64,000 nucleotides of DNA. Source: Arenicola marina. Its lineage: Eukaryota; Annelida; Polychaeta; Arenicolidae. A model generated the notes under the pieces. That model was not told where the DNA came from. It did no database searches and saw only the letters and a program-made list of their open reading frames with translations. Of this stretch, positions 1 to 64,000 are shown one piece after another (positions within the stretch are counted from its first letter, which is position 1; the number at the start of each line of letters is the position of its first letter). A program made the position numbers and the translations under genes. The stretch lies in NCBI GenBank assembly GCA_964019135.1, contig OZ025248.1, positions 45,935,670 to 45,999,669 on the forward strand, in the 5' to 3' direction.

Positions 1-193
1 GCCGCATCACGACTGGCACGGGCTTCTCCTTGTGCGGCACGTGCTTGTACTTGGGTCGCGTGGGGGAGGGCCCCAATGCCGACGCCTGCTCCGAGGCGCC
101 TATAGTCATGGCCACGCCACCGTCCGTGGGTGAATCCGACTCGCACGCTCCCAAAACAACGCTTGTCGTATCGTTGCTTGCTACGTAAGTCAT
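1..193 (-). CDS. Partial coding exon running off the left edge, unidentified protein
   Basis: On the minus strand an ATG at 193-191 opens a frame of about 64 codons that reaches the window edge without a stop. An in-frame TAA lies two codons upstream of the ATG, so this is either a true start or an exon beginning at the AG just inside it (a TTACGTAG acceptor-like string). The peptide is Ser/Thr/Gly-rich and then turns basic, ending in PKYKHVPHKEKPVPVVMR. I do not recognise it with confidence. A basic run after a low-complexity leader is seen just before the basic region of some achaete-scute-type bHLH factors, but the diagnostic part would lie outside the window. The GC-rich, codon-like composition differs from the AT-rich DNA at 200-480. 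Confidence 0.4.
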   Translation of the reverse strand, partial: MTYVASNDTTSVVLGACESDSPTDGGVAMTIGASEQASALGPSPTRPKYKHVPHKEKPVPVVMR

Positions 194-1104
194 CCTTTAC
201 AAAGCGTGGCAAAAAAAGTTTGTTTCCCCTCTTAATCTTTTTACCCTTAAGTTAAAGCGAGTTCAATTCAAAGTGTCAGAACTTTAGACTCATGAGGTAT
301 GTCGATTACTGGTCGCCATATCCTCTTACTAATCACTCACGCGCAGTTTATCACAAAAAGAAAAGAAACAATTGTGTTAATCAAAATTCCTTTTCGTAAT
401 TCTTGAAATCTCAAGCCTGGAGCAGCAGTTGACGGAGAGGAAACGTGAAGAGAGTGAGTAGCGTTCGAGTGGAGACCGGTACTTATGTAGTGCCAGTTTG
501 GGCGGCGATGGGGTGCATCGACGGAGGGGTTTGACCAATGGCAGCCCCGCCTTGTGCCCATCTTGCCATGGTTGGTTGAGTGATACCCCGTCCCGCCCCC
601 TGCAACCCTTCCGTGAAGACCCCATAAGGTAAAAGGTACAGACGGCATGGGAGGTGAAGTCGCCTACGAGCAGTTGTTGCCTGAGGGTTGGTGGCCCCCC
701 TGAGGTTTTTCATAAGTGAGGAGAGGGGTGAGGGGGAGTCGCGACCGTTAGGCGCGGGGCGTGTCGCGCAGGCGTCCCCGCGGTCGCTCAAGGACCGGGT
801 TGGTCCTCGACACGGGTGGAGAAAAGCCGGGCGAACGCCCCTCACCGGCCACCCCTCCACGGCCTCTCAGTCAGCGACGAACGCGGTGGTTAAAGGGGCG
901 TGGTAATGATGAAGTCCCCGTGGATTATGACACCATTGTCGCTGTGCCGTGCCCGTCGCTCTACCGTTGGCCGACGGCTCATACCGCACCATTGGCGCCA
1001 AAACCACTCCACCCTCCGCGGAAGAGAAGAAAAGAAACGTCCGCTGCTCGCTTTCGTTTCCGAGTGGGAGCCTCGCATATTCTAGATTTGTAAAATGTAA
1101 ACAT
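194..1104. other. Intergenic stretch, no supported gene
   Basis: AT-rich at first, then GC-rich from about 480 to 1,060. The short open frames here overlap on both strands, show no family motif and lack splice context. I see nothing I can name. Confidence 0.5.
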
Positions 1105-1107
1105 TCA

Positions 1108-1514
1108 TTAAAGTTGCATGTCGAGCTCTTTCCCGCCAAAACTAATGAGGTCAAAATACATATAAGAATCAGTCCTTGAATCACTCAAGACTTCTTTTAT
1201 CTATACTCACCCATACCAGACTGCTAAATAGTGTCTCTTAGCCTTGCCCGTGATATCAATTTACCACAAGTTTTCATTTTAGTGGTAAACGTCATCAGAT
1301 TGTGTGCTTCGCGATGCTTTGGTATAAGTAGCAGTGCCGCGACAGAGTTCTGTGGTGTCCCGGGATAGACACGTTTGCCACACCACAGCCGAAACGGCGA
1401 TGTTTATCAGGTTTCTGAATTTATAGAATGAAACAATCGAGTTTTCTGCACATTTTGATGTAAATTTCGCCTAGACTTAATTTTGGCGGGAAAGAACTCG
1501 ACATGCAACTTTAA
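1108..1514. mobile_element. MITE with about 35-bp TIRs flanked by TTAA
   Basis: Inverted repeats start at 1,112 (AGTTGCATGTCGAG...) and end at 1,510 (...CTCGACATGCAACT). They match at about 33 of 35 positions through the shared core CTTTCCCGCCAAAA. TTAA sits directly outside both ends (1,108-1,111 and 1,511-1,514). TTAA duplications are typical of the piggyBac and Kolobok superfamilies. The 399-bp body has no transposase frame, so this would be a non-autonomous copy. Superfamily assignment is an inference. Confidence 0.65.
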
Positions 1515-3365
1515 GGGAATGGAACCAACCGAAATGGCCGAGTTTAAACTTCTTACCTCCTTACCGACTTCAAATTCGGGGTATGGAGGCTTCGTTAAGA
1601 TTTTCGTCTTATGACGGTGTGTTCGGTTTGTCTGTGGGTCTGTCTGTAACGCAACGCATTATCTTTCGAATTAATGCCTTAAGATATCAACTTCCAAATT
1701 CACCAAAAGATGCGGAATAACCATCGTCAGGCTAAGTTCGTTGAAGGGCCATGTAAGTCAAAGGTCAATGTCGCAGGAATTTTTCGAAATTCGCGTAACC
1801 AAGCGTTAAGACCTAAGACCTGGTTAGTGCAAGAATTATCCCTTAGTTATCACTAAAATTGACAGCATATCTAAAATGGTGCAATAAACCTGTGAACTAC
1901 ACACCCATCCGTGACACTGTTCACATAGCTTCTAACTTACGGTCCAAATATCCTTTCTGCTGGTTCATCATTACATTTTTAAGCCAACGTTACCGTTTTG
2001 TTAAACGTTGCGTTTCAGAGTACTATGCAGTACTATTTCAAGTGGCGAGAAACAACTGTTCGAATAGCTTTAAACAAAAATATACCCAAGGTAAAAGTAG
2101 GTCAAACTTAACGCTTAAAATGATCTTAACACTGTAATTATTGAATTAGCTTAACTAGTTATGGAATTAACCCATCTCTCTCTCTCTCCCCTCACTCTCC
2201 CTTCCTCTCTCGTCATTTCTCTTCCTATCTCTCTCTCTTTATCACCTACCCCTACACCGTCAGACCAGTTGGTTCAGATGTAAATACTACTGTAATATAT
2301 CTGTCCGTAAGTAGCGATCAGCGGTCTACTCGTCGCGCTCTTTGATGCGATTCCCCCTTGCTAGCAAACGTTGTCCACGTAATGACATAAGTACGTCTGC
2401 TCCGTGATAACGTTACATTAGTTAGATTATACGATTCATTGTGCAGCTATTAAGTACCTTGACCATCGCCTAATAGCGGTCTGTGATAAAGTAAACTGCT
2501 CACCGGGCGGCCACTGACCAGGCCGAGCTAGTACACTCCAGGGGGTGGGCGTAAATTGTTATCTGCAACCCGCGTACCGTACTAATGCGTTAATTGCCAT
2601 CAAGGGGCGCTCGGTGTCCAAACAAACGCTTATATCAGATGGCGGCGGGATGTGCGGGCGGGGGGGGGGGGGGGGTCGGGGGAGCTAGGAGAAGGGGCTG
2701 GAATGCATATAGTTCCGATACATGGGAACAATGGCGCGGGGGGGGGGGGGGAGGAGTTGATGTGGCGTCAGTCAGAGGGTGGTGACTGGCTGGTTTGAAT
2801 ATGCCGGAGACGATAAAGATGGCTACACACTCCCTAAGAATAACGTACCGTATATTATGAATGTCGAAGGTCGCTTCCTGAACAAAAGTAATTTTCGTGT
2901 GGATAATGTGCACTCTCACCCCATGGCTTAACCCAAAAGCGGAGTTCTGGAGAAAGAGAAAAGGGGAAAAGGCGAAATACACAGAAGGAGATGCGAGAAA
3001 ATGTTATTGGAAGCATGTCACTAACCCCCATGTCAAGACACGTGAGCACAGATTGCGTGGCCTGTACATTAGCACGAATCAGTGAGATTGCATGGCGCCG
3101 CAAGTTAGCACGAACCCGAGGCTCTAACATAAATAAGGCTTCGCAATCAATGCAAAAAAGGCACATTGTTATCTCCTCAAGTTTCAGCGTCCGCCTTTCC
3201 AGCGAAATTGAATTACTTTTTCACGCAAGAAAACTTGAAGCACGCAAATATGAGAACCGGAGATGCAATATCAGATGAAAGGTTTCAGTAGGAATAGATA
3301 CGAATATGTTCAGGAGGTGTGCATGGAAATATGCCTGACTTATTGTGGCCGTCCGTATGGGTGTT
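1515..3365. other. Intergenic, no gene seen
   Basis: Contains a CT-rich run at 2,175-2,245 and two G homopolymer tracts (about 2,660-2,676 and 2,739-2,751). The short frames here are not supported by motifs or splice sites. Confidence 0.5.
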
Positions 3366-3705
3366 CACCCCATCCTTCAACCTCTGTTATCATATGGACG
3401 AAGCATGGATAAGACACGAGGACATCCTTCAACCTGTGTTATCATATTGACGAACCATGGGTAAGGCACGACTGACATCCTTCAACCCGTGTTATCATAT
3501 TGACGAACCATGGGTAAGGCACGACTGACATCCTTCAACCTCTGTTATCATATTGACGAACCATGGGTAAGGCACGAGGACATCCTTCAACCTGTGTTAT
3601 CATATTGACGAACCATGGGTAAGGCACGACTGACATCCTTTAACCTGTGTTATCATATGGACGAACCATGGGTAAGGCACGACTGACATCCTTCAACCTG
3701 TGTTA
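3366..3705. repeat. 53-bp tandem repeat, about 6 copies
   Basis: Units contain CATCCTTCAACCTGTGTTAT followed by CATATTGACGAACCATGGGT and AAGGCACGACTGA. Two units carry the short variant CACGAGGACATCC, three bases shorter. Copies are near identical, which suggests recent expansion. Confidence 0.85.
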
Positions 3706-3825
3706 ACTCGCGTTTCGCCATCTCTGCCAGGTACTACTTATCTGGCTTGGTTAAGCCCTATTCTCCACAGATTCTTGGGCATTCTTTTTTGATGGCGGTT
3801 ACAGTTGAAATCGCGTCATTCGGGT

Positions 3826-4081
3826 CCTGGGGCCGTATTCATAATCGCCACTTAGCTACGCCAATAGACTTAGCGCTAAGTGAAGATTTGTCGAGCGATT
3901 ATCTGGTTCAAAATACATAAGTAGTCACACAAGAAGTGCATTTTGCGAATTAAGAAAGGGCTAAAATTATGTTGAAGAGGATGTCTTAATCATGAGCACC
4001 ACCACAACGAGCTGGTGAGACTAAGATGAAAACGCACTTTTCGTGCGTAACTTATGACGCGATTATGAATACGGCCCCAGG
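3826..4081. mobile_element. 256-bp MITE with 23-bp TIRs
   Basis: The left end CCTGGGGCCGTATTCATAAT is mirrored at 4,059-4,081 as its reverse complement. Ends with GGCCGTATTCATAA are common in animal MITEs, often assigned to PIF/Harbinger; that assignment is from general knowledge and not tested. No coding capacity is visible. Target duplication is unclear. Confidence 0.65.
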
Positions 4082-4980
4082 AGTGTACATCATAATACAA
4101 TGTAATGCGAAGAGGCCGTTATGGTGTTTCTAAGACCTTTTTATATGACCGGCTTCGTGATGGTTGCAACGAAGTGTTATGAACGACTTCATTATGATGT
4201 TACCATTAAGTAATATCAATGGATTCGTTATGATCAAAGATGATTTTGGCTTTTTTACGCTTTGGTTGGTCGGTTTAATTAAGTAGGATGCTGTAACCTC
4301 CGTGGTAGGAGCCATGTCTCCGGGGTAACCCCCCCCCTTCCATGTTTTGGGCGAATACCTTTAAATCATTATCCTGCACAGACATAGACAAGTTAAATGT
4401 GTGACTCGGGACGACCCCCTCCTCTGTGGAGGAGGCCATATGCATTGAATCAGGTGATGATTAGGTTCGACCTGAATGCCAAGTGTCTCCTTATTTAAGG
4501 ACAATGAAGCTCTTAATGTTGACCAATGGATTAAGTAGGAGTGCTTGAATCAGACGCGCTTGGCATGCAGCATTTATATACTATGGATTAATTCCGATCG
4601 AAATTTGGATATTGCTAATAAGAAATTCGGCTTTTGCATAGAATGCAATGATTTTTCTGAATGTAGACACAGCCGGTAACAATGTATCAGGACGCATCCT
4701 TCTTTTTTTCCATAACGCGTTGCAAACACAGTATAAAATTCGGATACAGACAATATCCTATTAGGAGATTTTAATGCACCGTTACATGTATAGAACAGAT
4801 ACACACAGTCGACGCTTACAACAGTTAAGGACGTGTTTGACAAATAACGCGTCATGTCTTATCATCAATCTCGTTTATTGATGGAACGCTTCTGTATATG
4901 CGACACGTTTGAAATACAACTTCAGTGCCCAGGGGTTTTCTGTTCTTTCTCTGGTTCTTGTATCGTATCATTAGCCTTAA
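4082..4980. other. Intergenic, no gene seen
   Basis: AT-rich sequence with short frames on both strands and no recognisable motif. Confidence 0.5.
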
Positions 4981-4989
4981 TACACCATG

Positions 4990-5605
4990 ATCACACACCA
5001 TGTGGTATTATGTACACACCATGTTGTAGAATGTACACACCATGTTGTATAATATACACATCATGTTGTATAATGTACACACCATGTTGTATAATGTACC
5101 CACCATGTTGTATAATGTACACACCATGTTGTATAATGTACACACCATGTGGTATTATGTACACATCATGTTGTATAATGTACACACCATGTTGTATAAT
5201 GTACACACCATGTTGTATAATGTACACATCATGTATAATGTACACACCATGTTGTATAATGTACACATCATGTTGTATAATGTACACGCCATGTTGTATA
5301 ATGTACACACCATGTTGTATAATGTACACATCATGTATAATGTACACACCATGTTGTATAATGTACACACCATGTTGTATAATGTACACATCATGTTGTA
5401 TAATGTACACACCATGTTGTATAATGTACACATCATGTTGTATAATGTACACACCATGTTGTATAATGTACACACCATGTTGTATAATGTACACATCATG
5501 TTGTATAATGTACACATCATGTTGTATAATGTACACATCATGTTGTATAATGTACACACCATACGTTATATAAACACACCATGTTGTATAATGTACATAC
5601 TTCAT
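4990..5605. repeat. 21-bp minisatellite, about 29 copies
   Basis: Units read CATGTTGTATAATGTACACA plus C, with substitutions (ACACC/ACATC, TTGTATAA/TGGTATTA) and occasional 18-bp units lacking TTG. Because the unit is seven codons long, every frame stays open and gives repeats such as MLYNVHT. This is a property of the array, not evidence of a protein. Confidence 0.9.
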
Positions 5606-5659
5606 GTTCATATTGTGTGACGTACGCCCATGTCGTATGATGTGCACATTTCATGAGGC

Positions 5660-6308
5660 ACGATGTACACAATACGTTGTACGATGTACACGCCATACGT
5701 TGTGCGATGTACACGCCATACGTTGTACGATGTACACACCATACGTTGTGCGATGTACACGCTATACGTTGTACGATGTACACGCCATACGTTGTGCGAT
5801 GTACACGCTATACATTTTTACGATGTACACGCCATACGTTGTACACGCCATACGTTGTGCGATGTACACGCCATACGTTGTACGATGTACACACCATACG
5901 TTGTGCGATGTACACGCCATACATTGTGCGATGTACACGCTATACGATGTACACGCCATACGTTGTACACGCCATACGTTGTACACGCCATACGTTGTGC
6001 GATGTACACGCCATACGTTGTGCGATGTACACGCCATACGTTGTGCGATGTACACGCTATACATTTTTACGATGTACACGCCATACGTTGTACGATGTAC
6101 ACGCCATATGTTGTACGATGTACACGCCATATGTTGTACGATGTACACGCCATACGTTGTACGCGCCATACGTTGTACGATGTACACGCCATATGTTGTA
6201 CGATGTACACGCCATACGTTGTACGATGTACACGCCATACGTTGTACGCGCCATACGTTGTACGATGTACACACCATACGTTGTACGATGTACACACCAT
6301 ACAGTGAA
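5660..6308. repeat. 23-bp minisatellite related to the upstream 21-bp array, about 28 units
   Basis: Units read CGTTGTACGATGTACACGCC plus ATA, with shorter units such as CGTTGTACACGCCATA. The core TTGTA-ATGTACAC-CCAT is shared with the preceding array, so the two probably have a common origin. Open frames on both strands follow from the lack of stop codons in the unit. Confidence 0.88.
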
Positions 6309-8221
6309 TACTGTACACCCTGGGTACGGTCACGTATCAAAGGTTACATCCGACTTACTGAACTTAAACAAGGCTGTTATGTAAAACGACAAAGACAATA
6401 TGCTTCTTTTGGAAGGGCCCAATTCCCAACGGTCCTAATATATATCAACTACGCAAGTTTTGATTCAAAATACAAGCACCTAAACTTGTCATAAAAAACT
6501 CGTAATACTAGTTTGATACTTGATATCACCGAGGCATCCATTTCCCTCGTCACGAATCGGAAGACCTGCATACCAGTCATTGATAAAGTGATATCTACAC
6601 GAACTCCTGGACACTCGACTGGGCAATCCCATTCCAATACCCCTTGCTCGTAATTGGATAAGAAGTAACAGTAACTAAATTCCAGAATGATTTAACACCC
6701 GCTCAAATCTTCGGAAACCGAGCCTGGGACTTTACAAAGTACCAAATTAGTACGCTGTGTATACAATAAAATCAAACGTTATGCAAAAAATAATCTCGAT
6801 GCTGAGTTTACTACACGTTTTTTTACATCCTACCGGGTTGCTTTCCACATTAATTGCTCATTTCATTCACAAACGGTACATCACGACCGTCATATACAAA
6901 GAATATTTATTTGGCGTTAGGCCCAAAGAGCATAGGCCCTTGAGATGCTTCGCAACCCGACAGTAAGACAGACATCACTTTCCAAAGAACTGTCCATAGG
7001 TTAAATCCAATTTCAGGTCACGTGGTCACTGCTTGGTTGCCGAGATCAATATCACTTGTCGGGATAACATTCAGTAGTTATCTTCGAGTTTCTAAACCAT
7101 TCAGCATTCACGTTCAACAAAGTCATTAACTATAATTACGCCCAGATCTCAGCAGATTGGAGACATCAGTGGCGGGGAACAGAAGATAATATTGCAGGAG
7201 AAAAGATCATTACAACCGTCTTGTATGTTGAAAACGAGTGATGCTTTCGACATATCATCCAAGTGTGGATCAGCGACCGACCCATTCCGTGCAGGATCTT
7301 AGTGACGGCATCAATATGAACATCAGTGGTAACTACCACTGCATGGCCCTACCAAGACCTGCTCAATGCCACATCACACAGGCCAGGACTGCACAACACA
7401 CGTCAAGAGTAGCTTTCTAGGAATGCCTTCAATTGGACCGTTGCTGCCACTATAAATAGCACTGAACACATTTTGTTACATTTTGTTACATTTTCCAATT
7501 ATAAGGTTTCCATTCTTACAGAAACAGAAATCTAGTGGTCAACACAGGGAGGAAGCAAGGTAAAGTTCACTATATCACACATATCATCCGCGCCATAAGA
7601 ACGGCTCAAAGAATACCAAGCACTGATACATGCTTGGGTGCAATTTTACATGGTACCTTTCTTCTCGCCTACACTTCAGCAACCACAAGCCGCACAAGGC
7701 TACATTCATTCGGTATAAATAGCTCATCAAATATCAATGCATCGAATCTACAAACTATGCTACCACTATACATAGGACACTAGCTAGTATTACAAAAAAC
7801 AAACTACATCAGTTTCAGGACATACTGGCTTATAATGAACATATTCTGCCTCAATGTACAAGACTAAGTACATAACAGACATGACGGTGCAAACTATCAA
7901 TCTAACATTGAATCGAAGATGCATCTTGCTCCAGTTGACTGCTCCTGGTGCCTGTGCTGTGCGAACCCTCCGAAGGGTGTGGGCGAAGCCACACTGCAGG
8001 CCAACCCCTTCCGCCACGTCCCAGCACGCGCAATCAACCAATCAGACAAGAGACCTTTTTTCGCGAAGTATGATCCAATGAAAATACTAGAAATAAAGCG
8101 GACACTGACCCATCGGTCGGCCGTCCCTTCTTTTTCATTGCTACAGTCCATTAAAGTATCACAGGGTATTGAGGAGTGAGGGGGAGGGGGTCACACGGCA
8201 ATGAGACGCCGCGCTGAGGGG
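6309..8221. other. 3' flank of the Mondo-like gene, probable 3' UTR in part
   Basis: No coding feature is supported. On the gene's strand (minus) the first canonical AATAAA downstream of the stop that I can find is at about 6,911-6,906. The 3' UTR could therefore extend about 1.3 kb, though this is not proven. Confidence 0.35.
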
Positions 8222-8430
8222 TCATGACTCCAGCAGAGAGTGCAGGTCATCCACTGAGGTGTTGACCGGTGGCAAGGCGGCAGCGCCCGGCGAGAGGTCC
8301 AGCAAGGCCCCTCGAGCCCCCTCCTGGACAGTCAGACCGAGGGACGCCTCTCGGATCTCCGCTTCTAGCCGATCAGGTGTCGTCATCACTGACGTGCTGG
8401 TACTGAGGTGACGCAGCAAGTTGAAGGCGG
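8222..8430 (-). CDS. Mondo: Mondo-like gene, last coding exon
   Basis: Acceptor TTTGATTGCAG, then (T)AFNLLRHLSTSTSVMTT and a 50-residue acidic tail ending in DDLHSLLES and a TGA stop at 8,224-8,222. Confidence 0.88.
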
Positions 8431-11400
8431 CTGCAATCAAAGACATAATGAACCCTAATAAGTTGCAGCTCAACATTCTAACCAAGAGGACAAAACTATT
8501 CATCTGCAAATGTAAGCATAGATGAGAAACATGTACAATTATATTTATAAAATTCATGTGTCGAAGGGTGAGTACAAGGAGTATTAATAACGAATATGTC
8601 CAGTTTAATTTGTAATTAAAATTTCAAAGTGCTATTTTAACACATGTGGTGAGTTTCAAGAGTTCAAAGTAAGGTGCATTAAAACGTCACAGATCACAAT
8701 GAAACCCAGTTAGCTCAGCGGGTAGGCGAATTTGTCATCGTAGCGTTGCCCGTTCGATCTTGAACAATGATTTTCGATTTACAAATGGCAAGAAATTTCT
8801 CGGAATAACATGAAAAATGTTGTGCTCCCCACGGTCGTCAGTTTTTGGAGAACATCCGCATGTAGCCACTCTTTCTAACAATAAAACTATACTTACTTGG
8901 CCTGAGGGTAGTCAGCGAGCAATGCTCCTGCACCCAGGTCATCACAGATTTCCCGAAGTTTTCCATATTGCTAGTCACAACCGTCTGATTGTAGGACTCG
9001 AACAGAGGCCGGATTAACAAGCCAAACTACCAGGTTAAAGAAAACGTTGATCCCACGATGTAAAAGATCTATTCAATAAGCGGTGTATGACCAAAACACA
9101 GTCATATAAAGAAATTAATAAAACAGTTAAGACTGATAAGCAGGGTGCTCCACACTTTACAGAGTAGACAGACAAAGACACGGAAACTCTCAGGACAATG
9201 AAATTTTCGAATTATTTGTTTACTGTACGAGTTGAGGACGAAATCTATGCATAATCCTTACCTATGAACTGAGGCAAGTCTGAACAATGGTTTATCCGAT
9301 CTGTAGTTCGATTCTTATTCTCACAATACATAACCTGCCATGCTATTTAACAGAGCAGACGATGTTGTTTTTATCGTTCTCTCGTCAGTCGTGGTTCAAA
9401 ATATAGGTCAGGTTGGCAAAGTCCATCGCGTCATTTGACGAGGGTACCGAGGTTGAATGCAATGGTCAGGGGGTAGTGGTTTATCTGCTGTACCCACTTT
9501 TGCAGGAGGCGTTTGCTTTCGTGCAATGAATCCAAGTTTAGCCTCAATTGATATCAAACTGATTTCAAGTTCACTCTGGTCACTTTAGGTATGCGTCGAT
9601 GCTTAAAAACAAAGTTAATGATAACACGCTACAAAGGAATTCAAACCTATGACCCCTTACAGAGATGTAAATGGTATCACCCAGTGACGTCACAGTAAAC
9701 AGTGAATGGAGCCATCAAGCCGATCGGCTGCTTCGAAGTGCAGCAAAGCAACATTTGCTTGTAGTTTATTTGCATGTGTCTCAGGAAATGTGAGTTCACA
9801 TACGCTTATTAGGCCCAGACTTAAAAGTTCACACAGAAAGCATTTTTTTCCTCAAATCAGTGAATATTTACGAGAAATTTCGTTGTCCGGAGAGTTTCCG
9901 TTGCGACTATAGGTATAAATAAATGCAGAATCCTTCCCACACTTTATATATAGTCCACGGTGTTCCCTGGGATATGGCATGGTCTATGGCGAGTGACCGG
10001 CCTTCGTTAGACATTTTTGGAAATACAGGGTATGTCAAAATGTGTGTCGCATCGAATATGTCAAGATGTGCAAGGATACTATCCAAAATTTCCAGCATTT
10101 CTTGCTCCTTTCGCGGCTGTACTGCTCAAACATGGCCTCGACCTGGGCCGGATTACTGGGCCTGGTGTGCGTCAGCCCCGCCGCTGGGAGGCGCGTTTGG
10201 TACGTGCTGAAAGTACGAGTCAGACACCGGTTACAACCAGTACTTAATAGTAAACTCGAGTCGATGCGGCCGTTCCGTCGTCCACTGCTTTCAGTCGGAG
10301 ACTGACCTTGCAAGCAAGGCCATCTCCTGCTGGAAACGTACAGAAATTGCGTCCAGCAATTAGTGGTGCAGAGGGGAAGGAGAGCCAGGCCGGTGTAACG
10401 TGAAAAATAGAAACATAAAGCAGGGTAACATCACATGACTGAGGTCATCAGTCAGTGACAATATGCAACACGTGTCCGTCCTGGCAGAGGCGGGTCGAAA
10501 GGCCAATAGCAGTGACGGGAGAAGGGGATGTTGAGGCAGCACCCTTAAGGGACAATGGAGGACGCAGCCTGCCATGTCTGCCAGGACGGACAACCACGTG
10601 ATCGAGCACAACACAAGCCGGAGGCAGAGCACGTGGCCACACAGCGAGTGTCCCGCCTGGCACCAGCCAATGGGGGTCAACGCGGTGCCTCGGCCCGGAC
10701 GCGCTTACCAACCCAAATCAACTTACTTGATATCAGCAGTTAGAGCGCGGATTTCTACACGAATGTTTTCTGTCTCACGCTGAAGCTCTTTGTTTTCCAT
10801 CCTTAACTGGCGACAGTAGTCAACCGCTGAAAGAGAGAGAGATGCCATAGTACCCACATAATGGGGGTCAGTCCGTCAGGTAGTAGGTCGCATGTATGTC
10901 CCATCAAACGTTGCTGTGATACCTGTCTCTTTTTCATGTCTGTCACATTGTCTGGTCCACTACACAAAGGAGCACTATTAGACACATAGAATCACCAGCC
11001 TGAAATGTTGACATGGTTGACAAGTATGTAGTAAATTGGGGGTTCCCATGTTTACACATACTTTGTTTAGGGAAAGTCTTTATCCTAAAACAGATTAAAC
11101 CAGTTATTAAAGGACATTATCTTAGTTTACAATCATCAAAACATCTGAAAATGTAACGAAAGTTACTGGGAAACAAAATGTTAATTTAATGATTACAGAA
11201 ACATATATTGACCACTAACACAAATTACTCAATTTCCAATAATTGCTGTCAAAGTCAGTAAATGTTATGCTTAAGCCCAAAATAGCACAGTCACATTGTA
11301 TATTCAGACAATTGAAACAATATGTTCTACCCATATTGTACAATAAGATACTAATAAGAATTATGGCCTTATGAGCCAAAGCTATAAACATGTGGAGCTG

Positions 11401-14400
11401 AAAACACACCAATCAAGGCACACAATGCTATAGTATCACTGGCTTTAAACAAATACTATAATCACTGAATGTGTTTAACCGTCTTGGCTTTAACTTAGCT
11501 CTATTATATAATAATGTAATATGTGATAAGGAAAAAATGTATACTCTTATCTTATTGGTAAATTGGTTGCATATGGAAATAAATGTTTATGAATGCAATA
11601 CATATGAGCAAGTCAAAGTAGAAATGTGTTACTATTACTTGCGATCTTTGGTAAAAGTGACTTGCTACACCAGATGTACATTACAGAAGAGACACTTACT
11701 TTTGTTTAGGATTCCAGACTTGCTTTCTTTTCCGCCTGATTGAAGCGTCTCAGCCAATGAAGGCACACTGCTTTTCAGTTCATCAAAAGCATCCTACAAA
11801 TAACCAGAAAAGATTTGTTGCCAAATGTTTAAAGCTTTTAACGGCACATTGCTATGACAAGAACAATGTGCTAGTACCTAATGAAATGGCATCGTGAATA
11901 CCACCAGTGTCCATCATTCTGGCCCACTACATGTACAATATGACATTCTTACCTTAATTTTACCTCTCCTTTTTAACTCAGCATTGATGTGGGACGGCCG
12001 CTTATGTCGAGGAACCTTCACTTTGTTCGATCCTTCCCTGTTGATCACAATCCCCCCCCTGGGACTGTTGGGGTGGGAGTGCGAGGGTGAGGTGCTTGGG
12101 GTGAATGCTGGCGTAGTAGATGAGGTTGGCGATGGTGTAGGTAGTACTGGCACCCCTTGGTCTGGTGATGGCAGTGTTGGAGCTGCATCATGTGGGGGGG
12201 CCTCAAAGTGGAATGTCTGCAGCTGCTCCCTTACCAGCTCAGAGGATGCATCTGGCAGCCACAAGGCCAGGTCATCAAATGGGTGCACATCATCCCCACA
12301 CATCTGAAAGCCAAAGGATGTTCCATGGAATGTTATATTTGGCCCCAGGAATAACAGATAGGTACTGGTTGTTGTTGAACAGCCTAAATGGCTAAGATTA
12401 AGACAAAAACAAAGTTTGGCACTGCATAAAGCTGTAGGTACTAAATAATGAGATAAGCTGATGCATTTGGTCAGGAGAGTATACTGCTGATCGATGGTTT
12501 AATTATAGGAAATCTTCAATACTATCCTGCAGAGGCTATGAACAGTTTAGGCTATACCAGTAGGTATATGAAATGCACAAACTGGAAACATTCTGTGTAA
12601 ATCACACAATAACACAAAAGAAATCAATCTCTGTGTATAACTCTAGTCTCACTTGAAATAACACTTAACACTATTGCTTTGGTTATAAAACCGAACTAGC
12701 AAGAGTTCAGATTTAAGAGGGTATGATGGATCAATGTGGCTTGTATAATTAGTGACATTATGAGGCAAGTACATACCCAGGGTTCATACTGGCAAGGTTT
12801 GATCAAATTCAAGCCTTTTTAAGGCAAGCACTAGAAAAATTCAAGGACTTTTCAAGGACAATGTTTGCAAAATTTGGGATTCAATTTTACGCATACAATC
12901 TTTGATATGAAATAAGAATTTAGCATTAACTGGCGCCACTGCAGACTGCAGATAATTTTCGCTAGATGGCGCTACTGCAGATTTTTTTTTATCAACACAC
13001 AATAGATCTATGGCGGATGGGTCCAGTGGGTGAAAAACGTTACAGCTCCAAAATGTTGCAGTTTCCCCTTCCCTAATGGATATACCTTGATGGATAACAT
13101 GTAATAAGACTTACTTCATCATTTAAAACGTCACACTACCATTATCACCAATACGGCCATTTCACCTCTTGATGCTCCGTTTCGTGGTTTACCCATACCG
13201 TCTTGTTGTGCTGTTATTAAACAAGATACAGTTTCAACTAAGTTAAAATCACAAGGGTCTCGTGTAATGGAGCAAATAAAGAGGTATACATAAATCACGG
13301 CTGCAAATGGTGCACAGACAAAAATATTTACATAAACGAGGTGGCAGATATTATACGCCCCGACTATAGAGAAGCGGGCTGGCCTGGGGGCACTTGCGCC
13401 AAAAGATCATGGTGATAGGTTGCAGTTTATTATTTTTAAGACCAAAATCTAAAAAAAATTGACAAAAAGCTAGATCGAAGCTTAAGCTTATAATTTTGTT
13501 GACAGAAAGCTACAATTTTTTTACCTACATCATGTGCAAGATTAAGCTTACTTTAGATATGAAAAATAGATTGGCACATAAAGGAAAGTAAGCTTATGAA
13601 GTTATGATTGAATTGGTTGGGTCTCTGGAGTCTGGGTCCTGCAGCCTGTCGTAAATTTCCGAGGGCTCACTCCAATTTTAGCAAAAATATTAGCCAAAAA
13701 CAGTGTGAACGGCATTATGATTTTAGTAAAGAACTTTGCATGGATACCGTTGTGCCCCTAGAAAGTGGGCTTGCCTGGGGGCACTTGCGCCGAATGCTAT
13801 GCATAACGGCCGAACGGCATAACAGCCGAGTCGCTCTCACCACCCCCTACCATAGGTGGAGGGGGCGGGGCAGGGTTGGTGGAGCCGCCAGGGGATTAGT
13901 CCGATTTAGGGGGGGGGGGGGGGGGGGGGTCGAGAGGACCATCTGGCCAGTGTGACCGCGAGGGTATATTGCAGAGTTGTATACAACAGTCTGGGTTGGT
14001 GTGATCGATTGTATGGAAGAACAGGCAGCGAAAGTTTATAGAGAGTTATAGAGATTTAACAACAAATTTATTTAACATAGACCCACAACTCCTTTTATAC
14101 CCACTAGATCCATGATATCCATAATCAAACATTGGATTGCTGTACTGAAACCTTTAGGCAGGTAGACAGTGACAACCCCTAAAGACAACTTTGGCAAAGA
14201 ATAAGCAAGGATTTAATTACATGCCAATGTGACTATGGAGTTGTTATCAAAGGGCTACTGGTTCCAGATCACAGAGAAGTCATAACTAATTTAATAAGCC
14301 AGCGAATTTAACAAGTTGTTAAGTTATCAAACGATGTGGCGTCGTGTTGTGGAATGTTATAGATCTAATGCTGTTCTCAATTGGCAATATATGCGAGTTA

Positions 14401-15563
14401 TCCGCCAGTAAATGGGTGAAAACCAGAAATTAAACGACAATTCATAATCATAAACCAAAGTGCATGAAATTCGGGCCGCGTGAATATCGGCAAAAATCCT
14501 TGCCCTACACCCTCATTACCATTAAAATCCGGGTTATCAATGCTTATTATAGTAGATCTACAGGGCTCTAAAGCCAGTAAGGGATTCCCCCCAAAATGTG
14601 CAAAAAGTTATATTCCCTCAGGAAGCCTGACCACCAATCAGACACCCAATCCTCCAGGCGGGCAGACTAATCCCCCCACCACCCACCCCCTTCCCCTGTC
14701 CCCCCCACCCCCCTTAAATCCTTCGGCCGTTCGGCCAATTTGGGTGTACACCCTTGCGCCAAGGATCTACCCAGCTAAATGCCCCCAATGTGAACTGGTG
14801 ACAGCTCCGAGTGAGTACAAGGTCAAGGCCAACACACGTGATGCGATGCCCACGCCCCAGACACAGCCAAACCTGAGTCAGCTTCTCCCCCACCCCTTCC
14901 AGTTACCCCTCCCGCGCCTCTCCTCAGACAAGCCTACAGGCCACGAGTGAACATCCCTCTATCATCAGTGACTTGGGCCGAGAGCACGAGTGACGGGCAC
15001 CACCTCCATCTCTGAACAATCTCATTGGTTGGCAGTCTCCGTCTAGTCGCCAAACGTCCGCTGATTGGTTTACATGATTCTGACGTCACTCGGAGAGCAC
15101 GGAAAGTATAAATTCCGTGACTCGACACGCGCTCCTTTCTTGCCCAAATCGCTCTCGCCGAGAACGCAACTCGCAGGCAGCTCTGGCACATAATAATTTC
15201 GTTCGCCTCTTGTAAACAAATAATACACGTGGCCCCATTCGTGTTAAACAGGTCAAAAGGATGCCTGTATACACATGAAAGCCATATAAGATACATTAAT
15301 GCCAAACAACCTGGAATATGATAGAATTTAGATCTACCAAAGATTCCGTCACTGCCGATCCCTCGTCTGAGATGCATTTGTCTTACAAAATAGCCGTTAA
15401 GGTTGTACAAATTCCGTTAAAACACTAATGAAGTAAGACTCACCGATGTGATGCCAGTTGAATCTGCGTTTGGTTGTCGAAGGAGTTCATGATCTACCAG
15501 ATTAAAAGGAATATCCGACCAGATATCTTCCCTTCGCATGGCGAGAGTTCGCACGGCAGACAT
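8222..15563 (-). CDS. Mondo: Short Mondo/ChREBP-like bHLH-zipper transcription factor (7 exons, 376 aa)
   Basis: Exons in coding order: 15,563-15,444; 12,303-11,953; 11,793-11,700; 10,826-10,727; 10,206-10,080; 9,026-8,897; 8,430-8,222. Every intron is GT-AG, phases agree and the joined length is 1,131 nt. Residues 41-140 hold an acidic stretch (DDVHPFDDLALWLPD) and a Pro/Ser/Thr-rich linker. The basic region is SHINAELKRR with the His145-Glu149-Arg153 contacts expected for E-box binding. Helix 2 reads ILNKTVDYCRQL and a zipper follows to about 225. WKFWIFGLLIRPLFESYN (about 260-277), EHCSLTTLRP and LRHLSTSTS match the C-terminal dimerisation/cytoplasmic-localisation domain of MLXIP/MLXIPL, not the shorter Mlx version. 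Family role: dimerise with Mlx and activate carbohydrate-response genes. Full-length Mondo proteins are about 850-930 aa with N-terminal glucose-sensing regions; I find none here. An additional upstream promoter outside the window is possible. Confidence 0.85.
8706..8766 (+). repeat. tRNA-derived SINE remnant
   Basis: An A-box-like TAGCTCAGCGGGTA is followed about 30 nt later by a B-box-like CGTTCGATCTTGA. The rest does not fold into a tRNA cloverleaf, so this is more likely a decayed SINE head inside the last Mondo intron than a functional tRNA. Confidence 0.4.
8897..9026 (-). CDS. Mondo: Mondo-like gene, exon 6: core of the C-terminal domain
   Basis: Acceptor AACCTGGTAG, donor GTAAGTATAG, phase 0 to phase 1. 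Encodes FGLLIRPLFESYNQTVV and onward to WVQEHCSLTTLRP, the most family-specific stretch in the window. Confidence 0.9.
10080..10206 (-). CDS. Mondo: Mondo-like gene, exon 5: start of the C-terminal domain
   Basis: Acceptor GTACTTTCAG, donor GTATCC after ATA (weaker than the others). Encodes TYQTRLPAAGLTHT, a short linker, QVEAMFEQYSRERSKKCW and KFWI. The match to MLXIP/MLXIPL is strong at the WKFWI end. Confidence 0.85.
10727..10826 (-). CDS. Mondo: Mondo-like gene, exon 4: helix 2 and leucine zipper
   Basis: Acceptor TCTCTCTTTCAG, donor GTAAGTTGA. Encodes (T)VDYCRQLRMENKELQRET and onward to LTADI. The split codons on either side (A|CG and AA|C) give T and N without a stop. Confidence 0.85.
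11700..11793 (-). CDS. Mondo: Mondo-like gene, exon 3: helix 1, loop and start of helix 2
   Basis: Acceptor TTATTTGTAG, donor GTAAGTGTC, ends in phase 1. Encodes DAFDELKSSVPSLAETL, a Gly/Lys/Ser loop and ILNK. The loop has the length expected for the family. Confidence 0.8.
11953..12303 (-). CDS. Mondo: Mondo-like gene, exon 2: acidic and Pro-rich region plus basic region
   Basis: 117 codons between a GGCTTTCAG acceptor and a GTAAGAATG donor, phase 0 on both sides. It ends inside helix 1, right after the basic region SHINAELKRRGKIK. The exon opens with ATG, so it could also serve as a start. Confidence 0.8.
12304..15443 (-). other. First intron of the Mondo-like gene, with repeats
   Basis: No extra exon was recognised. 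It contains a start resembling a hAT-type element at about 12,778 (CAGGGTTCATAC), two direct copies of a GGGGGCACTTGCGCC motif (about 13,380-13,406 and 13,766-13,793), a 22-nt G tract near 13,908-13,929 and a Pro-rich plus-strand frame at 14,480-14,950 that I consider spurious. Confidence 0.5.
15444..15563 (-). CDS. Mondo: Mondo-like gene, first coding exon
   Basis: Forty codons from ATG (context CAGCAATGT) to a GTGAGT donor, phase 0. The peptide starts MSAVRTLAMRREDIWSDIPF. It is joined to the next exon by phase match and strand; no transcript is available. If wrong, this exon belongs to another gene and the Mondo gene starts elsewhere. Confidence 0.6.
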
Positions 15564-15680
15564 TGCTGTGACGCGCGCGCTACCTGGCGGCTGGCGGCTG
15601 CGCTACATGCTGCGCGATGTGGGCCATTCCGATTGGGCTGCTGAGAAGGGGGGTGTAGGTGTGACCCTGTCCTGCCAAGT
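15564..15680 (-). promoter_or_regulatory. CpG-rich presumed promoter/5' UTR of the Mondo-like gene
   Basis: Immediately upstream of the first ATG on the minus strand the DNA is locally CpG-rich (GCGCGCGTCAC, CGCCAGCCGCC). The surrounding DNA is AT-rich. No TATA box is obvious. The call rests on composition and position only. Confidence 0.3.
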
Positions 15681-17729
15681 ATATTCTATAATGACACTGA
15701 AACATTGCTTATTGATTCGCAATCACATCCACGGCTATTACCTAAAAATGATCCATTTAGATTTGTGAGTTTACTGACTTTTATTGAAAGTGCGATCAAA
15801 CGAACCTGTCCGCACCCCCCTCGAATTTGCCCCTGGGTTTTATAGACCGGTCCTGTCTGCTGAACTATGCACCAAGCTTACTAGATCTACTTAGAGGGTG
15901 GGGAATGCTCGCAAACCGGATCCAACTGGTTGCAAAGAATGGTCTCTGACGTATAGTCGTTTAGGACTGGGGTTGCCGAAGGGTCAAGGAATAGATGGTC
16001 ATTTGAGGCCATTTCGATGTGAGATCGAAGACGTCTCACTAGATTTATCTTTTAATAGTGGCCAAGCAAATTGAAAGTAATATTATTTGCCACATTACTT
16101 TTAGCCTGACAACAAGACGTTACTGTCGTTAGACAGTTGGGGGGGGGTGTGGTCGACTCCCCCCTCCCCCCCCCCCCAACTGTCTAAGGACAGTAACGTC
16201 TTGTTTTAAGGCTACATTATTTTTATGATCCAATATCGATCTAGATCTATAGATCTAGATCTGTAAGCTTAAATCCAATAAATTCGCGACTTGTCTTAAT
16301 TCTAGATTAAGCGTAAGCTGATTACATTCTGTGAGAATCATATCCCGGCCTATGCCATAAATATCTCTTTTAGATTTATATGAGTCAAAATTAACCAGCC
16401 TGATGCAGGATCTGTTCAACCCATTTTTGGCACATTTAAAGATATTAGGATTCCCACCCCCTCCTCTCTGCCTGTATCATGAGCCAATACATTTTTCTCC
16501 TTGGCTTACTTTACGAACAATCAAATGCCTATTGGCCACATCTGATTACTACCATGTATAGGCCTGCGCTTTGATCATAATCTATGGTAGTCGGGGGTAA
16601 TGTACACAAAGACATTTACGGTACCGACCCGGAAATAGAAAGGCTCCGACCCGGAAATAAAAAGGCTCAGAGCCTAAGAAAAACCCCAGAGTCACAAAGC
16701 GATAAAAAAACATTTTAATGAACCGAAATCCGGTCATGCGCATAACACTTGCCAGGCGACGCACTAAGCGCGTGTGAAAACAAACGCACTACACGTGGCC
16801 CATTTGTTTAGGTTACACACCAATAGGTCGTGCGTAGAAAAGTATATGGTGTCAAGTAGTGCCTAAAATATGATCGTATATCAGGATTGGATGGTTACTG
16901 GTTACTTCTTTCTTTGTATATATTGTTTCTTTTAATATGAATAGGCATTGCCTAAGTTGCGAGCTCACCCAAATTAAAAAATAATAAAGGCTTAGCTCTT
17001 AAACCTGCTGTATCAACTGCAGCAGCCAGCTGTCCTAATCTTATAGGTTTCTAGAAAACTAGACCCAAAACCAACACGGGTGTAGTTGGTTTGAGGTTGA
17101 GTTAGCTTGGGGTCGAGTTGGCTTGGGGTTGAGAAGGTGATGGGTCGGGCGTGTCGTGGGTCGAGTTGACTAGATGCTGTCTTATATCTGCTGTATTAGC
17201 TGAAGTAGTTTATATTTTTAAAGCTGCCTGTACTGAAATATCTTATTTAAGTTATAGAAATAATGTTTTTATCTATTTCTTTTAATTAAAAAAAAGATGG
17301 ATGGCTTAGTTGTTGAACAGTAATATTTGGGCTTAAGATCACATATGCAGAGAAATACAAAAATAAGTAGTTGCTTGAGTCTATAATTAATCATATTAGA
17401 TCTATTTTATGATAATTAATATCTTATTAATTTTTAATTTTCTGATCCTTTTTTCCTTTTGCTAAAATTATATATAGGTTGATGAGATATTTTTAAATCA
17501 AGTTTAAAGCTGGTCATAGATTTATAGCAATCTATACCTATCTATGTACCAGGTATATATTCATAACAAAGCTACACCCTGTCACAGAAAGTGCCCCAAT
17601 ATGGCAAAAAAAAAATTGATGACAACATGTCCATAAATATTTCTATTTATATTAGAAGGACTTTAGTAGATCTATATCATTTCTATTAAAACTATTTTCG
17701 GAGGTAACTCCTTCATGAAAAACATATTT
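15681..17729. other. Intergenic, AT-rich, no gene seen
   Basis: Contains one foldback element (16,102-16,214, listed separately) and runs built from AGATCTA. No supported coding feature. Confidence 0.5.
16102..16214. mobile_element. Small foldback (hairpin) element
   Basis: AACAAGACGTTACTGTC and then TAGACAGTTGGGGG are mirrored by CCCCCAACTGTCTA and GGACAGTAACGTCTTGTT. Arms of about 40 bp flank a short GC-rich centre containing GTCGAC. AGCCT and AGGCT extend the mirror outward with mismatches. Confidence 0.6.
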
Positions 17730-18085
17730 TCATTGCCTGTTGTGACCTATCCATGAGAACAGATACTGAACAATTGCTAAATACACCATGAGTAAGCTTC
17801 TTGAACACTCACACCATGTCAGAAGTATGTTTTATCATCATCCTTCTTCTTCTACCATTCTAGCAATCTATAACATGTTTTATAGCATGCTTTATACGGT
17901 CGCGACCTGTCCATGAGAACATATACTGAACCGTCGGTCTCACTTTATAGCGAAAAGACACGTCTTTTCGCTATAAAGTGAGATCCCTGAACCGTTGCTA
18001 AATACACCACGAGTAAGTTTCTTGAACACTCACCACATGTCAGAAGTACAATGTATGTTTCATCCGTCTTCTTCTATCATCCTAG
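17730..18085 (+). repeat. Direct duplication of about 150 bp, one copy carrying an insertion
   Basis: Copy 1 (about 17,745-17,880) and copy 2 (about 17,908-18,085) share CCATGAGAACA, TGCTAAATACACCA, GAGTAAG, TCTTGAACACTCAC and ATGTCAGAAGTA. Copy 2 is interrupted by the palindrome at 17,935-17,986. Confidence 0.7.
17926..17995. mobile_element. 52-bp palindromic insertion with 9-bp target duplication
   Basis: CTGAACCGT flanks the insert on both sides (17,926-17,934 and 17,987-17,995). The insert holds two perfect 22-bp arms (17,938-17,959 and 17,962-17,983) around the dinucleotide AC. The arm sequence CTTTATAGCGAAAAGAC is also the terminal sequence of the 2.3-kb element at 21,351-23,680, so this looks like two fused ends of that family with no body. 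Confidence 0.7.
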
Positions 18086-18464
18086 ATCTATACAATTTGC
18101 TACCAATGTAATACTGGTATCTCTCGCAAAAAATGTTTTTAGAAAGTGAAGATAAAAAAAGATAAGTAAACTGGGCATATGTTACCAAACTTCCCGCGTA
18201 TAAGTCACACCCACCGATTTTGAGAAATTATTAGACTTGAGCCATAGATAAGTCGCACCAGTGTATAAGTAAAATGAAGTAAACTGACCATATGTTAGTT
18301 GCCTATTTACCGGTAGACACTTATACATGCTAAACCCTGTTTATTATTTATACTTGGTATCTCTATTTGAAAGTAATACTGCTTGAGTAGGAGTAGTCCA
18401 GGCAGTTTTCTGATCCTCAAAATGGTACACATTTGTGGAGCTTATCAATATGAGCTACTAAAAC

Positions 18465-18650
18465 CGTTGTTTCAGTAATTGTTGCCTTTTTTTTATTAAA
18501 CTTTAAATTCAATAATTGTTGCTTTTTTCTATTAAACTTTAAATCCAATAATTGTTGCCTTTTTTTATTACACTTTTAATTCAATAATTGTTGCCTTTTT
18601 TATTAAACTTTTTATTGAATAATTGTTGCCTTCTTGATTAATATTTTAAT
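18465..18650 (+). repeat. AT-rich tandem repeat of about 37 bp, 5 copies
   Basis: Units read CAATAATTGTTGCC, then a T run, then ATTAAACTTT, with variable T-run length. Confidence 0.7.
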
Positions 18651-19176
18651 TATTTGTCAGCAAGGGGATGTTGAAATACAAAGTACCGGTACAACCATTT
18701 TTGTGTGAATATACTCAAAGCTTGACATTTTAAGAGGGGCTATTTAGTTTCGGGAAAAGGGATTTCATTCAGCATTTGTTAAACTGTTCCTATCCTAGCT
18801 ATTTTTGTCATAAAATAGCCAGTGATATGTTTAATTTTCATGCCCAAATAGACTGGATATGAAAATATTTGTATGTCGTATATTGTTTTGTGATGGTAAT
18901 CTAGATCAATATTTGTCTGGCAGGGAAACCAGTTTTTGACATTTGACATTGAAAATTATTGTATTGGGACACTTTTAAACTTAAAATGTTGCTTTAAGAG
19001 GAATAAAATATATACATTCTGCATTTGATTAAAAATCGTAATAATGGCATTAATTTAAATAAGTTATATATATTAAAATAATTTGAAAATTAACAAAAAT
19101 AGCACTGAAAAACAGCTATTTTTTCAAATCATAGATGAGTGATATGGTTGTGAATAAATCTGAAGTATCCTGTGGT

Positions 19177-19681
19177 GTCAAAAGTAGGCAAAATGTGTCA
19201 AAAATAGGAAAAAGTAAGTCATGTGAACAATATATAATATAATATTTTTTAAATATTTACAGTTTTGGTTTAAACTCCTGTTGAATTTTTCGCAATTAAA
19301 CTCTTCACATTATATATTTCAGGGGTGGAGGCATTTGAAATATAGGTTTGGAATCTAGAAACCAGAATTAAATTGTTATATTTAAAAAGGCAAAAACCGC
19401 AGCTGAAATTTTGATGTCCTAGAGATATGTGTCAGAATTAGGCAAAAGGTGTCAAATGTTAGGAAATTGTATAGATCTATGAACAATATATACCGGTAAT
19501 AAAATATTTACAGTTTTTGTTTAAAATCCTATTTAATTTGTCTCAAATAAACTCTTCAAATTAGAGCTATATATATTTCATGGGTGGAGGCATCTAAAAT
19601 ATAGGTTTGGAATCATAATAGAGACCAGAATGAAATTGTCATATTTAAAAAGCCAAAAACTGCAGCTGAAATTTGATGTCA
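19177..19681 (+). repeat. Diverged tandem duplication of about 250 bp
   Basis: Copy 1 (about 19,177-19,424) and copy 2 (about 19,431-19,681) share the order: AGGCAAAA, GAACAATATA, TTTACAGTTTT, AAACTCTTCA, GGTGGAGGCAT, ATATAGGTTTGGAATC, CAGCTGAAATTT. There is no coding frame. Confidence 0.65.
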
Positions 19682-19960
19682 TATGGAAAATTTAGTGTTT
19701 ACCCTACCTACTTTTTAGTTTTAGAGTGACAGACAGTGGTTTAAAGCCAAAGGCCCCAATTGGCCCAAAATAACTCGGTCTAAACATGATTCCAAATCAT
19801 CAAAGTAAAACCTGCATTCCAAAAAGCAATCGGCCTACTTCTGTCACTTAGTGTCAGGGTCACTGACACTGGTGTTGACCACAGCTATGCTTGTTCTTTC
19901 AACCAGTCCAGATTGATTTCATTCCTGTCTCCCTGACCATATCCATATGATATATATGGC

Positions 19961-20064
19961 TAGCCTGAATGTTCAGACGTTACAGTTTGACAGTCTGATG
20001 CTTACTGTAGTGTTACAGTCACAAGAACAAGTGTCAAGACTGTACCGTCTGAACATTCAGGCTA
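19961..20064. mobile_element. 104-bp foldback element with 25-bp arms
   Basis: TAGCCTGAATGTTCAGACG at 19,961 is mirrored by CGTCTGAACATTCAGGCTA ending at 20,064, with one mismatch when extended to CTGTA. The outermost TA on both sides may be the target duplication. Confidence 0.65.
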
Positions 20065-21340
20065 GGCCTAATCTATGGCTAAAACAGGTAAACATGCAGA
20101 CTTTAGTTCAAGATCAAAATTAGCCAAAGCTGTCAATTAAGTTAGATGGTTTTATATCAAAATACCAACTTCAATCTGAACAAAACGTACTGACAAGTAG
20201 ACGTCAACAAATCAACGACTAAGTAAGCTTAAGTTATTTGTCTAATTTGACAGTTTGACAGACGCGATGACGACACTCGACTTGGTCACTTGGCTGACTT
20301 AAAAAATTGACAACCAGGGGCTGAAATATTCATTAAAACTGTCATAGCAATCGGTTGAAATAAACAGATGACTTTCAAAAATAATACACACCTTGTCTAA
20401 ATTTCTTATGACTTAGATCTATGCCAAACAGCAAAAAAAAAGTTGAGATTCGAACGCTTTTGCCAGATTTGCATTTTCCGGATGTTAGCATCAGACCGAC
20501 AGACGGCGTTCCGCCAGTAGCCGGGAGAAATTGTGAATAAAAATGTAATAAATGTTTTATAGTTTTCATAATCATTATTCTACCTTATTCGGACAAATAA
20601 AGCAATAAAATAATAATTGTAGGCGTATATTCTGTTATATATTCTGGAACTTTCTGAAATGGCTCCTATTATCGCCTTCACTCTCGGCCATGACGCGCGG
20701 TTGACGGTTTTTTAATCGCATAGTATGGCAAGCCAAACATTTTTTTTTTTTTTTTTTTTTTTCCCCTTTGTATACGTTACCATAATAGCTCGCTAGAGCT
20801 CGCTACTAATGTTTGGCCAGATTACTGCCTGTGGCATTAATCTGTGGCGTATTTAATCATGTTTGCGGACGTTACGGGTGCGTGGTTCGGTCGACCTCAT
20901 TACATGCTGATTCGCTAGGTGTTTAATTTTCGGCGGGTCGCGCTAGGCGGGGTGTCATACTATGGGCTGTAGCTAAAAATATCGCACGTGAACCTATGTT
21001 CTGTTTGTTGTTAATAAAGTTGGATACTTTCTCTATAATTTCCTATGGCCCATATAGTCAAACTTGGTTACCGATTTTTTTCTAGCATGGGGTTGGAAAT
21101 TTGGGTTTTTGCATTACTTAACCTGGGGATGGTTTCTATTGGTGTGTAACCTTTACATGCGTTGCGTTATATTTCTCTCGTTATCGGTCGCTCTGATCTT
21201 GCCTTATATAGCGCTACCTATGCATATTGGGCAATACCGAGGTCTGGGGTGCTCCTAAAAATCAACATACAAGGAAAACTAAGGTCTTCTTTGAAATTTA
21301 CTATCACTAAACAACAGGCTGTAGATATAAGGCTATTAGG
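20065..21340. other. Intergenic, no gene seen
   Basis: Includes a 22-nt T run at about 20,741-20,762. The small frames at 20,375-20,575 and 21,064-21,365 have no recognisable motifs. Confidence 0.5.
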
Positions 21341-23690
21341 GGTCTGGAAGGGTTGTGCTTTATAGCGAAAAGACTTTTCGCGAAAAGACACGTTAAATGC
21401 TTATAAGTCCCTTATACGAAGTTATCGAACAGGCTGATAGCAACTACAAAGTCTAATGGTCCACTTGAGAGAGTGAAAAAAAATCTAGACTAGTATGTAA
21501 CCGTCCATGATTTTAATAAGTTTTGTTTGCTTCTGCACGGCTTCCGGCGATCGGGTGGCCGCCATATTTGAAACGCGATGTCGCCGAAACCACCCTTCTC
21601 ACCAGATGGCGTTACCTATCGCGACAGATTTTTGCGACGTTTGCGTTATGATGTCACGGACGCGAAAAGACATTGAACGGAAGTAAATCAGTCATATTTA
21701 TATATTTTTATATAAATATAAATAGTATATTTACTTATTATAATATGCTTTATATATCTAAATAAACTTTATTGTTATATGAATATTATGCCTGTTAAAA
21801 CAATAATGTCAATAGCCTAATTATTTACATTGATTTACATTAATTTTTTAGGGCGTCCATAACAAGAGCGTAATAAATAAATTCATAAATAAATAATCAC
21901 AAATCACAAAACATAAGCAAAGTAAAGTATTACTAGCAAGCAAACTTAATTGTTTTTCAACCATACAATATCAATATATCTGTGTAACGTAGCCAAAGAT
22001 ATCACACCTTTAGGTGTAGATGCTTGTAGTCGATAACCGTCATTGCTAATCCCTCCGAGGCGGGGCCGCCGAGGCACTTATGTTGCAGAAAAGTCGTGTT
22101 GGTGTCGGAAAGCGTATGGCAGATTAACGAGGGCAATTAACTCCGTTACAGGTCGAACTGTGCCGGTTAGCAGGGTTTCCGGATTATCGGGGGTCTGATA
22201 AACGGGGTCTGACGGGGCAGCCCTTCTGCTTCTGCAAGCTTCTGTAAGCCACTACATGGATAGGAGGGGGGGGGGCATAGAGTGGATATGAAGGGGGTGG
22301 GTAGGGGAGATCGGCTCGTGATTGGCTCCCTGCGGATGTTAACCGCAGCCATAAATAACATGGATTTATGCTGCAGTTGTTAGTTCAGCTTAAACAACCG
22401 TGGTAGTCGGTTTAAAACAAGTACTGAAACTTTGTGGATGCTATTGTCAGTATAATATTATTTGGATTAATTTTGCTTGTCATTGCTTGCGTTGGGATTT
22501 TGACATTTCGTTCGGCAATGGAGTTCTACAGGCGCACAAGAGATAAGACTCGGAATATACCCGAGTATCCGTGCGGGACAGCATCGCGGATTTCATCTGC
22601 GAGGATTTCAAGAGGTTCGCTGTTCCCATGGACAGCTCAAGGATGTGAAGACTGTTGTCATCACGGATGGCGGACTCACCGTGAATGCACCGACGGCGGA
22701 GGAGGGGGGGGGGGCGAAGCCTGGGCAGCGCAAGAGGGCCAGAGCGGCAAAAACCAGGACGGTTCCACAAAAGAAAACCCGCAGCATCATATCATGTGTA
22801 ACAATAACCTGTGTTTTCACAATGTAGTGGCGGTTGGTTGGTTGGTGGCGTGTCAGTATTGGATTGTGTTATGTGACATTACCAGAGGATTATGGCAGCG
22901 TATACGAATAAAATAAAGAAAAAAAACAGAAGATAAATGTGTTGTGTGTGGCACGGTTCTGCCGGACGATACGCAGATACGGTTCGATCAAAAAAACATC
23001 ATTCCCAGTCGAAAAACAGACGATAAAATGGCGGAAAAATATGTATTAAAATAAAAGTTACAAAAACTTCATAATTATAATTAATTATTACAAAAAATTC
23101 ATAATTATAATTAATTATTATATTTGTCTATAGGAGATTATACATATTCAAAGCCTAATGTCAATGTTAATGCTAAACAATAAGTGATATTAATAGGAAA
23201 GTACAAACATAAGCAATATTCTTCATTTCTATAGACAGATATAAGCAGCTTCAAGGCTGGGAGTTTTAAGAACTTCGGATATTGTGCAAATATTAAATAT
23301 CATTAAATAAATGACTACGCTTGCTTTCAGTGTCTTTTCGCATCCGTGACATCATAACGCAAACGTCGCAAAAACTTATCCCGATAGGTGACGCCATCTA
23401 GCGAGATGCGGTGTGTGACGCGCGCCATCTAGTGAACTCGCGTTTCAAACGGCCTGTTTCAAACATGGCGGCCACCGCTGGAAGCCGCGCAAAAGTATAC
23501 AAAACTTATTAAAATCATGGACGGCTACATACTAGATCTAGATTTTTTTTCACTCTCTCAAGTGGACCATTAGACTTTGTACTTGCTATCAGCCTGTTCG
23601 GTAACTTCTTATAAGGGACTTATAAGCATTTAACGTGTCTTTTCGCGAAAAGACGTGTCTTTTCGCTATAAAGCACAACCGGTCTGGAAG
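21341..23690. mobile_element. Mutator-like (MULE-type) element with long TIRs and 10-bp target duplication
   Basis: GGTCTGGAAG occurs at 21,341-21,350 and 23,681-23,690. Between them lie inverted repeats of about 323-350 bp (21,351-21,673 and 23,331-23,680) that start GGTTGTGCTTTATAGCGAAA and contain further matched blocks (AGACTTTGTAGTTGC-type, TAAAATCATGGACGG, AACGTCGC). Target duplications of 9-11 bp with long TIRs are the hallmark of the Mutator superfamily. No transposase motif is visible in the 1.66-kb interior, so this is probably non-autonomous. The TIRs differ by several short indels, so it is not very recent. Confidence 0.75.
22434..22916 (+). CDS. Open frame inside the MULE-type element, possibly captured or degenerate
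   Basis: The frame opens at GTG, not ATG, and starts with a hydrophobic helix (AIVSIILFGLILLVIACVGI), then FYRRTRDKTRNIPEYP. After that the sense seems to move to another frame, where DVKTVVITDGGLTVNAP and a basic Arg/Lys/Ala run end at 22,827. This looks like a membrane-anchored protein fragment with frameshifts. It carries no motif I know. It may be host sequence carried between the TIRs, or chance. Confidence 0.25.
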   Translation: MDAIVSIILFGLILLVIACVGILTFRSAMEFYRRTRDKTRNIPEYPCGTASRISSARISRGSLFPWTAQGCEDCCHHGWRTHRECTDGGGGGGGEAWAAQEGQSGKNQDGSTKENPQHHIMCNNNLCFHNVVAVGWLVACQYWIVLCDITRGLWQRIRIK

Positions 23691-24195
23691 GGGCAAATGG
23701 CGACACGCGACACAGGCTCATTGAAAAGTCGACATTCGATATTGACCCCGAAATTCCGACACTGAGGATCTGAAAAAGCGATATAGACACAGATTGTTGA
23801 AAAAAAACGACACTGGATTTGGCCAAAAAGCGACACAAAAGATGAGCGGATCTAGGAATTTGCCAAGGGGCGGGGCAGTTGCTCTCTGAAAACTTCCAAC
23901 CGAGGGGTGTGCTCTGAAAAACTTGCGACCGGGGGGTGGGGTGGGGAGGCCGTGCTCGGAGAAGCCGACTTTAACAGTGTTTGTTGTTTCAGGTTCCCAT
24001 GAGGGGTGTTGCTTTCTGAAGACTTGGGACTTTAACATGCATGTTAACATGTATGTTGTATGTTCTGGTTTCGTTTTCGGCTGCAACCCCCCCCCTAGAT
24101 CCGCCACTGCAAAACGTTCTGTAAAATCGACATTTGACACTGAGAATTTAGAAAAATCAACCTTAAACACTAGACCGCCCCTTCCAGACCCTTAG
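23681..24195. mobile_element. Older TIR element, host of the MULE insertion, containing a hAT-like MITE
   Basis: GGTCTGGAAGGGGC at 23,681-23,694 is mirrored by GCCCCTTCCAGACC at about 24,176-24,189, with repeated blocks GACACTGAG and TCGACATT(C/T)GA nearer the centre. A second element with ends GCGGATCTAGG (23,846) and CTAGATCCGCCACTG (to 24,109) sits inside it. Nesting is inferred from the order of the ends. Confidence 0.5.
23841..24109 (+). mobile_element. hAT-like MITE, copy 1
   Basis: The right end CTAGATCCGCCACTG is the reverse complement of the CAGTGGCGG start typical of hAT MITEs. Internal blocks (TCTGAAAACTTCC, GCTCGGAGAAGCCGACTTTA, GACTTGGGACTTTAACATG) recur at 48,000-48,450 in reverse orientation and in part at 26,069-26,130. 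A clear 8-bp target duplication is not visible for this copy. Confidence 0.6.
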
Positions 24196-25440
24196 ATATA
24201 GCCCGCCTTGCATTCAACAAAACTGTATTTTTTTATTTTTTTTTGGGGGGGGGGGGCTTTGTTTTCTTAATGGGTGGTAGCGTAGTTTGTTTTTTTGGAA
24301 CAGGTTTTGAAGAAACAAATGGTATTTTCTTGGACCTTACAGAAATTTGTTGAAAAGGAGAAAAAAAACTGCTTTTATTGTCCATGTATTAATTAGATTG
24401 ACACCAACTTGTTTTTTGGAATCCTGTAAAGACAAATTGCATGCAGAGCGTGAGCCTTGTCCAGCATGAATGCATGCATTTGTCAGCAAAAGAGCCTGCA
24501 CAACTACACACAGGTTTCGGAAAAAAAATTATGGTTTTCGGGCAGATAAAAAAGGGGGTCTTTCGGAGCAGGGGAAACAATTACGGTCATACCTGTAAGC
24601 CCAAGAAAGCTTTCCTGTGGGCCTCCCTCACCCCAATGAAGTGTCCCATCGCCTGGATATGCCTGTATATATTTATTAAGCTATAGCTTGATATTACAAA
24701 TTGGGGTCGGGTGCATGCCTGGGGGCTATCAGCTGTTTTTGTTGCAATAGGTGCAAGATTATTTTTGATGGCTAACATGAGTGCAACAATATGGGAGCAT
24801 GTGTTGCCTTAAAAAAAATCCTGCCCCCCCCCCCTCCATCAAGGTTACGTTATTATAATATATATAAACTGATATATATTTCTGTCAATAAGGAAACTGG
24901 TTTTCCCCCGATAATCAGGGTTTCACAAAATATAAAGCAAAATATTCAAGCAGTACTGTCAAGTTAAAAGTTTGAACAAAAGTTTAAACCAGATTATTTT
25001 TTTCAATCGACATATTCAGAGAAGGCGATCTGAGTGATCTGTACCTCACCCTTTTCTCTGTTGGTTCGTTGGGCTTTAAGCCAGGGACGTTTAGTTTCAC
25101 ATGCCTGGCAATAGCTTTAGCCAGTAGGCCTTCGAATTAAGCCGTATGGCATTGCACAATGAAAGAAAAACAGGTGCAAAACGACGGACACAAGCTAGCA
25201 GAAAACCCTGCGAAAGACGCGATTCGTATGCAGATTTATAACCATGTGGCAATGTTTTAACCGGCGCGATAACGAGGCTGCGTATTTTCAACTACAGTAA
25301 CTACGCATGAGCACCAACATTATGACGTCAGTGCGTTGCAACGATTTACGCCCAAATTAATGGGTCCTTATTTTACAGGCATAAACAAGCAAGCGTATGC
25401 TTGCTAGATGTAGATATTATATGGCCCTTACATGTCATAT
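24196..25440. other. Intergenic, no gene seen
   Basis: AT-rich with a G tract near 24,245-24,257 and a C tract near 24,824-24,833. The short frames have no motif. Confidence 0.5.
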
Positions 25441-25447
25441 GTAAAAC

Positions 25448-25516
25448 TTGGCGCAAGTGCCCCCCCGGCAAGCCCGTTTCAGAAAAGCAGGCTTGCCTGG
25501 GGGCACTTGGGCCAAA
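25448..25516. repeat. Inverted repeat of a dispersed GGCACTTGCGCC motif
   Basis: TTGGCGCAAGTGCCCCC...GGCAAGCC is mirrored by GGCTTGCC...GGGGGCACTTGGGCCAA around a centre of about 14 nt. The same block occurs singly at about 13,380 and 13,766 in the Mondo intron, so it marks the end of a dispersed repeat family. Confidence 0.55.
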
Positions 25517-26059
25517 TGTATAACATGCAGATATCCTCATAACCTAATCATACTTTTACCCATACATTTACAGTTAGAAGCAATATGTACGAATCGTTCG
25601 CAGACATAGTGATGTGCTTCGGCAAATTAGACTCATTTGAATCAATGATATCATTAATTCGAATTAGTGATAACATTAATTTTCAATTTTATATTGGCCG
25701 ATGTCCAATTCATTTGAACATAGGCCTATGTGCAAATAAATTGTAAGCTTACATATGTAGGAATACAATTGAATTGGACATATGTGCAATTCATTTATAC
25801 ATATATGTAAAATTAAATTACACATATGTCCAAATCATTTGGCCATAAAAGTATTTTTTGTAGGTACAATGATAAACGATGATATGATATGACAAAAATA
25901 TGATTTATCATTGCAGTATTATTATCATCACTTTGATAATCTGATGCTCGAGGACATGCGCCTGTGTCAAATCTGCCATTCCATACTCGTTACATGGTAA
26001 ATATGCCACATGAAATCATATTAAAAAGTATGGTAGTTATACCACAGTATATCGTGGTA

Positions 26060-26130
26060 CATTAACCATGGGGGGGGGGGGGTGCTCGGAGAAGCCAGCT
26101 TTAACAGTGTATGTTCAGGTTCCCAAGCCC
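26060..26130 (+). mobile_element. Fragment of the hAT-like MITE family
   Basis: After a G tract, GTGCTCGGAGAAGCCAGCTT and TAACAGTGTATGTTCAGGTT match the interior of copy 1 at 23,841-24,109. No ends are preserved. Confidence 0.5.
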
Positions 26131-26133
26131 CTG

Positions 26134-26345
26134 GTATACTATGGTAAATGTACCATGGTATGCTAAGGTAAATGTACCATGGTATATTATGGTAAATGTA
26201 CCATGGTATACTATGGTAAATGTACCATGGTATACTATGGTAAATGTACCATGGTAAATGTATGTACCATGGTACTTGTCAAAATACCATAGTATACCAT
26301 GGTATACAATGGTAGATTTACCATGGTAAACTTTCATATGGGGCC
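26134..26345. repeat. 24-bp tandem repeat rich in self-complementary TACCATGGTA
   Basis: Units read GGTAAATGTACCATGGTATA plus CTAT, about 6-7 copies, then partly inverted units (ACCATAGTATACCATGGTAT). The frames on the minus strand (YHGTFTIV repeats) arise from the array. Confidence 0.8.
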
Positions 26346-26999
26346 ACATGAAACATATGGAAATTACAGCACATAAGCTTATATTCAGTGGATTCGGGAA
26401 AACAAATCACTTTAATTGTGGAGTCCTTCTCTGGTGCATTTAATAGTCTATTCATCTTAACATAAATAAGTGAATTGTGTTAAAGAGTTATGTAAGTACA
26501 ACCTAGCTGTGTATTACTATATGCTTTCTTGAGCCTTGTTATGATCTACCCGGTAGATAGGTACTTGCAGACATCTTTGAATATAGGACCATGAACAATC
26601 TCTGTGACCATTTGATAATATTTTATTCTAGTCATTTAAAAATTAGCACACTTGCTGCTTTCACCTTATTACGGGTATTCAATATATGGAAAAGGGTGTA
26701 TTTTTTAAGAAGATATTTAAGCTGTTTGAGTTACTTATTCGCTTCAAGATTTACTATTTAAAAAATTGATAATATATGGGAATATGGTATAATAGGGCAT
26801 GTACGTATCATGGATAATTATTACTAATCAAAACATGGTTAATAGTATAGAAATAATATACATGTATGTGTCTTGGCTCTTGTCTACATGTATTTAAATA
26901 AATAAATTTTGATTCAAAGTAACAATTATAAGTGGTTGAAGTGAAAACAATATTTATTCTGTCAACATGGTGAATATAAAATGAAATACTCAATTTAAG
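26346..26999. other. Intergenic, AT-rich, no gene seen
   Basis: No motif or splice context supports coding; no further repeat recognised. Confidence 0.5.
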
Positions 27000-27160
27000 A
27001 TGTATGATGTGTAGAGTAAAGGCACGAGAACGTTATGACTATAGGGGGCGCTTCGGGTGGCACTGGTTGAATACTCACGTGTATGCTTATGTTTGTTTGA
27101 CATTAAAGCCCTAGTTGACTTATCTCTGCGCTCCGCATTCTATATGGCGCAGTCGGCACA
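27000..27160 (+). mobile_element. Possible LTR end and primer-binding site of a gypsy element
   Basis: TGGCGCAGTCGGCACAG at about 27,144 resembles the primer-binding region that follows the 5' LTR in some Ty3/gypsy elements. It lies 0.56 kb upstream of a gag fragment on the same strand. A TGTATGATG at about 27,000 could be the LTR start. No second LTR was found to confirm it. Confidence 0.3.
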
Positions 27161-27258
27161 GGTATAAGTTACACCTGCCTTCACATGTACAACCCCACCC
27201 ACCCAGTGCACTACTATTCAGGCTACGCCGTAACGTTAGTGGCTCGGTGGGCGATAAT

Positions 27259-27697
27259 AGTTCGGATATGCGAGCGGAGTAGTCGGACTCCGCGGAGTGC
27301 ATGACCGAACGCGGAGATTGTGGTCCGATAGGGCGGTCACGTGGTACATTTTACTCCCGGATCTTACTCCCCACCCAGAGGAGGATCACGAGGATTTCCA
27401 ACATGGCGTCCAGGCCGCGCAATACATTTAATATGTATATAGTAGTATTGCGACCTGCAAAAAATCTGTAAATAATATTATAACAACGAGAATAAGATAA
27501 TGAACACAATACGTATCCGTTGATTTATTTTATGGCGCTATTTAACGATCTTCATAATTTGTGCAGTCGAGTAAGTGCAACATTGACGCGGACCGCGGAT
27601 TTTGCGTTCGGTTAATATTGATCCGCCTATTAGCGGAAAGAGTGAGTCCGCATGCTCCAAATATCCGCGCCGACTACTCCGATCGCATATCCGAACT
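27259..27697. mobile_element. 439-bp TIR element inserted in the gypsy leader
   Basis: AGTTCGGATATGCGAGCGGA and then GTAGTCGG at the left end are mirrored at 27,670-27,697 with one mismatch. Inner blocks (CCGAACGC, GTGCAT/ATGC) repeat less exactly. There is no transposase frame. Confidence 0.6.
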
Positions 27698-27703
27698 CAC
27701 CCC

Positions 27704-28060
27704 ATGTCTGATGACGAGGGGGATTTCAACAACGATCGGGGCGCCGCCGCCGCCCCCCAGCTGACGCAGGATTAACTACAGGACATCATCAAGTCAGCCG
27801 TAGCCGGAGCAAGCGCTGCACTACCCGGTGCTCTACAGAGTGGAAACAACCAATTGCAACCAAACCCACGCCGCTCGGATGACACACCGAACCCCAAAAC
27901 ACGACACCCTGACCGCCCATGCATCACGCTGGACTGCAGTGAGTCTAAGTGGGCATTTTTTCTAGACGAATGGAACTTGTATAAAGCCAAGGCGAAAATC
28001 CCGGATGAAGCGCCCAACGAGCTACGTCTCTGCTGCTCCGAGGACCGAGGACTGCAGATT
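27704..28060 (+). pseudogene. Broken Ty3/gypsy-type gag fragment
   Basis: From an ATG at 27,704 the frame reads MSDDEGDFNNDRG, an Ala/Pro run and LTQD, then a TAA. It continues as LQDIIKSAVAGASAALPG and, further on, RPCITLDCSESKWAFFLDEW followed by NLYKAKAKIPDEAPNELR and LCCSED. The WxFFLxEW...CCSED pattern is known from gag N-termini of invertebrate gypsy elements. After that the frame dissolves into a 21-bp tandem repeat. No protease or reverse transcriptase follows. Confidence 0.6.
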
Positions 28061-28280
28061 AGAGCTGCGCCCTGCAACTTGGAGCAGCGCTCCGCAAATC
28101 AGACCTGTGCATTGCAATTTGGAGCTGCGCTGTGCAAATCAGAGCTGCGCTCTACAAATCAGACCTGCGCCCTGTAATTTGCAGCTGCAGCCTGCATTGT
28201 GGAGCTGCGCCCTGCAGATCAGACCTGCGCGCCGCATTTTGGAGCCGCGCCCTGCATTTTGGAGCTGCTCTCTGCCTTAC
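28050..28280 (+). repeat. 21-bp tandem repeat within the gag remnant, about 11 units
   Basis: Units alternate AATCAGACCTGCGCCCTGCA-like and TTTGGAGCTGCGC-like forms, giving QIRPAPCNL-type peptides. It begins exactly where the recognisable gag ends. Confidence 0.7.
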
Positions 28281-29103
28281 TACTGCAAGTCGCAAATGGC
28301 CAGTGAGATGTACAAGCCTTCAGCGTCGGATTACTTACTGTAGTAAGGCTTCTATTTTAGTGGGGGGCGGGGCGGAGGGAGTGCGGGATGACTACAAAAT
28401 GGCGTCACACGTTGTGAGGGGGTCCCCACCGGCGAATGGTTATTTTAGTACGTCTTAGGGACTGACCATTTGATTTTGAGGGGGTGGAGCTATGGTGTTT
28501 TCTTTTCAAACAAAATATTTTTCTGCTCATTCTTCGCCAAAAAAAAGCAAATGTGTTGCTTATGGGCCCCGCAGATTTGTTTTCGCTAGATCTATGTATA
28601 AAAAAAAAGGTTCTAGATGTGTAAAAACATTAAATGCCTCCATAAGAACCACAGAAGAAAACTCCCCTTCCCTTAGCAGGATGGTCCCAACAATTAATCT
28701 TGCTCCCATCAGCCAATGTGCCGGATGGGAGGGGGAGCCAAAGCCCCCCCCCCCCCTCATAATCAAATGGTCGGCCTTAGATATAAATACCTCCTCGTAA
28801 ACGCCAGCTAGCCTAACAGTAAAGTTACATAACTCTTGGTAGATCTAAGTTTCACTCTTACTGGTGAAACGTCCATAATCACCCAACATTTATCAGTTGA
28901 TACTTGTCGCTGTGTCTGTCATGATGAAGACGATAGATCTAAATTGTCGATAAACTTGTGTTGTGTGTGTGCTCTAAATTAATTACGCGTGTGCATGTTC
29001 CACGCGACCACAGTGACGTCAGATGTAAACTTGAAATAAGTCGGTCGGTACGCGAGTGGGTTGCCAAGCAACAGGTCTGAGGCAGCTTGGCATATATTAC
29101 ATC
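28281..29103. other. Intergenic, no gene seen
   Basis: Contains a C tract at about 28,745-28,756. The short frames lack motifs. Confidence 0.5.
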
Positions 29104-30031
29104 ATAGGGCTATGAAGTCTCGTTCCTCTAGACTTCCGGTTTACTCCTTTTGGGGACAAACAAACGAAGCACGTGTTCAGAACGAGTTTAGAATCTCTGC
29201 GCACACTGGTATCCTGACTATCTATGACGTAGGCGTGACGTGTATGTTACGCAAAGAGTGAGACTGGGAAACAGACTACCTGCGCAAGAGCCAGGCGCCG
29301 AGGGGTGGGTCCATTGCGAAAGGCCTGGCGATATAGCTGCCCAAAACGGATAGACGACATATTTTTCATTCATTTGCGCCACCACAATGACTAATATTTG
29401 TTACGACGGGACAACACAGCTGAGGAACTAACGTTTTTGTGCATTTCCTATGAAAACGAGACATTATGACGTCACATGGATTCTCCCCAAGTGACAACGT
29501 TGGCGCAACGCTTCAAACAGAAAACGTACAAAGAATGAAGAACGTGGTCCAAAAGTGATACGAAAACATCCTACTGGTCTTAATTTACCTTTACCATGTA
29601 GTTTAATGACGCGTCCGTGTGTTGTTATTCGATGCGCTGCACATTTTGAAAGCGGAATGGTTAAGTCGATCACTTGCTCTCGCCATTTTTGTCACCGCGG
29701 AGGCACGTGAAACTCTGTGACGTCACTCGCAGTCTGTAGAACTCGCGAAAGCCCGGGTGCAGGGCTAAATTTAGAACGCTATTTTTAGCTTTCGAGTGTT
29801 GTGAAGACGGATTTTTCCTGTATATTCCCAAAGTTCTGCGCTCCATCGCCTCCAAATATTTTAACGTCTATCTCCCACAGCCATGTTTAGTGAAATGGTA
29901 CTCATAGTCTTTAGAATAAACCTGGAAAGAAATTGACTTATAGCTGCCTATAGTTCAACATGGAGCACGTGTGTTTGTTTGTCCCCAAAATTGAAGTCTC
30001 GCGGCCCGATCGCGAGAACTGTATAGCCCTA
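29104..30031. mobile_element. TIR/foldback family member A, 928 bp
   Basis: Starts TAGGGCTATGAAGTCTCG and ends GCGAGAACTGTATAGCCCTA. Both ends then carry a block with TTTTGGGGACAAACAAAC and CACGTG in mirrored order. The interior shows no transposase. The ends are diverged homologues of those of the palindromic element at 30,731-32,303. Confidence 0.6.
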
Positions 30032-30395
30032 TTGTCGCAGAAATGTAAACATCTATGATTTGCCTCAAAACACAACGCTTCCAACAGTGTCGTCGAACGG
30101 ACCACATGCATTATGGAGAGATAAAGGTCTTATCTTTAACTATATTATGATTTTATAGTTAGCAATGCATGGACCAAAGCAAACAGAAAATGGTTTCACA
30201 CCCACTCGATTCTTCACGCACAAACCGCGCAGCCGGCCGGTTCCCAACACTCAAACATTGACTACAATGAGTGCGCGTCACGCAGCTGCAGCAAGGCACC
30301 AGCGTGATGCGCACTCGTTCTAAGAGCACGTGTTTTTTGTTGGTCCCCAAAAGACCTAAACCCGAAACAAAACCCGCGAGAACTGTACAGCCCTA
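30032..30395. mobile_element. Half copy of the foldback family
   Basis: GTCGCAGAAATGTAAACATC through CGCGAGAACTGTACAGCCCT aligns over its full length with the right arm of the big palindrome (about 31,940-32,303), including ATCGAACGGACCACAT-like and ACCAGCGTGATGCGCACTCG blocks. It directly abuts member A, and its left half is missing. Confidence 0.65.
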
Positions 30396-30730
30396 TTCAG
30401 TCATAAGCGCAAATGCCGCGACGTAAATCGTATCACTTGAAATCTAACAACGCTGCAAAAATCCATCGTCTTTCGCAGACGGACGGATGCCAACCAACTC
30501 CTTTGGCGCGGTCGCTCATTTTTATTTTCTTCTTTCGTACATAATGCAGCGCTCGGTCTTCCATAGACTCGACCGAAGCACTCCACGCTTCCCCCCTAAT
30601 CTTTATATCGACTCGAACCCCAACGAAACATATCCCGGCCGATACTCCAAAGCATGAAAGCTAGCCTCACCGCTTCAAACCCCGCTGTAAAACGGTCCCG
30701 TCGACACATAATTCGACATTCATCCTGGGA

Positions 30731-32303
30731 TAGGGCTGTACAGTTCTCGCGGGTTCTGTTTCCGGTTTAGGTCTTTTGGGGACCAACAAAAAAACACGTG
30801 CTCTTAGAACGAGTGCGCAGCACGCTGGTGCCTTGCTGCAACTGCGTGACGCGCACTCATTGTAGTCAACGTTTTAGTGTTGGGAACCGGCCAGCTGCGC
30901 GGTTTGTGCCTAAAGAATGGAGTGGGTGTGAAACTATTTTTTGTTTGCTTTGGTCCAGACATTGTTAACTATAAAACCATAATATAGTTAAAGACAAGAC
31001 ATTTATCTCTCCATAATGCATGTGGTCCGTTCGATGAGACCATTGGAAGCGCTGTATTTTGAGCCAAATCATCGATGTTTACAGTTCTACGACAAAAAGA
31101 CCACCATTGTCCTCACCCGCGCAGTCCATATAAGGAGCGTTGTTACGTAACCATAGATACCGCGCGCAGACACGCGCGTCATGATGATTATTACGTCATG
31201 CGACATGGAAAACCCCGCGCAGCACATCATATCGCCTGACGCTGACAGTCACTCTTGAGACAACCGCATTCTGGTTTATCAACTGCCTAACCGCTCATAC
31301 ATTACATACATTTACTCGGATGGTTATAATTCGGATATGCACAGAACTTCAGTGGTTAGTTGTGCTTCCAAGGACAGCTTTAGCTGATCTTGTGTGTGAG
31401 GCGAGTGAAGGCAAACAACCGGAAGGTAGGCAACACGTACAGGCCGTGGATGCTAGGCATTGACGCAGAGCATAGGTATCCCTGTCTCGTGGGGTCTCGA
31501 TAAGATCCGCTGTACAGTCACTTCGGGATCTTATCGAGACCCCACGAGACGGGAATACCTATGCTCTACGTCAATACCTAGCATCAACGGCCTGTACGTG
31601 TTGCTTACCTTCCGGTTGTTTGCCTTCCCTCGCCTCACACAGAAGATCGGCTAAAGCTGTCCTTGGAAGCACAACTAACCACTGAAGTTCTGTGCATATC
31701 CGAATTATAACCATCCGAGTGGATTTATGTAATGTATGAGCGGTTAGGCAGTTGATAAACCAGAATGCGGTTGTCTCACGAGTGACTGTCAGCGTCAGGC
31801 GATCTAATGTGCTGCGCGGGGTTTTCCATGTCGTATGACGTAATAATCATCATGACGCGCGTGTCTGCGCGCGGTATCTCTGGTTACGTAGCAACGCTCC
31901 TTATATGGACTGAGCAGGTGAGGACAATGGTGCTCCGTTTGTCGTAGAACTGTAAACATCGATGATTTGGCTCAAAATACAACGCTTCCAACGGTCTCAT
32001 CGAACGGACCACATGTATTATGGAAAGATAAATGTCTTGTCTATAACTATATTACGATTTTATAGTTAACAATGCCTGGACCAAAGCAAACAAAAAATAG
32101 TTTCACACCCACTTGATTCTTTAGGCACAAACCGCGCAGCTGGCCGGTTCCCAACACTAAAACGTTGACTACAATGAGTGCGTGTCACGCAGTTGCAGCA
32201 AGGCACCAGCGTGATGCGCACTCGTTCTAAGAGCACGTGTTTTTTTGTTGGTCCCCAAAAGACCTAAACCGGAAACAGAACCCGCGAGAACTGTACAGCC
32301 CTA
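30731..32303. mobile_element. 1.57-kb near-perfect palindrome (foldback element)
   Basis: The left arm 30,731-31,508 and right arm 31,526-32,303 are reverse complements over about 778 bp with few mismatches, around a 17-nt centre. Both ends are TAGGGCTGTACAGTTCTCGC. Scattered differences between arms (for example GGATATGCACAG shared, but ATCATATCGCC versus ATTAGATCGCC) show some age. No protein-coding frame over 65 codons lies inside. Confidence 0.85.
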
Positions 32304-32429
32304 TTCCTTGAGGTTCTATAGGATCGCTACGCCGTGAAAAGGCACGCCGGAAAGCCATATGCACCATTGCAAACTTCTAAAATCACCACCTAGTCAAGCT
32401 AGCCAGGCAGCGGGGAACCCAATGTTAAA

Positions 32430-32770
32430 GCTAAGGAACGCCCTAATTCCCTTAATAATCCACCTAGACGGTCCCGGTTTGGCTTAAAATACGCAGTGAA
32501 ACGACCCCTGGGCAAGTGTTGTCATTGCTGTCGGGACGGGCGGAAGGCTTGCTGTGCGGGAATTCTCCACTTCCGTCATCATCCTTCCCCCTGTGGGTGA
32601 CGGTTCTCGTGTTAAATCCACGAAACGTTCTCATTCCGTTAATACTGCACCTAGAAGGTTCCGGTTTGGCTTGCAATACGCAGCATGACGACCTCCGTGT
32701 ATTAGTCCGTCAGCCATGCGTCATCAGACTTCCATTTTCGTCATAAGCTCTCAGCCGCTAGGCTGATATG
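32430..32770 (+). repeat. Dispersed repeat, two tandem-like copies
   Basis: TTCCCTTAATAATCCACCTA with GGTTTGGCTTAAAATACGCA (about 32,448-32,497) recurs as CATTCCGTTAATACTGCACC with GGTTTGGCTTGCAATACGCA (about 32,630-32,683), followed by CGTCATCAGACTTCCATTTT and TAAGCTCTCAGCCGC. A third copy is at 34,260-34,425. Confidence 0.6.
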
Positions 32771-33659
32771 CCTTGTGTGTGTGTGTGTCCCTCTGTCTGT
32801 CGTCACGATAACTGTCGAACACTTGCAGCTATCGTTGTCGAACTTCGCCAACAGATGCCAGAAGTCTAACCTCAGGTCAAGTTTGTTGCCGGGTGAAATC
32901 GGGCGAACGTCAACGTCACGGTGATGTCATACGTCCAAAACACATTTCTCGGCCTAGATCGCTTAATATTATAGCTAGACACGCGGAGTTAGTGCCATCA
33001 TACTCAGCTCCTGGATATCCTTCTCGCTACTGCCATCAAATTTGACGTGGAACTAATAGTTTGCGAGCTGCGTCATGTCAAAATGACAACATTGACGTCA
33101 CAAAATTCAGGTACTGGTATGGTGTTCCGATCGTTACCAAAATTAGCAGTGACATTAAGGGTACCGCTGAGGTACCGTATGTCAAAAATTAGGGCGATCC
33201 TATTAATACTGTCGGTTGCCATGGCGACGAAATTCCCCATTGTAAAAGATGCAAATTTTTCCGTTTTGGTGCAGTTACAATCGACGTCACTGAACACTAC
33301 TTCGTACAGGCCTACTAGAGGTCGGCCTCATATATTATGTGCAAGATGAAAGCAATCGAAGGGTTACTTTTTGTTTCCATGGCAACACAAAATGGTCCAA
33401 TGGTGAAAGATTGGTGAAAGACAATGTGCCAATAAAATATAGAAACCTATAAGTTACGCGTCTCGTGTTAAATACAAAGGTTATGTAAGGTCATATCTCT
33501 AAACTGGCCATTTTTCAGCCACCTAGGTCAAAGGTTAAGGTCGTGACCTTGACTATTGTAAATGTCAAGTGCTCGGTTGTAGCCCGAAAACTAAAAGACA
33601 CCTGAGCACCAAACTTGCCCTGGTGGATAGAAGTGATGTAGCTTATTCCCAAAATTCAA

Positions 33660-33740
33660 TCTCAACTCGAACCCGGAGGGCGCAACGTAGCGGTGCCAGA
33701 GCGCCTGGACGTTGGGGGTTCGAACCCGACTTTCTCAATG
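33660..33740 (+). repeat. tRNA-derived SINE head
   Basis: GTAGCGGTGCCAGAGCGCCT followed by GGGGGTTCGAACCCGAC is a good RNA polymerase III B box with a plausible A box. Flanking sequence does not complete a tRNA acceptor stem, so a SINE is likelier than a tRNA gene. Confidence 0.45.
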
Positions 33741-34259
33741 TTTAAACTATCGCCCTTAGATATTTACCACAGACTGGAACATAGATTAGAACCTTATATT
33801 TAAAGTTTCACTAAAATCGAACTAGCGGTTATGACGTAACGGGTCATTTCAATTTAAAATTAACGAAACTTCAATATTGACCGTACAAACTTCGAAATGG
33901 TATAGGACAATGTGGAATTGTATTGCCCGTCAGGGAAAAATATGGTTAAAATTCGCTGTGTTAACACTATTGCGTGAACTGACTAAACAAGCATCGCAAT
34001 GGTGAACAATACGGTTTTTCCCTTCTCCTGTCGCAACATCCTCCGCCCCGCACCGTCCCTTCCCTGCCCGCCAATAGACACACTCCAATGCAAGCTGTGA
34101 ACCGCACACGGCTCAACTCACCCCTCCACCCCTACCGCACATCCGTACCCATTGTATTGGTGGCCGATCCGCTGCCGGTCACCTGCTTACTGCATGGTCC
34201 TCTTATCGTGATGCGAGCGCCCCCCTCCCCCCAGACCCCACCTGAGGTCGAGATGACGA

Positions 34260-34425
34260 TGGCATGGCATGTAAAGTTGCGAAACGCTGTAATTCCTTTA
34301 ATAATCGGCCCGGAAGATCCCGGTTTGAATTATAATGTGCAGCGAGACAACCCCAATGCCTCAGTCTCGCGTCATCAGACGTCCATTTGGGCCATAAGCT
34401 CTCAGCCGCCAGGGTGACTTGCCTT
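34260..34425 (+). repeat. Third copy of the dispersed repeat
   Basis: GTAATTCCTTTAATAATCGG, CCGGTTTGAATTATAATGTG, GCGTCATCAGACGTCCATTT and ATAAGCTCTCAGCCGCCAGG match the copies at 32,430-32,770 in the same order. Confidence 0.55.
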
Positions 34426-34891
34426 GTTGTTCGTGTCATCCTACCGACCTGCATGAGTCCCGCGTCCCCTTGTTGTCCGCGTCACCTTACCGACATGCAT
34501 GAGTCTCGCGTCCCCTTGTTGTCCGTTCCACTTTACCGGCATGCATGAGTGTTTTGGAAACCTACGTGACTGACTTGGTGTACTGGAGGATCAAGGTTCT
34601 GCCCATCTACCAGATGACATGGGGGTGTCCCACGCAAGCTGGCACACACAGTAAGTTGTCGCCATAGATAATTTTCGAATGTCTCAGCAGAAATGTAACG
34701 TCTCCATGGACCTACAGTCCATCGGCTTCGGCAGACCATTTGACGAGCCTCAATTTCTAAAATGTTTTTTTTTCCACACGTGATGATATTTACAATTGAT
34801 TATGATAATACCACTTCCGCGTGCCATATAATCTAGGCGATTCTCCTGTTCATGGTTTACATTCGCAGCAGCTCTGGAGGAACCCCTCAAA

Positions 34892-35279
34892 ATGCGGCCG
34901 TTAAAGTCCCCTCCAGGTTCGCCTTATAACGCCCGCGTTGTCATGCAAGAGGCCGCCAAGAACTTGCATCTGTTCTCCAGGCGACAGAGGCGATTCCCGG
35001 AGGAACCCATCTTCCGGAGAAAATGGTCAAGCGAGGTTCTGGGACTGCCGCGCCATGCGCTATCAGCGCTACCAGACCGACTGGAACCGATGGTTTCTGG
35101 TCTACTGGGACAACTTCTGTAACAAGGAAGAAGGCAGGCTGAGTCACCAGAGTGACCAGCATCAAGCGATGACCAGTGGAGATTGGACAGATCTGACTTG
35201 GCCTCGTGGCAGAAAGCGACCCGCACCGTGTGAGGATAAAGTGTGTGCGACCCCTAAAAATCGTGCCAAAGAATTATAG
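34892..35279 (+). pseudogene. Possible small gene or pseudogene read in two frames
   Basis: From ATG at 34,892 the frame gives MRPLKSPPGSPYNARVVMQE, then LHLFSRRQRRFPEEPIFRRK. From about 35,040 the more protein-like sense is in another frame: RYQRYQTDWNRWFLVYWDNF, then a hydrophilic tail with PRGRKRPAPCEDKV and a TAG at 35,277-35,279. Both halves look codon-like and are Trp/Arg-rich, as if one reading frame had been shifted. An AT-rich CCATATAATC lies about 65 bp upstream. I do not recognise a family. Confidence 0.25.
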
Positions 35280-35611
35280 ACAGTAAGACCTCCCTTCCGC
35301 GATAAACGTAGCTTTGTAATATAGGTACGGTACGCACTGAATACTATATGTAGCTTATTCGTACCTTTTTATGTTGTAGCCTGTGCATAGTTTATATCAA
35401 TGTATATTCGCTGTCGATATACTTATGTATCTACAATGCAGATTTAGCAGGTCGGAACTTTTAAAATGACATAAACTATTTGTCCAACTGCCACGTTTTT
35501 ATCGACAGAAACTGGAGCGTTAGACCATATTGGTGCAAAACATGGGCTATTCCTTGCCAACGAACCTCGTGGGATATTGATATTAGACATATCTGGAACA
35601 TGTCCACCAGT

Positions 35612-38600
35612 CTGGCAGATCGGAAGCCCTGCCCCCCTCTGGAACAATCTCCACTGGCAGATCGGGAGCCCTGCCCCCCTCTGGAACAATCTCCACTGGC
35701 AGATCGGGAGCCCTGCCCCCAAGTGGAACAATCTCCACTGGCAGATCGAGAGCCCGGCCCCCCTCTGGAACAATCTCCACTGGCAGATCGGGAGCCCTGC
35801 CCCCCTCTGGAACAATCTCCACTGGCAGATCGGGAGCCCTGCCCCCAAGTGGAACAATCTCCACTGGCAGATCGAGAGCCCGGCCCCCCTCTGGAACAAT
35901 CTCCACTGGCAGATCGGGAGCCCTGCCCCCCTCTGGAACAATCTCCACTGGCAGATCGGGAGCCCTGCCCCCCTCTGGAACAATCTCCACTGGCAGATCG
36001 GAAGCCCTGCCCCCCTCTGGAACAATCTCCACTGGCAGATCGGGAGCCCTGCCCCCAAGTGGAACAATCTCCACTGGCAGATCGAGAGCCCGGCCCCCCT
36101 CTGGAACAATCTCCACTGGCAGATCGGGAGCCCTGCCCCCCTCTGGAACAATCTCCACTGGCAGATCGGGAGCCCTGCCCCCAAGTGGAACAATCTCCAC
36201 TGGCAGATCGAGAGCCCTGCCCCCCTCTGGAACAATCTCCACTGGCAGATCGGGAGCCCTGCCCCCCTCTGGAACAATCTCCACTGGCAGATCGGAAGCC
36301 CTGCCCCCCTCTGGAACAATCTCCACTGGCAGATCGGGAGCCCTGCCCCCAAGTGGAACAATCTCCACTGGCAGATCGAGAGCCCGGCCCCCCTCTGGAA
36401 CAATCTCCACTGGCAGATCGGGAGCCCTGCCCCCCTCTGGAACAATCTCCACTGGCAGATCGGGAGCCCTGCCCCCAAGTGGAACAATCTCCACTGGCAG
36501 ATCGGAAGCCCTGCCCCCCTCTGGAACAATCTCCACTGGCAGATCGGGAGCCCTGCCCCCAAGTGGAACAATCTCCACTGGCAGATCGAGAGCCCGGCCC
36601 CCCTCTGGAACAATCTCCACTGGCAGATCGGGAGCCCTGCCCCCCTCTGGAACAATCTCCACTGGCAGATCGGGAGCCCTGCCCCCCTCTGGAACAATCT
36701 CCACTGGCAGATCGGGAGCCCTGCCCCCATCTGGAACAATCTCCACTGGCAGATCGGGAGCCCTGCCCCCCTCTGGAACAATCTCCAGTGGCAGATCGGG
36801 AGCCCTGCCCCCCTCTGGAATAATCTCCACTGGCAGATCGAGAGCCCTGCCCCCCTCTGGAACAATCTCCACTGGCAGATCGGGAGCCCTGCCTCCCTCT
36901 GGAACAATCTCCACTGGCAGATCGGGAGCCCTGCCCCCAAGTGGAACAATCTCCAATGGCAGATCGGGAGCCCTGCCCCCCTCTGGAACAATCTCCGCTG
37001 GCAGATCGGAAGCCCTGCCTCCCTCTGGAACAATCTCCACTGGCAGATCGGGAACCCTGCCCCCAAGTGGAAGAATCTCCACTGGCAGATCGGGAGCCCT
37101 GCCCCCCTCTGGAACAATCTCCACTGGCAGATCGGGAGCCCTGCCCCCAAGTGGAACAATCTCCACTGGCAGATCGGGAGCCCTGCCCCCCTCTGGAACA
37201 ATCTCCACTGGCAGATCGGGACCCCTGCCACCCTCTGGAACAATCTCCACTGGCAGATCGGGAGCCCTGTCCCCAAGTGGAACAATCTCCACTGGCAGAT
37301 CGGGAGCCCTGCCTCCCTCTGGAACAATCTCCACTGGCAGATCGGGAGCCCTGCCCCCCTCTGGAACACTCTCCACTGGCAGATCGGGAGCCCTGCCCCC
37401 AAGTGGAACAATCTCCACTGGCAGATCGGGAGCCCTGCCCCCCTCTGGAACAATCTCCAGTGGCAGATCGGGACCCCTGCCTCCCTCTGGAACAATCTCC
37501 ACTGGCAGATCGGGAGCCCTGCCCCCCTCTGGAACAATCTCCACTGGCAGATCGGGAGCCCTGCCCCCCTCTGGAACAATCTCCACTGGCAGATCGGGAG
37601 CCCTGCCCCCCTCTGGAACAATCTCCACTGGCAGATCGGGACCCTGCCCCCCTCTGGAACAATCTCCACTGGCAGATCGGGAGTCCTGCCCCCAAGTGGA
37701 ACAATCTCCACTGGCAGATCGGGAGCCCTGCCCCCCTCTGGAACAATCTCCAGTGGCAGATCGGGACCCCTGCCTCCCTCTGGAACAATCTCCACTGGCA
37801 GATCGGGAGCCCTGCCCCCCTCTGGAAGAATCTCCACTGGCAGATCGGGAGCCCTGCCCCCCTCTGGAACAATCTCCACTGGCAGATCGGGAGCCCTGCC
37901 CCCCTCTGGAACAATCTCCACTGGCAGATCGGGACCCCTGCCCCCCTCTGGAACAATCTCCACTGGCAGATCGAGAGCCCTGCCCCCAAGTGGAACAATC
38001 TCCACTGGCAGATCGGGAGCCCTGCCTCCCTCTGGCACAATCTCCACTGGCAGATCGGGAGCCCTGCCCCCCTCTGGAACAATCTCCACTGGCAGATCGG
38101 GAGCCCTGCCCCCCTCTGGAACAATCTCCACTGGCAGATCGGGACCCCTGCCCCCCTCTGGAACAATCTCCACTGGCAGATCGGGAGCCCTGCCCCCAAG
38201 TGGAACAATCTCCACTGGCAGATCGGGAGTCCTGCCCCCCTCTGGAACAATCTCCACTGGCAGATCGGGAGCCCTGCTCCCCTCTGGAACAATCTCCACT
38301 GGCAGATCGGGAGCCCTGCCCCCCTCTGGAACAATCTCCACTGGCAGATCGGGAGCCCTGCCCCCAAGTGGAACAATCTCCACTAGCAGATCGGGAGCCC
38401 TGCCTCCCTCTGGAACAATCTCCACTGGCAGATCGGGAGCCCTCCCCCCCTCTGGAACAATCTCCACTGGCAGATCGGGAGCCCTGCCCCCCTCTGGAAC
38501 AATCTCCACTGGCAGATCGGGACCCCTGCCCCCCTCTGGAACAATCTCCACTGGCAGATCGGGAGCCCTGCCCCCAAGTGGAACAATCTACACTGGCAGA

Positions 38601-41472
38601 TCGGGAGCCCTGCCTCCCTCTGGAACAATCTCCACTGGCATATCGGGAGCCCTGCCCCCCTCTGGAACAATCTCCGCTGGCAGATCGGAAGCCCTGCCCC
38701 CCTCTGGAACAATCTCCACTGGCAGATCGGGAACCCTGCCCCCAAGTGGAACAATCTCCACTGGCAGATCGGGAGCCCTGCCCCCCTCTGGAACAATCTC
38801 CACTGGCAGATCGGGAGCCCTGTCACCCTCTGGAACAATCTCCACTGGCAGATCGGGAGCCCTGCCCCCCTCTGGAACAAACTCCACTGGCAGATCGGGA
38901 GCCCTGCCCCCAAGTGGAACAATCTCCACTGGCAGATCGGGAGCCCTGCCCCCCTTTGGAACAATCTCCACTGGCAGATCGGGAGCCCTGCCCCCAAGTG
39001 GAACAATCTTCACTGGCAGATCGGGAGCCCTGCCCCCCTCTGCAACAATCTCCACTGGCAGATCGGGAGCCCTGCCCCCCTTTGGAACAATCTCCACTGG
39101 CAGATCGGGAGCCCTGCCCCCCTCTGGAACAATCTCCACTAGCAGATCGGGAGCCCTGCCTCCCTCTGGAACAATCTCCACTGGCAGATCGGGAGCCCTG
39201 CCCCCCTCTGGAACAATCTCCACTGGCAGATCGGGAGCCCTGCCCCCCTCTGGAACAATCTCCACTGGCAGATCGGGAGCCCTGCCCCCAAGTGGAACAA
39301 TCTCCACTGGCAGATCGGGAGCCCTGCCCCCCTTTAGAACAATCTCCACTGGCAGATCGGGAGCCCTGCCCCCAAGTGGAACAATCTTCACTGGCAGATC
39401 GGGAGCCCTGCCCCCCTCTGCAACAATCTCCACTGGCAGATCGGGAGCCCTGCCTCCCTTTGGAACAATCTCCACTGGCAGATCGGGAGCCCTGCCCCCA
39501 AGTGGAACAATCTCCACTAGCAGATCGGGAGCCCTGCCTCCCTCTGGAACAATCTCCACTGGCAGATCGGGAGCCCTGCCCCCCTCTGGAACAATCTCCA
39601 CTGGCAGATCGGGAGCCCTGCCCCCCTCTGGAACAATCTCCCCTGGCAGATCGGGAGCCCTGCCCCCCTCTGGAACAATCTCCACTGGCAGATCGGGACC
39701 CCTGCCCCCCTCTGGAACAATCTCCACTGGCAGATCGGGAGCCCTGCCCCCAAGTGGAACAATCTCCACTGGCAGATCGGGAGCCCTGCCTCCCTCTGGA
39801 ACAATCTCCACTGGCAGATCGGGAGCCCTGCCTCCCTCTGGAACAATCTCCACTGGCAGATCGGGAGCCCTGCCCCCCTCTGGAACAATCTCCACTGGCA
39901 GATCGGGACCCCTGCCCCCCTCTGGAACAATCTCCACTGGCAGATCGGGAGCCCTGCCCCCAAGTGGAACAATCTCCACTGGCAGATCGGGAGCCCTGCC
40001 CCCCTCTGGAACAATCTCCACTGGCAGATCGGGACCCCTGCCCCCCTCTGGAACAATCTCCACTGGCAAATCGGGAGCTCTGCCCCCAAGTGGAACAATC
40101 TCCACTGGCAGATCGGGAGCCCTGCCCCCCTCTGGAACAATCTCCACTGGCAGATCGGGACCCCTGCCCCCCTCTGGAACAATCTCCACTGGCAGATCGG
40201 GACCCCTGTCCCCAAGTGGAACAATCTCCACTGGCAGATCAGGAGCCCTGCCCCCCTCTGGAACAATCTCCACTGGCAGATCGGGAGCCCTGCCCCCCTC
40301 TGGAACACTCTCCACTGGCAGATCGGGAGCCCTGCCCCCAAGTGGAACAATCTCCACTGGCAGATCGGGAGCCCTGCCCCCCTCTGGAACAATCTCCAGT
40401 GGCAGATCGGGAGCCCTGCCTCCCTCTGGAACGATCTCCACTGGCAGATCGGGAGCCCTGCCCCCCTCTGGAACAATCTCCACTGGCAGATCGGGAGCCC
40501 TGCCCCCAAGTGGAACAATCTCCACTGGCAGATCGGGAGCCCTGCCCCCCTCTGGAACAATCTCCACTGGCAGATCGGGACCCCTGCCCCCCTCTGGAAC
40601 AATCTCCACTGGCAGATCGGGAGCCCTGCCCCCAAGTGGAACAATCTCCACTGGCAGATCGGGAGCCCTGCCTCCCTCTGGAACAATCTCCACTGGCAGA
40701 TCGGGAGCCCTGCCCCCCTCTGGAACAATCTCCACTGGCAGATCGGGAGCCCTGCCCCCCTCTGGAACAATCTCCACTGGCAGATCGGGACCCCTGCCCC
40801 CCTCTGGAACAATCTCCACTGGCAGATCGGGAGCCCTGCCCCCAAGTGGAACAATCTCCACTGGCAGATCGGGAGCCCTGCCTCCCTCTGGAACAATGTC
40901 CACTGGCAGATCGGGAGCCCTGATCCCCTCTGGAACAATCTCCACTGGCAGATCGGGACCCCTGCCCCTCTCTGGAACAATCTCCACTGGCAGATCGGGA
41001 GCCCTGCCCCCAAGTGGAACAATGTCCACTGGCAGATCGGGAGCCCTGCCTCCCTCTGGAACAATCTCCACTGGCAGATCGGGAGCCCTGCCCCCCTCTG
41101 GAACAATCTCCACTGGCAGATCGGGAGCCCTGCCCCCCTCTGGAACAATCTCCACTGGCAGATCGGGACCCCTGCCCCCCTCTGGAACAATCTCCACTGG
41201 CAGATCGGGAGCCCTGCCCCCAAGTGGAACAATCTCCACTGGCAGATCGGGAGCCCTGCCTCCCTCTGGAACAATCTCCACTGGCAGATCGGGAGCCCTG
41301 ATCCCCTCTGGAACAATCTCCACTGGCAGATCGGGAGCCCTGCCCCCAAGTGGAACAATCTCCACTGGCAGATCGGGAGCCCTGCCCCCCTCTGGAACAA
41401 TCTCCACTGGCAGATCGGGAGCCCTGCCCCCAAGTGGAAGAATCTCCACTGGCAGATCGGGAGCCCTGCCCC
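35612..41472. repeat. 42-bp minisatellite, about 139 copies (5.86 kb)
   Basis: Each unit is GATCGGGAGCCCTGCCCCC, then CTCTGG or AAGTGG, then AACAATCTCCACTGGCA. Variant positions are GGGAGC/GAGAGC/GGAAGC/GGGACC and CCCCCTCT/CCCCAAGT/CTCCCTCT. Nearly all units are exactly 42 bp. One 41-bp unit near 37,640 lost a C. With 14 codons per unit and few stop-prone triplets, long frames are open on both strands, up to 2,043 codons on plus and 1,035 on minus. The peptides change at the 41-bp unit (WNNLHWQIGSPAPL becomes GTISTGRSGALPPS), as expected for non-coding DNA. The array ends in a C tract at 41,470-41,490. Confidence 0.95.
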
Positions 41473-41489
41473 CCCCCTCCCCCCCCCCC

Positions 41490-43840
41490 CGCACTAAACC
41501 CCATCCTCCCCCAAGCGCACACACATTTTGTTCCTGGTATCTCATTATCCCCTCCCACTTCAAAATATCTAAAATGTTAGGGGTCATTTTCGAAATCGGC
41601 GCGGCAAGTGTACACATTTCCAAACCCCTAGTAGAAGGTTCTTTCTGGCTTGAACAACAACGCAATTCTTACGGCATCATTGAATGTATTCCGGTGGGTA
41701 AGCCTTAGCATACGGTTCGGTGGTTGGGAGACAACGATATTTAATGTGTGCAAAATGCTTTTTCTATAGAGAGCATTTTACACACAACAAACTTTGCTTA
41801 TGTAGGATGTTATTGCGGCCCTTGACACCATACGATATGAACATAGGTACCCTCCTTACAATTCCTCTGCACTAGGGCATATTATTCCTCCTGACACTTT
41901 GGGTGTGGCACTCGTGACCGGCAGCTCCCATAGACTGTCCGTGAAGTGATGGCTTACTTTCTGCCACGTGACGTAGTAGGGACCTCTCGAGGAATACGGT
42001 AGGGAAAGGGGCAGGACAGGATACCTTGGTATTCAGCACTGTTACTCTCGGAATAATGCACTCGCATGTTCTTTCGTGAGGTCATGTGAATGTCATACTG
42101 GACATGGTTCTGGAAAAACACAAATGGATCTCAAAAATCAAGCTCTGTTAACTTGGTCACCATTTGCGTATTCACAGGATTCGGTACTGAAAATTATATT
42201 CCATACTTATTTAAATAATCCCTTTATATGGCCCGCTGCAGCTGGCAATATGAAGTTGAACAATCGCGTATACACTTCTGTTGACTTTGACACTGGTTTC
42301 CACTCGTCGACAACTTCAACTCAATCACACCTTCCAATTTATTCGAAAAAATATATTTCTAAAAGGGCTGATCCAAAGTGTATGAGAGTAGCATTTATAC
42401 CTGTCTAACGTATTACGCAACTGGGATAATGAAATGACCATTTCTATCCCATTAATATTGGACATTCTAAATAAAAAAAATGGGGGCCGGCAAGACCAGG
42501 AAAGCGGTACCCTTACACGGTCGCGCTGGGTGCGTTCCATCAAACCACATCACAGATATCACATGGTATCTAAATTAACTTTCAGATTTGGTAGCGAGTA
42601 TTGCACACACCAGGGCGACAAAGACAATGGGAGTGCTATAATGCGTGTATGTGTGGGGAAGGTGGGGGGGGGGCGTATCGTTGGGCTCACTCACTTGGAA
42701 GATGGAAGAAAATCGAAATGCGCAGAGACGTAACGCAGAAATAAAATAAAAAGGGAGAAACCGTTAATGCCGTCTAATATACACAGGCCCCTGGCAGCCG
42801 ATGATTGCCCCCCCCCCCCCCGCCCCCCGTCCCGGGCACCCCCTCCCCCCAGCAGGGCTGCAGGGACTCCCCGTGTCTGGGTGGCAGATGTGCTCTCCCC
42901 ACAAAGGGCCGGCATCCCCAGACATCGCCTTCCCTCTCAATGCAGTCTGTACACCGTATTTGGTCAACTAATTCAACCATGAAGTAACGCAAGGCGCAGT
43001 TGATATAGTGACAAATAGCGGTGTCACCCAATACATCCACCCCCCATGCCCATACCCCACCCACCCCTCAGCGACACCCATACCTCATCCACCCCCAACC
43101 ACCCCCCGCCCACACTCCTTACCTTCGCCGCCCTTATATCTGTGTTTTTTTCACCGAAGAGACGAACTCGAACCAGTGGTTGGGGCACATACCGGAGGGG
43201 GGTGGGGGAAGAGGGGCAGGGGGGAGGGGAGGTGACACACCGGGGGAGCCATGCCGGCTAAGCTGGAGATTCCGAGAGTCATTCCAGGAAGATCTGTGGG
43301 GGCCGGTGGGGGCCGGTGGGGTGAGCGAGGGTGATGGCAGGTGATAAGAAATCAGTAGCCAAAAAAGTTCCTTAGTAGTAGGAATATGCAGGATAAGCAG
43401 TAACTAGAAGTTTCTATACGTGCGGGCGTTACCCACGCCCGATACCGTAAAGGGGAGGGGGGGGGTACTGGCTCGTGCCCCAACCCCATTGACCACCAGA
43501 GACCCGGAACGGCTCAAGACATACTCAAGACTGGAGGATTGGTTAGAGGGGGATTGAAAAAAACACCCTGTACCCACCATCTAACCCCCCCCCCCCTCCT
43601 CTGCGCCACCCCCACCCGCCGCCAGGACCCACCTGGCCCCCCTTCGATCGCACCTGCCTTCCATCACAACCCGCATCCCCGATGTATGTAAGATCGTACT
43701 GAGGTTAAGCCGGTGTGGTGTTCCCATCAACAGTACACGGTTCCCACCATCGGCTCCGCCCTTGAGCTTACAAGTAGTTAAAGGATCAATCACAAATCGT
43801 TTAAGACATTAAAGAGTTTATTTTACTTCGTTTTTTTTTT
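41490..43840. other. Intergenic, with G- and C-rich tracts
   Basis: C-rich runs at 42,806-42,850, 43,030-43,135 and 43,585-43,625, G-rich runs at 43,195-43,250 and 43,450-43,466, and an A/T tract at 43,830-43,845. The open frame at 42,076-42,408 starts at GTG and has no motif. No gene is supported. Confidence 0.45.
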
Positions 43841-43920
43841 TTTTATTTGTGCAAAACGTGGTTGTGACGAAACCAGTAAGGCGAGCGGAACAAAAGCCGC
43901 AAGACATTACTCATGTAATG

Positions 43921-45738
43921 TCGCCTCCAGTCTCTGTTCCTGTCGCCTCCAGTCTCTGTCCCTGTCGCCTCCAGCCTCTGTCCCTGTCGCCTCCAGCCTC
44001 TGTCCCTGTCGCCTCCAGCCTCTGTCCCTGTCGCCTCCAGTCTCTGTCCCTGTCGCCTCCAGCCTCTGTCCCTGTCGCCTCCAGCCTCTGTCCCTGTCGC
44101 CTCCAGCCTCTGTCCCTGTCGTCTCCAGCCTCTGTCCCTGTCGCCTCCAGCCTCTGTCCCTGTCGCCTCCAGCCTCTGTCCCTGTCGCCTCCAGTCTCCA
44201 GCCTCTGTCCCTGTCGCCTCCTGTCTCCAGCCTCTGTCCCTGTCGCCTCCAGCCTCTGTCCCTGTCGCCTCCAGCCTCTGTCCCTGTCGCCTCCAGCCTC
44301 TGTCCCTGTCGCCTCCAGCCTCTGTCCCTGTCGCCTCCAGCCTCTGTCCCTGTCGCCTCCAGCCTCTGTCCCTGTCGCCTCCAGCCTCGATCCTCTGTCC
44401 CTGTCGCCTCCTGTCTCCAGCCTCTGTCCCTGTCGCCTCCAGTCTCCAGCCTTTGTCCTTGTCGCCTCCTATCTCCAGCCTCTGTCCCTGTCGCCTCCAG
44501 CCTCTGTCCCTGTCGCCACCAGTCTCCAGCCTCTGTCCCTGTCGCCTCCAGTCTCCACCCTTTTTCCCTGTCGCCTCCAGTATCCAGCCTCTGTCCCTGT
44601 CGCCTCCAGTCTCCAGCCTCTGTCCCTGTCGCCTCCTATCTCCAGCCTCTGTCCCTGTCGCCTCCAGTCTCCAGCCTTTGTCCTTGTCGCCTCCTATCTC
44701 CAGCCTCTGTCCCTGTCGCCCCCAGTCTCCAGCCTCTGTCCCTGTCGCCTCCAGTCTCCAGCCTCTGTCCCTGTCGCCTCCAGTCTCCAGCCTCTGTCCC
44801 TGTCGCCTCCAGTCTCCAGCCTCTGTCCCTGTCGCCTCCAGTCTCCAGCCACTGTCCCTGTCGCCTGCAGTCTCCAGCCTCTGTCCCTGTCGCCTCCAGT
44901 CTCCAGCCTCTGTCCCTGTCGCCTCCAGTCTCCAGCCTCTGTCCTTGTCGCCTCCTATCTCCAGCCTCTGTCCCTGTCGCCTCTAGTCTCCAGCCTCTGT
45001 CCCTGTCGCCTCCAGTCTCCACCCTTTTTTTCCTGCCGCCTCCTGTCTCCAGCCACTGTCCCTGTCGCCTCCAGTCTCCAGCCTCTGTCCCTGTCGCCTC
45101 CAGTCTCCACCCTTTTTCCCTGTCGCCTGCAGTCTCCACCCTTTTTCCCTGTCGCCTCCTGTCTCCAGCCTCTGTCCCTGTCGCCTCAAGTCTCCAGCAT
45201 CTGTCCCTGTCGCCTCCAGTCTCCAGCCTCTGTCCCTGTCGCCTCAAGGCTCCAGCCTCTGTCTCTGTCGCCTCAAGTCTCCAGCCTCTGTCCCTGTCGC
45301 CTCCAGCCTCTGTCCCTGTCGCCTCAAGTCTCCAGCCTCTGTCTCTGTCGCCTCAAGTTTCCAGCCTCTGTCCCTGTCGCCTCCAGTCTCCACCCTTTTT
45401 CCCTGTCGCCTCCTGTTTCCAGCCTCTGTCCCTGTCGCCTCCAGTCTCCAGCCTCTGTCCCTGTCGCCTCCTATCTCCAGCCTCCGTCCCTGTCGCCTCC
45501 AGCCTCTGTCCCTGTCGCCTCCAGGCTCCAGCCTCTGTCCCTGTCGCCTCCTATCTGCAGCCTCCGTCCCTGTCGCCTCCAGCCTCTGTCCCTCTCGCCT
45601 CCAGTCTCCAGCCTTTGTCCCTGTCGCCTCCAGTATCCAGCCTCTGTCCCTGTCGCCTCTAACCTCCGTCCCTGTCGCCTCCAGCCTCCGTCCCTGTCGC
45701 CTCCAGCCTCTGTCCCTGTCGCCTCCAGTCTCCAGCCT
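43921..45738. repeat. 22/29-bp minisatellite
   Basis: The basic unit CCTCTGTCCCTGTCGCCTCC plus AG (22 bp) dominates the first 480 bp. From about 44,400 most units add TCTCCAG and become 29 bp. CCTTTTTCCC and CTATCTCC variants are interspersed. Neither length is a multiple of three, yet a 659-codon frame is open because the unit has no stop in any plus-strand frame. It is not evidence of a protein. Confidence 0.92.
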
Positions 45739-46054
45739 ACAGGGTCAGAGTCAGAATCAGAATACCTTTATTTGACCAAGAAAAATATTTGTGGCAACAA
45801 TGTTACATTTCATGATAGACTTAAATAAAGAAATAACTTGGTCGGGAGACTCCCATTAAGGCCTGCAAGACCGTTATCATGGGAGCCACCCTGATTCACG
45901 AAATATATAATTAAACTAAGAGGTCAACAAATAGTGGAGAAAAAAAAATAAAGAAGAAGAATACAAACAACATACTGCTGTCTGGAAATAATGCGAACAG
46001 GTGAATATGAGAAACTTTGTTATATAAGCAATACAAGTAATTCCTAATAATAAT

Positions 46055-46145
46055 ACCCCGGTAATAATACCCCGGTAATAATACCCCGGTAATAATACCC
46101 CGGTAATAATACCCCGGTAATAATACCCCGGTAATAATAATAATA
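46055..46145. repeat. 15-bp microsatellite-like repeat, 6-7 copies
   Basis: CGGTAATAATACCCC units followed by an AATAATAAT tail, lying within the LINE 3' region. Confidence 0.9.
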
Positions 46146-46229
46146 ATAATTTAGTCTCTGTCTCAGACATTTTAATGGAAAATTATTTACGGTACACGTT
46201 GGCAAATATAGCAGTTGACAAGTGAACAT

Positions 46230-47160
46230 TCACTGTTGTACAATCCTAACAGATAATTCTTGACATATAAAAAAAACACCCTTCAAACTATACGTAAAAA
46301 ACGTTTCTCTCACAATCAGTGGCAGTGAATTAATAACAGCAGGCAGGCTATTTCTTAAACATCGTTTGGCAAACTCATGTCTTGTGAAGTTAACAGTATA
46401 GTTACTATTGTTTCGTGTATCATATGGATGAATGTTCGAATTTTGATTTAGAAGCATAGTGGAAAAATATATTGGTAATTTACTGTGCGTTATATTGGCT
46501 GAGACCGATTATTCTGATCGCTTTCTTTTGTAATTTTAAAAGATCGTTTGGCCAATTTTCGAGAGAGTAAGTCTGTGTGGCAGTGCCACCCTAAACGTCT
46601 GTCAATGGTTACGCCGAGAAGATTAAAACTTTCAACGCAATTAATTTCTACGCTATTCATGAAGATTTGAGGGATTGCAAGTTTCTTTTGTGGCATATAT
46701 TTTTACTTTGTAGTATTAGGGACAATTTGTTTACTTTGAGCCAAATATTGACTTTCTCTAGTTCATGATTTATATCATGATAGTCGTTTGATAGATTTGG
46801 GGTGTTTAACGTGCTAGATAACGTGGTGTCGTCTGCATATATAATTGCTTTAAATAGTTCGCTGGCCTTAGAAATATCATTTATGTATATTATAAATAAT
46901 AAGGGATCAAGAATTGACCCTTGAGGCACACCCGTACTAATGCTATGGCAATTAGACTTAGTATCTTCGAGTTGAACATACTGTGTACGGTTTCTCAAAT
47001 AACTTTCTATTAGTTTTAAGGCTATTCCCGTTATCCCACAGTGCCTAAGTTTGTGTAGAAGTATTTTATGTCAAGAGTGTCAAATGCTTTTGATAAATCA
47101 AGGAAAATAGTGATGGGAGTTTCACCTTTGTCTAAACTGGCAGACCAATTGAGCATAGGC
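46230..47160 (-). pseudogene. LINE reverse transcriptase and C-terminal remnant
   Basis: Minus-strand motifs in order: TIFLDLSKAFDTLD (motif A) near 47,100, GVPQGSILDPLLFIIYIND (motif B) and YADDTTL with the intact catalytic Asp pair (motif C) near 46,840. Then FNLLGVTIDRRLGWHCH and a C-terminal HPYDTRNNSNY...RNSLPAVINSLP block. A frameshift and a stop lie between motifs A and B. The pattern fits jockey/CR1/I-type elements more than L1, but the exact clade is not resolvable by eye. Confidence 0.75.
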
Positions 47161-47225
47161 TGGCGAGTATATCGTGAGCTATATTTTACTCAAAACAACT
47201 ATGGTAAGCCACGTGCATTAACACA

Positions 47226-47990
47226 CTAAATCGTTTCAATGTTTATCTGAATGTCCGTGGTAGACATGCGAGATAACGGCTCTTTCTGTCTTTGGTTATT
47301 GACGTAGAGACCATCGTTTGTGATCCTTACTCGGGTGCTTTCAGGATCAGAACGGTCCTTGACCATGTGCGCTCTAGTCCCGAAGTCTCTGCGCCGCTCG
47401 TGGATATCCACAGGGTTATGCGGGGTTATTTTGACAGCATTGGAGCCCTTCGGCAGTTTGACACGGGTAAGGCTCGGTGTCTTTGTATGACAGAAGTTTC
47501 ATCACAATAGGGCGAGGTGACTTCTGGTTACGGCTAGCTCTGGTACTCATACGGTGGCACCGTTCAATTTGTGGTTTGCCTTCATAGCCATACTTGGTAA
47601 GGAAGGTTGTCATTCTCTGTTCACAGTCCTCGGGTAATTTATTGCTCTGATTAACATTTGCCTCTGGGACGTTATGGATGAGGACATTGTTTCGCATGGA
47701 CCGCCATTTTAGCTCTGAAAGTTCACATTTGAGGAGCTTAGTTTATTTGTCCTGACGTATGACAAATCCCTTTAGGAGGTTAACGGTTGTTTTCATATCT
47801 TGTTCTTCTCCGTCTAATATCCCCAATTTGCTGAGAGTTTCGCCAAAATCATCATCGAATTGGTTGATTTTATCGTAACTCACAACTGTAGCGGTTTTGC
47901 TGCGAGGCAAGTACATCCATTTTAGTCGCGAGTGAGTCAATTTTGTCACGCAGAACGAAGTCAGTGGCAGCCGTGTCACGGCCCAGTGCG
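47226..47990 (-). pseudogene. LINE ORF1-like remnant
   Basis: A coiled-coil-type stretch (KINQFDDDFGETLSKLGILD) is followed by RNNVLIHNVPEANVNQSNKL, IERCHRMSTRASRNQKSPRP and IVMKLLSYKD, then SDPESTRVRITNDGLYVNNQ. The RRN(V/I)(I/V)IHNVPE...RPI(I/V)(V/M)K pattern is that of RRM-type LINE ORF1 proteins that bind RNA. The next 60 bp contain VNARGLP, the usual start of an ORF2 endonuclease, before the sequence jumps to the reverse transcriptase. Confidence 0.65.
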
Positions 47991-47992
47991 CC

Positions 47993-48457
47993 GGTTTCAC
48001 AGTGGCGGATCTAGGGGGGTGGGGGGTTAGGGGGGTTGCCCCCCCCCCTTGGGAACTAGAACTTACAACATACATGTTAACATACATGTTAAAGTCCCAA
48101 GTCTTCAGAGAGCAACCCCCCCTTGGGAAACTGAACATACACTGTTAAAGTCGGGTTCTCGAAGCCCAAGCCCTCCCTCCCCCCCCCCCACCCGGTCACA
48201 AGTCTTCAGAACAGCCCACCCCCCCCCGCTGGTCGTAAGTTTTCAGAGAGCAACACCCCTCTTGGGAACCTGAATATACGCTGTTAAAGTCGGCTTCTCT
48301 GAGCACGCCCTCCGCCCCGCCCCCCCCCCCCCCCCACCCGGTCGCTTTTTCAGAGAGCACACCCCTCGGTCGGAAGTTTTCAGAGAGCACACCCCTCGGT
48401 CGGAAGTTTTCAGAGAGCAACCCCTTGGCAACTTCCTAGATCTGCCCCTGGGTTTCA
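47993..48457 (-). mobile_element. hAT-like MITE, copy 2, inserted in LINE ORF1
   Basis: The ends are CAGTGGCGGATCTAG (48,000) and CTAGATCTGCCCCTG (to 48,450). GGTTTCA flanks both ends (47,993-47,999 and 48,451-48,457); the eighth base differs (C/G). An 8-bp duplication is expected for hAT. The interior consists of repeated TTTTCAGAGAGCAACCCC and CTGTTAAAGTCGGCTTCTC blocks separated by C tracts. It is the reverse orientation of copy 1 at 23,841-24,109. Confidence 0.7.
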
Positions 48458-48728
48458 GTGCCGGTTGTTGAATCCTCCATATTATCGCCCGCTAATTTTG
48501 CCGTGAGAAGCTAAATTTGATGGATTATATCCTTGAGACACGAAATTTGAGTAGAAATTTGTGTCCACTTGCTCTCTGTGTCACAGTATATGAGTGGTGC
48601 ACTAAACATCGGTTCCAAAACCCGGTAAAGACAAATATTTCGGTAAAAAACGAGACCGCCGGGTCCTACTCCTCCGCTATGCACACACACCTACAACAGC
48701 CCACAACTATCAAACTCTGGTCGCATGG
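48458..48728. other. Unannotated sequence between the LINE/MITE and the gap
   Basis: May hold the rest of the LINE 5' region. No motif recognised. Confidence 0.3.
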
Positions 48729-48928
48729 NNNNNNNNNNNNNNNNNNNNNNNNNNNNNNNNNNNNNNNNNNNNNNNNNNNNNNNNNNNNNNNNNNNNNNNN
48801 NNNNNNNNNNNNNNNNNNNNNNNNNNNNNNNNNNNNNNNNNNNNNNNNNNNNNNNNNNNNNNNNNNNNNNNNNNNNNNNNNNNNNNNNNNNNNNNNNNNN
48901 NNNNNNNNNNNNNNNNNNNNNNNNNNNN
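48729..48928. other. Scaffold gap of exactly 200 N
   Basis: A round gap length usually means unknown true size. The left flank ends CTGGTCGCATGG and the right flank starts CTGGTCGAATGG, so a short repeat borders the gap and the missing piece may be a tandem array. Confidence 0.99.
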
Positions 48929-51055
48929 CTGGTCGAATGGGTAATTACACCGCTTCCTACAATAACACTGCCATCTCCCAGCCCCGCAACCCACCGGGGG
49001 TGACTACTTGTCTGTCACCTCCTCCTGGTCACTGGCCCAAACATGGCGCCGCATGAAGGAACCCCCTCATCACCGTCCTTGGCCACCTGTCGGCCATACA
49101 ACTCGCTCTGCCACCCTGTCGCGGTGGCGGGGGTGAAGGCGGACGGCCAGCGTGAGGGTGGGTGTTATAGTCACTGTGGCGGAAAAATAACGGTCAAACC
49201 GCCGCTATCCTTGTCATTAGCCGGGCCTTTAAAACCCCGCCTACAACTCCCTGATTAACTGGCACTCCGGGTCAACAGCTCGGATCAGCGCCTGGGGGGG
49301 AAGGGGGGGGGGGGGGGTAAGGGGAGGGAGTGAAGGAAGAGAGGGACGGAGGTTTTTTAATGAGATTCTGGGCACGCGTTGCGCTGAATTTTTCGTTCGC
49401 TGGGTGAAACACGCACTACACCACATCAAGTCAGCCTGACACATGACACTATACTGTGTGAAGTTAAAACTCCCCGATCTGACCATGCCATCACATGCAC
49501 ACATTCCGGCTGAAACATTGCCGCAGTGGTACCCACGTTGGTACAGGCACATCGTTCCAGTGGTATGTATGTTCTGAACAATATCCCCATTCGTATTTTC
49601 GGTATCGTAAGCTGCTTGCAAGCAAAACTACACAAACTAAGAACGTACACACCCCATTAATATAAACTACAACGATCTGCTTACCATGGTGTTTTAAGCC
49701 AGCCTTTACCATGCTTAGACCAGCTTTCGGCATTTGCTTTAACCGTCTTTATTTTGTCAGACACCTGATTCAGACGGACAATTATTTGAATATTTTTGCC
49801 ACCAAAGTGGGACTCCACCAACAAACACTTGAACAGACCTGATCCAGGTTTGGTAGGTTACCGGCTGGCTAACAGTTCCCGGCCAAAGATATTTTTCATT
49901 GTCCCCGCAAGGCATTCTGGCTTCAGACCTCACGTACATCTGCATAGCTCCCAAAGATCCGGTTACCCCCTCCGCCCCCCCCCCCCCCCCCCCCTTCCAC
50001 CCCCAACCTCCTCCATCAACCACATCCCTGACAGCCACAAGCACCCCAAAACCCACCCCTCTCCTCCCCTCCACCCCCACCCTTAAATCCTGAAGGCGCA
50101 CGCCGCACACCCCACCCTCCTTTCGTATTTCACCTCCTCTACCCCCCTTCCCCATCCACCGGCCATGTGGTCACATCCTAGATACGCACACGCCCCCCCC
50201 CCATCCAATCCCGACGCAATCTTCGTCTTGTACCAGTTCAATCTCCTCTCCACCCACCCCTTGCGCCCTCCTTCTCCGTCCCCCCCCCCCTTCCTTCTCC
50301 TCTCTCCCCCGTCCCCCCTCCCTTCCCTTCCACATCCCACCTCCCTTCTTCTGCCCCTCCCTTCGCCCCCCCCCCCTCCTCCTCCCCCCTCTTCCCCTCC
50401 CTTCCCATCCGCCACAATCCTCCCAGGCCCAACGGCCCGCATGAGACAAAGACAGCGCCCGTCTGCCGGTCTACCCATAGAGGTACCACCACTTTAGAAT
50501 ATTTGCCAGGAGCTCCCCTTGTCGCTCTGTAAACATTTATCCCTCGCGCACTCCACAGACCTCGCTGACGCCGATAGCGAGGCATTACCCCGTCAAGATA
50601 AAAAAAGAAGCCAAACAGACGAAACTAATCCAGACGGTGAAATTAGCATGCATATGCCAAGTTATAACGGAATCCCCCGCAGAGGTCCCGCCGGGCTCCT
50701 CCATAACCAGATTGTAAATCTTCCATAACCAGATGTGTAACTGTTTCATAAACAGATGGGCATCTCCTCCATAACCAGATGTGTAACTCCTGTGTAGTCG
50801 CAGCAGATGTATAACATGCATAGTCAGCCCTGGTGCGATATGTACAGCTACATCATTCTGTATAAGTACCACATAGTCACGTATGTTGGGGAAGACCCAT
50901 ATGTGGTCCACCATGTATATAACAGCATGCCCATGACAACCGCCTATGCCTACACAATCTCCATGGCACAAACACAATATATCTGGATCTTGATTGTGTT
51001 TGATAACAAATGCATCTGCCCTAGATCCACTTATATTTGTGCCAAAACCAATAAA
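48929..51055. other. Intergenic, no supported gene; long polypyrimidine region
   Basis: A G-rich tract at 49,290-49,345 and an almost pure C/T stretch from about 49,965 to 50,430 with C runs of 9 to 20. Frames through the tract are Pro/Ser or Gly/Arg strings dictated by composition. A small tandem block of CCATAACCAGATGTGTAA type occurs at about 50,698-50,800. Confidence 0.5.
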
Positions 51056-51059
51056 ACGC

Positions 51060-51375
51060 ACGTAATTGTACCACTACTAGTAATTGTACCACTACTAGTA
51101 ATTGTACCACTACTAGTAATTGTACCAACACTAGTATTTGTACCAATATTAGTAATTGTACCAATACTTGTAATTGTACCAATATCTGTAACTGTACCAA
51201 TACTTGTAATTGTACTAATACGATTTATAATTGTACCAATAAGACTTATAATTGTACCAATACGACGTATAATTGTACCAATACGACTTATAATTGTACC
51301 AATACGACTTATAATTGTACCAATACGACTGATAATTGTACCAATACGACTTATGATTGTACCAATACCCTGATA
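51060..51375. repeat. 18-bp then 21-bp related tandem repeats
   Basis: The first part has 18-bp TAATTGTACCACTACTAG-type units. From about 51,215 the units become 21 bp (ATAATTGTACCAATACGACT plus T). The core AATTGTACCA is shared. Open frames read VIVPLL or IIVPIRL repeats. Confidence 0.88.
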
Positions 51376-51870
51376 ACTGGTCAATAATACCACCGCTATA
51401 TCGTACCAAACGAAGTTGGTAAGAACTTTCTACTTTCCCTCTCGAAAATAGTCCACAGTACATTTAACTCTACCTAACACCCTCGCCTACCCCATCCCGA
51501 CTCCGCACCCCCCACCCCCAACCCCCACCCCCACCGCCGTCCCCCTCCTCACTTTCCCGGCCCTTACCAGAAGTCGAGCCCTACAGCTACCCCCAGCTAA
51601 TCGGCCAGGGAGGGAGGTTTGGGAGGCTGTGTTTGTGTTTGGTAATCAGGGCTGGGGGGACAGGGACCGGGACGGTTAGCAACGGCAGGGAATGGGGGTA
51701 AGGCGATGCGGCGGGGTGAATCGTGAGGTGGCTGGGCGGGGCCAGGGTATGGCGGGAACGGGCGGGGGAGGAGGCGTGGCCTCATAGGGCACCCGGCCCC
51801 GCCCCACCCCACTCCCCGGCAGACCCCACCACACCACACGAGACCAGACCATGCCACTGTGCTGAGCGGC
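51376..51870. other. Intergenic C/G-rich sequence, no gene seen
   Basis: C-rich on plus at 51,495-51,560 and G-rich at 51,600-51,790. No motif. Confidence 0.4.
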
Positions 51871-51879
51871 GCACCAAGT

Positions 51880-52085
51880 GTTTTTTGCACCCGCCCTTTC
51901 AATATCCTCGGCAGTATTAGCACGTTGTTGATAACTTGGCCGCATTTTTCGCGGTAGTTCCTCTGTTCGCTTCGCCGGGGGATGTCGACCAATTTGGCAA
52001 GTTCATCCCCAACTTCGACCCCTTCTCGACTCATGTAGTGAGGCGCACTACGACCGCCACTAGTAAACCTGTCAGTCTTCATCAT
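51880..52085 (-). CDS. Possible first coding exon, minus strand
   Basis: Tandem ATGs (AAGGCGATGATGA) at 52,085 open a frame MMKTDRFTSGGRSAPHYMSR, then a charged stretch ELAKLVDIPRRSEQRNYREK and CGQVINNVLILPRI. Composition becomes low-complexity below about 51,880, so any exon should end near there, but I could not pick a donor. No family recognised. It lies head to head with the plus-strand exon at 52,655 across a CpG-rich spacer. Confidence 0.25.
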
Positions 52086-52299
52086 CGCCTTTAATCAAGC
52101 GGGGAAGGAGTTTTCATAAGTCTCGGATATTCTGACTGCGACGTCCACTGAGGAATAGTTCGCGTAGGTCTGGATAAAAACTGTTGCGTGTTCTATAGGG
52201 CAGCGTGGTATGTATGGCCCCGTGCAGTTCGGAAGCTAGGCGGGGTGTTTTATACAGCTGATCATTTCGGTAGCGCGGGTGTGACCAGCCAACGGCCGC

Positions 52300-53440
52300 C
52301 AGGTAGTTGGCCCGCTCACCACCTATGTCACCCCCGCGCAGCGACGGAGTCGAGCAGATATCTGACCCCCGCGGAGAAAATTATCACCGAGGGTGGTGAT
52401 GCCGGCGCGAGCGTTCACCCCGGTGGCCCAGTCGGGCGGACACCTGTGATGTGACACTCGGATAGTCGTCCCCCGGTGTCATCACATCACATACGATCTA
52501 CACACAGACGTATATAGACATGCAGGGCTATCCGCTGTGTCTGTATGTATAGCGTGGGGAGGGCGTGCCTTGGTTTAAGTACCATCCTCAAGTGTTCACA
52601 CCAGTCAGGTGGTAGGTGGGTGACGAGAGGTAGTAGCTATAGTATAAACGCGTCATGCCCGTGGTGGCCTGTGTCGGGGGTGAGGCGAGCCCGGGGGGGT
52701 CGGGTCGTATGGGCCGCCGGCCGCCGGTGCTGTGCCGCCCCCGGGGTCGCCCCGTCAGACGGCCCCCCTCCCGGGCCGGGTCCGTGGTCGGGGCCTCCGG
52801 TCGCAGAGAGCTCTGGGTGCCCTGGCGGCGGGCGGCCGCGTGTTTCCGACGGGGCGACGGGGACGAGTCGACGGTGAGCATGTGGTGGGACAATGAGGGA
52901 GAGGCCCTGGCCGCTCCAGACACTCGCCTCCCCTGCCCGCCTCACGGTGGTGACGTGACGTCACCGGCGGCAGTGTCGCACGACGCCAGCGGCTCTCCTT
53001 GCGCGCTAGACGCTGACGCGGTATCACGGACGTTTACGTCTCACGTCAGCGCGGCCGAGCATGACAGCGACGCTGAGACGCCGCTGGCGGCCGCGTGTCG
53101 TGTCATCGTGGCCGACGTGTACCAGCCCAGGACTGACGACACGTTATCGCTGACCTTAGTGTCGCAGGTCAACCACACCGATGACGATAGTCACATGTCA
53201 GACAAACGAGAGTCATCAACGTCGACGTCACAGCCACGTGACGACAGCGAGGATCTATCGACGACACTGACACCAGTGTCACGTGATGAGGACAACGTCA
53301 CGTCGGTAACGTCATCGCGGACGCTCGTGCATCAACGCCGAATGTCAACGGCAAAACGCAGAGGAGTAAATAGGATACGTGATGACGTCACTCGAACTCG
53401 CGTCGACGTATCGGCTGATTGCAACAACGAGTCACAATAT
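52300..53440. promoter_or_regulatory. CpG-island-like region
   Basis: CG dinucleotides are dense from about 52,300 to 53,440, unlike the neighbouring DNA. The region covers the head-to-head candidate exons and could be a bidirectional promoter. Judged by eye only. Confidence 0.35.
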
Positions 53441-53447
53441 CCAGAAA
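52655..53447 (+). CDS. Putative coding exon, Ser/Thr/Asp-rich protein, ends at a splice donor
   Basis: An open frame from ATG 52,655 continues to CCAGAAA followed by a strong GTAAGT donor at 53,448. In-frame later starts exist (about 52,709 and 52,879); the 52,879 ATG, giving MWWDNEGEALAAP, fits the change from GC-biased Arg/Pro peptide to balanced sequence. The body is acidic and Ser/Thr-rich (SHVSAAEHDSDAETPLAA, VADVYQPRTDDTLSLTLVSQ) and ends with a basic KRRGVNRIRDD block. The 3' half is full of ACGTCA-type strings. No domain is recognised. Length, donor and codon balance argue for a real exon; absence of a matching downstream exon leaves it open. Confidence 0.4.
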
Positions 53448-53799
53448 GTAAGTGGAAGTCTTGACCTGTAAACGGTATTTATCATCCACGTCAGAACGAA
53501 ACCTGCGTGAATAGCGTCGCACAAAGTTTATATATGTCTTTATTTCGTCATTTGACATTCATAGTCTGGGATTTTTGTTCCTTGGTAGATGAAAGAGTTT
53601 TTGTGCTTAACGGTTGTTGAAGCGGGCAGGATAGGGGATGGGGACAACTGATTGAAAGTAGTAGTTGACTGGAGTGTATGCGTGTTATGGGACACTTATG
53701 TCCGTCCAGGCGGACCTTGTACAGATAAAACTGTCGCTATACCTCTGTCAGTGGGTGCTGTCTGATTGGCATCGTGCACAGCACCTGGGCCGTAACGAC

Positions 53800-56335
53800 C
53801 TGGAGTGGAAGGCTGGTGCCGGGTCTCTGCTTCCAGACCGCGTGGTAGACCGCTGGTGCCGGGTCTCTGCGGTCAGACCGCGTGGTAGAAGGCTGGTGTC
53901 GGGTCTCTGCGGCCAGACCCCGTGGTAGAAGGCTGGTGTCGGGTCTCTGCGGCCAGACCCCGTGGCAGAAGGCTGGTGTCGGGTCTCTGCGGCCAGACCC
54001 CGTGGTAGAAGGCTGGTGTCGGGTCTCTGCGGCCAGACCGCGTGGTAGAAGGCTGGTGTCGGGTCTCTGCGGCGAGACCGCGTGGTAGAAGGCTGGTGTC
54101 GGGTCTCTGCGGCCAGACCGCGTGGTAGAAGGCTGGTGTCGGGTCTCTGCGGCGAGACCCCGTGGTAGAAGGCTGGTGTCGGGTCTCTGCGGCCAGACCG
54201 CGTGGTAGAAGGCTGGTGTCGGGTCTCTGCGGCCAGACCCCGTGGCAGAAGGCTGGTGTCGGGTCTCTGCGGCCAGACCGCGTGGTAGAAGGCTGGTGTC
54301 GGGTCTCTGCGGCCAGACCGCGTGGTAGACCGCTGGTGCCGGGTCTCTGCGGCCAGACCGCGTGGTAGAAGGCTGGTGCCGGGTCTCTGCTTCCAGACCG
54401 CGTGGTAGAAGGCTGGTGCCGGGTCTCTGCTTCCAGACCGCGTGGTAGAAGGCTGATGCCGGGTCTCTGCGGCCAGACCGCGTGGTAGACCGCTGGGGGC
54501 GGGTCTCTGCGGCCAGACCGCGTGGTAGAAGCCTGGTGCCGGGTCTCTGCTTCCAGACCGCGTGGTAGAAGGCTGGTGTCGGGTCTCTGCGGCCAGACCC
54601 CGTGGTAGATCGCTGGGGCCAGGTCTTCACGGTCAGACAACGTGGTAGAAGGCTGGTGCTGGGTCTCTGCTTCCAGACCGCGTGGTAGAAGGCTGGTGCC
54701 GGGTCTCTGCTTCCAAACCGCGTGGTAGAAGGCTGGTGTCGGGTCTCTGCGGCCAGACCGCGTGGTAGAAGGCTGGTGCCGGGTCTCTGCGGCCAGACCC
54801 CGTGGTAGATCGCTGGGGCCAGGTCTTCACGGTCAGACAACGTGGTAGAAGGCTGGTGCTGGGTCTCTGCTTCCAGACCGCGTGGTAGAAGGCTGGTGCC
54901 GGGTCTCTGCGGCCAGACCGCGTGGTAGACCGCTGGTGCCGGGTCTCTGCGGCCAGACCGCGGGGTAGAAGGCTGGTGCCGGGTCTCTGCTCCCAGACCG
55001 CGTGGTAGAAGGCTGGTGCCGGGTCTCTGCTTCCAGACCGCGTGGTAGAAGGCTGGTGCCGGGTCTCTGCGGCCAGACCGCGTGGTAGAAGGCTGGTGCC
55101 GGGTCTCTGCTTCCAGACCGCGTGGTAGAAGGCTGGTGCCGGGTCTCTGTGGCCAGACCGCGTGGTAGACCGCTGGGGCCAGGTCTTCACGGTCAGACAA
55201 CGTGGCAGAACGCTGTGGTCAGGTTTTCATTGTCAGACCCCGTGGTATAAGACTGGTGCCGGGCCTCTGCTGCCAGACCCCGTGGTAGAAGGCTGGGGCC
55301 GGGTCTTCAAGGTCAGACCCCATGGTAGAAAGCTGGTGCCGGGTCTTCAAGGTCAGACCGCGTGGTAGAAAGCTGGTACCGGGTCTTCAAGGTCAGACCG
55401 CGCGGTAGAAAGCTGGTGCCGGGTCTTCACGGTCAGACCCCGTGGTAGAAGGCTGGTACCGGGTCTTCACGGTCAGACCCCGTGGTAGAAGGCTGGTACC
55501 GGGTCTTCAAGGTCAGACCCCGTGGTAGAAATCTGGTGCCGGGTCTTCAAGGTCAGACCCCGTGGTAGAAAGCTGGTGTCGTGTCTTCAAGGTCAGACCG
55601 CGTGGTAGAAAGCTGGTGCCGGGTCTTCAAGGTCAGACCCCGTGGTAGAAAGCTGGTGCCGGGTCTTCACGGTCAGACCCCGTGGTAGAAGGCTGGTGCC
55701 GGGTCTTCAAGGTCAGACCCCGTGGTAGAAAGCTGGTGCCGGGTCTTCAAGGTCAGACCCCGTGGTAGAAAGCTGGTGCCGGGTCTTCACGGTCAGACCC
55801 CGTGGTAGAAAGCTGGTGCCGGGTCTTCAAGGTCAGACCGCGTGGTAGAAAGCTGGTGCCGGGTCTTCAAGGTCAGACCGCGTGGTAGAAAGCTGGTACC
55901 GGGTCTTCAATGTCAGACCGCGTGGTAGAAAGCTGGTGCCGGGTCTTCACGGTCAGACCCCGTGGTAGAAGGCTGGTACCGGGTCTTCACGGTCAGACCC
56001 CGTGGTAGAAGGCTGGTACCGAGTTCTCAAGGTCAGACCCCGTGGTAGAAAGCTGGTGCCGGGTCTTCAAGGTCAGACCCCGTGGTAGAAAGCTGGTGCC
56101 GGGTCTTTAAGGTCAGACCCCGTGGTAGAAAGCTGGTACCGGGTCTTCATGGTCAGACCCCGTGGTATAAGGCTGGTGCCGGGCCTCTGCTGCCAGACCC
56201 CGTGGTAGAAGGCTGGTGCCGGGTCTTCACGGTCAGACCCCTGTGGTAGAAGGCTGGTACCGGGTCTTCATGGTCAGACCCCGTGGTAGCAGGCTGGTGC
56301 TGGGTCTGCACGGTCAGACCCCATAGAAGCAAGCT
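53800..56335. repeat. 40-bp minisatellite, about 63 copies in two blocks
   Basis: The unit is CGTGGTAGAAGGCTGGTGCC followed by GGGTCTCTGCGGCCAGACCG. The first block (53,800-55,165) carries CTCTGC(GG/TT)CCAGACC. The second (55,170-56,335) carries CTTCA(A/C)GGTCAGACC and more often AAAGCTGG. From 53,821 to about 56,235 the 40-bp phase is never broken. The first extra base is near 56,240. Minus-strand frames up to 487 codons arise because the unit lacks stops. Confidence 0.95.
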
Positions 56336-56451
56336 GGTAGCAGATTTCCAAATTTAATTTTTAAAAAACTAATCATTGACATGTGTGTTATTGTAGTTTG
56401 ACCTATGTGAATGTATGGGTTGGTGTGGTATTGCATTGCTCCTTGTGACAG

Positions 56452-56611
56452 GTGACTAAGCATGCCAAGCTGGGATATGTACGGGTATTGTTCATACAAA
56501 TGCCCCGGGATGACCTCCACTCCCCACAGCTAGGTGTGAGATATCACGGGAATGGACAGGTCGCAGACATATTCATACAGCGGTCTGCCAGACCGGGACC
56601 TGGGGACAGAT
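56452..56611 (+). CDS. Possible coding exon after the 40-bp array
   Basis: After a CCTTGTGACAG acceptor-like site the frame reads VTKHAKLGYVRVLFIQMPRD, then DLHSPQLGVRYHGNGQVADI and FIQRSARPGPGDR, with a possible GTGAGC donor at 56,612. The peptide is well mixed, unlike the Pro-rich sequence that follows. It does not join in phase to the exon at 52,655-53,447 directly. No family recognised. Confidence 0.22.
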
Positions 56612-57277
56612 GTGAGCTCACCCTCCCGGGCGCTCCCCTCACCTCCTTTCTCCCTCTCCCTACCCGCCCTCCACACCTGTCCCACCCCCGCTCTCTCCCT
56701 GGTGTGTCCTTCCCAACTCATTGTCTCCACATCTGCATACCACTACGGCGCCCATGACCGACAGTCGGGTTTTATTCAGCAAGTCTTTTTATGCCATTCA
56801 CTTTGCCCCCATCCCCTCCACCCCACACGACTTCCCCACCCCCACCCCCGGTGAGTTTTTGTGACTTATGCCCTTAGGGAATTTCCTGGTTTAAGGTAGC
56901 GGCAGGGCGAATATCTGGGGTGGCAGAGGCGAGTGGGCCCTGCGTCCTCCCCTCTCTCCCATCAGTCGACCAGTACTCGGGCCTTCCCTCCACCACCCCC
57001 CCACCCCCCACCTCCCCACTCCCGCCGTCCCTCCCAATCAACTACTAATCCTCCGTTGTTCACCTCCCAGCCACCTACCACTTATCCCCCTCCCTCTCCC
57101 CGTATCCCCCCCATCCATGCCTTCCTCTCTCCACCAAACACCCTTCGCCCCACCCTCTACACCCTTGACCCTCCGCCCCTCTCCCTCCCACATCGCTTGC
57201 CACAGTCTCTTGTCGTACCTCCGCCACCACCGAAAATCACATCCTCATAGAGGAGGGGGCGGGGGCTGGGGGTGGCG
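56612..57277. other. C-rich intergenic sequence, no gene seen
   Basis: Long C/T-rich runs at 56,625-56,700 and 56,940-57,200. Frames are Pro/Ser/Thr strings set by composition. Confidence 0.45.
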
Positions 57278-58001
57278 GTTGACCTGGGGTGACGAGGGAT
57301 AAAGGGACAGGGAGAATTTGCGTGTGTGTGCGGGGTGAGGCGGGAAGGGGGTGAGAGAGGGATGGGGTGTGAGGGGAGACTGCGGGCTGGGTTAACTTCC
57401 GCGAACTGGACTCCGATCTCCCGGCAGAAGGCGTTAAGCTTACGCCGTGATGTGAGGAATGAGCGCCATCTGCTGGCAGTGACTGGACTCCTGACGTCTA
57501 ACCACAGATGGCCAATCAGAATATCGAATAGCGCTTTCAATAAGTACTGCAAATCAAACGTGTCACGTGCGACAGGTGGGGGTGTGGGGTTTTGGTGGAG
57601 AGAGTATGGGATCGCGGGGAAGAATCGGCGTTTACAGGGTCAAAGAAAAAGGATTAAAGGGAACCGTTGATTTTCGTTCAGTTGACATGGGATGACGAGG
57701 GATAAATGGCCAGGGGGAATTTGCGTGTGAGTGAGGGGTGAGGCGGGGGGGGGGGGGTGTTAGGGGAGGCTGCGGGCTGGGCTAACTTCCGCAAACTGGA
57801 CTCCTGACGTCTAACCACAGATGTCCAATCAGAATATCGAATAGCGCTTTCAATAAATACTGCAAATCAAACTGGCGATGTATTTACCGATGTTGGCAGC
57901 TGTCACGTGCGAGGTGGGGGTGTGGGGTTGTGGTGAAGATAGTATGGGATCGCAGTGGGGAATCGGCGTTTAGAGGGTCAAAGAAAAGGGACTAAAGGAA
58001 T
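57278..58001 (+). repeat. Tandem segmental duplication of about 320-390 bp
   Basis: Copy 1 (about 57,278-57,663) and copy 2 (about 57,680-58,001) share TGACGAGGGATAAA, GAATTTGCGTGTG, TAACTTCCGC(G/A)AACTGGACT, CTGACGTCTAACCACAGATG, ATCGAATAGCGCTTTCAATA and GGAATCGGCGTTTA-type blocks. Copy 2 lacks a 70-bp internal piece present in copy 1 but has a 30-bp extra block. Non-coding. Confidence 0.75.
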
Positions 58002-58884
58002 TTTCATGGGTTCGTGGTTTTCTTGGGATTAATTTAAAATTAGTAGGCTATTGCAGTCAGATGGCCTCTAAGTGAATCCATGTATCCCGCTCGGGCGGAA
58101 TCCCGTCCATATTCAAGGCAAGTCTTCAGGAAAAATAATACCGTTATTGTGCTTGGCAACAATTCCGCACAGATTCAGTAGCCCATTGGCTTGGTTAACA
58201 TCCGCCCTTATTACATAAATTAACATGACACTTATACCAAGTTTGTTTGGAGTAGCTTTTTAACAGACATCATAATCAGTCTACGTTAATTGTCATCTGT
58301 TACCGTGAGGACTTGAACCAGGTGTGGTGGGGACGGCGGGGGGGGGGGGGGGCGGGAGGGGATGAAGGACATAAATATGTCTCAATTTCTCTCCAATATC
58401 ATATCATATGATCATTGATAAACTTAATAGAACACTGAGTTTCTTTTCGTATGCACACAAGAAATCATTCAGTTGTTCCCAGCCCACCTTGCTTCAAACC
58501 TACGCAAAGTGCTGGACGGGTTATTTATTGCACACAACCATTGCGCACGAAGCTGGCTAGTTTCTATAAAAGGTTTTTTTTCACTTGAGCAAAGACAGAT
58601 AAAAAATGTAACGTCACGTAATACAAATATGCAAATATATATATAATACACACTAGACTGGAGGTATTAATTGGCTCAGTTGTTCACATCTCAAACATAG
58701 CATCATATTTGGATTGATAGCCGGCGATCTGATCAGAATAATATTCAATACATAGTTGTTTCTAATATATTGTTTGCAACATTCTGGATTTCGGATCTTT
58801 CCGTTTGACATTTTGTGTTTATAAATATACCGTTTAACGAACAATATGATAAAATTAATATTCCACATGTGGGCTTTCTTTTTC
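58002..58884. other. Intergenic, no gene seen
   Basis: A G tract at about 58,339-58,354, AT-rich after 58,380. It may include the 3' end of the neighbouring LINE. Confidence 0.45.
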
Positions 58885-59464
58885 TCAGAGACTCCGAATA
58901 ACACATCCACTAATTGCCAATGTTACGTTAAGACCGAACAAGTAGAGAATCCACACTTCAATATCTTTCCATAAATGTTTGACATTGAGATTAACGGTAA
59001 TAGGGCCTTTGGACCATATTAATTGTGACTCGGGTACGATGATATGATACCTTTGCCGTATTTTCCCCAACGGAAGTATCACCGTCTTGTCATAATTTAC
59101 CTTTAGTCCTGATAACTGGTAAAATTCGTAAAAAGTATTAATGACCTTTCTGAGCACATGTTCAGAATACTTCAGGAACAAGCCCATATCGCCTGCGTAT
59201 TGAATAATTTTAAATTCCTGATTCCTATATTTAAAGCCAATAATATCAGGGTCACTACGTATTTTTATGGCTAATATTCGGCTACCAAGATAAATGAGTA
59301 GGGAGAAAGCGGACACCCTTGCCTTAGCCCTCTTGTGTTGGAGAAGTAATCCGACGTCCATCCATTATTAATTACACATGATCTGATATCGGTATAATAG
59401 GTTTCGACCCATCGTAATATAGATTTTCCAAAATTAAAATGTTTAAAATTACAATTTCCAACAA
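58885..59464 (-). pseudogene. L1-like LINE, reverse transcriptase second half with mutated active site
   Basis: On the minus strand: FGKSILRWVETYYTDIRSCV, INNGWTSDYFSNTRGLRQGC and PLSPYSFIL (motif B), then QYAGDMGLFL. The invariant YADD is YAGD, so one catalytic Asp is lost. SGLKVNYDKTVILPLG follows (motif D region). One frameshift lies between GCPLS and the YAGD part. L1/Tx1-type sequence. Confidence 0.75.
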
Positions 59465-59722
59465 ATTTTGCGACGGGGGTGTTCCGTCAGATCACGTGAG
59501 GCGCCGCGGCTGTTGGAACAGCTGTAAACACTGTATAACACTCTGCCTCAAAGAGGCGCTGCCAGTTGCGAATCCTGGCCAATAACGTCTAGTATATATA
59601 TGGTTGGTACCAGTGACTTCCGGAAAGTTAGTCGTTGGCGCTCGCCCTGGCGGAGATTACTTCATGCGTGTTACGTCACCAGCACATCAACGTCACTGTA
59701 CACACGTTTTTTTTTTCCAGAT
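59465..59722. other. About 255-bp insertion splitting the LINE reverse transcriptase
   Basis: GC-richer than the LINE and without reverse-transcriptase homology. LINE sense resumes on both sides. It contains CACGTGAGGCGCCGCGGC near one end and TTTTTTTTTCC at the other. No TIRs found; origin unknown. Confidence 0.45.
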
Positions 59723-60245
59723 TTGGATCACAATGAATGTTTACTTTTTGTTGTAATAGTAACTTTAAGCGTTTGCCTAATGAAGGTCCAGCCGACTGTG
59801 TCAAAGGCTTTTTCAAAGTCAATTGACAGAAATAACCGTTCTGCATGTTCTTCCTTAGCCAAGTCCCTAATGGTTGTTAGTTTGACAATATTCTCGCCGA
59901 TGTAACTTCCCTTCATAAAGCCAATCTGATCCCGATGTATTAATTTTTCTAGCGTGGACTTTATTCTCTTGGCAACACTTTTTGTAATAAGTTTATAATC
60001 TGTATTTAAAAGAGAAATAGGTCGCCAGTGTTTAAGGTAAGTACTATCTTTACCTGGTTTGGGGATCAGCGTTAAAACTCCTTGCTTTGTCATAACGACA
60101 TATTGCCTTTCTCGTATGCTAAGTTAAATGCATTAATTAGTGGACGCTTGATATCCCCCCAAAATACTCTGTAGAATTCGTAAGGTAACCCATCGGGACC
60201 TGGAGATTTGTTATCTCCATTTGGTTCTAAGTTTGCAGAAATATC
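59723..60245 (-). pseudogene. L1-like LINE, reverse transcriptase first half
   Basis: On the minus strand: NKSPGPDGLPYEFYRVFW, then a stop, GVLTLIPKPGKDSTYLKHWR, PISLLNTDYKLITKSVAKRI, LIHRDQIGFMKGSYIGENI and LFLSIDFEKAFDTVGW (motif A, Asp present). These are the standard N-terminal blocks of an L1/Tx1-type reverse transcriptase. Confidence 0.8.
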
Positions 60246-60259
60246 GGTGTCTTATTTAG

Positions 60260-61256
60260 ACCTTGGCGACGTAGTATGTTTCGCCAGTGTCTGGTCGCTT
60301 GCGCAATACTATTTAAGGCCTTGTCTTCTATTTCTACGTTGAAAGTATGGTGAAGACTAGTCTGGTAAGAAAGTATCCGTTACCGTCCATAATATCATAT
60401 ATCCGTCGTATTCCGTGCTCTTCCCATTTATTATACTATGGGTAGAAGATGTTGCTCAGTTTTCCCCCAATCAAGATAAATTTATTATTCCATAGTTTCT
60501 CATATTAAATGTAGAATGTCTCTTGTTCGACAGATCGAGCTGCAAACCGGTGTTTAATAACTTGATGGTAGAACTTGCTTTTGGGTATTCTCATGTGTTT
60601 CATCGAGAGTTTGCCATTGATCTCTCCGAGAGAGAGCCCCAGTAAGTTGAATGCTAGTTTGCTCTTCTTTGAAGTGTGGCTTTCGGCGAATAGTAGCCTC
60701 TTAACCCATAGCGTTTTTTGACAAGAAATTATAGCCTCAAAACATGGTAGGTTTAATCCGCCCTTTAGTAAGTATGATACCACACAGGAAAACTTTACTT
60801 TTGGAGGTTTACTATTCCATACAAAGTTAATTATTTCGTCATGTACTTTTTTAATGAAATGATCTGAGACATGGATAACAGCAATCGCGTATGTTAACTG
60901 TGGTAAGGCTAAGCTTTTCAGTATGGTTATTCTACCCTTCAAATGAATGATAACTGACGAGTTACCCATCTATTCAGTACCACTTTGAACTTGGCAAATC
61001 GATCCTCAAGGTTTTTACAAGACATCACCTCTTGATCAGTGTTGAAAATTGTGCCTAGTGTTTTTAATTCTATTTCTATAATTTCAATACCTTCGATCGT
61101 GTTTTGTTTGTCATGTGTGTCGTCTTCATGGAGAAGAAATATATGCGTTTTGCTTTTGTTTAATTTCAAACCCGAGCAGAGGGCAAATTCATCAAGTATA
61201 GCAAGTGCCCTTGATATTGATTTGACAATATCAATACCCCCCCCCCCCCTCCCCAC
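60260..61256 (-). pseudogene. L1-like LINE, ORF2 C-terminal part, out of order
   Basis: On the minus strand: FALCSGLKLNKSKTHIFLL, ELKTLGTIFNTDQEVM, FAKFKVVLNRWVTRQLSF, LKGRITILKSLALPQLTYAI, INFVWNSKPPKVKFS, LKGGLNLPCFEAIISCQKTL, KWEEHGIRRIYDIMDGNG. These blocks follow the reverse transcriptase in an intact ORF2, yet here they precede it, so they belong to another copy or to a rearrangement. Confidence 0.75.
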
Positions 61257-61257
61257 A

Positions 61258-61345
61258 GGGGCGGATCCAGAAAAGCTGGATAGAAGGGGGGGGGGGTGGT
61301 TTCAGGGTCGGATCCAGATATGCTGGATAGGGGGGGCCCCCCTTG
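61258..61345 (-). mobile_element. hAT-like element end(s)
   Basis: GGGGCGGATCCAGAAAAGCT and the similar GGTCGGATCCAGATATGCTG are the common hAT end motif, given twice in tandem and separated by G tracts. The opposite end was not found. Confidence 0.4.
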
Positions 61346-61349
61346 GAGC

Positions 61350-61735
61350 AGAGCAGAGTCACATGATGGCGCTTTTCGCCATAACAAACAGAGCAGTCAC
61401 ATGATGGCGCTTTTCGCCATAACAAACAGAGCAGTCACATGATGGCGCTTTTCGCCATAACAAACAGAGCAGTCACATGATGGCGCTTTTCGCCATAACA
61501 AACAGAGCAGTCACACGATGGCGCTTTTCGCCATAACAAACAGAGCAGTCACATGATGGCGCTTTTCGCCATAACAAACAGAGCAGTCACATGATGGCGC
61601 TTTTCGCCATAACAAACAGAGCAGTCACATGATGGCGCTTTTCGCCATAACAAACAGAGCAGTCACATGATGGCGCTTTTCGCCATAACAAACAGAGCAG
61701 TCACATGATGGCGCTTTTCGCCATAACAAATCAGA
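61350..61735. repeat. 38-bp tandem repeat, about 10 copies, each with a small hairpin
   Basis: Unit GAGCAGTCACATGATGGCGC then TTTTCGCCATAACAAACA. Each unit contains the inverted repeat ATGGCG/CGCCAT around CTTTT. Copies are almost identical (one ACACGATGG variant). No unique spacers, so not a CRISPR array. Confidence 0.93.
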
Positions 61736-61929
61736 AGATGGTTATTACAAAGACAAACAGTTTCCTTAATATTAACTCGTCAACAATGTTAGGAAGCCAG
61801 CCCAAGAGGGCTATCAGCCCTGTCTTAGTATTAATATGATCTTACATCACATAATATAGCTGTAATTGTATAATACCTCGCATTGCAAAGAACGTAATGC
61901 AGTAGTAAAAATGTTGGCTCCCTGGAGGT

Positions 61930-62150
61930 TATTCAAGCCCGGGCGCTTATTCAAGCCCGGGCGCTTATTCAAGCCCGGGCCCTTATTCAAGCCCGGGCGC
62001 TTATTCAAGCCCGGGCCCTTATTCAAGCCCGGGCGCTTATTCAAGCCCGGGCCCTTATTTAAGCCCGGGCGCTTATTTATTTGTTGTGTCTCATTGACCG
62101 GGCGCTTATTCAAACGGACGCTTATTCAAACAGGGGCGCTTAATCGAGCA
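61930..62150. repeat. 18-bp tandem repeat, about 10-11 copies
   Basis: Unit CGCTTATTCAAGCCCGGG, alternating with CCCTTATTCAAGCCCGGG, and decayed copies to 62,145. Being six codons long, it keeps frames open ([12 protein letters not shown]). Confidence 0.92.
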
Positions 62151-62222
62151 ACTACGGTATTTTGTATTTTTTTCGTTTTCAGCTACTTTGAATGATCTTG
62201 CGCGCACCAGTGCTCCCTGGGC

Positions 62223-63240
62223 CTAGAGTGTCTGAATATCGTCGTATTCGGTTTTGACTTTGATATATGTATCGTATAGAGTGGGGTCCCTGGCGCATTG
62301 CATTGCTAATGTTTCTTTAAAAACTCCTGGTGTTGACGGCGTTGCTTCGCCTTGTGTGAGGCATAGTTTATGCTTTTCCCCCTTAAATCGTATTTTATTA
62401 TATCCCAAATTAATCCTTTAACTTTAGTTTCAGGATACGTTTTCATAGAATCTCTTATATCTTTTTTATCATAATTACGTATTCTCTGTCTCCCAAAAGC
62501 GAACAGTTCAACTTCCAAAATCCTTTTCCTATGCGAGTGTCTTTGTTGCTCTCGAGTTGTATACTAATGATTGAGCGTTTTGAATGGGGTCCATAGTTAA
62601 TATATGTATGTGTAATGTTGTATCCTAACTGGACTGAAGTGAAAAAAATATATATTCTGGAATTAACCATTTCGACCTTTGTGTTTTGTCTTCTGGTAAA
62701 GCGCTTGGTGGAAGGGTTACGAATTCTCCAGATGTCATGTATGTCACAGTCTTCGATAAATTGTATTAACTGATTTGCATAGCCGCTTCGATTTTCTTTT
62801 GTATCCCCGCTTTTATCAATCTCAGGGTTAATGCATACATTAAAGTCTCCCCTAATTATTATATTAGTTCCGGTATATTCCTGTAGAATATCTAAGATTA
62901 CTTTCAAATATGTCGCTTGTTTTTTAGAGCAGTTTTTGTTGGGGCATAAATATTCATAAATGTGTATCTTTTGTCATGATCTCTATATCTAACAGGCTAG
63001 ATCTTCCATCGCCGTCCTTTAACTCTCTGTGTATAATGCTGTCGATGCATGGTGGAATAAAGATAGCCACACCGCGTGCTCTTTTTGTTCCATGGGAGAA
63101 AAATAGATTACCCTTCAATTCGTTTCTCAATTTGCTTTCAAGGCTCGTGTCCGTATGTGTTTCTTGCAAAAAAAACTATACCTTTATGATTATCTTTGAT
63201 ATGTTTAAATACACTTTTCCTTTTGATCGCATCTCCTAGT
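62223..63240 (-). pseudogene. L1-like LINE, endonuclease domain and linker
   Basis: On the minus strand: LQETH-type start (MQETHTDTSLESKLRNEL), FSHGTKRARGVAIFIPP, then IIIRGDFNVCINPEIDKSGD, DIHDIWRIRNPSTKRFTR and PHSKRSI, in the order of an apurinic-type endonuclease (QETH, GDFN, and the SDH-like end which is altered). A linker follows (KVKGLIWDIIKYDLRGKSIN, ASHKAKQRRQ). Frame breaks occur near 62,930 and 62,460. Confidence 0.75.
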
Positions 63241-64000
63241 CATCGTGTGTTGAAACTGCTAAGTTTTATCGTATCCATTGGTAAACATGTTGCTCTTCGA
63301 TAAAGAGTGATCATAAGGGGCCTCTCGTTTGCTGAAGGTTTTTGTGAATGAGTTTCTTGGCAGTAGTCAGTTCGATACAGTGCGGATGAGAAAAAAAACA
63401 GCGTTCAAACACAATACGTCAAGCCGTCACGCGTAAAACAATACTATAACCTTGCGTTTAGGTCCGGCTTTACGAAATAGTGCGCAGTAAAGTAGCTTAA
63501 ATTAAATTAATTTGTGCTCATATTGGCTGGGATTCCTCTTACCGGGAGACATCACACACATGTGGGGGACTTAAGGCTAACTGTAACTGGGCATACTAGA
63601 CAGTGCGTCAATATCACATAGACCTGCTATACTCTCAGAAATGGATCGGTTTTTCAGTGTATGTCAAACACTGGTACCACAGGTAACGTGCATAATATCG
63701 TAACCCCAACTTTGTGTGCGCAATTATGTGATATGAGAATGAACATAGAGCATAGACAATTCATGTTCTCACCTATGAATTAGATTTTGCGTCTAAATAG
63801 AATGTATATTGATACATGCCAACCATGTCATAGTTATTTCGATTGTAACGCTGACAGGTGAATATATTGATACATGTATTGTGACGCGGATATATTGCCA
63901 CGCCCCTGCCCTCTGGTTCAGCGAGCGTTGTCCGAGCGGGAAACTGGCCATGGAGCGGGAAACTGGCCATGGGGCGGGAAACGGAGTTACCGCTCGGACA
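63241..64000. other. LINE 5' flank and intergenic; inverted repeat at the window edge
   Basis: No gene is supported. At the edge TGTCCGAGCGGGAAACTGG (63,929) and GAGTTACCGCTCGGACA (to 64,000) are inverted, with AGCGGGAAACTGGCCATGG repeated between them. This may be a small foldback or the end of an element that continues beyond the window. Confidence 0.4.

Follow-up and report, generated by a model that had tools for sequence, protein, structure and literature searches.

Mondo factors use their N-terminus to make gene expression respond to sugar. The gene described here encodes a protein that resembles these factors in its C-terminal half, and the original prediction was that it lacks the sensing N-terminus altogether. 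The locus raises the question of whether the gene is a short, complete Mondo-family gene, or the end of an ordinary, longer one. The sequence analysed is a 64-kb stretch of DNA (hereafter, the window).

A seven-exon gene on the minus strand

Seven exons, on the minus strand between 15563 and 8222, splice into 1131 nt, i.e., 376 codons and a stop (Table 1). All six introns are GT-AG, and the exon phases agree; when recomputed, the gene model came out as originally predicted. Exons 2 to 7 are solid. Exon 2 encodes an acidic patch, a Pro/Ser/Thr-rich stretch and the basic region of the bHLH, and the intron before exon 5 lies within one codon of a published intron common to Mlx, Mio, MLXIP and MLXIPL.

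Table 1. Features of the Mondo-like gene and its surroundings (positions in the window)
Feature	Position	Strand	Description
Degenerate tandem-E-box (ChoRE-like) matches, three	16735..16797	.	23 bp apart; 1, 2 and 2 mismatches
TATA-like motif	15838..15844	-	Upstream of exon 1
Exon 1, putative	15444..15563	-	40 codons, MSAVRTLAMRREDIWSDIPFNLVDHELLRQPNADSTGITS; donor GTGAGT; phase 0 junction to exon 2
Promoter-like cluster in intron 1	15029..15231	-	Two CCAAT boxes, CRE, E-box; could start a transcript using Met41
Exon 2	11953..12303	-	Acceptor TTTCAG, donor GTAAGA; ATG (Met41) immediately 3' of acceptor
Exon 3	11700..11793	-	bHLH: end of helix 1, loop, start of helix 2
Exon 4	10727..10826	-	End of HLH, zipper
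Exon 5	10080..10206	-	Start of DCD (LP motif, WKFW)
Exon 6	8897..9026	-	DCD core (LIRPLFES ... WVQEHCSLTTLRP); tblastn E 5e-10
Exon 7	8222..8430	-	End of DCD; C-terminal tail ending VDDLHSLLES (LxxLL, residues 370-374); stop
AATAAA, possible polyadenylation signal	6906..6911	-	Nearest one downstream of the stop

The protein is Mondo-like, chiefly in its DCD

A Pfam HLH match (4.4e-12) covers residues 141-197 of the 376-residue model. Comparison with human ChREBP by blastp gave an E-value of 1e-46, with 94 of 226 aligned positions identical (42%); for the C-terminal part, identity to human MLX is 30%, versus 42% to human ChREBP. Judged from these alignments, the homology of the C-terminal half to Mondo/ChREBP is far beyond chance.

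The assignment to the Mondo side is carried by the DCD. All eight published invariant residues of the Mondo-family DCD (L735, P736, W801, R812, P813, L819, L822 and P832; PMC3323566) are kept, a likeness to Mondo, MLXIP (MondoA) and MLXIPL (ChREBP-alpha) that extends to the combination of bHLH-zipper and DCD. The DCD is 44% identical to that of ChREBP (52/119) and 42% to that of MondoA, but only 26% to that of MLX (22/84), and the protein has the motifs LP, WKFW, LRP and STSTS, which human MLX does not. We thus reject a plain Mlx. The bHLH-zipper, by contrast, is 43% identical to that of human ChREBP, 37% to MondoA and 35% to MLX; human ChREBP and MLX are themselves 43% identical in this region, and the Mondo-like protein is no nearer to the human Mondos. 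That is, the description of the protein as clearly Mondo holds for the DCD, and less so for the bHLH-zipper.

At the 109 columns where MLX departs from both human Mondos, the protein agrees with MLX at only 11; the residue common to both human Mondos is present at 37 of 86 Mondo-specific columns; and of the 49 columns that do not vary among the three human proteins, 16 differ here. H145, E149 and R153 align with invariant bHLH columns; His, Glu and Arg residues of the bHLH contact the E-box. The bHLH-zipper identities suggest either a paralogue that has diverged or an orthologue that evolves fast. Among solved-structure sequences, the 26 found at E up to 1 included bHLH relatives such as Max, but no Mondo or Mlx chain. 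Searches for relatives gave 4 pattern matches in viral_contigs and 98 in genome_contigs, of which 0 were confirmed in either set.

The altered family-constant positions could point to a pseudogene, i.e., a decaying partial duplicate. However, the reading frame and splice sites are intact over seven exons, the DCD invariants are complete, and the DNA-contact residues are kept. Given the intact frame and splice sites, we judge a pseudogene to be highly improbable.

No recognisable sensing region in the model or in the window

None of the N-terminal regions MCR I-V (16 invariant residues) is found in the 376-residue model. In all six frames of the 64 kb, signatures of the MCRs, MCR6 and the nuclear-receptor box are absent, except for four loose matches to a P.W..F fragment; the MCR6 signature, [ST]DTLF[ST], has 0 matches. 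Likewise, no MCR was matched when the MLXIP and MLXIPL N-termini were searched over the window by tblastn; run in the same way, the C-terminus detected five of the six conserved exons with E-values of at most 0.1. Two proline-rich hits were obtained with the MLXIP N-terminus, at E 7e-4 (13943-13830, which has a stop) and 0.007 (42807-42905, plus strand); both are read as composition, not homology. Apart from the loose P.W..F matches, the predicted lack of a recognisable sensing N-terminus is thus supported for the protein, and extends to the rest of the window. Of the 48 kb upstream, the stretches up to 35.4 kb, from 46.2 to 53.6 kb and above 56.4 kb were scanned with Pfam, which matched only reverse-transcriptase and retroelement remains; tandem array fills much of the rest. 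No Rfam family and no tRNA was detected in the window.

These results bear on the possibility that exons 2 to 7 are the 3' end of a long Mondo gene of the usual kind, with its MCR exons outside the window or misassembled, and exon 1 an alternative first exon or no exon at all. One Mondo per invertebrate is expected, since a screen that required Lottia homologues reported two Mlx-subfamily genes (MLX and MLXIP/Mondo) in the major animal lineages outside ctenophores (PMC7003098). In addition, tandem arrays such as those upstream break assemblies, and the window contains a 200-base gap at 48729-48928. However, a long gene requires one intron to exceed 48 kb, when the other introns measure 159-3140 bp; no trace of an MCR is present in the window; and the bHLH-zipper has diverged beyond what we would expect of a sole orthologue. 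We therefore regard a long gene, the chief alternative, as a substantial, though minority, possibility.

The 5' end of the gene

Exon 1 is a plausible exon, but its support is weak, which would also suit a long gene. No homology of its 40 codons to known sequence was recognised. With a first-exon candidate defined as an ATG followed by at least 90 nt of open frame and a GTRAGK donor in phase, exon 1 is one of six candidates on the minus strand above position 12400; as a control, the plus strand of the whole window was found to contain 4. Of 4710 stretches of 40 codons without a stop, 12% equal or exceed the codon score of exon 1 in its true frame. When real exons of this gene are held out and scored in the same way, they fall at 2-35%, and the test is therefore weak either way. 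The observed/expected CpG ratio reaches 1.14 in the interval 15001-15500 and 0.87 in 15501-16000. The placement of exon 1 in a CpG-rich spot is thus fair, but the spot is not unique, the ratio being 1.06 at 16501-17000 and 0.83-0.94 at 8501-10500.

Alternatively, transcription of a short gene might start within intron 1, at about 15.0 kb, with translation from Met41 yielding 336 residues and exon 1 being spurious. In favour of such a start, exon 2 begins with an ATG straight after its acceptor, and the CpG ratio of 1.14 goes together with two CCAAT boxes (first bases 15069 and 15029), a CRE (15081-15088) and an E-box (15226-15231). Nevertheless, TGACGTCA is present 9 times in the window, so this motif is not specific; the start is a putative one, whose leader exon and donor are presumed; and the donor of exon 1 is good and its phase fits. 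We consider a start in intron 1 fairly unlikely.

No exact ChoRE was found near exon 1. The degenerate ChoRE-like trio lies about 1.2 kb upstream of it, and the window has 12 such matches in total, versus 18.3 expected from shuffles; we treat the trio as a lead only. CACGTG occurs 7 times at 7-17 kb, versus 1.7 expected. Autoregulation through this enrichment was considered and dropped, because CACGTG is in excess throughout the window (26 versus 11.7).

Comparison with known family members

The model differs from Mondo, MLXIP and MLXIPL in having no MCR I-V, MCR6, nuclear-receptor box or long central region, and its C-terminal tail is longer than in the human Mondos. In size it is comparable to MLX and Bigmax, with which it shares the order of short N-terminus, bHLH-zipper and DCD; MLX has 298 residues.

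The original prediction likened the gene to ChREBP-beta, an isoform of a longer gene that starts within MCRIV; its start, the ATG of exon 4, we take to be M178. The likeness holds in that the inhibitory LID is absent and the first exon is possibly an alternative one. It does not extend to MCR6, MCRV and the central region, which ChREBP-beta retains and which are missing from the model and from the window, as is the nuclear-receptor box; the protein is thus nearer to Mlx in size. Because these regions are absent as well, we reject a ChREBP-beta orthologue. ChREBP-beta begins at the exon 4 ATG, which is reported to be specific to tetrapods (PMC4766361), and it is the LID and the export signals that it is missing (PMC8102921).

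Predicted role of the Mondo-like protein

The explanation that we favour, to which we give about an even chance, is a divergent protein on the Mondo side of the Mlx/Mondo subfamily, probably complete (376 codons, or 336 from Met41), and without the MCR module and the long central region. Its most likely role would be that of a sugar-uncoupled Mlx partner. The protein would pair with Mlx through its zipper and DCD, bind CACGTG-type E-boxes through His145, Glu149 and Arg153, and, with neither the inhibitory nor the sensing region present, act irrespective of glucose-6-phosphate. Its output would depend on how active its promoter is and on how much Mlx is available. Pairing with Mlx is not assured, given the changes at 16 of 49 family-constant columns. 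The gene would probably have arisen when the 3' half of a Mondo gene was duplicated and gained a new 5' end. Among the matches listed, the titles and abstracts of the open-licence literature describe no MCR-less invertebrate Mondo gene.

If the gene is indeed short, its product is slightly more apt to be a weak constitutive activator, acting via the acidic/hydrophobic patches EDIWSDIPFNLVDHELL and HPFDDLALWLPD, than not; residues 1-74 contain 14 D/E versus 5 K/R. The published 9aaTAD pattern, however, has no match in the 376 residues, which counts against an activator. On the same premise, the chance that the product competes with full-length Mondo falls a little short of even. Considered without that premise, it is unlikely that the short protein is a natural competitor, taking up Mlx and E-boxes and so dampening the sugar response of a putative full-length Mondo. 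Such a role fits the retention of dimerisation and DNA-contact residues, and the lack of both a 9aaTAD match and MCR6, a proposed activation domain (PMC3323566). Conversely, the patches in residues 1-74 and the C-terminal LxxLL argue against it, and a full-length Mondo in the same genome is only presumed.

Significance

If the exons are the tail of a normal Mondo gene, the locus is an ordinary one. In mammals, removal of the inhibitory part gives a potent constitutive isoform, which is reported to be tetrapod-specific (PMC4766361, PMC8102921). A short gene would mean that the sensing module was detached independently in an invertebrate gene, and would provide a natural test of the bHLH-zipper and DCD acting alone. 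Tentatively, and with more doubt than confidence, we propose that a dedicated invertebrate gene for an MCR-less, Mlx-sized Mondo constitutes a third kind of Mlx-subfamily member, uncoupled from sugar by gene structure, which would have evolved independently of tetrapod ChREBP-beta and may perhaps feed on or dampen full-length Mondo via the surrounding E-boxes.

Gene model and 5′ end

The originally predicted structure, seven phase-matched exons joined at GT-AG borders, was reproduced. Spliced together, the exons give 376 codons plus a stop; all six introns (3140, 159, 873, 520, 1053 and 466 bp, from exon coordinates) are GT-AG, and the phases agree. The intron preceding exon 5 lies in codon 222, aligned to ChREBP (MLXIPL) residue 729. 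By position, this agrees within one codon with the intron at human MLXIPL codon 728, common to Mlxip, Mlxipl, Mio and Mlx according to excerpts of PMC4766361.

Of six candidates with a compatible phase, the putative exon 1 lies closest to exon 2; codon statistics for it do not settle whether it is real. Exon 2 itself opens with an ATG. A promoter-like cluster in intron 1 is a start-site candidate, taken as a lead only, because the window contains nine copies of its CRE word. A near-perfect inverted repeat with 46-nt arms (93% complementary), a 21-nt spacer and G/C runs lies a short way upstream of exon 1.

Features of the gene and its surroundings (window coordinates)
Feature	Position	Strand	Details
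Predicted gene	15563-8222	minus	7 exons
Exon 1 (putative)	15563-15444	minus	
Promoter-like cluster (putative)	15029-15231		intron 1
Inverted repeat	16102-16214		
C-terminal tail past DCD	8222-8332	minus	
Nearest AATAAA below stop	6911		
Non-LTR retroelement remains	46657-47070, 59728-60123, 60505-61301, 62455-62973	minus	Pfam reverse transcriptase; sub-cut-off endonuclease-like piece
Tandem array, 5.9 kb	35612-41474		42-bp unit, 139.6 copies, 92% matches
Tandem arrays	43919-45733, 53808-56307		22/29/44-bp and 40-bp units; frames likewise held open

Family identity

In the predicted protein, Pfam recognized HLH (4.4e-12) and no other family above cut-off. Human sequences were used for comparison; all 24 invariant positions checked in the MLXIPL sequence carry the residue published in PMC3323566. 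The predicted protein matches MLXIPL at E 1e-46 (42% over 226 positions) and MLX at E 1e-19 (30% over 178). Its C-terminal domain (DCD) is 44% identical to ChREBP, 42% to MondoA and 26% to MLX, and keeps 8/8 of the DCD invariants from the same paper. Identities in the bHLH-zipper are 43%, 37% and 35%, respectively, human ChREBP and MLX themselves being 43% identical there. Retained are 33 of 49 columns identical across the three human proteins, and 37 of 86 common to both Mondos but not MLX. Because of these identities and column counts, the protein is placed by sequence on the Mondo side, yet strongly diverged, in a comparison with three human proteins rather than a phylogeny. The description "clearly Mondo/MLXIPL" holds for the DCD but less well for the bHLH-zipper. 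Past the DCD, the tail is longer than in human Mondos and ends in LxxLL (LHSLL); for other non-vertebrate Mondos, PMC3323566 describes a central region that contains a nuclear-receptor box.

Search for the sensing regions

Ten patterns covering the Mondo signatures MCR I to V, MCR6 and the LxQLLT box were scanned over six frames of the window. Those for MCR6 and LxQLLT were as printed in PMC3323566, and the rest were derived from portions of its text and the human sequence. Nine gave no match in a scan blind to signatures split by an intron; only a loose P.W..F fragment matched, at four scattered sites. With the MLXIP and MLXIPL N-termini, tblastn on the window returned proline-rich or chance matches only, the best (E 7e-4, 13943-13830) running through a stop and the next (E 0.007) lying at 42807-42905 on the plus strand. 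As a sensitivity control, the ChREBP C-terminus found exons 2, 4, 5, 6 and 7 at E ≤0.1 and missed exon 3. The MCRs are absent whichever start is used, exon 1 or the exon 2 ATG.

The surroundings were searched with Pfam on frames read through stops, on both strands (15.6-35.4, 46.2-51.2 and 1-5 kb) or the minus strand alone (51.2-53.6 and 56.4-63.9 kb). Besides reverse transcriptase (7.4e-11 and 2.4e-21), these regions gave only sub-threshold matches (RVT_1 2e-5, Exo_endo_phos_2 0.0046, Cytadhesin_P30 6.7e-6). We assign a probability of about one third to the alternative that the exons are the 3′ half of a long Mondo gene extending beyond 64000. The 42-bp array unit keeps frames open on both strands, up to about 2077 codons.

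Outside tandem arrays, TAGATCTA is 27-fold over first-order expectation, an excess usual in gastropods, and TGACGTCA (9 sites) about 16-fold. Across the whole window, CACGTG occurs 26 times versus 11.7 expected, seven of them at 7-17 kb around the gene.

Comparison with ChREBP-beta and predicted function

The start codon of ChREBP-beta is an ATG in exon 4 that PMC4766361 describes as kept across tetrapods but missing from fish; the isoform lacks the inhibitory LID and nuclear export signals (PMC8102921, in part). It retains everything downstream of residue 178, including MCR6 (250-258) and MCRV. The roughly 140 residues ahead of the bHLH here resemble none of these regions. The proposed likeness to ChREBP-beta extends to the missing inhibitory LID, but not to MCR6 and MCRV, which ChREBP-beta keeps. 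Our preferred reading is a diverged short Mondo-side gene without the sensing module. MLX and MLXIP occur as a pair in Eumetazoa and sponges, and as a single gene in ctenophores, in the sections of PMC7003098 consulted, which mention no third type.

DNA-contact residues, DCD residues and an intact frame are all present; the protein is predicted to pair with Mlx, and would bind E-boxes and act independently of glucose-6-phosphate. Acidic patches were judged by eye, and nothing in the protein fits the 9aaTAD pattern as published. Excerpts of PMC3323566 report constitutive activation by Mondo proteins lacking the N-terminus and place the activation domain in MCR6, likewise missing here. The readings with another start site or a competitor role are versions of the preferred one, so confidences in the alternatives overlap. 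Since N-terminus-less Mondos activate, yet MCR6 and 9aaTAD matches are absent, the protein may serve as an activator or as a competitor with nearly even probability.
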